Positions 1-36,166 of a DNA stretch of 36,166 nucleotides are shown piece by piece. Source of the stretch: a virus; the IMG/VR virus record IMGVR_UViG_3300014839_001399, positions 1 through 36,166 of that record. One strand, 5' to 3'. Every line of letters begins with the position of its first letter. Position 1 is the first letter of the stretch. Both the position numbers and the translations under genes were made by a program. A model generated the notes under the pieces. It did not search any database. It had not been told where the DNA came from and worked only from the letters and a program-made list of their open reading frames with translations.

Positions 1-2886
1 TCATTTGCACATTGAAAACAAAATAAACATTAGGAAAGAACTTAAATATTGACGCTTTAACGAATCTTCATTATTTTCAGTTTCGAGTTTAGCGTCTTGT
101 GCGAGCATTCCTTCAAGCTCTTTTTCTTTCCCAATAATTAAACTTATTATTTTAGTTTTATCATCAACTGAGATCATGCTGTCAAACGCGGCCAAATGAT
201 TTCTGAAATAGATATATTGGTTAACTATGGTGGTCTTCCTATGCCAAAGATCACGATCGGAAAAATTAGTCCCAAAAAAAGTATTCAGCTCATGAAGCAC
301 TTTTGGTTGATTTGACTTGTTTATAAGCTCAAGATTAGGATAGTGACTTCGAAGATACTTGATGCTTTCTACAGATTCATTAATAGCTTCGTCAGATGAA
401 TCTACCATTGAATAAAGGCCGAAAACGAATTCTACAAAATTGATCGACCCTGTTTTCAATAAGATCTTTAGCGATGCGCGATAAGGAAATAAAATTCTTT
501 TCCCATCTTCATCATTAATTACGGAGAAATAACGCAACATCTGACGCCTGAACAAAGTCTCGAAATCTACTTTTTTATTAAAAAACTGCTCGCCGATTGG
601 TGATAATTTAAATTTGCCCCCAGTTGTTTTGGTGATCAATCCCAGCCGTTCGGTGTGCGACACATTATTATGATTAACCTGAATTTTATCTATCGTTACT
701 TCTTCGCCAATATTTTTGAATCTTTGGATAGTAGGAATTACCAAACTGTCCCTATAGGACTCTATCGAATAATCACCAAGAGTCTTAAAGATCCGTTTAA
801 ATTCGCTTTTTCGTTCTGTCTTTCCATATTTAATGGTCTTATATCCAATCCTAGTTGGCTCGCCATTAACTTCCGCTATTCGCAAATATAAATTTTCTTC
901 GAAAGCTTTCACATCAAATTCCGTAGGTAAACTAAGCACAATCGGAGAATCTGTATCAGTAGTAAATTTCTTTGTTTTTCCTTTTATGGCGCTTAAATTT
1001 ATTCGGTCTATCCACTGTTCAAGTCGCTGATCTTGATCACGTAAAGACTGAATTAAATTATGCACCATCTCGAAATCAACTTGGTTAATAACTTCTTTAG
1101 GATCATCAACGTCGGGCAATAAAATTGGCACAATGAAGTAAGCAATTTTATCATGCCTATCTCTTGGCTTTCTTAAAGCCCTGCCGCACGCCTGAACAAT
1201 ATCGATTAGTGAGTTCTTCGGATTGACGAAATAAATGCTGTCAATAATGGGGACATCAACCCCTTCAGTTAAACATCGAGCATTCGAAATAACCCCATAT
1301 TTATGCGACTTAAATAAATCAAGCCGTTCCTTCCTATCACCCGCGCTCATTGAACCGTTAAGATGATCCAAATAGATATCAGCTTCGTCCAATTCCGGCC
1401 ATAATTTATGAACGGCTACTTTAAAATTTAAATCCGATGCGCTTACTCCATTTATAAAAGCCTGCGCATTCTTAACCGTAGAATGAAATGTAATACATTT
1501 CTTTATTGATAATTCTTTCATCGATTTTATCAACATTACTTGCCGGAAAATGTTCTGAGCGTAGGTAAGATATTCTTCCGAGCCTTTTTCTACATCAACT
1601 AATAACTTATTCGAATTAATCCAGTTATAAATTTCCTTGCTCTTTACGCCCGCAACAATAATTCTATAGTCCGATATGACTTTGCTTTGAATCGCATCCC
1701 CAAATGAAAATCGATCAAACACAGGACCGTACAACCTTGGATCGTCCATAGAGAAAACAACCCTATTCATCTCTTTAGCTTTCTTCATTATCCATGGCCG
1801 CACAAGACGCTCTGTAGCTGTCATAAAAAGACGCTTCTTACTTGGAATATTATGATCATCCAAGGCTAGCGCAAACAGGCCTGATTCACTTGTTCCGGCA
1901 GTCCTATGCGCCTCGTCAAATATGGATAAATCAAAACTAAATTCAGATAACTTATTAAGCCCCTTGGATAAGACATCCAAAGACTGGTATGTCGAAAAGA
2001 CGACGAATTTGCCAGATTTTTTTTGACTCAGATTTCTGCAAATTTCATCTGGGGAAGTTGTAACCGGAACATTCAAATCAGAAATTGAGATGTCACCATC
2101 GTCTACATCCGCTGATACAGTTTTATCACTGCATACGCACAAATACCCAAAAGGAATATGTGCTTGCTCAGCCCACGCCTCTAGCGTTTGCTTAATTAGA
2201 GCCAAACTCGGAGCAATAAAAAGAACGGTTTGAGTCTTTAATTGTTCGGTTATCCACAATGCCGTTAATGTTTTTCCAGTACCGCAAGCCGCAATTAGTT
2301 TGCCCCGGTTGCTTTTTGTAAAACCGTTAACTGTATTAACAATCATTCGTTTTTGATACTCATCTGGACTATAGAATACCTTTGTTCGTTTCTTTTCATT
2401 TGCTAACTGATAAAGCTCTTCAAAGAATTCTTTCCCTAAAACATCAAACTCATCCACCAATATGCTTAAATGTTTCTCATGTTTAGCGCAAAGACGCGAA
2501 AGCTCATAGCAATTAGCAATCGTATAATGATAATCGGTGCGTCTTGCTTCGGCCCAAAACTTGCTTAATTCTTCATACGAAGGCTTTTCTCTATTAGTTC
2601 TAAACTTTGCCTGATACGCCGCAACTTTTCCATCTTGAAGAATAATTAACCCATCAACCCCACAGTCAGTCTTTTCAAGCTGATATTTTTTCTTAAGCTC
2701 GGTCGGAATATTTTCCGCCATATAATGACACTGGATTTGATAGAGATTTTTCTTTATTCCTAAATAGCAAAAAACGAATTGCTCAAATACATCTCCCCGC
2801 TCTTTCGTTGTGGGAAGTTGTTCAATCTGCTTCTCCAATTCACGCCAACTACTGATTTTATTTTTTAGTAATTGATGTAATTTCAT
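1..2886 (-). CDS. Mrr-like nuclease / SF2 helicase restriction subunit
   Basis: Likely the cleaving and translocating subunit of the restriction operon at 1-6259. Visible motifs: an N-terminal PD-(D/E)xK-type nuclease core (GVDG at residues 76-79, QAK at 92-94), Walker A AACGTGKT (199-206), DEAH (324-327), motif III TAT (356-358) and helicase motif VI QACGRALRK (565-573). Residues 600-961 form a C-terminal region without a motif I recognise. The nuclease-then-helicase order matches the front half of type ISP enzymes such as LlaGI, but here the methyltransferases are separate genes. It overlaps the upstream methyltransferase by ATGA and is last in the operon. The stop codon is at the window edge, so the gene is complete. 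The restriction role is inferred from domains and neighbours. Confidence 0.85.
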   Translation of the reverse strand: MKLHQLLKNKISSWRELEKQIEQLPTTKERGDVFEQFVFCYLGIKKNLYQIQCHYMAENIPTELKKKYQLEKTDCGVDGLIILQDGKVAAYQAKFRTNREKPSYEELSKFWAEARRTDYHYTIANCYELSRLCAKHEKHLSILVDEFDVLGKEFFEELYQLANEKKRTKVFYSPDEYQKRMIVNTVNGFTKSNRGKLIAACGTGKTLTALWITEQLKTQTVLFIAPSLALIKQTLEAWAEQAHIPFGYLCVCSDKTVSADVDDGDISISDLNVPVTTSPDEICRNLSQKKSGKFVVFSTYQSLDVLSKGLNKLSEFSFDLSIFDEAHRTAGTSESGLFALALDDHNIPSKKRLFMTATERLVRPWIMKKAKEMNRVVFSMDDPRLYGPVFDRFSFGDAIQSKVISDYRIIVAGVKSKEIYNWINSNKLLVDVEKGSEEYLTYAQNIFRQVMLIKSMKELSIKKCITFHSTVKNAQAFINGVSASDLNFKVAVHKLWPELDEADIYLDHLNGSMSAGDRKERLDLFKSHKYGVISNARCLTEGVDVPIIDSIYFVNPKNSLIDIVQACGRALRKPRDRHDKIAYFIVPILLPDVDDPKEVINQVDFEMVHNLIQSLRDQDQRLEQWIDRINLSAIKGKTKKFTTDTDSPIVLSLPTEFDVKAFEENLYLRIAEVNGEPTRIGYKTIKYGKTERKSEFKRIFKTLGDYSIESYRDSLVIPTIQRFKNIGEEVTIDKIQVNHNNVSHTERLGLITKTTGGKFKLSPIGEQFFNKKVDFETLFRRQMLRYFSVINDEDGKRILFPYRASLKILLKTGSINFVEFVFGLYSMVDSSDEAINESVESIKYLRSHYPNLELINKSNQPKVLHELNTFFGTNFSDRDLWHRKTTIVNQYIYFRNHLAAFDSMISVDDKTKIISLIIGKEKELEGMLAQDAKLETENNEDSLKRQYLSSFLMFILFSMCK

Positions 2887-4208
2887 ATTTTCTCCAGAAC
2901 AACAATGCTTTCTCTCATAAGAGTTCCATAACGACCATTTAAGTCCTTCATTTGCTGAGATGACGCCCTCATTTTACGCGCGTGAATTATATCCACGTTC
3001 TTAAAACCAATTTGCTTGCCTATATCCGCAAATAATAAATCTGTTGGAACAAGAATGCCCCGATACCCTGAATTCGCGACAACAATAAAACATTTAGAAC
3101 CCTTCACCATACTGGCGTATAATTTTTCGAATATCTGAGTCATATCATCAAAATATCCACGTATCATATCTGGGATATTTTTATTCCACACATTAAAGCA
3201 AGACACCGTATCTGCAATTAAATCAACCTTAGGATTCTTGTACTTAACAGCGTGATTGAACGTAGCATTTACATGAGATCGGACAGCAAGGTCCCGGTAT
3301 TGCTTAAAGTCTCCGTATGCTTGCACAAAATCACCCATCCATAGTTCCATCTTATATACCTCGCAATAATCAAAACAATTAGCATACGGCGGAGAAAATA
3401 TTACGATCCCTATCTTTTTATCTCTTATTTCCTTAAAATTATTATTTAGCGAACCATCAATAATCAGAGCGTTTTGGCTATAGTTTGATGAAGAAAGATC
3501 GCTTAGCATCATAGCCGCCTTCTTAAGGAAGAGCCCAGATACATCATTTATAATCTTTTTATTCTTTGCGATTTTTATTCCGTTTCCATCCTTGAGTCTG
3601 TTAGAACACTCCTCCACAATAGACAAATAAGCCAGCTTAAAAAAATTGCTTACTTTTTTATTGGATATATCCTCGCAAAACCCCTTAACGCTCATCAACG
3701 AGTCAAATGTTTTATCAGTAAATGATTTGACTAGTAATGGCGAATCGGGAATAGCCTTGCTTCTTCGTGGTACGAAATTCTTAATATAGCGACGGATTTC
3801 TGCAATCTCTGAATCGCTAAAATGCGAAGTTTTTACTGTGGCCGCAAACGTTGCTACCGGATTAATATCAAACCCTATACTTTTATAACCTAAACTCTGT
3901 GCTACCACATTCGTGGTTCCAACACCTGAAAATGGGTCCAGAACATAATATTTTTTCGAAGGCTTTTCTCGTGAAATTAATTCTTTGACCAGACTTTCTG
4001 AATACCCTTGCTTATAAATAAACCAACTATGTTTCGGAATTTCTTTATTTTGTTTAAAATTGACAAGCTCCGAGAAATACGCATCTTCAGTAACTTTATA
4101 CTTCCTGCTAAGATCATCAATTAATTGAACATATTTTGGAGCTATCAGCTTGTGTAGCTTGCCATTCTTAATAATGTTTTCTGCACTCTTACGAGGGGTA
4201 TTACGCAT
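2883..4208 (-). CDS. DNA amino-methyltransferase, SPPY type (probable N4-cytosine)
   Basis: A 441-aa SAM-dependent DNA methyltransferase. Motif I (SAM binding) reads DPFSGVGTT at residues 91-99, followed by GFDINP. Catalytic motif IV is SPPY at 272-275, a form typical of N4-cytosine methyltransferases, so m4C is the likely product; the target site cannot be read from sequence. Motif I precedes motif IV with a long insert between them that may carry target recognition. Its start overlaps the end of the upstream 621-aa methyltransferase by 8 nt and its end overlaps the nuclease-helicase by 4 nt, so the three are probably translated together. It most likely protects sites cut by the 1-2886 product. 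Confidence 0.88.
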   Translation of the reverse strand: MRNTPRKSAENIIKNGKLHKLIAPKYVQLIDDLSRKYKVTEDAYFSELVNFKQNKEIPKHSWFIYKQGYSESLVKELISREKPSKKYYVLDPFSGVGTTNVVAQSLGYKSIGFDINPVATFAATVKTSHFSDSEIAEIRRYIKNFVPRRSKAIPDSPLLVKSFTDKTFDSLMSVKGFCEDISNKKVSNFFKLAYLSIVEECSNRLKDGNGIKIAKNKKIINDVSGLFLKKAAMMLSDLSSSNYSQNALIIDGSLNNNFKEIRDKKIGIVIFSPPYANCFDYCEVYKMELWMGDFVQAYGDFKQYRDLAVRSHVNATFNHAVKYKNPKVDLIADTVSCFNVWNKNIPDMIRGYFDDMTQIFEKLYASMVKGSKCFIVVANSGYRGILVPTDLLFADIGKQIGFKNVDIIHARKMRASSQQMKDLNGRYGTLMRESIVVLEKI

Positions 4209-6066
4209 AAATTTCCTTCAGGTAATTTTTATTAAAGTGAGAGTAAATATTCTGCCTGTCGCTTGTCATCCCGCCGCCCTTAACAAAAGCTTCGATCTTT
4301 GGAATAACAGTTAAGAACATTTCGTTAATCACCTCATTGCGGTCATGTTCTGTGCTCTTGAATTTCATAAAAAAGGCCTGAAACAGGCGGTCAATATCTT
4401 TGATAAAATCGTCTTCTGATATTTGTTTAGCAAAACAATGAGTTGTCTCTTCTTTCTTAAATGCGTAAATAAAATCACCGTAAGGCGATCCCTCATATTT
4501 TGTATGAGCGGTTTGCTTATAATTATCAACGCCATCCTGAAAATAAAGGCCATTCTCTTCGAGAACGAAACCCGCTCTAAATATAGAAAGCAACAATGCC
4601 AACCAAGCCCCCATATCCTTGTTGTTAAAGGTCAGAACCATGTACCCATCTGGTTTTAATGCCAGATAGGATTTAGAAAAAACTCTATATAAATTATCTT
4701 CATAATCTTTCATATTTTTTGCGCCACGAAAATTCTTCTTCCTATTACAAACAGCTTCACGCAAGAAATTAGGCGCTACATTCCCATAAAGGTCTTTATT
4801 CCAAACATACCAAAAATGAGACAGTTCAAGATATTGGACATTACTTCCATAGGGTGGATCGGTGATAATCGCATCAACGGAATTCTCGGGAATAGGATAA
4901 TCTTCAATTGATAAGTTTTTTAACAACAAGTTGCCTTTTCCATCCGAAAGCGCCTTAAATGAATCGGCAAACTTGACGTCATAATCTTCTTGCTGATTAA
5001 ATGATATCGCACTCCTTACCCTATTAAATGCCTTGTCCATTGATGACAGGACATTAACCTCGCAAAATTGTGATGGAACCCAATAAGCATGTTTTGCCCA
5101 TGTAGTTGGCTTACCAGATTGCCAGTCTTCATTAGTAAATGCCATTATGTTCGTATCTCTCAACGAACTACTAAAAACCAGCCTGAGAGCATCGTATATT
5201 TTCTTATCTGCCTTCATACTGTTTATAAAATGAAGAACTAATGTGTTTAGTAATAAATTTCTCTCAGTGAAAAAATCCTGAAAAGTCTCTATCCCTTTTT
5301 GAATCAATAGGTCCTCATGCTGTCTGTCCCAGTTAACGGGTATTAAATCTTTTTCTATTTTTACTTTTTTCTTTTTGAGTTCCTTTTTCAAGAATTTGAT
5401 ATGCCCCTTAAGCTGTTTGGAAAGCTCAGGAGAGTTTTCAAACAGTATTTTTTCTTGTGCTCGCGATGATCCCATGACAGAAAATAAATATTCATAACCA
5501 TCCCGTTTACAGTCTTTCGGCTGAAGGAATCCCCCCTTCTCCCTGCATGATTCACACTTGGGATTGGAACAATAATACCTCCCATTAGCCATTCGATTAT
5601 TGTTGGATAATAAAACTTTTGTCCCACATCGGTCACAATAAACGTTGAATGCTAATTCATTCCATTCAACCTCTGATTTTTCGTCAAAGAGAACATTTGT
5701 TCTTGCCTTGATGTTAACTCGATTATAATCCCCATATAAATATTGTAGATATTCACGAACCTGAGAGAATGCCTCATCGAGATTTAAAAGAGAAATTTCT
5801 TTTTGAACCATATTCTTAACAATAAATATGGATAAAGGATTAATGTCGAAGCCGATTACTTTTCGACCGGCCCTTATCCCCTCGTAAGCCGTCACTCCGC
5901 CGCCGCAAAACGGATCGAGGACTATTCCATTTTGACAACTGAAGACTTCAACGAGTTGTTTAAATACATTCCAAGGTCTTCGTGCAAAATATCTGTGGAT
6001 TTTATAAGGCGGTGTATGCGCTTCAGCTACAACGGGTTCGTACTTTGGGATAAACGTAGTTGTCAT
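4201..6066 (-). CDS. DNA methyltransferase with zinc-finger insert, DPPY type
   Basis: A 621-aa DNA methyltransferase. Near the N-terminus is the conserved HRYFARRPW stretch (residues 24-32), then motif I DPFCGGG at 51-57 with GFDINP behind it. The catalytic motif DPPYGSN is at 403-409, a form used by N6-adenine and some N4-cytosine enzymes. Between them is a cysteine cluster (C144, C147, C166, C171, C174) that probably binds zinc and may belong to a recognition domain. The start has a good AAGGAG site that overlaps the stop of the preceding ribbon-helix-helix gene. Two methyltransferases beside one nuclease-helicase suggest modification of an asymmetric site on both strands or dual-base protection; that is inference. 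Confidence 0.87.
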   Translation of the reverse strand: MTTTFIPKYEPVVAEAHTPPYKIHRYFARRPWNVFKQLVEVFSCQNGIVLDPFCGGGVTAYEGIRAGRKVIGFDINPLSIFIVKNMVQKEISLLNLDEAFSQVREYLQYLYGDYNRVNIKARTNVLFDEKSEVEWNELAFNVYCDRCGTKVLLSNNNRMANGRYYCSNPKCESCREKGGFLQPKDCKRDGYEYLFSVMGSSRAQEKILFENSPELSKQLKGHIKFLKKELKKKKVKIEKDLIPVNWDRQHEDLLIQKGIETFQDFFTERNLLLNTLVLHFINSMKADKKIYDALRLVFSSSLRDTNIMAFTNEDWQSGKPTTWAKHAYWVPSQFCEVNVLSSMDKAFNRVRSAISFNQQEDYDVKFADSFKALSDGKGNLLLKNLSIEDYPIPENSVDAIITDPPYGSNVQYLELSHFWYVWNKDLYGNVAPNFLREAVCNRKKNFRGAKNMKDYEDNLYRVFSKSYLALKPDGYMVLTFNNKDMGAWLALLLSIFRAGFVLEENGLYFQDGVDNYKQTAHTKYEGSPYGDFIYAFKKEETTHCFAKQISEDDFIKDIDRLFQAFFMKFKSTEHDRNEVINEMFLTVIPKIEAFVKGGGMTSDRQNIYSHFNKNYLKEIYA

Positions 6067-6067
6067 A

Positions 6068-6259
6068 CTACTCCTTAGGTCTTTCGCTGATCCATTTTTT
6101 CATATCTTTTTCCACCAAATCTCGAATAATCGAGACGATCGAATAATGCTTTTTCCGCCTTTGCAACTCCAATGCTTTCTCCTTAAGAAAGAAGTACTGA
6201 TCCTCAGTGAGTTCTATAGTAGTTTTTTTCATTTTAGCCCTATCAGCTGATTGGTTCAT
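6068..6259 (-). CDS. Ribbon-helix-helix (CopG/Arc-like) regulator
   Basis: A 63-aa basic protein. The segment KKTTIELTEDQYFFLKEKA resembles the beta strand and first helix of ribbon-helix-helix DNA-binding proteins, and SIVSIIRDLVEKDM the second helix. It is the first gene of the restriction operon, one base upstream of the 621-aa methyltransferase. The ATG at 6259 is chosen because AGGAG lies 9 nt upstream; an internal ATG (MKKTT) lacks such a site. It probably represses its own operon through the inverted repeat at 6275-6300 that covers the promoter, a role like that of C proteins in other restriction systems. No toxin gene is adjacent, so an antitoxin role is less likely. Confidence 0.75.
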   Translation of the reverse strand: MNQSADRAKMKKTTIELTEDQYFFLKEKALELQRRKKHYSIVSIIRDLVEKDMKKWISERPKE

Positions 6260-6274
6260 ATGGGGAATCTCCTA

Positions 6275-6319
6275 TTGCTATAATGCTATATTTATAGCAA
6301 TATTCTTTGTCCAAGTCAA
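6275..6319 (-). promoter_or_regulatory. Sigma70-type promoter with inverted-repeat operator for the restriction operon
   Basis: On the minus strand a -35 TTGACT (6314-6319) and a -10 TATAAA (6291-6296) are separated by exactly 17 bp. The -10 lies in a perfect 9-bp inverted repeat, TTGCTATAA / TTATAGCAA (6292-6300 and 6275-6283, 8-bp spacer). A shorter nested repeat, GCTATA-AA-TATAGC, is also present. Such short repeated half-sites suit a ribbon-helix-helix repressor, and the adjacent gene encodes one. Confidence 0.75.
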
Positions 6320-6334
6320 CGAAAAACCAAATAA

Positions 6335-6379
6335 AAAAACCTTCGCACAGCAGACATAATCTGCCACGCGAAGGTTTTT
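6335..6379. terminator. Bidirectional rho-independent terminator closing the phage operon
   Basis: A 12-bp perfect stem (AAAAACCTTCGC at 6335-6346 with GCGAAGGTTTTT at 6368-6379) encloses a second small stem, GCAGA/TCTGC (6350-6354, 6360-6364). T-rich runs lie on both sides, so it can work in either direction. It separates the phage late operon from the restriction promoter. A further imperfect hairpin, GTCCGGGTT with AACTCGGGAC, lies at about 6391-6417. Confidence 0.88.
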
Positions 6380-6477
6380 CTTTTTTAGAGTCCGGGTTCC
6401 CCCTTCAACTCGGGACTTAACCACAAATATGTATCTTCTTTTTTATCACGATCTCCAAAAAAGTCAATAAAAAACAA

Positions 6478-6795
6478 CTACCTCACGTTCGAAATAAAAA
6501 ATAAATTTACGAGATCCGACGTGAATTTAGTCTTGGCACCAATATGCCAGTTAGTATTTTTTTCTGGCTCAACGCGCGACTTGTAATCATAAATCGTAAA
6601 CACAAGACCATTAATCCTGCCGACCCACTCTGCCTTAATTTTACCGTCCAACGATGCGCCAAGCTGGGGCTTGCCGAAGGCCCGGACGATATCCTAGTAC
6701 CGGGTGCCTTCGGGCAAGTATCCCTGACAGCCAGTGCCATCGTGCGACACATCACCCATGGTGACATTGATGTCGATCGTGGCTGTTATTTTCAT
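6478..6795 (-). pseudogene. Small phage protein interrupted by an in-frame TAG
   Basis: The ATG at 6795 overlaps the stop of the previous gene (ATGA). It opens a frame starting MKITATIDINVTMGDVSHD and running to GYLPEGTRY, then meets TAG at 6694-6696 (codon 34). The same frame resumes at once with protein-like sequence (DIVRAFGKP, GKIKAEWVGRINGLVFTIYDYK, cut here) and ends at TAG 6478-6480, about 105 codons in all. The two halves read as one small globular protein rather than chance sequence. If the second TAG is also passed, the frame stays open another 30 codons to TAA at 6385-6387, five bases before the terminator. Explanations are a nonsense mutation, a sequencing error, or amber read-through. 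The other frames here look like shadows. Function unknown. Confidence 0.6.
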
Positions 6796-7031
6796 GCCGC
6801 CGCCTTTTTAGATCCCCATCCGGCCTTCCATCTCGCAACTGAACCGGACACTACCTCTTGAATCTGTTCCTGCGTCACGCCTTCAGCCAAGACCTGCTTC
6901 AACTCTACCTTGTTCAAAACGCGGAAGTTCTTGATCCCGCGTTCCTTGGCCAGCATCATGAGTGCCTGCCGGGATTCCGGAAGAGCAATCACTTCTTTAA
7001 CTGCTGGTTTCTGCTTTTTCTGTTTCGCCAT
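6792..7031 (-). CDS. Small basic phage protein with SAP/HeH-like segment
   Basis: A 79-aa protein beginning MAKQKKQKP. The ATG at 7031 is preferred over an upstream one because AGGAGGTG sits just ahead of it. The N-terminus is Lys-rich. The middle (GIKNFRVLNKVELKQVLAEG) resembles the short helix-extended-loop-helix fold seen in SAP/HeH or Rho N-terminal domains, which often bind nucleic acid; this is a weak resemblance. The C-terminus is Lys/Trp/Ala-rich. Its stop overlaps the start of the amber-interrupted gene. Function unknown. Confidence 0.6.
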   Translation of the reverse strand: MAKQKKQKPAVKEVIALPESRQALMMLAKERGIKNFRVLNKVELKQVLAEGVTQEQIQEVVSGSVARWKAGWGSKKAAA

Positions 7032-7092
7032 ACGACACCTCCTTTTGAGGGTGTATAGGGCCATACGGTTCAATAGTTGGCAAGGCGTTTGT

Positions 7093-7425
7093 CTAAAAAT
7101 CTACCCGAACCCCAGCCTTCCCGCCGACCCCTTTGCGATCGTCGGATTCCGCAAAACCATACCCCTCAACAAAAGGATGAACCTCGACCCCGGGCTTCTT
7201 TTCTTCGCGCTTCTGATCAATCGTCACCTGCGAACCCGACTGAGCGACGATATGCGTTTCCTGTTTTGTCGTCTGCGTAGGCATAAAGAACGCCCGGTAA
7301 ATCGTAAGCCCGATTATGCCGATAGCCGCGATGCCGATCGCGTAGCGCGCCGTCTTGACCCACGGCAACCACTGAACAAAGCTTCCCAGAAACTTAAATA
7401 AATCAAACTTCTCCCCATCCGCCAT
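7093..7425 (-). CDS. Single-pass membrane protein of the late phage operon
   Basis: A 110-aa protein. The ATG at 7425 is chosen over a GTG six bases upstream because GAGG lies five bases before it. One strong hydrophobic segment (YAIGIAAIGIIGLTIYRAFF) spans residues 28-47. A polar Gln/Thr/Lys-rich stretch follows, then a C-terminal part (PFVEGYGF, GKAGVRVDF) with alternating beta-like pattern ending in phenylalanine, as in outer-membrane or envelope-spanning proteins. By position next to another small membrane protein it could belong to lysis or virion exit, but no family is recognised. It ends in TAG. Confidence 0.6.
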   Translation of the reverse strand: MADGEKFDLFKFLGSFVQWLPWVKTARYAIGIAAIGIIGLTIYRAFFMPTQTTKQETHIVAQSGSQVTIDQKREEKKPGVEVHPFVEGYGFAESDDRKGVGGKAGVRVDF

Positions 7426-7432
7426 ACTCACC

Positions 7433-7693
7433 TCACTTCTTTCCCTTCAAATCAACTCTTAATTCGTCGATAGCTTTAAGTATCCGCTCGGTTTCCTTCT
7501 CGGAAAACTTGCTGTGCAGATCGAACTCGGCTTTAGTCACAAACTGGCTTCGGGGCATGTGGATTTCGTCATTGGACAAATGATGAAACAGTCTTTCCTC
7601 CACACGCCCAATTTGAGCCATGATATTGCCGAGCATGAATATCGCGATCGTCACCAAGACCGGCGTTATATACTTAGTCCAACTTTCTTTCAT
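7433..7693 (-). CDS. Small membrane protein with cytosolic coiled coil (holin-like position)
   Basis: An 86-aa protein with one N-terminal transmembrane segment (ITPVLVTIAIFMLGNIMAQI, residues 9-28) followed by a charged helical tail with heptad-like spacing (residues 58-86). Size, single membrane span and location behind the tail fibres fit a holin or similar lysis accessory, but sequence alone cannot prove it. The start overlaps the stop of the upstream 74-aa gene (ATGA), and the next gene follows with a short gap, indicating one transcript. Confidence 0.6.
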   Translation of the reverse strand: MKESWTKYITPVLVTIAIFMLGNIMAQIGRVEERLFHHLSNDEIHMPRSQFVTKAEFDLHSKFSEKETERILKAIDELRVDLKGKK

Positions 7694-7914
7694 CCAACGG
7701 TTTCCTCTCCTGCTGGCTTAACCTTTGCCGCTTCGATATCGCCCAAATCTTTATTGATTCCGGAAATCTGATCCTCAAGCATTTGCTTCCTCTCAAGAAG
7801 ATGCTGTTTGTGATTTTCCAAAACAGCCTTCGGATATTCCGACACCGAACCATTCGGATGAGTAACAATCTTCTTCTCATCCCTGAACTCCACATTCAAT
7901 TGAGCATTTGCCAT
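7690..7914 (-). CDS. Small coiled-coil phage protein, unknown function
   Basis: A 74-aa soluble protein. The first third has beta-type sequence (LNVEFRDEKKIVTHPNG). The rest is a charged amphipathic helix (residues 30-63) likely to form a coiled coil. The ATG at 7914 has GGAGGT upstream. It sits between the Lcl-domain protein and the holin-like gene in a continuous operon. It may be a chaperone or accessory of one of these neighbours; no family is recognised. Confidence 0.6.
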   Translation of the reverse strand: MANAQLNVEFRDEKKIVTHPNGSVSEYPKAVLENHKQHLLERKQMLEDQISGINKDLGDIEAAKVKPAGEETVG

Positions 7915-7930
7915 TTAACACCTCCGTTTT

Positions 7931-8494
7931 TTATGCTCCGCCTCTGACCGGACGAACATAATTTGTGTAGTAATAATCTCTCCCCCCGTTTGTTCTGTAG
8001 CCATCGTAAAAATACACTAGCCAAACGTAATAATCGTATGACTCGCACAGCGTTGACGACCAATACCCGCTTGACTGCGCGTTTGGAAAATACATTGTGT
8101 CGATGACATTCCCGTACGTCCCGAAATTAATCAGTGATTCCAACTCTCGAATATTGGGAAGCCGCCAATCAGAATACCCTGCGTAATCAAGGTTCTCGCA
8201 GTTGTTAAGTGCGTCGTACCAGTTCATCATGCTTGGCATCCCCGGTGATCCCCAAGGCCCGTAAAGCTCTGACGGATCCTTAACCCACATAAGACCAGTG
8301 AGATTGTCCGTAACAGTTCCGTCACCGTTATCGTTGTACCTCGACCCAGAGGGCCCAATCCCTTTCTGATACATTGCGTCATCGCCCCACGACCGCGAAT
8401 ACGTCTGGCCGGTTTTCAATACACCTGCATTAAATACTTGCGGCGGCGGGGTTATATTTTCGATTTTGTACGTTCTTGCTTGCTGAATATGCAT
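7931..8494 (-). CDS. Lcl/DUF1566-domain protein (C-type-lectin-like fold)
   Basis: A 187-aa protein whose residues 50-187 match the Lcl C-terminal/DUF1566 family: DNGDGTVTDNLTGLMWVKD, NWYDALN, YSDWRLPNIRELESLI, a YWSST motif and the terminal YVRPVRGG. The family has a lectin-like fold and occurs in adhesins and phage fibres, so surface or receptor binding is likely. There is no signal peptide, as expected for a virion protein. The last 45 residues are very rich in Tyr, Asp, Asn, Ser and Gly, typical of the hypervariable face of this fold and of some diversity-generating retroelement targets; no reverse transcriptase or template repeat is visible here. Start chosen by AGGAGG five bases upstream. 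Confidence 0.82.
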   Translation of the reverse strand: MHIQQARTYKIENITPPPQVFNAGVLKTGQTYSRSWGDDAMYQKGIGPSGSRYNDNGDGTVTDNLTGLMWVKDPSELYGPWGSPGMPSMMNWYDALNNCENLDYAGYSDWRLPNIRELESLINFGTYGNVIDTMYFPNAQSSGYWSSTLCESYDYYVWLVYFYDGYRTNGGRDYYYTNYVRPVRGGA

Positions 8495-8503
8495 GTCATC
8501 CTC

Positions 8504-8797
8504 CTAACTTTCATAAGTCACGGTAAGTTTTCCGGCGGTCGTACTCTGTTTGATCGCCCGAAATTTCCGTATAAGGTAAATACTCTTTAACTCCAGAAAG
8601 TCCGAATCCAACAACGGATGCCCTGTGATGTCCGTTGGATCCACTCCGTCAATACGGTAACGCATCGCGCCGCCCTCCGCCGTAATGAACGCCTTCGCGG
8701 CCGCATCCCCAACAGCAGGGTCATAGATCGCCGCGTTTAAACTCGCCACCCCCACATCAACACTGACCTCCTCAAAACCAATAGAATCTCCAGTCAT
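8504..8797 (-). CDS. Small phage structural-type protein
   Basis: A 97-aa beta-rich protein (segments ITAEGGAMRYRIDGVDPT, LKSIYLIRKFRAIK, AGKLTVTYES). It looks like the small beta-sandwich proteins found among phage fibre genes, but no named family is certain. The ATG at 8797 has AAAGGAG upstream, placed inside the end of the radical SAM gene. It ends in a TAG that is part of the ribosome site of the next gene; that TAG is in frame with the next ATG (three codons between). Confidence 0.6.
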   Translation of the reverse strand: MTGDSIGFEEVSVDVGVASLNAAIYDPAVGDAAAKAFITAEGGAMRYRIDGVDPTDITGHPLLDSDFLELKSIYLIRKFRAIKQSTTAGKLTVTYES

Positions 8798-8802
8798 GGC
8801 TC

Positions 8803-9960
8803 TTACTCCTTTCTAAGTGCTGTTAATATTTCCTCGTTTTGTTTGGCCACGTCCACCAAGACCTGACCTACCTTATAAAGCATCCGCTCCCTGCGGTCGC
8901 TCAACTCCACCGGCAAATACCTCGTCGCCTCCTCATGCTCAAGCCTGCACACCTTGCAATATTTCTCGATCGGCTGAACAAGATCACCGTTCACCTTGTG
9001 ATGCGTGATCACGCAACTATGGCAAGACGAAGCCGCCGGACAATTCTTCCAGCAACCGGTGTATTCTTTATTGATACTCAAGAACACGCCCCGGATAAAC
9101 GGTCTCTCGTCAAAAATGTTGCCCAACTTAAAGACCCGGGCACTGGCCGCGCGGTGGCACGGATACACATCGCCATCTGACAATATCGCCAGATAGGATT
9201 TTCCCGCTTCGCAAAAGTTTGACTCGGGCGGCACCTCGTCATTTACGATCTTGAGAGGTTTATCAATGAACGCGATCTGAAGCGGGATCCCCTGCCTTTG
9301 GCAATACCTGCGGTAGTGATACAGTTGATTGAGCTGATAGGCGTATTTTTGAATCGCCTCCTCCGTCCAATCCGCTTCCATAACCGCATGATGCATGATC
9401 TTCTGCACCCCGACATCCTGATGCAGAAACTGCACGTTGATCGACAACCGGCCGACCGTCTTGGGCGTATACGTCATACGCACACCCAAATCCGGAAACA
9501 CCACCAGCATCTTCCTTATGTTCTCAACAACCTTTGCCCAGTTGCCCTTACGATGTTCCATCGTCGTTGCCTCATCGCCGTCGCAACTAACCTGCACCGC
9601 AAAATGAAGCTCTTTGAATTGACGGAAGATATCCTCATCGAAGAACGTGCCGTTTGTGGACACGCTAAAGACCGCCATGTGCCTGCCGTCGATATCCGGC
9701 CAGAGTTCCCGGGCATACCGAGCCAAATCCAACACTGTCTGCGGAAACAACAGCGGCTCACCGCCAAAGAATGTGATCTGAAGGCCGTCCGGACTGATCT
9801 CCTTCATACGATCCAAAATCTTTTTGCCCTGCTCAACCGAAAGCACGCCGTCGCTTTTCGGATGAAAGCAATACTCACAATCCATGTTGCATCGCTCTGT
9901 CACGAACAAGTCGATGCTCCTAATTTCATTTTTATTCTTACCGCCGACTACACTCTGCAT
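8803..9960 (-). CDS. Radical SAM/SPASM maturase (third of three)
   Basis: A 385-aa radical SAM enzyme. The [4Fe-4S] SAM cluster motif is CNMDCEYC (C24, C28, C31) and the SAM-contacting GGEP motif is at 66-69. The C-terminal SPASM region has cysteines at 250, 268, 303, 307, 313, 316, 335 and 338 that can hold auxiliary Fe-S clusters. Enzymes of this architecture usually modify ribosomal peptides or proteins (thioether, carbon-carbon or epimer formation, or sulfatase-type oxidation). The order of motifs resembles anaerobic sulfatase-maturase relatives, but no sulfatase is present. Its start lies inside the end of the second radical SAM gene with site AAAGGAAGATT-ATG. The substrate is unknown. 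Confidence 0.9.
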   Translation of the reverse strand: MQSVVGGKNKNEIRSIDLFVTERCNMDCEYCFHPKSDGVLSVEQGKKILDRMKEISPDGLQITFFGGEPLLFPQTVLDLARYARELWPDIDGRHMAVFSVSTNGTFFDEDIFRQFKELHFAVQVSCDGDEATTMEHRKGNWAKVVENIRKMLVVFPDLGVRMTYTPKTVGRLSINVQFLHQDVGVQKIMHHAVMEADWTEEAIQKYAYQLNQLYHYRRYCQRQGIPLQIAFIDKPLKIVNDEVPPESNFCEAGKSYLAILSDGDVYPCHRAASARVFKLGNIFDERPFIRGVFLSINKEYTGCWKNCPAASSCHSCVITHHKVNGDLVQPIEKYCKVCRLEHEEATRYLPVELSDRRERMLYKVGQVLVDVAKQNEEILTALRKE

Positions 9961-11027
9961 AATCTTCCTTTCTCGATCTCAATGTACCGTTTTGTTATTT
10001 TGAAAAGCACCCGGCACATCTTGCAAAACGACGGCTCAGGCTTAAACATATCTCCCATCCATTCAAGGTTCAGCCCAAGGCACTTGTTGCGCGGACATAA
10101 ACCGTAAAGCTCACACCCTTGGCAATGCTGACCCAAATACTTCTCCCGATCCGCATCGATCGCCCAAGCCAAGTCCAGCCGTGAATAATCAATGCCCGAA
10201 TCAATATCACCGAGCTTGTTATGCTGGCAAATGTACATGTTGTCGCACTGCCAGATACCGCCAGCGGTATCAATAAACAGCCTCTCCAGACCTGACCGGC
10301 AATAATGGAAAGGCCGCACCTGCGCCTTTAAGCCAAACTCCTTGAAATACAGATTGCTGTGCAAGGCCGGGTTCATAGATCGGTACAACACCTCATCGTG
10401 GCGGTATTTTTCAAGAAGCCGAAAATACTCATCCGCGAATCTTTCCAAATCTTCCTCTTTATGCTCAACCCGGGTGGCCAAGTCGATCGTGATATTGCGC
10501 GTCACGTTCTCAACCAAATAATCAAAATCCTCAATAAACCGGTCATACCGCGTGACCATAAAGTTCACCGTATTGGCCGGGTTATCCCGAACCAGCCGGA
10601 ACGCCCATGGCTCTGCCGCGACCTTCTCACGCAAACCGCCGTATTTCTCATAGCCATTTCCCAGCGACCACGTGATCCCCATGTTTCTGTGCGCCATAAA
10701 CCAGTTGAACATCTCCTCTGTCACCGGCTTGCCGCTGGTGTTCGTGTGAAACAAAAACTGCGGATACTTCTCAACGACCGCCCTGATAACCTTCATATTG
10801 AGAAGCGGCTCACCTCCCCAAAAGAAGATTGAGAACTTCGGATCCAGCTCAAGCTGAGAAAACACAAAATCGAGGATCCGAAACGCCATCTCCTCGCTCA
10901 TGAATGCGGGGCCCAGTGCCTCGCGCTTATTGCGCTCAAACAGCCCGCGCCGATAACAGAAACTGCACCCCGCGTTGCATGCGTGTGTGAGGTACAGATA
11001 AATAGATTTGTAGACCGATGTTTTCAT
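9948..11027 (-). CDS. Radical SAM/SPASM maturase (second of three)
   Basis: A 359-aa radical SAM enzyme with cluster motif CNAGCSFC (C17, C21, C24) very close to the N-terminus and GGEP at 71-74. SPASM-type cysteines occur at 243, 261, 267, 302, 305, 311, 316, 335 and 338, including CQGCELYGLCPRNKC. It shares architecture but little obvious sequence with its two neighbours, so the three are not recent duplicates. The start overlaps the upstream gene by ATGA and the end overlaps the next start by 13 nt, so all three are translationally coupled. Peptide or protein modification is the family-level expectation; the target is unknown. Confidence 0.9.
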   Translation of the reverse strand: MKTSVYKSIYLYLTHACNAGCSFCYRRGLFERNKREALGPAFMSEEMAFRILDFVFSQLELDPKFSIFFWGGEPLLNMKVIRAVVEKYPQFLFHTNTSGKPVTEEMFNWFMAHRNMGITWSLGNGYEKYGGLREKVAAEPWAFRLVRDNPANTVNFMVTRYDRFIEDFDYLVENVTRNITIDLATRVEHKEEDLERFADEYFRLLEKYRHDEVLYRSMNPALHSNLYFKEFGLKAQVRPFHYCRSGLERLFIDTAGGIWQCDNMYICQHNKLGDIDSGIDYSRLDLAWAIDADREKYLGQHCQGCELYGLCPRNKCLGLNLEWMGDMFKPEPSFCKMCRVLFKITKRYIEIEKGRLCRV

Positions 11028-12217
11028 TTAATCCCCAGTTCGATCGCACGGCGTGCGATGTAATCAAACACGAAATACTCCACTTTGTTCGCCCAGCAGT
11101 GATTGGCCGCCGGTTTCAACGGATTACCCGTCTTGATATAGTTCTCCGCAAGACACATCGCCCGCGGGCAAAGTCTTATATCTTTAGCCTCACAAACCTC
11201 ACAGTCCCGGCAATCCTCGTAAAGTCCTTCGATCCACTCGCCCATCTTCTTAAAGAACAAAGCCGTTTCATTAAAACCGTTAAACACGTCGCCAATTTTG
11301 AACTCCGGAAAGTTGGCAAAGAAGTCGCATGGATAAATCTCGCCCTTGTTATTGATCGCCAAGTACATATACCCACACCCGCAGAACGTAGGCGGCACAT
11401 CCTTGATCGGCAACCCTTTGAGTTTGCGGTAAATGTTATGGTGAAAAACTGAATCCCACTGACACCTGCCAAACTTAGGCGCACCTTCAAAGTAAACGTA
11501 ATCGGCGACGCGTTTGAATAAAGCCTTGAACGCCTCGTTCTTATCCCTGATACGATCCCAATGTCGCGCGGTCGAGATCCGCACAACCGGAATCGGATAC
11601 TCAAAAAGATATTTGATATCCTCAAAGATGCCCGGCTCATCCGGATCATCGATAACAAAATGCACATCACCACCGTTATGCCGAACCACATCAAGCGCGG
11701 GCTTAGCCGCCTCCAAATATCCTTTGCCGAACTTCTGCTTCAACGCGCCGATACTGACACTCACTCGAAGCGTCCCTTTGCGTGACTTGACCCACTCCCG
11801 CGCTTCGGCGTTTTCTACCAACACAAGGCCGTTCGTTGTGACCACATAAGGGAACATCGGATAGGTGTCGACCAAATACCGCACCATATCGAAATTTACA
11901 AACGGCTCGCCGCCAAAGATGCTGAATTTAACCTTAGACTCATCGAACGTCCGTACCACAAAGCCCATGGCGCAATCGATAATCTCCCGCGTGATCCCGC
12001 TATCCTTCTGTCGAAATTCCCGAGGCTGATAGCAATAAGGACAATGAAGATTGCAGTCCTGCGTCATCAGAAAATAAATCGTCGTGTAATCCGGCTTATT
12101 TGCGGTCACGGCATCGACGTCAAACTTGCCGTTTTCCTTGTAGCCTTTGATCACCTCTCGGCACAATGACGGCAAGTCGCCTGTTGCCTTGCTTTCTTCT
12201 AAAGTAAAAACGCTCAT
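11024..12217 (-). CDS. Radical SAM/SPASM maturase (first of three)
   Basis: A 397-aa radical SAM enzyme. About 45 residues precede the cluster motif CNLHCPYC (C55, C59, C62); this leading part (LEESKATGDLPSLCREVI) might contact a substrate. GGEP is at 102-105. SPASM-type cysteines are at 279, 281, 297, 336, 339, 342, 350, 355 and 374. The ATG at 12217 is preferred to a GTG six bases earlier because it overlaps the stop of the 126-aa gene as ATGA and follows GGAG. It is the first maturase after the candidate substrates at 12214-13323. Confidence 0.9.
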   Translation of the reverse strand: MSVFTLEESKATGDLPSLCREVIKGYKENGKFDVDAVTANKPDYTTIYFLMTQDCNLHCPYCYQPREFRQKDSGITREIIDCAMGFVVRTFDESKVKFSIFGGEPFVNFDMVRYLVDTYPMFPYVVTTNGLVLVENAEAREWVKSRKGTLRVSVSIGALKQKFGKGYLEAAKPALDVVRHNGGDVHFVIDDPDEPGIFEDIKYLFEYPIPVVRISTARHWDRIRDKNEAFKALFKRVADYVYFEGAPKFGRCQWDSVFHHNIYRKLKGLPIKDVPPTFCGCGYMYLAINNKGEIYPCDFFANFPEFKIGDVFNGFNETALFFKKMGEWIEGLYEDCRDCEVCEAKDIRLCPRAMCLAENYIKTGNPLKPAANHCWANKVEYFVFDYIARRAIELGIK

Positions 12218-12594
12218 TTCCACTCCAAGTGATAAAGATTCGTGTCCACTTCAACCGCCTCGAATCCAAGACGGTCTTTGATATTTTTCTTCTGCTCATC
12301 AGTCAAAGCCATAATGCCCGCCAGATACAGTTCGCCTTTCTTTTCGCCTGATATAAAGAAACTGAAGTTCGCAATCTTGCCGCGCTCATCAATAATCCCC
12401 AAATCTTGAATGGTCAGCTTTAACGCGTTGCTGAAATCCTCGACCTTATCAAACCGCCCCTTCGTGAACCCATTAACCCGCTGATCATCAAGATTCATCC
12501 GTACCCAATAAATGAGTTCGGTCACTGGATTGTCCTTCGTATCTTTTGCGACCTTCAATGTCTTTGGCTTGCTTGTCTCAAAACTCGGAAACAT
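12214..12594 (-). CDS. Unknown 126-aa protein coupled to the radical SAM genes
   Basis: No family recognised. A mixed alpha/beta soluble protein with a Lys-rich N-terminus (ETSKPKTLKVAKDTKDNP), a central beta strand pair (ANFSFFISGEKKGELYLAG, residues 75-93) and a C-terminal ALTDEQKKNIKDRLGFEAV helix-like part. There are no cysteines, so it is not an Fe-S or thioether substrate by that route. It overlaps the first radical SAM gene by ATGA, which suggests a partner role such as substrate delivery or recognition; that is inference only. It could equally be a small virion protein. Confidence 0.6.
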   Translation of the reverse strand: MFPSFETSKPKTLKVAKDTKDNPVTELIYWVRMNLDDQRVNGFTKGRFDKVEDFSNALKLTIQDLGIIDERGKIANFSFFISGEKKGELYLAGIMALTDEQKKNIKDRLGFEAVEVDTNLYHLEWK

Positions 12595-12600
12595 ATACCC

Positions 12601-13323
12601 TCACCATGTGTACGGATTGCATTTGCAATTCCAATCAGAATGCACCGCGCCCCAGTTATACCCGGGCGGCGTATAGTTACACTGCGGCGACCACGGCACA
12701 TAGCCATCCCACGGCGTCGCGTTTATTGGCTCACCTGAAGCCGCTTTATACGGATGCGTCGTTCCCCCGGGCAGGTTGTAGCTGGCGCAAATTCGATGAT
12801 CCACCATGCTGTGATTGCATTCGCTGTATTTATGATCATCACAAGCAACCCCAGCATGCGAACACGTCTGGTAGTAATACCCGCAATCCGCGCAATACTG
12901 GCACTGCTCTGCCTCACAAATACAGCCGGTCATTAACGCCTGCAGTTTCGAGCGCAATTCGGAAACGTGATCATTCCTCGCCTTAATAGTGTTCGCCGTA
13001 AGCGTCGGGTCCGTAAAATCCATGCACCCTGATGAATCCTGCACGCAGTACCCCGACTCACCTCTACCGGTCTTAACGTTCTGCAACTCAACCCTCAGCT
13101 CCGCGACATGATCGTTGCGAATTTTAATAACATCCGCCGTAAGCGTTACGTCCGTAAACGTCGCTGTCGACAAACCCCTGCGAGTGAACTCCAGATTGAC
13201 CTTTATCCGCAGTTCCTCCACATGGTCGTTTCTCGCTTTAACCGTATTCGCGGTCAAAGTCGGATCCGTCCACGTCGGCGTATTTGCTGGACACTGTTTT
13301 GGCGGTAATCTATGCTCTGGCAT
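12601..13323 (-). CDS. Three-repeat protein with Cys/Tyr/Trp-rich C-terminal tail; candidate maturase substrate
   Basis: A 240-aa protein in two parts. Residues 18-42, 56-80 and 103-127 are three copies of a 25-residue repeat (core TLTANTIKARNDHVxELRxKL) related to the IKAxHxxELR repeats of surface proteins. Residues 134-240 hold 12 cysteines (134, 136, 141, 144, 147, 154, 161, 169, 179, 215, 233, 235) and many aromatics, ending NCKCNPYTW. There is no signal peptide. The Cys-rich part could bind metal, form disulfides, or be a substrate for the radical SAM enzymes downstream, since thioether and aromatic cross-links are family products. It lies two bases after the fibre-like gene, so a virion part is also plausible. 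Confidence 0.7.
   Translation of the reverse strand: MPEHRLPPKQCPANTPTWTDPTLTANTVKARNDHVEELRIKVNLEFTRRGLSTATFTDVTLTADVIKIRNDHVAELRVELQNVKTGRGESGYCVQDSSGCMDFTDPTLTANTIKARNDHVSELRSKLQALMTGCICEAEQCQYCADCGYYYQTCSHAGVACDDHKYSECNHSMVDHRICASYNLPGGTTHPYKAASGEPINATPWDGYVPWSPQCNYTPPGYNWGAVHSDWNCKCNPYTW
12943..13272 (-). repeat. Three 25-codon tandem-type repeats inside the Cys-rich protein gene
   Basis: Repeat units correspond to residues 18-42, 56-80 and 103-127 of the 12601-13323 product. All share DxTLTAxxxKxRNDHVxELR. Spacers of 13 and 22 residues differ in sequence. The nucleotide copies have diverged at many third positions, so these are old repeats kept for protein structure. Confidence 0.8.
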
Positions 13324-13325
13324 TT

Positions 13326-14366
13326 TTACTCCGCATACGTCGCATTCGGGAACGCGAACTCTAAACCTGTTTCATCAGCCTTCACCCTGACAGACTTCCC
13401 CGCCTGTCCTGTGTAGTTTGACGGACAATCCGTCAAGGCCACGAAAGACGACATCCCCAGTAAAAACAAAGGCCGAACATCCTTATATATGTAGGCGTCG
13501 CTGGGATTAGCATCCTTGCTCTCGTAATCCACGACCTTCGTCATTGTCGGTTTGCAATACACGAGGCATATCGGAAACTTGCCTGATGGAAACGCTGGCT
13601 CGGCCGGATTAGATGCCTCCGCGCCAGTCGTCCACTCCAATACCCCTGCCGAGTTGATCGTCAATAAATCGATCCTCGGATTAGTCCCCGGGGCTGTAAT
13701 AAGCGATGATGCCCCGCCCGCGTAAGTTAACCTTGTTGATCCGATATAAATATTCTGATAAAACCCGCCAACTAAAGCCGAAGCCACCGCCACATTCATT
13801 CCGCACACTGCCGTGATGGTATCGAATATAAAAGTCTGGGAAGCTGGCAGTTGATAGAACCCAAAATCGGTAATATTCGACAACACTGCCGCTGTGCCGT
13901 TATTCCCATCAGGCGTCGCTAAGGTCAAAGTATCCTTCTTCCACGTTCCGACTGTTCCGTGAGAAGTTAAATTCCAATAGCTCACATGGCCAAGGTTATC
14001 TTCAATAAAGAACCTGAAAGTCTGACTTGCGCCTGAACACCTCTCCCACAATGTAATTTGTTTGAACGCGGACAAATTAACGCCCTTAATAAGCGTAACC
14101 TGCCGGTTAGGCGTAGCGTCGATTACGCACTGCAGGGCGTAATTGCCTTCCTGCTTCGTAGTCGAATGCGTAACCGTCACGCCAGTCCCCGACCATTTGG
14201 CTTGCGCCAATGCGTCCGTCGAATACTCAAAATCATCTAAAATCATCGATGCCCGAGGCCGCAAGGCAAACAAATCACCCTGAAACAAAGCCCTCAAAAC
14301 ATTCCGGACATTCTCCAGCGACATAGAACCTGTCGGCTGATTCGGATCGAAAATATGTCTTTCCAT
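13326..14366 (-). CDS. Tail fibre/receptor-binding-like protein
   Basis: A 346-aa protein. Residues 40-190 look like a jelly-roll carbohydrate-binding module (MILDDFEYSTDALAQAKW, then alternating beta strands and DTLTLATPDGN). A fibre-like middle rich in Gly, Thr and Ser follows (residues 195-255). The C-terminus (GKSVRVKADETGLEF) has the form common at the ends of phage tail fibre and collar proteins. Its position after the tail tip gene supports a receptor-binding role. It may bind host surface sugar, but the ligand is unknown. Confidence 0.68.
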   Translation of the reverse strand: MERHIFDPNQPTGSMSLENVRNVLRALFQGDLFALRPRASMILDDFEYSTDALAQAKWSGTGVTVTHSTTKQEGNYALQCVIDATPNRQVTLIKGVNLSAFKQITLWERCSGASQTFRFFIEDNLGHVSYWNLTSHGTVGTWKKDTLTLATPDGNNGTAAVLSNITDFGFYQLPASQTFIFDTITAVCGMNVAVASALVGGFYQNIYIGSTRLTYAGGASSLITAPGTNPRIDLLTINSAGVLEWTTGAEASNPAEPAFPSGKFPICLVYCKPTMTKVVDYESKDANPSDAYIYKDVRPLFLLGMSSFVALTDCPSNYTGQAGKSVRVKADETGLEFAFPNATYAE

Positions 14367-14368
14367 GA

Positions 14369-14506
14369 TTAACCTTTCTTCTTAATAATTTCCGTATCGC
14401 ATACCGGACACTTGCCGGTATACGCTTTGGTTCCGTTCTTAAGAGTGCTTTCTTTTAACTCCGCAATCTCAACCAACACCTTGCATGTAGCGCAATATCC
14501 CTTCAT
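14369..14506 (-). CDS. 45-aa zinc-ribbon protein (DUF5679-like)
   Basis: A short gene: MKGYCATCKVLVEI at the start and KCPVCDTEIIKKKG at the end. Two CxxC pairs (C5, C8 and C33, C36) make a single zinc ribbon as in DUF5679 proteins and topoisomerase C-terminal ribbons. The ATG at 14506 lies one base past the stop of the tail tip gene and has AAAGGAT upstream. Such tiny ribbons are common in phages and archaea, with unknown roles. Coding is supported by spacing, ribosome site and family resemblance. Confidence 0.82.
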   Translation of the reverse strand: MKGYCATCKVLVEIAELKESTLKNGTKAYTGKCPVCDTEIIKKKG

Positions 14507-14507
14507 A

Positions 14508-17500
14508 TCAATATCCTTTCACGTCGATATCCACCTCGGCGGTGCCAATGGCCGCGCCGTTGCGGTCATAAACTTTGATATCGCACTGTGTCGTTGTTTT
14601 ATTGGAAACAATCGGCATACCGATAATGCCGTTGACGATCGTCACCGTAATCCTCGGCGGGTAATTAAAACCGGTGCCGAATAAAATCGTCTTGCCCTGC
14701 ACTGGAATTGCCACATCCCTAAACCACGAAAGTTTTGTCACCGGCGCATTGATGTAAAGCCGACAACTATAAAAGTAAAAATGATGACTCGGGTCGGTTG
14801 TCGCAATCACAAACTTGAACTTGATATACCGACCTGTATATGTCGTAAAAGCATCAATGGCTGAAAATGCCGTATAACTTATCCCATCTGACGAAACACT
14901 GATCTGCACCTCAAGCGATCCGCCCGAAACGTTCTTGAAATCAGCGTCGATAATCACCTTGAACTCAAACACCGTAAGCAAGTCAATCGGTGAGATCATT
15001 TCGAAAAAGCCGGTCGTCTTAGTCTGGCCATTTAAATTCAATCCGCCGCCTGCCTCTTGCGCCTCCCAAGTCAACCCCTGCGCCTGTCGATCCTCCCATG
15101 ACATATCCGTCTTTAAACACAACGCTGGCCGGACATACCCCAAATCGAAATCATTCGTGTAAACCAGCTCGAAATTGCTTAATCGATACTGCAAATCCTG
15201 ACTCCACAAATCGAAGTCGTTGATGAAATTCATTTCCGGCGGCGGTGTAATAACTATCGAATCCATCCCGGGTGATGGGCTTTCATTGCCAGAAGTATCA
15301 ACCGCCTTAATCATGAACGTCACGTTGCCGATCTCGCCTACCGGATACATAAACTCCGTTGTATCCGTCCTCTCTGCGATAACCTGACCGGCATTCCACT
15401 CCGAACCTTTTCTGATCACGTACCGGGCAAGATCAGCATCCGCGATTGCATCCCAGCTGAACCTTAAAAAATTACCCTCCTGCGAAACCTCGAATCCAGT
15501 AACATCCGATGGTGGGTTGAGTTTTCCCAAGACAGTCAAATCAGAAGATTCCAATCCGTCCGACACAATGCCGTTGATCGATACCGTTCTGACCTTAATC
15601 CGATACGTCTGTTCATCCTCAACGCCAAAGATCGTGAAATTTGTGTCTGTTGTCGTGCCGACAACTTTGTAATCCTCCGTGCCTTTCTTGAGTTCAATTT
15701 GATAATGGCTCAGAAAAATCTTTGAATCATCTGTCGGTGCATCAAAGCCAACCAGAATATCTGAACCAACCGTTCCGTCACGGTGCAGGTAATAAAGACT
15801 TTCTGAAACCTGAATATTTGAAACCTCTCCCACCGGCGCATATGGATTGGGCGGCGTGCCGTAGTCAAATGTTTGAATCGTCGCGCCGTATCGGTCGTTG
15901 TAAATTGTGGGGTTATATTCCTGTGCGGTGATCTTATAAACATCACGCTCATCCTCCTCGATACGCTGAATAACAAACTGCTTATTCGTCCAGCCCATAA
16001 GCGAATGCGTGACCTCAATAACGTCTCCAATCTCCTGACCGATCGCATTCAAGGACGTGGTGAATTCAATTGATAACGGACAAAGTTTTAGCTCGTAAAA
16101 ATACTGATTGCTCAAACGCGAAGCCTGCGTTTTACGGTTTATTGACGGAATGGTAAGCGTCTGCTCAACAAGCCCGCGCTCGTCCTGATCGACCTTGTCC
16201 TCTGACCCCCACGCAAGGATCCGAGCGTCATCCTGCGTCGGATCGAAATACTCAATGCCGAACCGATTGATCTTCTGATCCAACCCTTTCTGTACGATCT
16301 TCAAATCCGTGATGTCATCCTCATCGAACGCGGCAACAACACTCTGAGTCTTAGCCACCAGCAACTTGAGCTTTGAACCGCTTCTGATGAGCGCACCCGC
16401 GAAACCGACCAATATCTCGGTGAGGTTATCCGATGCCGCACGTTTCTGATCGATTACGTAAGAAACGGCGTACCGCGCCTCCTGCCCGCCCTGTCCGTCC
16501 GAAACAAACTCTCCGCAATAGTCATAAACCTCGCCAAAGGGCATATCATCAATATCACCTGCCAAATATCCGCATCCCCCTACTTGGGGCTTGAGAAGCA
16601 GATAATCACGAATACAGGCGGCTGGATTATCCGAAAACGATCTCGCCGTTGACCAAACCGAACCATTCCACGTCTGCACCTTGCGTCCTCTGCAAACACA
16701 TGTAATGTTCGGACGCCCGCCTTTCAATTTGTCAGACGTTCCTAAATGAACATGAAGCATGGCGACATTGCGGTACTGCACGCCATCCAGCTCAAGACCA
16801 GTAACGGTCTCCACGTTCTGCGTTGATGTGCCTGTAAAGGCGTGATACGAACATCCCGGGAAGTTCGCTATATCCTCTCCGTTGAGCCGCACATCAGTGA
16901 TGCTGTCGATCTCTCCCTCGCAAAGGACGATGAGCATATCAACCTGCTCGCCGCCCATGACCGGGTTCTGAAAAACAATGTTGCCGCTAAGACGCGCCTG
17001 ACCGTACAAGACCGGCACCGGAAACTGATTGCTTGAAGTAGTCTGAAGCTCGCCGAATTGATACCGAGGCGAAGAAGAAGATCCTCCGCTCTTTGAAGTC
17101 TGCCGCGCCTGAATGGCCAGCCCGATTGAATACCCGATCATGGCCGTACCAATCAGACAACCGATCGTGGTAAGCGATAATGCAATAAGCCCACCGGCAA
17201 TGAACGATGCGGCCGCATAGTCTGCAATGACCAAAGCCACCGCGATCACAGCCGGGGGCCCAGCTGGCGGGATATAAATCTTCCCGTCCTTTTCCCTGAT
17301 CCCGAAAAGGAAGTATTTTTCCCAAGAAGGTGTGAGCCGCGAAATACGAGATTTGCCGTCCTTCTTAGCGTGAAGCATCCGTCCGTATCCCAAATAAAGA
17401 CCAACGTGCAGTTCCTCTCCGATTTTGAAAACCAAAACATCCTCGGCCTGAAGCTCAGGAATACTGACAATCGTGTTGACCTTGGTAATCTGCTGAATAA

Positions 17501-17678
17501 TTTCGTCCTGATTATCCGGCGTGAAATCACTGATCTTCGGCGCGCATGCCTCCACGCCCTTCTCCCTGAAATACAATTCCATCAACCCAACACAGTCCGT
17601 CCCCTCATGGCTTCGCCCATCCTGAAGCCATTTAATACCGACCAACTTGTTAAGGGTTTCAGTATCAAGTTTCTTCAT
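14508..17678 (-). CDS. Fused NlpC/P60 peptidase - tail tip (J-like) protein with FN3 domains
   Basis: A 1056-aa tail tip protein. Residues 1-130 form an NlpC/P60 peptidase domain with catalytic Cys29 (GTDCVGLMELY) and His91 (HVGLYLGYGRMLHA), which would cut cell-wall peptide links during DNA entry. Residues about 138-190 are strongly hydrophobic. Residues about 205-620 resemble the tail tip/hub region shared by lambda J and gene-transfer-agent gp15-type proteins. Two fibronectin-III-like domains follow (about 630-725 and 730-820), then a beta-rich C-terminus likely to meet the receptor. In many phages the peptidase and tip are separate genes, so the fusion is notable. It starts in ATGA overlap with the DUF2163 gene. 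Confidence 0.88.
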   Translation of the reverse strand: MKKLDTETLNKLVGIKWLQDGRSHEGTDCVGLMELYFREKGVEACAPKISDFTPDNQDEIIQQITKVNTIVSIPELQAEDVLVFKIGEELHVGLYLGYGRMLHAKKDGKSRISRLTPSWEKYFLFGIREKDGKIYIPPAGPPAVIAVALVIADYAAASFIAGGLIALSLTTIGCLIGTAMIGYSIGLAIQARQTSKSGGSSSSPRYQFGELQTTSSNQFPVPVLYGQARLSGNIVFQNPVMGGEQVDMLIVLCEGEIDSITDVRLNGEDIANFPGCSYHAFTGTSTQNVETVTGLELDGVQYRNVAMLHVHLGTSDKLKGGRPNITCVCRGRKVQTWNGSVWSTARSFSDNPAACIRDYLLLKPQVGGCGYLAGDIDDMPFGEVYDYCGEFVSDGQGGQEARYAVSYVIDQKRAASDNLTEILVGFAGALIRSGSKLKLLVAKTQSVVAAFDEDDITDLKIVQKGLDQKINRFGIEYFDPTQDDARILAWGSEDKVDQDERGLVEQTLTIPSINRKTQASRLSNQYFYELKLCPLSIEFTTSLNAIGQEIGDVIEVTHSLMGWTNKQFVIQRIEEDERDVYKITAQEYNPTIYNDRYGATIQTFDYGTPPNPYAPVGEVSNIQVSESLYYLHRDGTVGSDILVGFDAPTDDSKIFLSHYQIELKKGTEDYKVVGTTTDTNFTIFGVEDEQTYRIKVRTVSINGIVSDGLESSDLTVLGKLNPPSDVTGFEVSQEGNFLRFSWDAIADADLARYVIRKGSEWNAGQVIAERTDTTEFMYPVGEIGNVTFMIKAVDTSGNESPSPGMDSIVITPPPEMNFINDFDLWSQDLQYRLSNFELVYTNDFDLGYVRPALCLKTDMSWEDRQAQGLTWEAQEAGGGLNLNGQTKTTGFFEMISPIDLLTVFEFKVIIDADFKNVSGGSLEVQISVSSDGISYTAFSAIDAFTTYTGRYIKFKFVIATTDPSHHFYFYSCRLYINAPVTKLSWFRDVAIPVQGKTILFGTGFNYPPRITVTIVNGIIGMPIVSNKTTTQCDIKVYDRNGAAIGTAEVDIDVKGY

Positions 17679-18553
17679 TCTTCAACCTTCATCGGATTGA
17701 TCAACTGCGGGATATTCTTAAACCCGCCGAAATTCGCCTGATTGTTAAACCTGTTCCTGCACGCATCGAACGACTTGTCGCACCCGCGTTCGATCGTGTA
17801 GAGATCCCCAACCGCCGGTGCCTGCGGAAGCGCGTAATCTAAAATCAGCTTGTGCTGTGCGCTGATAAAATCGACCACCTTGCGTTTTAAGCCCTGATTG
17901 ACACCGGACATAAACTGGATAATCCCGTCATTCCACCAGTCGTCAGCCTCTGCCCTTGCCGCATCAATAACCGCCACTGTTGTCGACCCCACGTCCACAG
18001 TCTGCCCGTTAATACGCGTCGTCGAGATATCCAATCCGCAAAACTCATCACCAAAGATGTAATTGCAATAAAGTTGTTGAAGGCGGCCGGTCTCAAGCGA
18101 AAGTGATTTGAGTTTTGACTTACACTCGATCTTGACGCTCAACTCCGTCAGCTCGGACACCGAGTTAATGATCCCGTCAAACATCACCTTCGCATGCGTC
18201 TGATCATTTAAGAGATCAAGAAAGACCTTTCTGACAACCACACGCTTGCCGCGCAAATCAACGGTGTTAAGCCAATTGCTCCAAAGCCTATCCACGTTGT
18301 CAAACTCACCCGACACCGCCTCGATCTCAAGCTGATTACTCGCCGGAATTGATGACCGCTTAACTGCAATCGGCTGGTAATACTGCAAGACGCCGTCCAA
18401 ATTCCAGAAGTAAACCCGCTTGTTGTCTGTGCAAAAATAAAACGTTTGAGTGTCGCAAGAATTCTGCGAACCCAAATAAAGGTCATACAGCTCAATCGGC
18501 CGGTTGGCATCCTTGACTGCTTCGTCTTTATATTGAACCGTTAAATCTTGCAT
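17675..18553 (-). CDS. DUF2163/BR0599-family tail protein
   Basis: A 292-aa minor tail protein. The C-terminal third has the family signature: CGLD, GVNQGLKRKV, DLYTIERGCDKSFDACRNRF and the NFGGFKNIPQ motif. In gene transfer agents and related siphophages this protein lies between the DUF2460 protein and the NlpC peptidase and forms part of the baseplate hub. The same order occurs here. Several conserved cysteines (residues about 165-175 and 259-267) may bind an Fe-S cluster, as reported for lambda gpL; that link is inference. Confidence 0.88.
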   Translation of the reverse strand: MQDLTVQYKDEAVKDANRPIELYDLYLGSQNSCDTQTFYFCTDNKRVYFWNLDGVLQYYQPIAVKRSSIPASNQLEIEAVSGEFDNVDRLWSNWLNTVDLRGKRVVVRKVFLDLLNDQTHAKVMFDGIINSVSELTELSVKIECKSKLKSLSLETGRLQQLYCNYIFGDEFCGLDISTTRINGQTVDVGSTTVAVIDAARAEADDWWNDGIIQFMSGVNQGLKRKVVDFISAQHKLILDYALPQAPAVGDLYTIERGCDKSFDACRNRFNNQANFGGFKNIPQLINPMKVEE

Positions 18554-18562
18554 ACCTCTCCC

Positions 18563-19144
18563 TTACGGTGCGGTATAGATATTCCACAAGACCTCTTTGA
18601 GCTTGAGGCCGGTGTTGTAAAGTTTGAACTGCACCAGTTCCTTCGATAACTTGTCGTCATCAAATCGAACCTGAATGTAATATTCATAATCTGCGGTAAT
18701 AACCACTCCCGCCGCTGGCGGCGTTGAGCAAGTAATCTTGGCTACCTCATTCGTGAGGTCATTCGTGACCGTATAACCAGAAGTCACCAGAATACCGTTC
18801 GCATAGCCTTTGAAACTCGCTGTATCGATCGGGAAATAATCCAGCGGGAATACCGTTTGAACACCATTGCCAACCCCGACCGCTTCTCCCGTTACTTTGT
18901 AACTGGTAGGAAACTTTACCCAGAACGGATCATACTTGCCCTGTCTTGCTTTGAAGAAAACCCAAATCAAGCCAACCCCTGTCTCGCTTTGATTATTAAG
19001 CGAGCAACTGATCATCCGGACTGGCCGCGACCATTTAGCCCTGCGTTTCTCCTTACCACTGTCCGCTTGAAATACCAGCGTCGAGAACTCCACGTCCTCC
19101 TGAAGTCCAAACTCTGGTGAAAATGTCAAAACAGCCGTACTCAT
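18563..19144 (-). CDS. DUF2460-family distal tail protein
   Basis: A 193-aa tail protein. Signature features of DUF2460 are WSRPVRMIS after the N-terminal strands, FFKARQGKYDPFWVK in the middle and YYIQVRFDDDKL near the end. In gene-transfer-agent-like phages it is the distal tail protein joining the tube to the hub. It overlaps the stop of the tape measure gene by ATGA, and a DUF2163 gene follows, which fits. A mid-protein GVQTVFPLDYFPID segment resembles the small beta domain common in phage tail proteins. Confidence 0.85.
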   Translation of the reverse strand: MSTAVLTFSPEFGLQEDVEFSTLVFQADSGKEKRRAKWSRPVRMISCSLNNQSETGVGLIWVFFKARQGKYDPFWVKFPTSYKVTGEAVGVGNGVQTVFPLDYFPIDTASFKGYANGILVTSGYTVTNDLTNEVAKITCSTPPAAGVVITADYEYYIQVRFDDDKLSKELVQFKLYNTGLKLKEVLWNIYTAP

Positions 19145-20691
19145 AACCGACTCCTTATTGCGTTGCGAATCGGCTTGTTTTTATTGACCGCATCAATGAT
19201 CGCGTTCTCAAAAACATCCGGATGCTGGACGAGCATATCCCTGAATGATTTCGCGTCGTTTGCGTTAATGTAGACGTTAAACATTTGCGTCGAATCTCCT
19301 ATCCCTTCGCCGCGATTAAGCCGCTTCAAATTACTTGAACCAAGAGCTGACATGCCACGGCGGGATACCACGCCTTCACCTGACTGCGCGATAATCGGAA
19401 TCTCATCCGGCGCAAGGCCCGAGTGCGCTCGAATAGGCTGAACCACCCCGCCTGCGTGATAAACTATACCGCCTTCATGGAAGAATGGGATCATGCCCGG
19501 GAACATCGCGCCTACAGTCTTAACAAGGATTATCTTGGCGAATACCTCGGCCAAGATCTCCAGCATCATGTCGCCGAATTCTCTGAAATAATCTTTTGCG
19601 CTATCGATCTGGCCATGAAAAGCGTCGCTAAAAAAATGTTTGAACGAACTACTGAGCGATCGCGCCGTTCCCTCTGCTATTGATTGAATAGCGTCAAACT
19701 TCTGTGCAACCTCCTGAATATTAACCTCGTTGCCCAACCCTTTGAGTGAATCAATGAATCCCTTAATTGCGCTCTTTGCCTTGTCATATCCTTTGACCAA
19801 ACTGCCTTCGCCTGTAGTCAGCGTATTGGCAATCTTGTCGCCCACACGCGACATCTCGACATCAGAAGCCTTGATTAGTTCCTGCAGATTCTCCCGAAAC
19901 GTTTTGATGTTCTCTGACGCTTCGCGGTACGGCTCGCCTAACTTCCCCGGGATCTTACCCAAGACCTCGTAGAATTTCTCTAAGCCAAGAGCCAAATTGT
20001 CGAACCCGATCAAAAGATATTTGATCAGCTTCACGAAACCGATATAGACCATCTGACAAGCAATCTCGATCGCATTTAAAACCGGCACCGCCACGTCCCT
20101 GAACTTTAGGAACACAACGATTAGTCCTGCGACCACCACCGCGATCCCTACCAGCCACGGATTCGCTAAAGCAAACAGAGCAAACTTTCCGATGAGATCG
20201 AGAATGATTCCACCAAGACGCGTGAATCTTCCGATTAAAGACAACACGATCCCGCCCAGCGTTAGGAATATCCCGCTAATCGCGATCGACTGGATAATCA
20301 TTCCCTGTGTCGCTGGCGACAAACTGTTCCAGAGATTAAGCAAATTGCCAAACACATTGGCCACCTGATGCACAACCGGAACCAATGCCTCGGCGATGCT
20401 CACTCTTAAACCAATAAATGCGTTATCAAGACGTTTTAGTTCGTTGGAAACGGACAGCGAATACTTCTCTGCAGATTTAAAGGCGAGAGCCAAAGGGCCC
20501 GTTAATGCGGCACCCATGAAAATGAGATTCTGGCCGACCTGAGATATCTCGCGGCCGACCTGACGCATAGTCCCGCCAAGCTGTTTGCAGGAATTGGCGA
20601 ACTTCTGAATATTTCCCTCAATCCCTTGCAGACGCTTCGTGACTTCGTCTTTTAACTTCATCACAATCTCAAGTTCACGATTGGTAGGCAT
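19141..20691 (-). CDS. Tail tape measure protein
   Basis: A 516-aa protein: a helical N-terminus (KLKDEVTKRLQGIEGNIQKF), several hydrophobic segments (GMIIQSIAISGIFLTLGGIV near residue 131 and NPWLVGIAVVVAGLIVVFL near 175), a helical middle and a Gly/His-rich C-terminus (FHEGGIVYHAGGVV), all typical of tape measures. It comes directly after the G/T chaperones, as in lambda. At the usual 0.15 nm per residue the tail would be roughly 75-80 nm (rule of thumb). The start ATG directly follows the TAG stop of the T reading frame and is in frame with it. Confidence 0.88.
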   Translation of the reverse strand: MPTNRELEIVMKLKDEVTKRLQGIEGNIQKFANSCKQLGGTMRQVGREISQVGQNLIFMGAALTGPLALAFKSAEKYSLSVSNELKRLDNAFIGLRVSIAEALVPVVHQVANVFGNLLNLWNSLSPATQGMIIQSIAISGIFLTLGGIVLSLIGRFTRLGGIILDLIGKFALFALANPWLVGIAVVVAGLIVVFLKFRDVAVPVLNAIEIACQMVYIGFVKLIKYLLIGFDNLALGLEKFYEVLGKIPGKLGEPYREASENIKTFRENLQELIKASDVEMSRVGDKIANTLTTGEGSLVKGYDKAKSAIKGFIDSLKGLGNEVNIQEVAQKFDAIQSIAEGTARSLSSSFKHFFSDAFHGQIDSAKDYFREFGDMMLEILAEVFAKIILVKTVGAMFPGMIPFFHEGGIVYHAGGVVQPIRAHSGLAPDEIPIIAQSGEGVVSRRGMSALGSSNLKRLNRGEGIGDSTQMFNVYINANDAKSFRDMLVQHPDVFENAIIDAVNKNKPIRNAIRSRL

Positions 20692-21425
20692 CTACTCCTC
20701 GCTCTCTTTCATACGTGCGATCTCCCGCTCGATTAAAACGACCGCCTCAACAAACTTCGCGGGTTGATCCAGCCAACCGCCGGGATTGGGAAGATAGCCT
20801 TTGATGAAGAAAAAATACGCGCTTAGATAATCAACGCTTTTTCTTTCAACAAGCGTTCTTGGACATCGTGTAAACTCCCAATCGTTTAATTTCCACATCC
20901 CGGGAATCGGCGAATCGATCTCACAACCCCGCTCAGTCTTTTGAGCGTCTGAGCATTTGTGGCAGTCCAGCTTGAACTTATGTAACCAGACCGCCAGTGT
21001 CAGTTTTTTGCTTCGTCCCCGCTCAATGTGTTTTCAGTCAATATCACTTCGGCCAGCTCATCAATCAACGCCTTGGGAAACATCGAAATGATCTCATCCG
21101 ACAAGACGTTATAATTCTTGCCGTTCACCGGCATAGACACGGTGTCAAACTTGATCGGCTTTTTATCCCTTGGATCGAGAAAATTCTCCAACCCTTTAAG
21201 CCCGAACCTCACAACCATAAGGTTGCGCTTCGATGCGTTGATGTTAGCCTTGGCCGGATCCTTCGGGTTCTTTGAACTGAATTCAAAACTGGTTGTCTGA
21301 TCCTCAATAAATGCCCTTAAATGAGAATCAAGAAGACCGAGATTAAAAACAGTAGGATTGCCCGCGTCAGAATCCAGTTTCGACTTGTAAGGTTTGCTTT
21401 CATAAATATTTATCCCCGTAAGCAT
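20692..21425 (-). CDS. Tail assembly chaperone G-T fusion made by minus-1 frameshift
   Basis: The frame ending at 20692 has no good start of its own: its first ATG (20898) is preceded by no ribosome site, and the frame stays open upstream for 35 more codons to the end of the 141-aa chaperone gene. There, A AAA AAC is in the correct zero frame directly before TGA. Slipping back one base gives a 244-aa product whose added part starts LTLAVWLHKFKLDCHKC and ends REIARMKESEE. This reproduces lambda gpG/gpGT: the G part coats the tape measure and the T part recruits tube subunits. The extension has C14, C17, C27 and a later RCP, possibly a zinc site. Confidence 0.85.
21000..21425 (-). CDS. Tail assembly chaperone (gpG-like)
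   Basis: A 141-aa protein, the normal unshifted product of the chaperone locus. It lies between tail tube and tape measure, the fixed position of gpG-like proteins, and most ribosomes should end at TGA 21000-21002. Its sequence (FEFSSKNPKDPAKANINASK, RFGLKGLENFLD, KYNVLSDEIISMFPKALIDEL in part) has the small alpha/beta pattern of the family, but identity rests mainly on position and the frameshift site. The ATG at 21425 has AAGGAGG upstream. Confidence 0.8.
   Translation of the reverse strand: MLTGINIYESKPYKSKLDSDAGNPTVFNLGLLDSHLRAFIEDQTTSFEFSSKNPKDPAKANINASKRNLMVVRFGLKGLENFLDPRDKKPIKFDTVSMPVNGKNYNVLSDEIISMFPKALIDELAEVILTENTLSGDEAKN
21003..21009 (-). promoter_or_regulatory. Programmed minus-1 frameshift slippery heptamer A AAA AAC
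   Basis: Minus strand reads GC A AAA AAC TGA, with the heptamer in the X XXY YYZ phase of the chaperone frame and the stop immediately after it. This is one of the strongest bacterial minus-1 sites. The shifted frame is open for 103 codons. Confidence 0.88.
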
Positions 21426-21440
21426 GTTTTATCCTCCTTG

Positions 21441-22583
21441 TTAAAGTGCCAAGATTGTTATTTCATCGTCACCCGGCGTGACCGAGCCATTAAGACAAAA
21501 TGCGCTCTTTGCCAGTTGAAGCCCGTCTCTATCTTCGTCCTCGACTTTCGTGTACTGCGCCTTGGGAACGTAAATCCTGAACTTGTTCCCTGCTACTGAG
21601 CCGATCGTGCAGTCAATAATCATCTCAGTGCCTGAGAACCATTTGGTGTGAAAGTCATAAGTCGCCACTGCCACCATCTCCGGATTAAATGAGCCGGTGA
21701 CATTGCGGCCAGTGAGAGAAAACGACGCGACACCACGCGCATCGTTGACATCATCTCGGACTGCCAAGTTGTTCCCAACATCTATATCCATTTCGCCGAT
21801 CTTGGCAGAATATGCGTCAACCGAGAAAAGCGCGTTCATAAATACCGGCGGTTTAGTGCTTTCATAAGTTACACTCGCCAAGAATGCTGTGTCTGTAACC
21901 CCTGCCTCGACTCCCTGAAAGTCGAGATCCAGCATGACCGGCTCTCCGGACTTAAAACCTAACTTCACTTTCCCGCGCGATCCCTTGATGAGTTTTCTGA
22001 CCCCGTCCTCATAACTGCCTTGCGTCAAAGACGGAATGTTGTCCGAAATGAGCTTGAACTCATTGCCGATTGTTGCCGGTACGGATGAAGTCGTCGCGGT
22101 CGCTGTAGATGTGCCGCCGGTAATAACCTCACCGCTCACGAACGTTCCGGAAACCACGGCAAACATGACCGCAGTCGCACCGTTTGCGGTATTGATAACC
22201 ACTCTGCCCTTAGCCGCGGATGTGCCGCCGGTAATTGTTTCCCCATGCTGAAAGGGCCCGTTGGTGATCGCCCCGACATTCATGGACTTAAGCGCATTCA
22301 CTCCAAAGCCGCATGCCTGAAGCAACTTGCCCCATTCAGGAACCGTTGCGGCCGTTCCGGATCCTCTTAATTCCAAACGATACGAAATAGCGGCGGTGCG
22401 CTTACCCGGCGTTTTACCGACATTCGAGAATGACGGACGAGCGGGATTGCGATCAAACATCGAAACATCAAAACTTACCTTCGGGTCGTAAACCAATAAC
22501 TTTGCGTCAGCGGCCGCGAGCGTCTCAGCGGTACCCTCAACCGCTTCTATCTTGGCGGCAAGCTGTCTTTTGCGCGTTAACAT
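21441..22583 (-). CDS. Major tail tube protein
   Basis: A 380-aa protein encoded between the tail terminator and chaperone genes, the usual tube position. The N-terminal part (KIEAVEGTAETLAAADAKLLVYDP) is typical of long siphophage tube proteins. Residues about 105-170 form an inserted beta domain with two GETITGGTS-type motifs, probably displayed on the tail surface. The last part (TIGSVAGNKFRIYVPKAQY) continues the tube fold. The ATG at 22583 follows AGGAGG. A lambda gpV-like role is inferred from position and pattern. Confidence 0.83.
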   Translation of the reverse strand: MLTRKRQLAAKIEAVEGTAETLAAADAKLLVYDPKVSFDVSMFDRNPARPSFSNVGKTPGKRTAAISYRLELRGSGTAATVPEWGKLLQACGFGVNALKSMNVGAITNGPFQHGETITGGTSAAKGRVVINTANGATAVMFAVVSGTFVSGEVITGGTSTATATTSSVPATIGNEFKLISDNIPSLTQGSYEDGVRKLIKGSRGKVKLGFKSGEPVMLDLDFQGVEAGVTDTAFLASVTYESTKPPVFMNALFSVDAYSAKIGEMDIDVGNNLAVRDDVNDARGVASFSLTGRNVTGSFNPEMVAVATYDFHTKWFSGTEMIIDCTIGSVAGNKFRIYVPKAQYTKVEDEDRDGLQLAKSAFCLNGSVTPGDDEITILAL

Positions 22584-22595
22584 GACCTTCCTCCT

Positions 22596-23054
22596 TTATC
22601 CCGAAACCTCGGGGTCATCTTGTTTATGCTGATAAATAATTTCCAATTCCATAACTAAACCTGCCTGCGGCTGACCTTCCAAGGTTTCAAATAAAACATT
22701 CGATTTGATATTCGTGTCCTTCGCAAACCCGCCGCGAGCGATGTCCTGCATAATTGCCTTTTCGATATCACCCAAAAGACTGTTCAAAATCGTGTCGGTC
22801 GCCTGCATATCTGCCGCGTCCTGCCTTGTCCAGATATCCAAATAAACCGTCAACCGGCATGTCATAAACGGATTCGGCGCGGGGTTTTTCTCCTCAGGCC
22901 CGGCGTTAATGACAATACATGGCACATTCAAAAGCGAATTACCCGACTGCCGCCAACGCTGAACACTTTGAATATCGTTGTGATAACCATTAGCGGTTGT
23001 CACTCCCGAAAGTGTCGTGCGTAAATTCTCTAAAATGCTTTCTCTGACCGTCAT
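22596..23054 (-). CDS. Tail terminator/minor tail U-like protein
   Basis: A 152-aa protein. An N-terminal helix (RESILENLRTTLSGV), a central strand region with VPCIVINAG, and a middle MTCRLTVYLDIWTRQD followed by a helix fit the fold of lambda gpU and related tail terminators that cap the tube. It overlaps the upstream gp10-like gene by ATGA and precedes the tube gene. Assignment is from position and pattern, not a diagnostic motif. Confidence 0.7.
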   Translation of the reverse strand: MTVRESILENLRTTLSGVTTANGYHNDIQSVQRWRQSGNSLLNVPCIVINAGPEEKNPAPNPFMTCRLTVYLDIWTRQDAADMQATDTILNSLLGDIEKAIMQDIARGGFAKDTNIKSNVLFETLEGQPQAGLVMELEIIYQHKQDDPEVSG

Positions 23055-23656
23055 GTTTTGCTCAACGCTTTCTCAACAGACTTGTTCAAAATATTAATCC
23101 GTTCGTTTTGCATGTCGTCCCACGTCTTGTAGAACATCAGCCTCGGTCTTATCCGCACGCTGTTCTTCAAAACAAAAAGCGGCAGAATCTGCCGTAATTT
23201 CTTTTTTACCCTCGCCAAGAATGTCTTGCCTCTTAACTTAATAGGAACCACGTTCTTGAGTAATCGCGGCTGGCGGTATTGTTTTTTAAGCCTACCGTCC
23301 GAAGTAAAAAGCTCTTTTCTCGCCGAGAGCGGAACCGCAAGCTTCCCGCCGCTTTGATTCTTAACTGTTGCCCCTTCCTCGTGCATACGCGCGATCTTGG
23401 AGTCCGAGAAAATCACCATGCCCATGCCTTCGATGTCCTGAGAAACAAGACTTGCCCGGCTGAAATGCGTGAATATCCCATGCGGCCTGCCGCGAATACC
23501 CGGAGGCCCCTGCAATCTCTCCTGTCGAAACACCTTCAAAAACTTACGGCTGATATGATCCATCCCATCGGCAATCTCGAACTTTAAGTCTTTCGGAAAA
23601 AGCCGAAGCGCACGATCAAGGTTCTTGGTGTTTATCTCAACAGTTAATTCGCTCAT
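23051..23656 (-). CDS. HK97 gp10/lambda Z-like minor tail protein
   Basis: A 201-aa basic protein. The N-terminal NTKNLDRALRLFPKDLK helix and the middle IARMHEEGATVKNQSG..LAVPLSA pattern are usual for gp10/Z-like head-tail connection proteins, where the HEEG segment is common. The C-terminal third is Arg/Lys-rich (LLKNVVPIKLRGK, FVLKNSVRIRPR). It is coupled to genes on both sides by ATGA overlaps. Role: completing the tail or joining it to the head, inferred from order. Confidence 0.75.
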   Translation of the reverse strand: MSELTVEINTKNLDRALRLFPKDLKFEIADGMDHISRKFLKVFRQERLQGPPGIRGRPHGIFTHFSRASLVSQDIEGMGMVIFSDSKIARMHEEGATVKNQSGGKLAVPLSARKELFTSDGRLKKQYRQPRLLKNVVPIKLRGKTFLARVKKKLRQILPLFVLKNSVRIRPRLMFYKTWDDMQNERINILNKSVEKALSKT

Positions 23657-24000
23657 TTCTGCACCAGCAAATGCCAGATCCCTTCGTCTTGGTTTAAAAT
23701 ATCCGCAACCACCCAGCTGATAACCGCGCCGCCAATAGTTTCAGAAAACGACACCACGTCCCCGCCTTTATTAATCGACGTAACGCCCGCAATGGCATCA
23801 TTAGCCACAAACAATTCCGCCTGATTAATGAGCGTTCGACCGGTGTCTTCATACGCCGGATCCAACCGTTTTCGATTAATAACAGCCTTAATCGCTTTCG
23901 GCACTCCGGCCTTAGGCGTATAAGTCACATCCTCCGCGAACTCCAGCGGATTAAGAAACGCTTGTGCGGCATCCTGCGCTATCTGGGTCTTAAAACTCAT
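23653..24000 (-). CDS. Head-tail joining protein (lambda FII-like)
   Basis: A 115-aa protein. The segment QDAAQAFLNPLEFAEDVTY is characteristic of FII/Gifsy-2-type barrel proteins that attach to the head connector. The longer possible start uses TTG; ATG codons at 24003 and 24000 lie after GGGAGG, and 24000 (MSFKTQ) has the better spacing. Located just after the capsid gene and overlapping the gp10-like gene, as in lambda-type heads. Confidence 0.75.
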   Translation of the reverse strand: MSFKTQIAQDAAQAFLNPLEFAEDVTYTPKAGVPKAIKAVINRKRLDPAYEDTGRTLINQAELFVANDAIAGVTSINKGGDVVSFSETIGGAVISWVVADILNQDEGIWHLLVQK

Positions 24001-24019
24001 CATTCCTCCCAAGGCATAA

Positions 24020-24048
24020 GGGGGATCCCCTCATAAAGAGGATCCCCC
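24020..24048 (-). terminator. Hairpin after the capsid gene (partial terminator or mRNA stabiliser)
   Basis: A perfect 9-bp stem GGGGGATCC/GGATCCCCC with an 11-base loop lies between the capsid stop and the head-tail joining gene. The T tract after it on the minus strand is short (TTATG), so complete termination is unlikely. Such hairpins often keep capsid mRNA more abundant than downstream messages. Confidence 0.6.
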
Positions 24049-24058
24049 ATTACTCGCC

Positions 24059-25015
24059 TTAAGCTACCTTCATCAGATGAGCAAAGTACGGATCGATGAT
24101 GATTTCATCCACATGCTGACGCACGCGGAAGATATCGCTACGCGACGCATCATCGCGGTACTGCTCAACCGTTGCGTTCTCTGGGCTGTCTGCATTCCAG
24201 AGGAATGTCCTTCCAACGCTCGGATCAGAAAGACGGTTCGGATTACCGATCACAGCGGCCATAACGTAAGAGGCGTTCCAAATATCGCCATTTATGAACG
24301 TCTTGCCTTCTTTGGCGGTGTTATAAATGCCTCTGCCGACAAGGATCTTTTGAATCCCCAAAAGATCAGCGAGAGCATTCAATATCTCCGCCTCGGTCAA
24401 CCGCGCCACATACTTGATCGAGTCCTTGATGACGCTGTTATTCAGCAGACGGTCAAGATTCGCCTTGCTGAAAATCAATGTGTTCGCATCAAGCCCGCTA
24501 TTGGCTCGGACTTTCTCACGAATCGCACGCACCTGAGCGATAACGTCAGTAGACGCGCTCGTCCAAGGAGTTGCCGAGTTATCGGTGTAAAGCTGAGCGC
24601 CGGTGAACGTGGTTGTGTTAAACACAAGACCAGAAACTCGCCGCTCCTGCGCCTGCAGAACCCTGCGGGTGATGATCTGAACGGTCGTCAACTCCGCGTC
24701 GAAGTCAGACGCATAGAGCGTCCTTTCGCCGTCATCCAACGCGCCTTCAAGACCAAATTCCTCGCAGTTGTACTGCTTGTCTTTAGCCGAGAAGCCATCA
24801 CGGTTGTAATTACCGCGAGGCGCACGCTTGGTATCAGCTTCGCGGGTAATGCTTTCACGAGTGATCGCCGGGAAGATACTCGATTTCTTCTTTGTCCCGA
24901 AGATCGGAAGCACCTGCGTTCCGATGAACTCGTTTTGCTGTTGTGTAAACTCCAAGGCCGCCTCACCTAACTCCAGCCTCGGCACTGCCCTTGTTCCTGA
25001 ATAATCAACTCCCAT
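24059..25015 (-). CDS. Major capsid protein
   Basis: A 318-aa protein. The N-terminus (LGEAALEFTQQQNEFIGTQ) and the sequence FINGDIWNASYVMAAVIG with a late IIDPYFAHLMKVA end fit phage capsid proteins of HK97 fold in the lambda E group. The gene is preceded by a small decoration protein and protease, and followed by head-tail connectors, the canonical position. No separate propeptide is apparent. The ATG at 25015 follows AGGAGG. The antisense strand carries a long spurious open frame. Confidence 0.88.
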   Translation of the reverse strand: MGVDYSGTRAVPRLELGEAALEFTQQQNEFIGTQVLPIFGTKKKSSIFPAITRESITREADTKRAPRGNYNRDGFSAKDKQYNCEEFGLEGALDDGERTLYASDFDAELTTVQIITRRVLQAQERRVSGLVFNTTTFTGAQLYTDNSATPWTSASTDVIAQVRAIREKVRANSGLDANTLIFSKANLDRLLNNSVIKDSIKYVARLTEAEILNALADLLGIQKILVGRGIYNTAKEGKTFINGDIWNASYVMAAVIGNPNRLSDPSVGRTFLWNADSPENATVEQYRDDASRSDIFRVRQHVDEIIIDPYFAHLMKVA

Positions 25016-25046
25016 GGTATCCTCCTAATTTTTTAGATTTCGTTAA

Positions 25047-25403
25047 TTACAAAAGAATGCACTCGACGATTTCGCCGTCTGCGGCCGTCGCTTCCAGATT
25101 ACGACCCTGAATGGAACCGCTCACCGTTGCGCTGATCTTGCCGTCCAACGCGCCGTAAAAACTTCCGCCAATAGCAATCGCGCCGTTAGCTTCCATCTTG
25201 AACGTGCGGCCGGTGTGCTTGAGATCGATAGAAACCATCTCGCCGGTAAGTGCCCTTGCCGCGCTGATACCGATAAACGCATCGCCCGCGTCCGCGTATT
25301 CCACTTGTGTTCCGCTTCCTGCGGTTAACTTAACTCTGCGGTAAGGTTCGATTACCGCCTCATTTGCGACAAATGCTTTTGAACCCATGTTGTACTGTGA
25401 CAT
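25047..25403 (-). CDS. Capsid decoration protein (DUF2190/gpD-like)
   Basis: A 118-aa beta-rich protein. It has the DUF2190 pattern: an N-terminal NEAVIEPYRRVKL strand, the GDAFIGISA turn and the VSIDLKHTG and GGSFYGALDGKIS segments. Such proteins trimerise on the capsid surface and stabilise the filled head. Located between protease/scaffold and capsid genes as in lambda. Start at 25403 with AAGGAGG upstream. Confidence 0.82.
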   Translation of the reverse strand: MSQYNMGSKAFVANEAVIEPYRRVKLTAGSGTQVEYADAGDAFIGISAARALTGEMVSIDLKHTGRTFKMEANGAIAIGGSFYGALDGKISATVSGSIQGRNLEATAADGEIVECILL

Positions 25404-25421
25404 TTGAAACCTCCTTGTAAT

Positions 25422-25811
25422 TTATTTCCGTTTATCTGCGGTTTTAAGTAATGCCTCAGTCATACTGCAAGCATGCTCTTGCTTGTATGCTGTTGCCTTT
25501 TCAAGATGAGTGACGGGCTTCTTTGTCGGATCCTCATCAAGATCAGGGCCCACCGGAGGCACTGAAGCCTTCTGCAACCCCTCAAGCTGTTTTTCCTGAA
25601 ACTTAATCGTCGCGCCATCAATCGTTAAACCGCTTTCAACCGCTTCAAGCGCAAGATCGTTCATGTCCTTAAATGCTTTTGACTTCTTAAGGATTGCCAC
25701 TCCCCGTTCGCGCTCTTTCTTCGATCCTTCATCAACCCCAAGCGCGTGAACAGAGCTGTAAAGGTCAGACCTTTCCACTTTTAATTTTTCCAACGTCAAT
25801 TCTTCAAACAT
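25422..25811 (-). CDS. Internal-start scaffold protein (lambda Nu3-like)
   Basis: In frame within the protease gene, the ATG at 25811 (MFEELTLEKLKVERS) is preceded by GAAAGGA with a 7-base spacer, an excellent ribosome site that has no reason to exist in mid-gene. Translation from it yields a 129-aa helical protein equal to the scaffold portion. Lambda makes Nu3 in this same way from within gene C. The site is seen directly; that it is used is inference. Confidence 0.7.
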   Translation of the reverse strand: MFEELTLEKLKVERSDLYSSVHALGVDEGSKKERERGVAILKKSKAFKDMNDLALEAVESGLTIDGATIKFQEKQLEGLQKASVPPVGPDLDEDPTKKPVTHLEKATAYKQEHACSMTEALLKTADKRK

Positions 25812-26492
25812 ATACTTGTCCTTTCGTTTTGTTTCCTTGTTAAATCCATATCGCTCTAAAAAAGCGATTACCTTTTCCACCGCTTCCGGCTGATTAAGAA
25901 ACTTATCCAGAAACGCTGTAATCTCAGCCGATGGCTTAACCCCATCAGAGAAAAACTGCGATCCGAAAAGTCCATCATTCGCCGCCGGATCATCCACCAC
26001 ATCCACTGACATAAGTTTTTTCACGCGGATTAGAGGGGGCAATTCTTCACCTTCTGCTTGTTTCTTTTCGCGGAATTCTTCTTCCCAGTGAATAACCATC
26101 GAAGACCCAAATGCGCCGGGATCGCTTTCCGCGAGATTCATCACGTAACCCGCCAAATCTCCGTCCGGCGTTTCATGCGCTGTGCGATCGATATGTAAAT
26201 CAGCCCGCACCACATCACCGTCACGCCTGAAGTTTTTTGTCCGCCCCAAGAATGTGCCAAGCGCGGTGCTTGACATATTTGGATGACCAAACCGAGATTT
26301 AATCCCGCCCTTCGACTGATTGCCAAACTCAACAACCGAATCCAAAGCTACATCATCGAACTCCCCCCTTTCGTCATGCGTAACGCCCTTGGTGACAACG
26401 GCGAAGCCCGCGATGACTTCATCTTTGCGGTTAACCCTCACATTGCCGCCCCGGGCAATGTCCGCACGAAAATAAATATCTTTATTCGCCAT
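25422..26492 (-). CDS. Prohead protease with C-terminal scaffold domain
   Basis: A 356-aa protein. Residues 1-160 resemble HK97-type prohead serine proteases: a candidate catalytic His in SRFGHPNMS, the TALGTFLGRTKNF strand and the Ser in GAFGSSMVIHWEEE. A linker with VDVVDDPAANDGLFG follows, a motif also common in S49-like phage proteases. Residues about 228-356 are helical and charged with TKKPVTHLEKATAYKQEH near the end, the kind of C-terminal scaffold found in lambda C. The gene also holds an internal start for that scaffold alone. Role: assembly and maturation cleavage of the prohead. Confidence 0.83.
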   Translation of the reverse strand: MANKDIYFRADIARGGNVRVNRKDEVIAGFAVVTKGVTHDERGEFDDVALDSVVEFGNQSKGGIKSRFGHPNMSSTALGTFLGRTKNFRRDGDVVRADLHIDRTAHETPDGDLAGYVMNLAESDPGAFGSSMVIHWEEEFREKKQAEGEELPPLIRVKKLMSVDVVDDPAANDGLFGSQFFSDGVKPSAEITAFLDKFLNQPEAVEKVIAFLERYGFNKETKRKDKYMFEELTLEKLKVERSDLYSSVHALGVDEGSKKERERGVAILKKSKAFKDMNDLALEAVESGLTIDGATIKFQEKQLEGLQKASVPPVGPDLDEDPTKKPVTHLEKATAYKQEHACSMTEALLKTADKRK

Positions 26493-26530
26493 CTTTCACC
26501 CCTTCCGGCCGCTTAACAGAAACATCAACC

Positions 26531-28141
26531 TCAACCGGCATTGACATCTGCTGTCTGTTCCCCAGCCGTATCCTGCGGCGTTTCTTGACCGGCCGCTTGC
26601 TGTCCTTGTTTTGCGTTGTTTCCATTGTCCACCTCTATTCCCAGTTCTTTGAGCTTCGCCTGCTCACGCTTGCGTTGCTCGAAACTTTCTTCCCAGTCCT
26701 TGCCTGACTGCGCATAAAGATCGGAATACGTCACGATGCCGTTTCTTAAACCAACCTCAGCCGCCTGCGCCTCTTTAAGTGGATCCACCCATTCCCAGCC
26801 CGGCGCGATCCATGACGCGCTCGTCCAATAACGCTGGTTTTCATAAAACGTATCTGCCCTGACTTCGCCCCTTAAATACGCCTCCTCAAGAATCATTTCC
26901 CAAACAGGCTGACACAATTTGCGAGACAACCATTCCTGCCGCATTTTGAAATAACGCCTTGCCTCAAGCAGTGCCGCCCGCGCGCTGGAATAATTTGTTT
27001 TTGAAAAATCTTTTGCCACAAGCTCATAGGGCAAACCTAACGCCGCTGATATCGCCTTGAGAATGCGTTCAACAAACGGCTCGAAACTCGAGCCCGGACG
27101 CTGAGGATTAAACGACGTGATGCTTTCACCCGGCATAAGGTGCTTAATCATGCCCGGTTCTAAACTCTCGATGAGTTGACCTGCAGGACTGCGGTCATAC
27201 GCGCCGCTTGCGGACACATCCATCGATGCCTCAGATGTGATAAAAAGCGAGAAACAAGCCGCGATCCGTGCCGCGACAAGTTCCGCCTCCGCGTACTCCG
27301 AAAGGTCTTTGAAATAATTAATAACAGGCGCAAAGAACGGAACGCCTCTTGTCTGCCCTGACCGCTGAACGTAATAAAGATGAAACACATTCCGTCTGCC
27401 ATATTCGTTAAACGCGGGAATCTCGATAAACTCTCTCTCCTCGCGCTTGGCGTACCGCACATCTCCGGGATGAGTCTTTTGTATGAAATATGAAACCGGC
27501 TCACCCTTCTCTCCGATCTTCACGCCTGACCTGACCGACTTATCACCGCGCCTATCAGGCGGTGTATCAAGCCGATCTGATTCGATCACCTGAAGCCCAA
27601 GCGAGTACGGCCGCACTGGATCCTTAAGCATCATCGGAATGATTAACGCCTCGCCATTCTCAAGAATCTGCCGATCAACCAACTGCTGAATCTCGTAGAA
27701 GTCCATGCGATAACCCGCATCAGCAAAAGGGGCCCATCGTTTCCAAACTCGTTCCGCGTCTTTTTGGAATGTGTTCGCCTGATCTTCCGTGATATCAAGA
27801 AACTCCATATCGACACGCGATTGAGGACGAATGCCTGAGCCGACCACATTGGTGGTCATGGTGGAGGTAATGCCTGACGCATGCGCATCGTTGCGATTTA
27901 AATCGCGGCTACGCTCCCGGATGTCTTTAAGCTCAGGCAATAAGTCCTCGTCCGCGGAACCGCCGCCCGGAAGCCACGAAGATCGAAGCCGATCACGGGA
28001 TGCGCCCCGATATGCGCTAAATCTGTCTGAAACCTTAATCGCTTCCCGATACATACGCCGCTTGAGTCCCGCACGCGGAGAAAAGAACGAAATAAATGCA
28101 TCCAGACCGATAGACAATGAATCAGTAAAAGTTTTTTTCAT
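26531..28141 (-). CDS. Portal protein (lambda B family)
   Basis: A 536-aa portal of the lambda family. Recognisable parts: RDRLRSSWLPGGGSAD near residue 50, DLNRNDAHASGITSTMTTN, the VVGSGIRPQSR motif, EGEALIIP-like NGEALIIPMM, and LPYELVAKDFSKTNYSSARAALLE near residue 375. Twelve copies form the vertex through which DNA passes. The end is Gln/Gly-rich and likely disordered. It is coupled by ATGA to the upstream gpW-like gene. Order TerL, gpW, portal, protease matches lambda. Confidence 0.93.
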   Translation of the reverse strand: MKKTFTDSLSIGLDAFISFFSPRAGLKRRMYREAIKVSDRFSAYRGASRDRLRSSWLPGGGSADEDLLPELKDIRERSRDLNRNDAHASGITSTMTTNVVGSGIRPQSRVDMEFLDITEDQANTFQKDAERVWKRWAPFADAGYRMDFYEIQQLVDRQILENGEALIIPMMLKDPVRPYSLGLQVIESDRLDTPPDRRGDKSVRSGVKIGEKGEPVSYFIQKTHPGDVRYAKREEREFIEIPAFNEYGRRNVFHLYYVQRSGQTRGVPFFAPVINYFKDLSEYAEAELVAARIAACFSLFITSEASMDVSASGAYDRSPAGQLIESLEPGMIKHLMPGESITSFNPQRPGSSFEPFVERILKAISAALGLPYELVAKDFSKTNYSSARAALLEARRYFKMRQEWLSRKLCQPVWEMILEEAYLRGEVRADTFYENQRYWTSASWIAPGWEWVDPLKEAQAAEVGLRNGIVTYSDLYAQSGKDWEESFEQRKREQAKLKELGIEVDNGNNAKQGQQAAGQETPQDTAGEQTADVNAG

Positions 28142-28353
28142 GATGGATTCCCAAATGAGGCATAGGTCGTTGTGCCACCTGATCCTGCAATCTCACGCTT
28201 CAATTGATCCCGCAACTTATAGAGATCAGAAAGCGGCACATACTGAAGATTGCGGCCGCCGATCGAATACGACTGCACCGCGCCGCCTGTAATACGCGCA
28301 TTAATCGCATTCTCAACGTTCTCAAGCATTACTTCTTTCGACGGTGAACTCAT
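28138..28353 (-). CDS. gpW-like head-tail connector
   Basis: A 71-aa protein starting MSSPSKEVML. The ATG at 28353 is preferred to an upstream TTG because AAAGGAGG lies just before it. The fold signature is a first helix (MLENVENAINARI), a strand pair around SYSIGGRNLQYV and a second helix (LSDLYKLRDQLKREIAG), the same layout as lambda gpW (68 aa), which adds to the connector after packaging. It precedes the portal gene and overlaps it by 4 nt. Confidence 0.85.
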   Translation of the reverse strand: MSSPSKEVMLENVENAINARITGGAVQSYSIGGRNLQYVPLSDLYKLRDQLKREIAGSGGTTTYASFGNPS

Positions 28354-28366
28354 ACGCCTCCTTTTG

Positions 28367-28426
28367 CCCAATAAAAAAACCCGACTCCCCCTTGCGCAAG
28401 GAATCGGGTTTTTTACTGCTATTGGG
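28367..28426. terminator. Strong terminator inside the late operon, upstream of gpW
   Basis: An 11-bp stem AAAAAACCCGA/TCGGGTTTTTT (28374-28384, 28404-28414) encloses the 12-bp palindrome CCTTGCGCAAGG (28390-28401). Outer arms CCCAATA/TATTGGG (28367-28373, 28420-28426) can lengthen it. On the minus strand seven Ts follow, then directly the gpW ribosome site, leaving no room for a promoter after it. Confidence 0.87.
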
Positions 28427-28470
28427 TCGGCAACAGTGATCAGCTGTCCCGCTTTAAATTTTCTACTTTA

Positions 28471-28498
28471 ATTTTACCTGAACCACGCTATTTGACAA
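28471..28498 (-). promoter_or_regulatory. Candidate promoter for the structural operon leader
   Basis: Minus strand -35 TTGTCA (28493-28498) and -10 TAAAAT (28471-28476) with a 16-bp spacer, in the gap between the zinc-ribbon gene and gpW. A transcript from here would carry about 50 bases of leader before the terminator at 28367-28426, so structural genes would depend on read-through or antitermination. The 28373-28526 gap holds only this unit. Confidence 0.55.
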
Positions 28499-28526
28499 TA
28501 TGGTCGTTACTACAAATTAGTAATAA

Positions 28527-28772
28527 TTATTTTTCGTCGTTAGCCTCCACTGATTTGAAGTTATGTCCGCATTTATTGCAAACGTGATACCGAATCGGCG
28601 GGTGACTCGAATAACATTTATTGTCTTTGCTTCGGCATTTCGGGCAACGAATAGGAATGAATCGCACACCATAATCCTCGCTGTTGTTTGCCGGACGCCC
28701 TGCCTGCCGGGCAGGTTCTTGCCATCCGTCGTTTTTGAGCCAATTTGATTTTCGTTCGAGCCATTTGCCCAT
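28527..28772 (-). CDS. Zinc-ribbon phage protein
   Basis: An 81-aa protein starting MGKWLERKSNW. The ATG at 28772 overlaps the TAA of the large terminase (TAATG); the longer frame would need a TTG start. The C-terminal half has CPKC and CNKCG pairs separated by RSKDNKCYSSHPPIRYHV, a zinc ribbon of the type seen in Ogr/Delta-like or transposase-associated small regulators. It interrupts the usual terminase-gpW order and is bounded downstream by a promoter and terminator, so it may be a moron. DNA or RNA binding is possible; function is unknown. Confidence 0.72.
   Translation of the reverse strand: MGKWLERKSNWLKNDGWQEPARQAGRPANNSEDYGVRFIPIRCPKCRSKDNKCYSSHPPIRYHVCNKCGHNFKSVEANDEK
28703..28715. 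repeat. REP-like palindrome inside the zinc-ribbon gene
   Basis: CCTGCC-G-GGCAGG is a perfect inverted repeat with 6-bp arms, preceded by a further CCTGC-like copy (GCCCTGCCTGCC). It encodes part of a Pro/Ala/Arg/Gln-rich loop (EPARQAGRPANN) between the helix and the zinc ribbon. Only one copy was seen in the window. Confidence 0.6.
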
Positions 28773-30643
28773 TACAGCCAAGATCCTTCCCGCTTTCTGA
28801 TCCAAATTTGTTTCGCGTTAAGCTGATCATCGACCACACGTTGCTTCGCGCCTTCCTCGCGCCTAATATTCAAAGCCCTGATAATATCCGCCGCGGCAAC
28901 CGCATATACTTCCGCATCGAGATAATGATTGGCGATCGCCTCTTTCTTTTTTTGCCAAACTTCTTTCGCCGCGCCGGTGTTTCTGTTCCTGATTAAAACT
29001 TTATGCTCTGCGGTGAACTGCGAAAGGTATTCATCCGATACATTCTTGAATAAATGCCATTTAGCAGGATCCTTCGAGTTCACCAGCCGATTGATCTTGT
29101 CTTTATACTGCATCGTGTTGATGTTCCACAAAACAAGTCCGTTATGAATCATGCTTCCCGTGCGTGAATTAATATCAATCTTCGTTGCCCGATAAAACCT
29201 GCCGTCTGTTAATTCTTCCTGACCTTTAATCGCCTTTGTCTTGTCATGCCAGAACCTGCAAAATTGATATACCTCATCGGTTCGGTATCCAGAATCAACG
29301 CACGTTAAATAAACCGGCAGTGTTTCTTCACTCCCGATGCGTTTGTATTCAGTTTTGAACAAACGATCAACGATGTCCTCCCAATATTCAACCCGCTCAG
29401 CCTTAATAAGCCACGACTCCTCACAATATCCCCACCCTCGAATCACATAATAAAAATGATCTTTCTGAACATCCACGCCAGCCGTCAAAACAAAAACATC
29501 TTCCGTGACAATCCCAGTGTCATAATCCCGCGATAAATTACGAACCTTATCAACCGTTGTTTCCTCAATCTTTTCTTCCCAAACTTCGGCAAGCCATGAA
29601 TTGACGAAGTTCATCAGTAGCTCAATGTAATCTTTTGACTTCAAAAACTCCGACGCGATATCACTCCATGTCAACCACGGCGAATAAAGTGAATTGATCC
29701 AAAAGCCTCGGTGCTTGCTTTTTATCACGTCGCCTGTGATCGTTCCGTCATCATCAATATCCGCGCCCTCCGGCACCCACTGCCCCCGAGGAAGTATTTT
29801 GTTTTTGTGATAATCCTCAATCCGCCCCTTGCAATACGCGCACTCGTACCAAGCGAGTCGCTCATTTTTTATCTTTTCAGCCGACCGCTCACTGCTCGGC
29901 CATTTGATCTGACCGAAGACTAAAACCTGATACTTTCCACAATGCGGGCAAGGAACGTAATATTTGCGTTTATCCGATCTGTCATATTCACGAAAAACAT
30001 ACCCGTCTCGCGTTGTCGGCGTTGAGACCTTAATCGTCTTTTTATTCCAGAAAGTTTTCTGCCGCTCAGACGCCAGCTTAATCGGATCGGCTTCACGCCC
30101 TGAGAATCTCGGATATTTATCAACCTCATCGAGGAATAAATAACGAATCGGCCGCGATGCCAAGTCTGCCGGGCTGTTTGATCCAGCGAAATAAAGAATC
30201 ATGCGGTCTAAATGATATTCAAGTTTCGTAATATCATCGGAAACCTCGCTAACGTGCGACCGTAAAACACCAGCCCCCTCAATCATTGGAAGAACGCGGT
30301 TATAGGAAACGCTCTTTGCGTCGCTTTCGCGCGGAAGAACCATGAGCGTGGGGCCCGGATCCTGATCAATAAGATACCCGAGCATGTTATACATGCCCTC
30401 CGTCTTGCCAACCTGCGAGGCCGCCATGACCGTGATTTCTTCAACCAGCGGATCTGTAAAAGCATCCATGACTCCCTTCAAATACGGCGTCCGGCTTGTT
30501 TTCCATCGACCCGGCTCTGCGGACGTTACCGAATTAAGAATTCGATACTGATCCGCCCACTGGCTCACCGTTATCGGAAGCGGCCTCATCCACGCCTGCC
30601 GTTCCTGCTGGCTCAATATTTCCTTTTCCGTTTTCAACAGCAT
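28772..30643 (-). CDS. Terminase large subunit (GpA family)
   Basis: A 623-aa DNA-packaging ATPase/nuclease of the lambda GpA family. Signatures: the N-terminal PLPITVSQWADQYRIL, a Walker A-like ASQVGKTE (residues 75-82), LPRESDAKSVSYNR and Walker B YLFLDEVD (168-175). Cysteine pairs PCPHCG and ECAYCKG lie near residues 230-270. The nuclease part includes AGVDVQKDHFYYVIRGWG and TCVDSGYRTDEVYQFC. Start at 30643 has GGAG six bases upstream and overlaps the small terminase by 110 nt in another frame, longer than usual. It would cut and pump DNA into the prohead through the portal. Confidence 0.95.
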   Translation of the reverse strand: MLLKTEKEILSQQERQAWMRPLPITVSQWADQYRILNSVTSAEPGRWKTSRTPYLKGVMDAFTDPLVEEITVMAASQVGKTEGMYNMLGYLIDQDPGPTLMVLPRESDAKSVSYNRVLPMIEGAGVLRSHVSEVSDDITKLEYHLDRMILYFAGSNSPADLASRPIRYLFLDEVDKYPRFSGREADPIKLASERQKTFWNKKTIKVSTPTTRDGYVFREYDRSDKRKYYVPCPHCGKYQVLVFGQIKWPSSERSAEKIKNERLAWYECAYCKGRIEDYHKNKILPRGQWVPEGADIDDDGTITGDVIKSKHRGFWINSLYSPWLTWSDIASEFLKSKDYIELLMNFVNSWLAEVWEEKIEETTVDKVRNLSRDYDTGIVTEDVFVLTAGVDVQKDHFYYVIRGWGYCEESWLIKAERVEYWEDIVDRLFKTEYKRIGSEETLPVYLTCVDSGYRTDEVYQFCRFWHDKTKAIKGQEELTDGRFYRATKIDINSRTGSMIHNGLVLWNINTMQYKDKINRLVNSKDPAKWHLFKNVSDEYLSQFTAEHKVLIRNRNTGAAKEVWQKKKEAIANHYLDAEVYAVAAADIIRALNIRREEGAKQRVVDDQLNAKQIWIRKREGSWL

Positions 30644-31223
30644 CTTTCACTCCTGAAAAGTCATCAACGATTGCACTTATGACTTCGTAAAGTTCCGATT
30701 CAATCTCACGTGGCTCGCGCATCGCAAGCTTAGGTGCCATAATTCGCGGCAAAGACAAAAACTCACGCTTGATCATCATGACCCGGGCAACCCGCCCCTT
30801 TTCGACTTCCTCCCTTGAAACAACTTCTCCAGTCGCTTTTTTCAATTCCAGCTCAAGCATCGTCGCCTTATACTCAAGAATCTTGTCCTCCCAATACTCC
30901 TTGCGATCCTTGAACTCATTTAAGCCATCCTCATTCCGCGTTACATGCCATGCCTTAATCTCATCAAGGTCATAAAACCCGTCTTTGGTCGTTGGCATTC
31001 CGTCCTGCTTCCAACGCTGGACGGTGCGGTACGACACATCCATCACCTTAGCAACTTCTTCTATGGTTTTGACAACCGAGGGCGCGAGCGGCTCTGCCTC
31101 GAACTGCTCAATCTCAATAATTTCAGATTTGCTCAATGGCTTACCGCTTTGCATCTTTTCGATTAAATGCAAATGCCGCTTCTTCCGCGCTATATCAGCC
31201 AAGTTTTGTTTCTGATCAGCCAT
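30534..31223 (-). CDS. Terminase small subunit (Nu1-like)
   Basis: A 229-aa protein. Residues 53-92 (TIEEVAKVMDVSYRTVQRWK, then FYDLDEIKAWH) form a winged helix-turn-helix like that of lambda Nu1, which recognises the cos region. A long helical middle (EFKDRKEYWEDKILEYKATM) likely drives assembly, and residues 130-200 may contact the large subunit. The C-terminal tail (Gly/Glu/Ser-rich) is the part that overlaps TerL. The gene lies immediately upstream of TerL and is coupled to the methyltransferase gene. Confidence 0.88.
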   Translation of the reverse strand: MADQKQNLADIARKKRHLHLIEKMQSGKPLSKSEIIEIEQFEAEPLAPSVVKTIEEVAKVMDVSYRTVQRWKQDGMPTTKDGFYDLDEIKAWHVTRNEDGLNEFKDRKEYWEDKILEYKATMLELELKKATGEVVSREEVEKGRVARVMMIKREFLSLPRIMAPKLAMREPREIESELYEVISAIVDDFSGVKDAVENGKGNIEPAGTAGVDEAASDNGEPVGGSVSNS

Positions 31224-32514
31224 TTAATAAAGCCTTCTTCCCTGTGAATTCTTCCCAACGCCGCACCGCCACATCACAAAAAACAGGTTCTAACTCCATT
31301 GCGAACACGCGCCGATTCAAACGCTCACCAGCAATAATCTGCGATCCAGACCCACTGAATGGCTCATAACAGATATCGCCCGGGGTCGTATGCACCCGCA
31401 TTGGAATTGCGAAAACTTCGGTGGGCTTAACAGTCGGGTGATCAAGACCGGGATTGCGCTTCTTGCCTTCCCAATCAAGTTCCCAAACATCGGTGTGATA
31501 TTCGGGCGTAGCTGGATCGCCTGAACGCAAGAAGTCAATCGTCCAAACGCTTCCGATTGACTTGTTCTTTGGTTTATATTCCGGTCGCTTGCCTTGTACC
31601 CACATGAGCAAACACGGTTCATGCCTCCACGAATAAAACGAATACGTAAGGATGACGCACGGCTTGACCCAAACAATTTCCTGATGGATAAGAATCCCCA
31701 GCTCTTTGCACACGCCCTCGATGTCCGACTTCCGCTTTGACGCATGCCACAAATATAACGCCGTCTTTTCCTGAATGTACTTAAGCCCAACGGTTAGGAA
31801 CTTGCGCATGAAATCAACAGCGTCAGGAATATCAATCTCGTGATAAACATTCGACCAATCACGGCCGCCGTTAGGACGATTCGCGCCGGTATAGTCCACG
31901 CAATACGGTGGATCCGTTGCCCACAGAGTTGCCTTCTGTCCATCCATCAGCCGCGCCACATCCTCATCAATCGTGCTGTCCCCGCACAGAAGCCGATGCT
32001 CACCAAGAATCCAAAGATCGCCCTTTTTCGTGATTGCCTCTTTAGGCGGTTCGGGGATATCATCCGGCAAAGTCTTTCCCGTTCCCATGTTCTCGATTTC
32101 CAAGTCCGCAACTTGCTGTCGCAACTCTTTCATACGAAGCGCAAGGTACCCATCCGCATCTTCCGTCCTTAATTTCTCCAACAACGGAATCAATGCCGCT
32201 GTCCACCGACCGGTCACCTCCTGCGAATTGAGCGTGACGTTCATGGCCATTTCAGTCACCTCATCCACATCAACCATAATCGCCTCAACGCTCTCAACAC
32301 CCTCCTCCTGCAAAATCTTGAATCGCTGATGACCTGAAATGATGTGCATATTGCGTTTATTGATCACTAAAAGATCAACCATCCCGAACTTTTCCAGCGA
32401 CTGCCGCAACCCGGCTAGCGACTCCGGGGATATCTCCCTCGGGTTATACGGTGCCGGTCTTACATCGGACATTCGGACATCGCAAATGTCCGGTTTTACA
32501 TTGATATTTGCCAT
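31216..32514 (-). CDS. ParB-domain DNA methyltransferase fusion
   Basis: A 432-aa protein. Residues 8-105 form a ParB/sulfiredoxin-like domain with the GHQR motif (61-64). Residues 165-432 form a DNA methyltransferase with catalytic DPPY (201-204) ahead of SAM motif EPFSGSG (384-390), the beta-class order, with HPTVKP between. Such fusions are common in phages next to terminase genes and probably methylate phage DNA (adenine N6 or cytosine N4), perhaps to evade restriction or mark DNA for packaging. The ATG at 32514 follows GGGAGG and its stop overlaps the small terminase start. Confidence 0.92.
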   Translation of the reverse strand: MANINVKPDICDVRMSDVRPAPYNPREISPESLAGLRQSLEKFGMVDLLVINKRNMHIISGHQRFKILQEEGVESVEAIMVDVDEVTEMAMNVTLNSQEVTGRWTAALIPLLEKLRTEDADGYLALRMKELRQQVADLEIENMGTGKTLPDDIPEPPKEAITKKGDLWILGEHRLLCGDSTIDEDVARLMDGQKATLWATDPPYCVDYTGANRPNGGRDWSNVYHEIDIPDAVDFMRKFLTVGLKYIQEKTALYLWHASKRKSDIEGVCKELGILIHQEIVWVKPCVILTYSFYSWRHEPCLLMWVQGKRPEYKPKNKSIGSVWTIDFLRSGDPATPEYHTDVWELDWEGKKRNPGLDHPTVKPTEVFAIPMRVHTTPGDICYEPFSGSGSQIIAGERLNRRVFAMELEPVFCDVAVRRWEEFTGKKALLNG

Positions 32515-32518
32515 CGAA

Positions 32519-32695
32519 AACCCTCCCTTTTTGACCTGTTTTTCCCTTATTTCACGACGGGGAACGCCTTTCCCCGCCCTTTACCCATAAAATGACCCTT
32601 ACGACCACGATACGACATTTTGAAAACTTAATATCACTGAAGGCGGTCGCCTCGCCCGACCCGCGGCCGACACCCCCTTCCAAGGACCCGTAAAC
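32519..32695. other. GC-rich non-coding gap before the packaging operon; candidate cos region
   Basis: About 177 bases without a firm gene. It holds a hairpin GGGGAA/TTCCCC (32559-32564, 32570-32575) and a GC-rich dyad around GGTCG/CGACC (about 32645-32661), the kind of place where cos elements lie in lambda-like phages, although here a methyltransferase gene separates it from the small terminase. A 23-codon frame (32547-32618, minus, MSYRGRKGHFMGKGRG) without ribosome site is a weak coding candidate. Confidence 0.35.
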
Positions 32696-32830
32696 CTAAA
32701 ACGTTACGCATACAGTCAGCACACCCGCACTCAGCCAGTAGACTGCATGGCGCACATCACCCTGCAACCCATAGACACATGCCGCTAAGACATCAAGCAC
32801 GATCAACACCAAAGGAAATAACTTCTCCAT
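32696..32830 (-). CDS. 44-aa hydrophobic membrane protein
   Basis: A short gene. The sequence starts MEKLFPLVLIVLDVLAAC, with one membrane helix, and ends AVYWLSAGVLTVCVTF, a second hydrophobic stretch. Between them is a short loop (VYGLQGDVRH). Its start overlaps the stop of the upstream 91-aa gene as TGATG, with GGAGGG just ahead, which supports real translation. The pattern is shared by small phage membrane proteins of unknown function. Ends in TAG. Confidence 0.7.
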   Translation of the reverse strand: MEKLFPLVLIVLDVLAACVYGLQGDVRHAVYWLSAGVLTVCVTF

Positions 32831-33105
32831 CACACAACCCTCCCGTTAAAGATGCGTACTGCATCGCTTACCTTAAGCCAATAGTCCTTCTCCTCATCTG
32901 TGAAGCCTGCCCACATAGCGTCCATAGGCTCAACAACCAAACGATTGAAGTCTGCCTTGTCCTGCTCTGCATTAATGCCCTTTGCCATCTTGTCGTTGAT
33001 CCACCTCGTGCCATCAACAAACCTTTTGTACAATGCCTTGTACTTGTCGAAGCACACCGCTTCGTCCGAGTGAAGATAGTGAAGATTGTTTCTATTTATG
33101 CTCAT
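32830..33105 (-). CDS. Small phage protein, unknown function
   Basis: A 91-aa soluble alpha-helical protein (LHSDEAVCFDKYKALYKRFV, then KADFNRLVVEPMDAMWAGFTDEEKDYWL in two parts). No family is recognised. It sits between the primase-helicase and a tiny membrane protein, typical of early phage accessory genes. Upstream lie an AT-rich stretch and repeats; its ribosome site is weak. One arm of a 14-bp inverted repeat (33070-33083) lies in its coding sequence. Confidence 0.6.
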   Translation of the reverse strand: MSINRNNLHYLHSDEAVCFDKYKALYKRFVDGTRWINDKMAKGINAEQDKADFNRLVVEPMDAMWAGFTDEEKDYWLKVSDAVRIFNGRVV

Positions 33106-33256
33106 ATCTAATTTCTTATTTTTTTATTTTTAGTTCTTTATATAAAGAGAAAAACTTGTTTCACTATCTTCACCGCCTGCCCAACTCCTTGTCTGATAAG
33201 CAGTTGCGCGGTGAAACTTCGATAAAATATCTTCACTTTTCCTTCACTTCTTTCAC
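33070..33256. repeat. Cluster of GTGAA motifs with 14-bp inverted repeat and AT-rich palindrome
   Basis: GTGAAGATAGTGAA at 33070-33083 recurs inverted at 33160-33173. Related pieces lie at 33211-33216 (GTGAAA), 33228-33236 (TATCTTCAC), 33243-33247 and 33252-33256 (TTCAC). Between the two main arms is a 12-bp perfect palindrome CTTTATATAAAG (33136-33147). The stretch 33106-33256 has no gene. It may be a regulator operator or replication iterons beside the primase-helicase gene. Confidence 0.6.
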
Positions 33257-35380
33257 TCAAAACGGCCTCGGCTCATTAAAATCAGCACTAAGCTGGTTCT
33301 CGCCTGCCTTTAACCCCACCCCAAACCAGTAAAGGTTGCCTTTATCCCCGCCATGAGTGAGCCTGTCCTTCACAAAGCCGCGCTTCTTCATGTAATCGAT
33401 AAACTCATTGCGGTTGATATAGCGAAGGCCGATATCCTTTGCCCATTGCTGAATATCTTTGAGAATGACACCTGACTGAACTTTGCAGTCCTGCCCTAAC
33501 ACACATCGTTCCTCAATGTAATTGCCGATCAGATCCGACTCCTCCTGATACTCAGTCGTGGCCGCCACAACCTTGTCCGGCCTGCCCAATCCCTGCTTCT
33601 GCCAAACCTGAAAGCCTTCAACAGCCCAATTCAGAATGCCCTCATATTCAGCCGATAGCTTCTCATCCAGCTTGGGATCACGTTCATTGGGCTGAATGAC
33701 GCGCTCAAAAGGAATGGTGACAATACGCCGCCAGATGCCTTTGTCCGTTCCTGAAATATTGGGCTTATGATTTGTTGCGAAGAAAATCTTGAACGTGGCA
33801 AAGAAGTCGAAATACTCTCTATGCAGATACCTCGCTGATATCGGGTCGTCACCAGTCAACTGTTTGATCTGCGCTTCCGCCAACGCCTTTGATTTACCTG
33901 ACTCAAGCGCGGTCACAAACCGAGTTCCTTTAAGCCGCGCTACATCATTCGGAATGGAGTCGTTGTACTTCTCCATCAAGGTCGTGGCCGGTGTGTTGAT
34001 CGCGTAATCACCAAGAATCCTGAAGATATGTTTTAAGAACGTGGACTTGCCGTTCATGCCTACGCCATAAAGAATAAAGACGCACTGCTCTTTTGTTGAT
34101 CCAGACAGCGAATAGCCCACTGACTTCTGCATAAAATCAATCAACTGCATGTCGCCTTGAAATATCGTCATCAAGAAACGCCGCCACTCAGGACACTGTG
34201 CGTCTTTGTGATACTCAAGCTCAACACGGCGGGTAATGAAATCGTCTTTGCTGTGGGGTTTTAATTCGCCTGTCTCGAGGTTCAGCGTTCCGTTCTTACA
34301 ATTAAGAAAAATCAAATCTTTGTCGAAGTCGTCACTCCGCGCCGCCACCCCTTCGCTTCGCACAAGGTTGACCATCGCCTTGAGCCGCGCCTCTGATTCA
34401 CTTCTTATTGCATGCTTAAATAAAAACTTATCGTTTGTGGCCTTAGACATCTGATACATCTGCTTGGCCGTATTCTTTGCGAGCTTCAAAATCTGAAATT
34501 TCTCGTCACGTTCCCATCTCGTGCCGTCCCAAATAAACCACCCGCCAAGAGAATCGCAATACTTGATGCTGTCGCCGTACTTCTCCAAAAACAAACCGGC
34601 GTTCCACACATCCGTAAAAGGTTCTTTTGTCTGTGCCTTAGTTTTATCCTCATCCTCAGTGCTGTAACGCGAAACACTCGCGGCGATCGTTGAAACTTCC
34701 TTCTTAGGCAGGGGTGGCACACAACGGCTGTCGTTTATTGAATGAAGCATCATCTCGATCTGTGGATGATCGAGACCCATCTTGCGCATCCGCACGCCCA
34801 TGTGCATGAGCGAATTGTTGCGGTTCTCGGTAATCTTCGCGCCCTTATCGGACAGATCGACAACCGGCTGTTTCTCACTTAAAAGCTCAACCAGCCACGC
34901 TGGAGCCTCCGCGATCATCGTTTCATCAGGATGATGCGCGGCCTCCCATTCGTATGACCTATCCTCAATAACGCTGGGTGGCGCGATAACATAACCGCCA
35001 TCGCCACGGATATCAATACCCGGGCGGACGCCGGTCTTACAACCGATACCATTCTCGGGATAGCGGAAGAAAATATGTCTTCCGCCACTCCAAGTAAGAG
35101 ATTCTACGGTATGCGGCATCTCCCCAAACTCGCGTTCAAGATCCTTTAATGACTCATCACCAGTCGCGCCGTTTTTAACGTCAATATCAACAACGAATAT
35201 CCCCGACACCTTGCCGGTCGCAATAGCGATATTCGCGCCGTTATGGCCGTTGAATAACTGCCTGATAACCGCTTCATCAGCTGACGCGTCTTTGAATCCG
35301 CGTGGCGTTAAAGGAATCTTGTTCTTGCATGGGAATACCGACCAACCTCGTTTGGCATAAAATAAAGCCTGTTCAAGCAT
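33257..35380 (-). CDS. Prim-pol / D5-type primase-helicase
   Basis: A 707-aa replication protein. Residues 1-170 form a bifunctional primase-polymerase domain: catalytic DIDVKNG (65-71), SGGRHIFF (98-105) and GIDIRGDGGYVIAPPS (121-136). A linker and primase C-terminal helix domain follow (to about 245), then a D5_N-like region and a superfamily 3 helicase with Walker A GVGMNGKS (439-446) and downstream FFATNHKPNI as a sensor/arginine-finger region. Such proteins prime and unwind phage or plasmid DNA. The ATG at 35380 has TTGAGG upstream. Replication is probably started at a nearby origin. Confidence 0.92.
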   Translation of the reverse strand: MLEQALFYAKRGWSVFPCKNKIPLTPRGFKDASADEAVIRQLFNGHNGANIAIATGKVSGIFVVDIDVKNGATGDESLKDLEREFGEMPHTVESLTWSGGRHIFFRYPENGIGCKTGVRPGIDIRGDGGYVIAPPSVIEDRSYEWEAAHHPDETMIAEAPAWLVELLSEKQPVVDLSDKGAKITENRNNSLMHMGVRMRKMGLDHPQIEMMLHSINDSRCVPPLPKKEVSTIAASVSRYSTEDEDKTKAQTKEPFTDVWNAGLFLEKYGDSIKYCDSLGGWFIWDGTRWERDEKFQILKLAKNTAKQMYQMSKATNDKFLFKHAIRSESEARLKAMVNLVRSEGVAARSDDFDKDLIFLNCKNGTLNLETGELKPHSKDDFITRRVELEYHKDAQCPEWRRFLMTIFQGDMQLIDFMQKSVGYSLSGSTKEQCVFILYGVGMNGKSTFLKHIFRILGDYAINTPATTLMEKYNDSIPNDVARLKGTRFVTALESGKSKALAEAQIKQLTGDDPISARYLHREYFDFFATFKIFFATNHKPNISGTDKGIWRRIVTIPFERVIQPNERDPKLDEKLSAEYEGILNWAVEGFQVWQKQGLGRPDKVVAATTEYQEESDLIGNYIEERCVLGQDCKVQSGVILKDIQQWAKDIGLRYINRNEFIDYMKKRGFVKDRLTHGGDKGNLYWFGVGLKAGENQLSADFNEPRPF

Positions 35381-35404
35381 TCGTTGACCTCAAATCTATT
35401 TGAA

Positions 35405-35431
35405 AAGGGGGCGGCATTACACCGCCCCCTT
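35405..35431 (-). terminator. Strong hairpin between SSB-like and primase genes
   Basis: A perfect 10-bp stem AAGGGGGCGG/CCGCCCCCTT with a 7-base loop, followed on the minus strand by TTTTC when the stem Ts are counted. It lies four bases past the TGATAA tandem stop of the upstream gene. The T tract is short, so it may act as a partial terminator that lowers primase expression. A small CAAAT/ATTTG repeat follows at 35391-35402. Confidence 0.65.
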
Positions 35432-35437
35432 CGGTTA

Positions 35438-36166
35438 TCAGTACGGTCTCTTTTCGGCCGCTTCATCTTGCACATCTTCTTCGTGAACTTGAATCGCGTT
35501 CGCCTTGGAAGCAAAGTCATTCCATAGCCGCTCACAGACTGCGTATTCCTCGGCCAGCGCATCACCGACCGGTGTGACTTTTAAGACGGCATAGGTCGCG
35601 ATGTCGTTTGTCTCCATCTGCGACACCAGCTTGTATTTGCGCGAGAACATATCGCCTCCGCAAAACTTCGCCAGCGACAACAGATTCTTCCCCGCCCTGT
35701 AGCTCGTTTTCGAGAAACTCACGATGATCGGCATGGGAACGCCCGGGAAGTACGAGAAGAAGTTAATGAACGTCGTCGCAACCGGCTTCTCCCCATTAGG
35801 CCCGAACTTCGCCTCGGCTTTAACTTTCGGATCCAGCGGGTCCGTAGACTTCCAGATAACCGCGCCCGGATCGAACTCCGAGTCGAAATTCGGATCGTCC
35901 TTACTCCGAGGATTAAACCGGATGTAATTCTTAAACATGAAGATCGGAATGAACTCCTGTGGCAACACCTCTTTGGTGAGCGAATTAATAACCGACCCCA
36001 CCTTGATGCCTTCAAGTCCTTCCGTTAATTCAGGCGACAACGCCTGCATCAGCTTCGCGCGGGGAATAATGAGATCCTCACGATCCACTCCACCCTCGAA
36101 ACCTCTTTGAACGCCTTCCGCCTGCATCAATGCACCGCTTTGAACTTTCGCTATTTCTTGTGACAT
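35438..36166 (-). CDS. Phage DNA-metabolism protein, possibly SSB-like
   Basis: A 242-aa protein whose start is the last codon of the window. No catalytic motif is seen. After a variable N-terminus, residues 28-60 (DREDLIIPRAKLMQALSPEL) and the following strand-rich part (FIPIFMFKNYIRFNP, then TFINFFSYFP and MPIIVSFSKTSYRAGK) resemble the beta-barrel single-strand-binding-like proteins often encoded before phage primases. The C-terminus is acidic (HEEDVQDEAAEKRPY), as in many SSBs. The assignment relies on position and general pattern and is tentative. It ends in a tandem TGATAA. Confidence 0.5.
   Translation of the reverse strand: MSQEIAKVQSGALMQAEGVQRGFEGGVDREDLIIPRAKLMQALSPELTEGLEGIKVGSVINSLTKEVLPQEFIPIFMFKNYIRFNPRSKDDPNFDSEFDPGAVIWKSTDPLDPKVKAEAKFGPNGEKPVATTFINFFSYFPGVPMPIIVSFSKTSYRAGKNLLSLAKFCGGDMFSRKYKLVSQMETNDIATYAVLKVTPVGDALAEEYAVCERLWNDFASKANAIQVHEEDVQDEAAEKRPY

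Follow-up and report, generated by a model that had tools for sequence, protein, structure and literature searches.

Three consecutive SPASM-type radical-SAM enzymes (SAM1, SAM2 and SAM3) encoded among the distal tail genes of a lambda-like siphophage are inherited together with a cysteine-rich protein of the same operon, p240. On the basis of sequence and gene neighbourhood, p240 is probably a distal-tail protein, with the three enzymes its dedicated maturases, cross-linking its C-terminal domain. The phage, a virus of little-known anaerobic bacteria, is represented by the window analysed here, the whole 36,166 nt of IMG/VR record IMGVR_UViG_3300014839_001399. A multi-step phage system modifying a virion protein, as first proposed from the letters alone, is the best-supported reading. 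The original prediction allowed for a virion protein, a peptide or a host target without choosing among them; p240, to which the linkage now points, was not mentioned in it. The predicted module of SAM1–3 and the 126 aa protein p126 stands, although it stopped one gene short and overlooked the adjoining p240.

The tail locus and its three enzymes

The presence of a J-like tail-tip protein marks the locus as distal tail. Together with fib346 it lies upstream of the enzyme/p126 module, with p97 and an Lcl_C protein downstream (Table 1), in agreement with the earlier placement of the enzymes within a tail operon. The gap between fib346 and p240, directly downstream of it, is 2 nt in the window. 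The joining of the enzymes to p126 by ATGA or short overlaps was also read correctly: the overlaps are 13 nt for SAM1/SAM2, 4 nt (ATGA) for SAM2/SAM3 and 10 nt for SAM3/p126.

Table 1. Genes of the distal tail locus in the window
Feature	Position (nt)	Strand	Description
Lcl187	7931..8494	minus	Lcl_C (DUF1566, lectin-like) protein
p97	8504..8797	minus	Small protein downstream of enzymes; flanks the swappable cassette
SAM1	8803..9960	minus	385 aa; SPASM radical-SAM, C24xxxC28xxC31, GGEP; PapB-like, 178.6 bits against a cut-off of 340
SAM2	9948..11027	minus	359 aa; SPASM radical-SAM, C17xxxC21xxC24, GGEP, C243...C261...CxxC(5)C(4)C...C335
SAM3	11024..12223	minus	399 aa, GTG start; SPASM radical-SAM, C57xxxC61xxC64, GGEP, conserved auxiliary Cys
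p126	12214..12594	minus	126 aa; accessory protein of the siphophage version
p240	12601..13323	minus	240 aa; proposed substrate; WTDP repeats and Cys/Trp/Tyr-rich C-terminus; enzyme linkage
fib346	13326..14366	minus	Tail fibre-type; weak matches to DUF4815 / phrog_11660 tail
J-like protein	14508..17678	minus	Tail-tip/host-specificity protein; NlpC/P60, Phage-tail_3 and fn3 domains

The enzymes are complete and dissimilar, as had been noticed, with mutual identities of about 19–29 %; each has an open reading frame with CxxxCxxC, GGEP and a SPASM/TIGR04085 domain, the scores of SAM2 lying near the cut-offs. Pfam Radical_SAM was matched by SAM1 at E=1.2e-17, by SAM2 at 1.8e-5 (under the gathering score) and by SAM3 at 2.8e-7, and Pfam SPASM by SAM1 at 1.4e-6 and by SAM3 at 6e-4 (slightly under the gathering score). 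The SPASM-type profile TIGR04085 gave 24.2 bits for SAM2 (cut-off 27) and 34.7 bits for SAM3. Among the 9–10 relatives of each enzyme, CxxxCxxC, GGEP and all catalytic and auxiliary-cluster cysteines are invariant. Family E-values as low as 1.8e-52 and dN/dS of 0.04–0.08, the latter for p240 as well as SAM1–3, put the enzymes far outside chance expectation; they are intact and under purifying selection.

The best scores of all three enzymes are to thioether-forming maturases (PapB, nif11, SCIFF and QhpD), and a relative, CteB, has been solved (5WGG). For the PapB family (NF047865) the scores were 178.6, 93.9 and 103.9 bits for SAM1, SAM2 and SAM3, below the curated cut-off. As each of the three scored under the cut-off in every curated maturase family compared, their chemistry is a guess. 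No Pfam or NCBIfam match to an RRE (PqqD-like) leader-binding domain was found in SAM1–3 or p126. A viperin-like defence role (pVip) was rejected, the matches being partial and core-only (59.9, 30.5 and 34.5 bits for SAM1, SAM2 and SAM3) and SPASM being present.

The accessory protein p126 is fast-evolving, with an alpha/beta fold and no family match, and is lacking in contractile-tailed versions of the module; its model (pLDDT 76.5) resembles known folds only weakly (Foldseek E 0.095 at best; VIA Z 4.7). Conserved in many siphophages, p97 is missing from L050, L051 and L066, and Lcl187 has an identical distribution; these absences rule out either protein as an obligate substrate. A diversity-generating (DGR) system at Lcl187 was likewise discarded, no RVT_1 match being found in the window record and three related records, which are possibly fragments. 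The RVT_1 match in the LiM genome, which carries a prophage p240 homologue at positions 9995–10729 of L048, is 1.2 Mb away from the prophage locus.

Co-inheritance of p240 with the enzymes and exchange of cassettes

Three 31 aa repeats, WTDP/FTDPTLTA..K.RNDHVxELR, occupy residues 18–48, 56–86 and 103–133 of p240, and a strongly conserved Cys/Trp/Tyr-rich domain extends over residues ~129–240. The whole protein has 15 cysteines, of which C134, 136, 141, 144, 147, 161, 169, 179, 233 and 235 are invariant; residues 129–182 show dN/dS of about 0.01–0.02. The AlphaFold model was unusable (pLDDT 38). Some Omnitrophota proteins encoded beside pseudopilin-like genes, and away from any radical-SAM gene, likewise have WTDP repeats; thus, the repeat alone is no substrate marker.

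Linkage of p240, SAM3, SAM2 and SAM1 was found in all 21 independent contigs with readable downstream sequence. The order p240-[p126]-SAM3-SAM2-SAM1 is kept in ~19 IMG/VR contigs and in Omnitrophota genomes wherever sequence suffices, and p240 is present in each of the 15 contigs that a SAM2 profile retrieved. Among the 21 is a complete prophage within the closed genome of Candidatus Velamenicoccus archaeovorus (Omnitrophota). Recurrence of one order in 21 independent contigs, a closed genome among them, rules out misassembly or insertion of a host segment, which the original prediction had named as a possible refutation. Nor do homologues occur exclusively in bacterial RiPP loci, since they lie in the tail regions of phages and prophages. 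INPHARED phages yielded distant enzyme matches only, with nothing closely related to the enzymes or substrates of the p240 type. In the contractile-tailed L065 and L066 (gp25 and Baseplate_J, with gpV-type baseplate genes in L066) the quartet is present without p126, and p240 is retained where J and fib346 have been replaced by other genes. Contractile-tailed carriers differ in every adjoining tail gene and lack p97 and Lcl too. The quartet thus moves between tail types, occurring both in the lambda-like window and at baseplate-type loci.

A different cassette occupies the same tail locus in the sister phages L106–L113 and L128, where the J-type, fibre, p97 and Lcl genes are retained. It comprises a (CT)n-rich protein of 187–200 aa ending CCECECTCTCTCTC...CCSECDCGD, one SPASM enzyme and one radical-SAM enzyme with a B12-binding domain; the change of enzyme set is accompanied by a change of cysteine-rich protein. 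At 32 other loci, with 1,623 ORFs searched, a cysteine-free N-terminal p240 profile significantly matched only Cys-dense proteins encoded next to radical-SAM genes (E 2e-6 to 1.6e-3; L109, L133, L111, L108, L112, L106, L117, L113 and L110), and chained matches extend to L157, L121 and L118. Cys-dense ORFs account for 34 of the 797 non-radical-SAM ORFs at 41 loci, and nearly all adjoin an enzyme. The putative substrate group is defined here by an N-terminal WTDP/'LRxxINxExxRR' helical domain, a Cys-dense C-terminus and a radical-SAM gene within a few kb, and these sequence features were all found. The N-terminal domains of L133 and L118 had no match in INPHARED phages. Human-faecal 'Bacteriophage sp.' records were left out, L153, L154 and L156 being bacterial chromosome-like and L155 Bacteroidales-like.

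In cultured Campylobacter phages of the CP220 group, a 35-Cys protein with (CNYCTCDC)n adjoins a tail-fibre-attachment gene and lies 2.2 kb from a SPASM-type enzyme, each being found in 15 records. The N-termini of these proteins do not match the p240 N-terminal profile, and their link to p240 is architectural only. For Campylobacter group II phages, 11–12 radical-SAM genes and a 21-bp repeat in CPT_0180 have been reported, the enzymes being taken as metabolic and left unconnected with the repeat protein (PMC2853527, PMC3322345). Enzyme and cysteine-rich protein pairs in several unrelated phages suggest an overlooked way of tail building.

Alternative explanations and related systems

Pairs of a radical-SAM enzyme and a Cys-rich protein are typical of bacterial secreted peptides, and p240 could be a product of lysogenic conversion, a modified surface or secreted protein outside the virion that acts on the host or on competitors. 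The WTDP repeats shared with Omnitrophota proteins encoded near pseudopilin-like genes are in keeping with this, as is the prophage state of one carrier. However, p240 has no obvious signal peptide, and the gene neighbourhoods of the conserved module hold no protease or transporter/exporter gene. The location of p240 beside tail genes in siphophages and baseplate-type phages alike, and similar pairs in virulent T4-like Campylobacter phages, also make a secreted product unlikely. That the true target is instead fib346, J, Lcl187, p97 or a host molecule, p240 being an adjoining protein that forms disulfides or metal sites naturally, is rather improbable: Lcl187 and p97 are nearby and usually kept, and p240 has been assigned to the enzymes indirectly, yet p240 is always present where p97/Lcl (L050/L051, L066) or J and fib346 (L065/L066) are not, and it is the Cys-rich protein that changes together with the enzyme set.

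An unmodified metal or Fe-S domain at the p240 C-terminus, with the radical-SAM proteins as auxiliary metabolic genes of unrelated role, appears very improbable. The CxC/CxxC patterns could bind metal, and the 11 radical-SAM genes of CP220 were interpreted as metabolic by their authors (PMC2853527). Against this, the enzymes are strictly co-inherited with one gene of a structural locus, enzyme and Cys domain are exchanged together, and the enzymes are nearer to peptide and protein maturases than to metabolic radical-SAM families.

Maturation of p240 by SAM1–3 would have precedents in part. The PapB-type ranthipeptide (NF047865), SCIFF/CteB, nif11 and CXXX-repeat maturases, the best matches of the window enzymes and of most other phage enzymes found, likewise combine a radical-SAM core with SPASM and have a Cys-rich target encoded adjacently. 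Unlike those systems, the proposed target here is a 240 aa tail-operon protein, not a short leader/core precursor as in a RiPP cluster, with three different enzymes, there is no exporter, protease or recognisable RRE, and the scores are far under the cut-offs. QhpD is a SPASM enzyme that forms several thioether cross-links within a functional protein, the gamma subunit of quinohemoprotein amine dehydrogenase, rather than a secreted peptide; its profile (TIGR03906) is among the best SAM2 matches, yet scores 71.5 against a cut-off of 453, and the phage locus differs in its setting, its three enzymes and its lack of Qhp genes. The HK97 capsid is cross-linked autocatalytically between Lys and Asn, with neither enzyme nor radical chemistry; what it shares is that a virion protein is strengthened covalently as the particle assembles, in the capsid rather than, as proposed here, the tail. 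The Campylobacter group II phages (CP220, CPt10 and IBB_35) share a SPASM-type enzyme near the 35-Cys protein, whose N-terminus is different. Pelagimyophages likewise carry cassettes of radical-SAM genes within their host recognition cluster, at the tail-fibre hypervariable region, for which the accessible text proposes no substrate or function (PMC7029224). The earlier statement that no such phage system had been described holds for virion maturation by phage radical-SAM enzymes within the searchable open literature, where the genes themselves had already been reported from phages (PMC2853527, PMC3322345, PMC7029224).

Proposed maturation of p240 and its implications

In the proposed mechanism, p240 would be a tail-tip or fibre-associated protein, to which the enzymes encoded behind it would be dedicated. 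SAM1–3 would act successively on its Cys/Trp/Tyr-rich C-terminal domain in the anaerobic host cytoplasm, prior to or during tail assembly, most likely forming cross-links by radical chemistry, either thioethers between Cys S and carbon or bonds of a related kind. The product may be a rigid, redox-insensitive tip domain that touches the host envelope. Since the N-terminal repeats are kept while C-terminal Cys domains and enzyme sets are exchanged, the WTDP/'LRxxINxExxRR' helical repeats probably provide a shared dock, whether for the tail, for the enzymes or for both. p126 may be a helper specific to siphophages.

Phage radical-SAM genes have so far been classed as metabolic cargo. Maturation of a tail protein, if true, would mean that phages use radical chemistry in virion building, and would assign a function to many radical-SAM genes and cysteine-repeat proteins of phages that have so far lacked one, such as CP220 gp140 and phrog_26958. 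It would also make host recognition testable in hard-to-study anaerobes such as Omnitrophota, and would provide new cross-linking enzymes for large, genetically modular substrates. More tentatively, and with a likelihood a little short of even, lambda-like, T4-like, Mu/PBSX-like and giant phages may all carry modular, radical-cross-linked, Cys-dense tail domains, with a shared N-terminal dock, swappable C-termini and their own SPASM/B12 enzyme sets. Such modular cross-linked tail domains would be a categorically new form of virion maturation and of receptor-binding diversification.

Composition of the distal tail operon

The minus strand of the window, a 36,166-bp IMG/VR virus record, encodes lambda-type terminase, portal, major capsid, tape-measure and tail-tip genes, with the distal tail genes arranged as tabulated below. 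Gaps of 2 nt (fib346 side) and 6 nt (p126 side) flank p240, and overlaps of 10 nt (p126/SAM3), 4 nt (SAM3/SAM2) and 13 nt (SAM2/SAM1) join the genes that follow.

Genes of the distal tail operon in operon order
Gene	Description	Position	Strand
J1056	J-like tail-tip protein	14508–17678	-
fib346	Tail fibre-type	13326–14366	-
p240	WTDP-repeat/Cys-rich protein	12601–13323	-
p126	Accessory protein	12214–12594	-
SAM3	SPASM radical-SAM enzyme	11024–12223	-
SAM2	SPASM radical-SAM enzyme	9948–11027	-
SAM1	SPASM radical-SAM enzyme	8803–9960	-
p97	Small downstream protein	8504–8797	-
Lcl187	Lcl_C lectin-like protein	7931–8494	-

The original prediction described three consecutive SPASM maturases and a 126-aa protein in this operon. 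The enzymes are real: CxxxCxxC, GGEP and SPASM-type auxiliary cysteines are present in each and invariant among relatives down to 36–50 % identity. However, p240 had been left out. This protein carries three 31-residue repeats, [WF]TDPTLTA..K.RNDHVxELR, at residues 18–48, 56–86 and 103–133, followed by a C-terminal domain in which Cys, Trp, Tyr and His are abundant (...CICEAEQCQYCADCGYYYQTCSHAGVACDDHKYSEC...WNCKCNPYTW). Ten C-terminal-domain cysteines, from a total of 15 in p240, are invariant over 16 relatives. Constraint is strongest in segment 129–182 of p240, with dN/dS of about 0.01–0.02 compared with 0.04–0.08 for J and the three enzymes. p126 evolves quickly, at 57 % identity when its neighbours retain 84–93 %.

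The WTDP repeat is also found in Omnitrophota proteins without radical-SAM genes nearby, and so may serve for attachment or adhesion and not as a leader recognised by the enzymes. Omnitrophota proteins of about 370–1210 aa with p240-like WTDP repeats (L090, L091, L092) adjoin pseudopilin-like genes; none has radical-SAM genes nearby.

Elsewhere in the window, positions 1–6066 (minus strand) hold a low-GC restriction-modification block (36 % versus 49 %) that was probably inserted recently, encoding a 961-aa ResIII/Mrr-type helicase-nuclease and two DNA methyltransferase ORFs. Residues differing between the C-termini of Lcl187 and its 89 % relative in locus L034 are clustered, which recalls a DGR target; no reverse transcriptase was found in the phage records.

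Linkage, exchange and carriers of the cassette

Scanning viral sequences with each gene, and genomes with p240, recovered p240 in 19 viral and 4 bacterial contigs. SAM3 follows p240 in all contigs that continue downstream (17 viral and 4 bacterial), SAM2 and SAM1 are then present wherever the contig is long enough, and p240 is present in 15/15 contigs recovered with the SAM2 profile. Loci L065 and L066 lack p126 and have different surrounding tail genes (gp25 and Baseplate_J in both, a gpV-type gene in L066), while p97 and Lcl187 are missing from L050, L051 and L066. The mobile unit is therefore p240 plus the enzymes, between phages of different tail type. In L050 (11105–12333), where p97/Lcl are absent, SAM3 lies in two overlapping frames, reflecting decay or sequencing error.

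The SAM1 profile recovered other phages with a swapped cassette (L106, L108–L113 and L128), of the same siphophage family by their flanks (J-type of 1207 aa, fibre of ~190 aa, p97, Lcl). In place of p240, p126 and SAM1–3 is a 187–200 aa protein, ending CCECECTCTCTCTCTCTC...CCSECDCGD, together with a SPASM enzyme and a radical-SAM protein that carries a B12-binding domain. The Cys-rich C-terminus and the enzyme set swap together; the neighbours are unchanged.

An Omnitrophota bacterium is the most likely host of the window phage. Locus L048 is part of the closed Candidatus Velamenicoccus archaeovorus LiM chromosome (Omnitrophota). The DNA next to it completes a prophage whose terminase, portal and capsid are 72, 80 and 76 % identical to those of the window. 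This prophage also encodes a 698-aa serine recombinase, and its methyltransferase is 80 % identical to the ParB_N and N6/N4 DNA methyltransferase fusion at window positions 31216–32514 (minus strand). Near-complete p240 occurs in only 3/384 genomes of the phylum, and close SAM1 in 5. The module is also found in L050, Ruminococcaceae by the submitters' label. Prophage remnants in two Omnitrophota genomes (L086, 9903–11025; L087, 4624–5481) have a SAM1 beginning only at residue ~96–103; in L086 an inverted g93 gene and a gene for a serine recombinase lie directly against it, which would fit a deletion or recombination event, and in L087 the contig ends where SAM1 begins.

Cys-dense proteins beside other radical-SAM genes

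The 1,623 ORFs of 32 loci without p240 were searched with a cysteine-free profile of p240 residues 15–72. Nine matches passed inclusion, with E-values from 2e-6 to 1.6e-3. All are Cys-dense ORFs beside radical-SAM genes: the (CT)n proteins and, in L117/L133, the (CNCDFCPC)n proteins. The next match, the Cys-dense protein of L157, fell below inclusion (E 0.11). Single-sequence searches linked L133 to L157 (3e-5), L157 to L121 (2e-8), and L121 to both large proteins of L118 that are Cys-dense (1e-10). The motif [LM]R..[IV]N.E[LF].RR is found throughout the first group. Across 41 SAM1-profile loci, 34/797 non-radical-SAM ORFs are Cys-dense, defined as at least 9 Cys per 60 residues, and nearly all adjoin the enzyme. 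In the giant-phage contig L118 (IMG/VR, 229,764 bp), a stretch of 11 kb encodes three separate Cys-dense proteins (273, 316 and 364 aa) and also contains two radical-SAM genes.

Other phage pairs lack the shared N-terminal domain. In baseplate-type prophages L116/L120, a SPASM gene precedes a 563–567 aa protein with a Cys-rich N-terminus; in L114 a protein ending CQTACQTSCQGC... lies amid four radical-SAM-type ORFs; and L115 has several radical-SAM genes and two proteins of 35 and 31 Cys. Among cultured phages, gp140 of the CP220-group Campylobacter phages has 35 Cys, with a radical-SAM gene 2.2 kb away (each in 15 records). The CP220 papers treat the enzymes as metabolic and discuss an intragenic 21-bp repeat separately (PMC2853527, PMC3322345). 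The gp140 homologue CP21_105 of Campylobacter phage CP21 carries the annotation 'putative N-acetylneuraminate pyruvate lyase', which is probably wrong. Fibre-like gp028 of cultured Achromobacter phage JWF (L152, 4631–6082) has NCNCDCNCNCSC immediately ahead of a Hint domain (self-splicing type) and neighbours the SPASM gene gp030, which suggests a protein-processing link. For pelagimyophages, the host-recognition cluster has been noted to contain radical-SAM cassettes (PMC7029224).

A putative tail-protein modification system

All conclusions here are comparative, and they support the originally favoured phage system of multi-step modification, sharpening it toward p240 as most probably the substrate. 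In the openly searchable literature, no description was found of this putative use of SPASM enzymes, acting on a tail-region protein of a phage whose Cys-rich modules are interchangeable. The enzymes themselves are known in kind. PapB, SCIFF/CteB, nif11 and QhpD enzymes link Cys to other residues through thioether bonds. Because these are the nearest families of all three window enzymes (nearest solved structure 5WGG; none reaches a curated family cut-off), we propose that SAM1–3 would cross-link the p240 C-terminal domain stepwise inside the anaerobic host cell. With the N-terminal repeats as docking part, the cross-linked domain would form a compact tip independent of disulfides.
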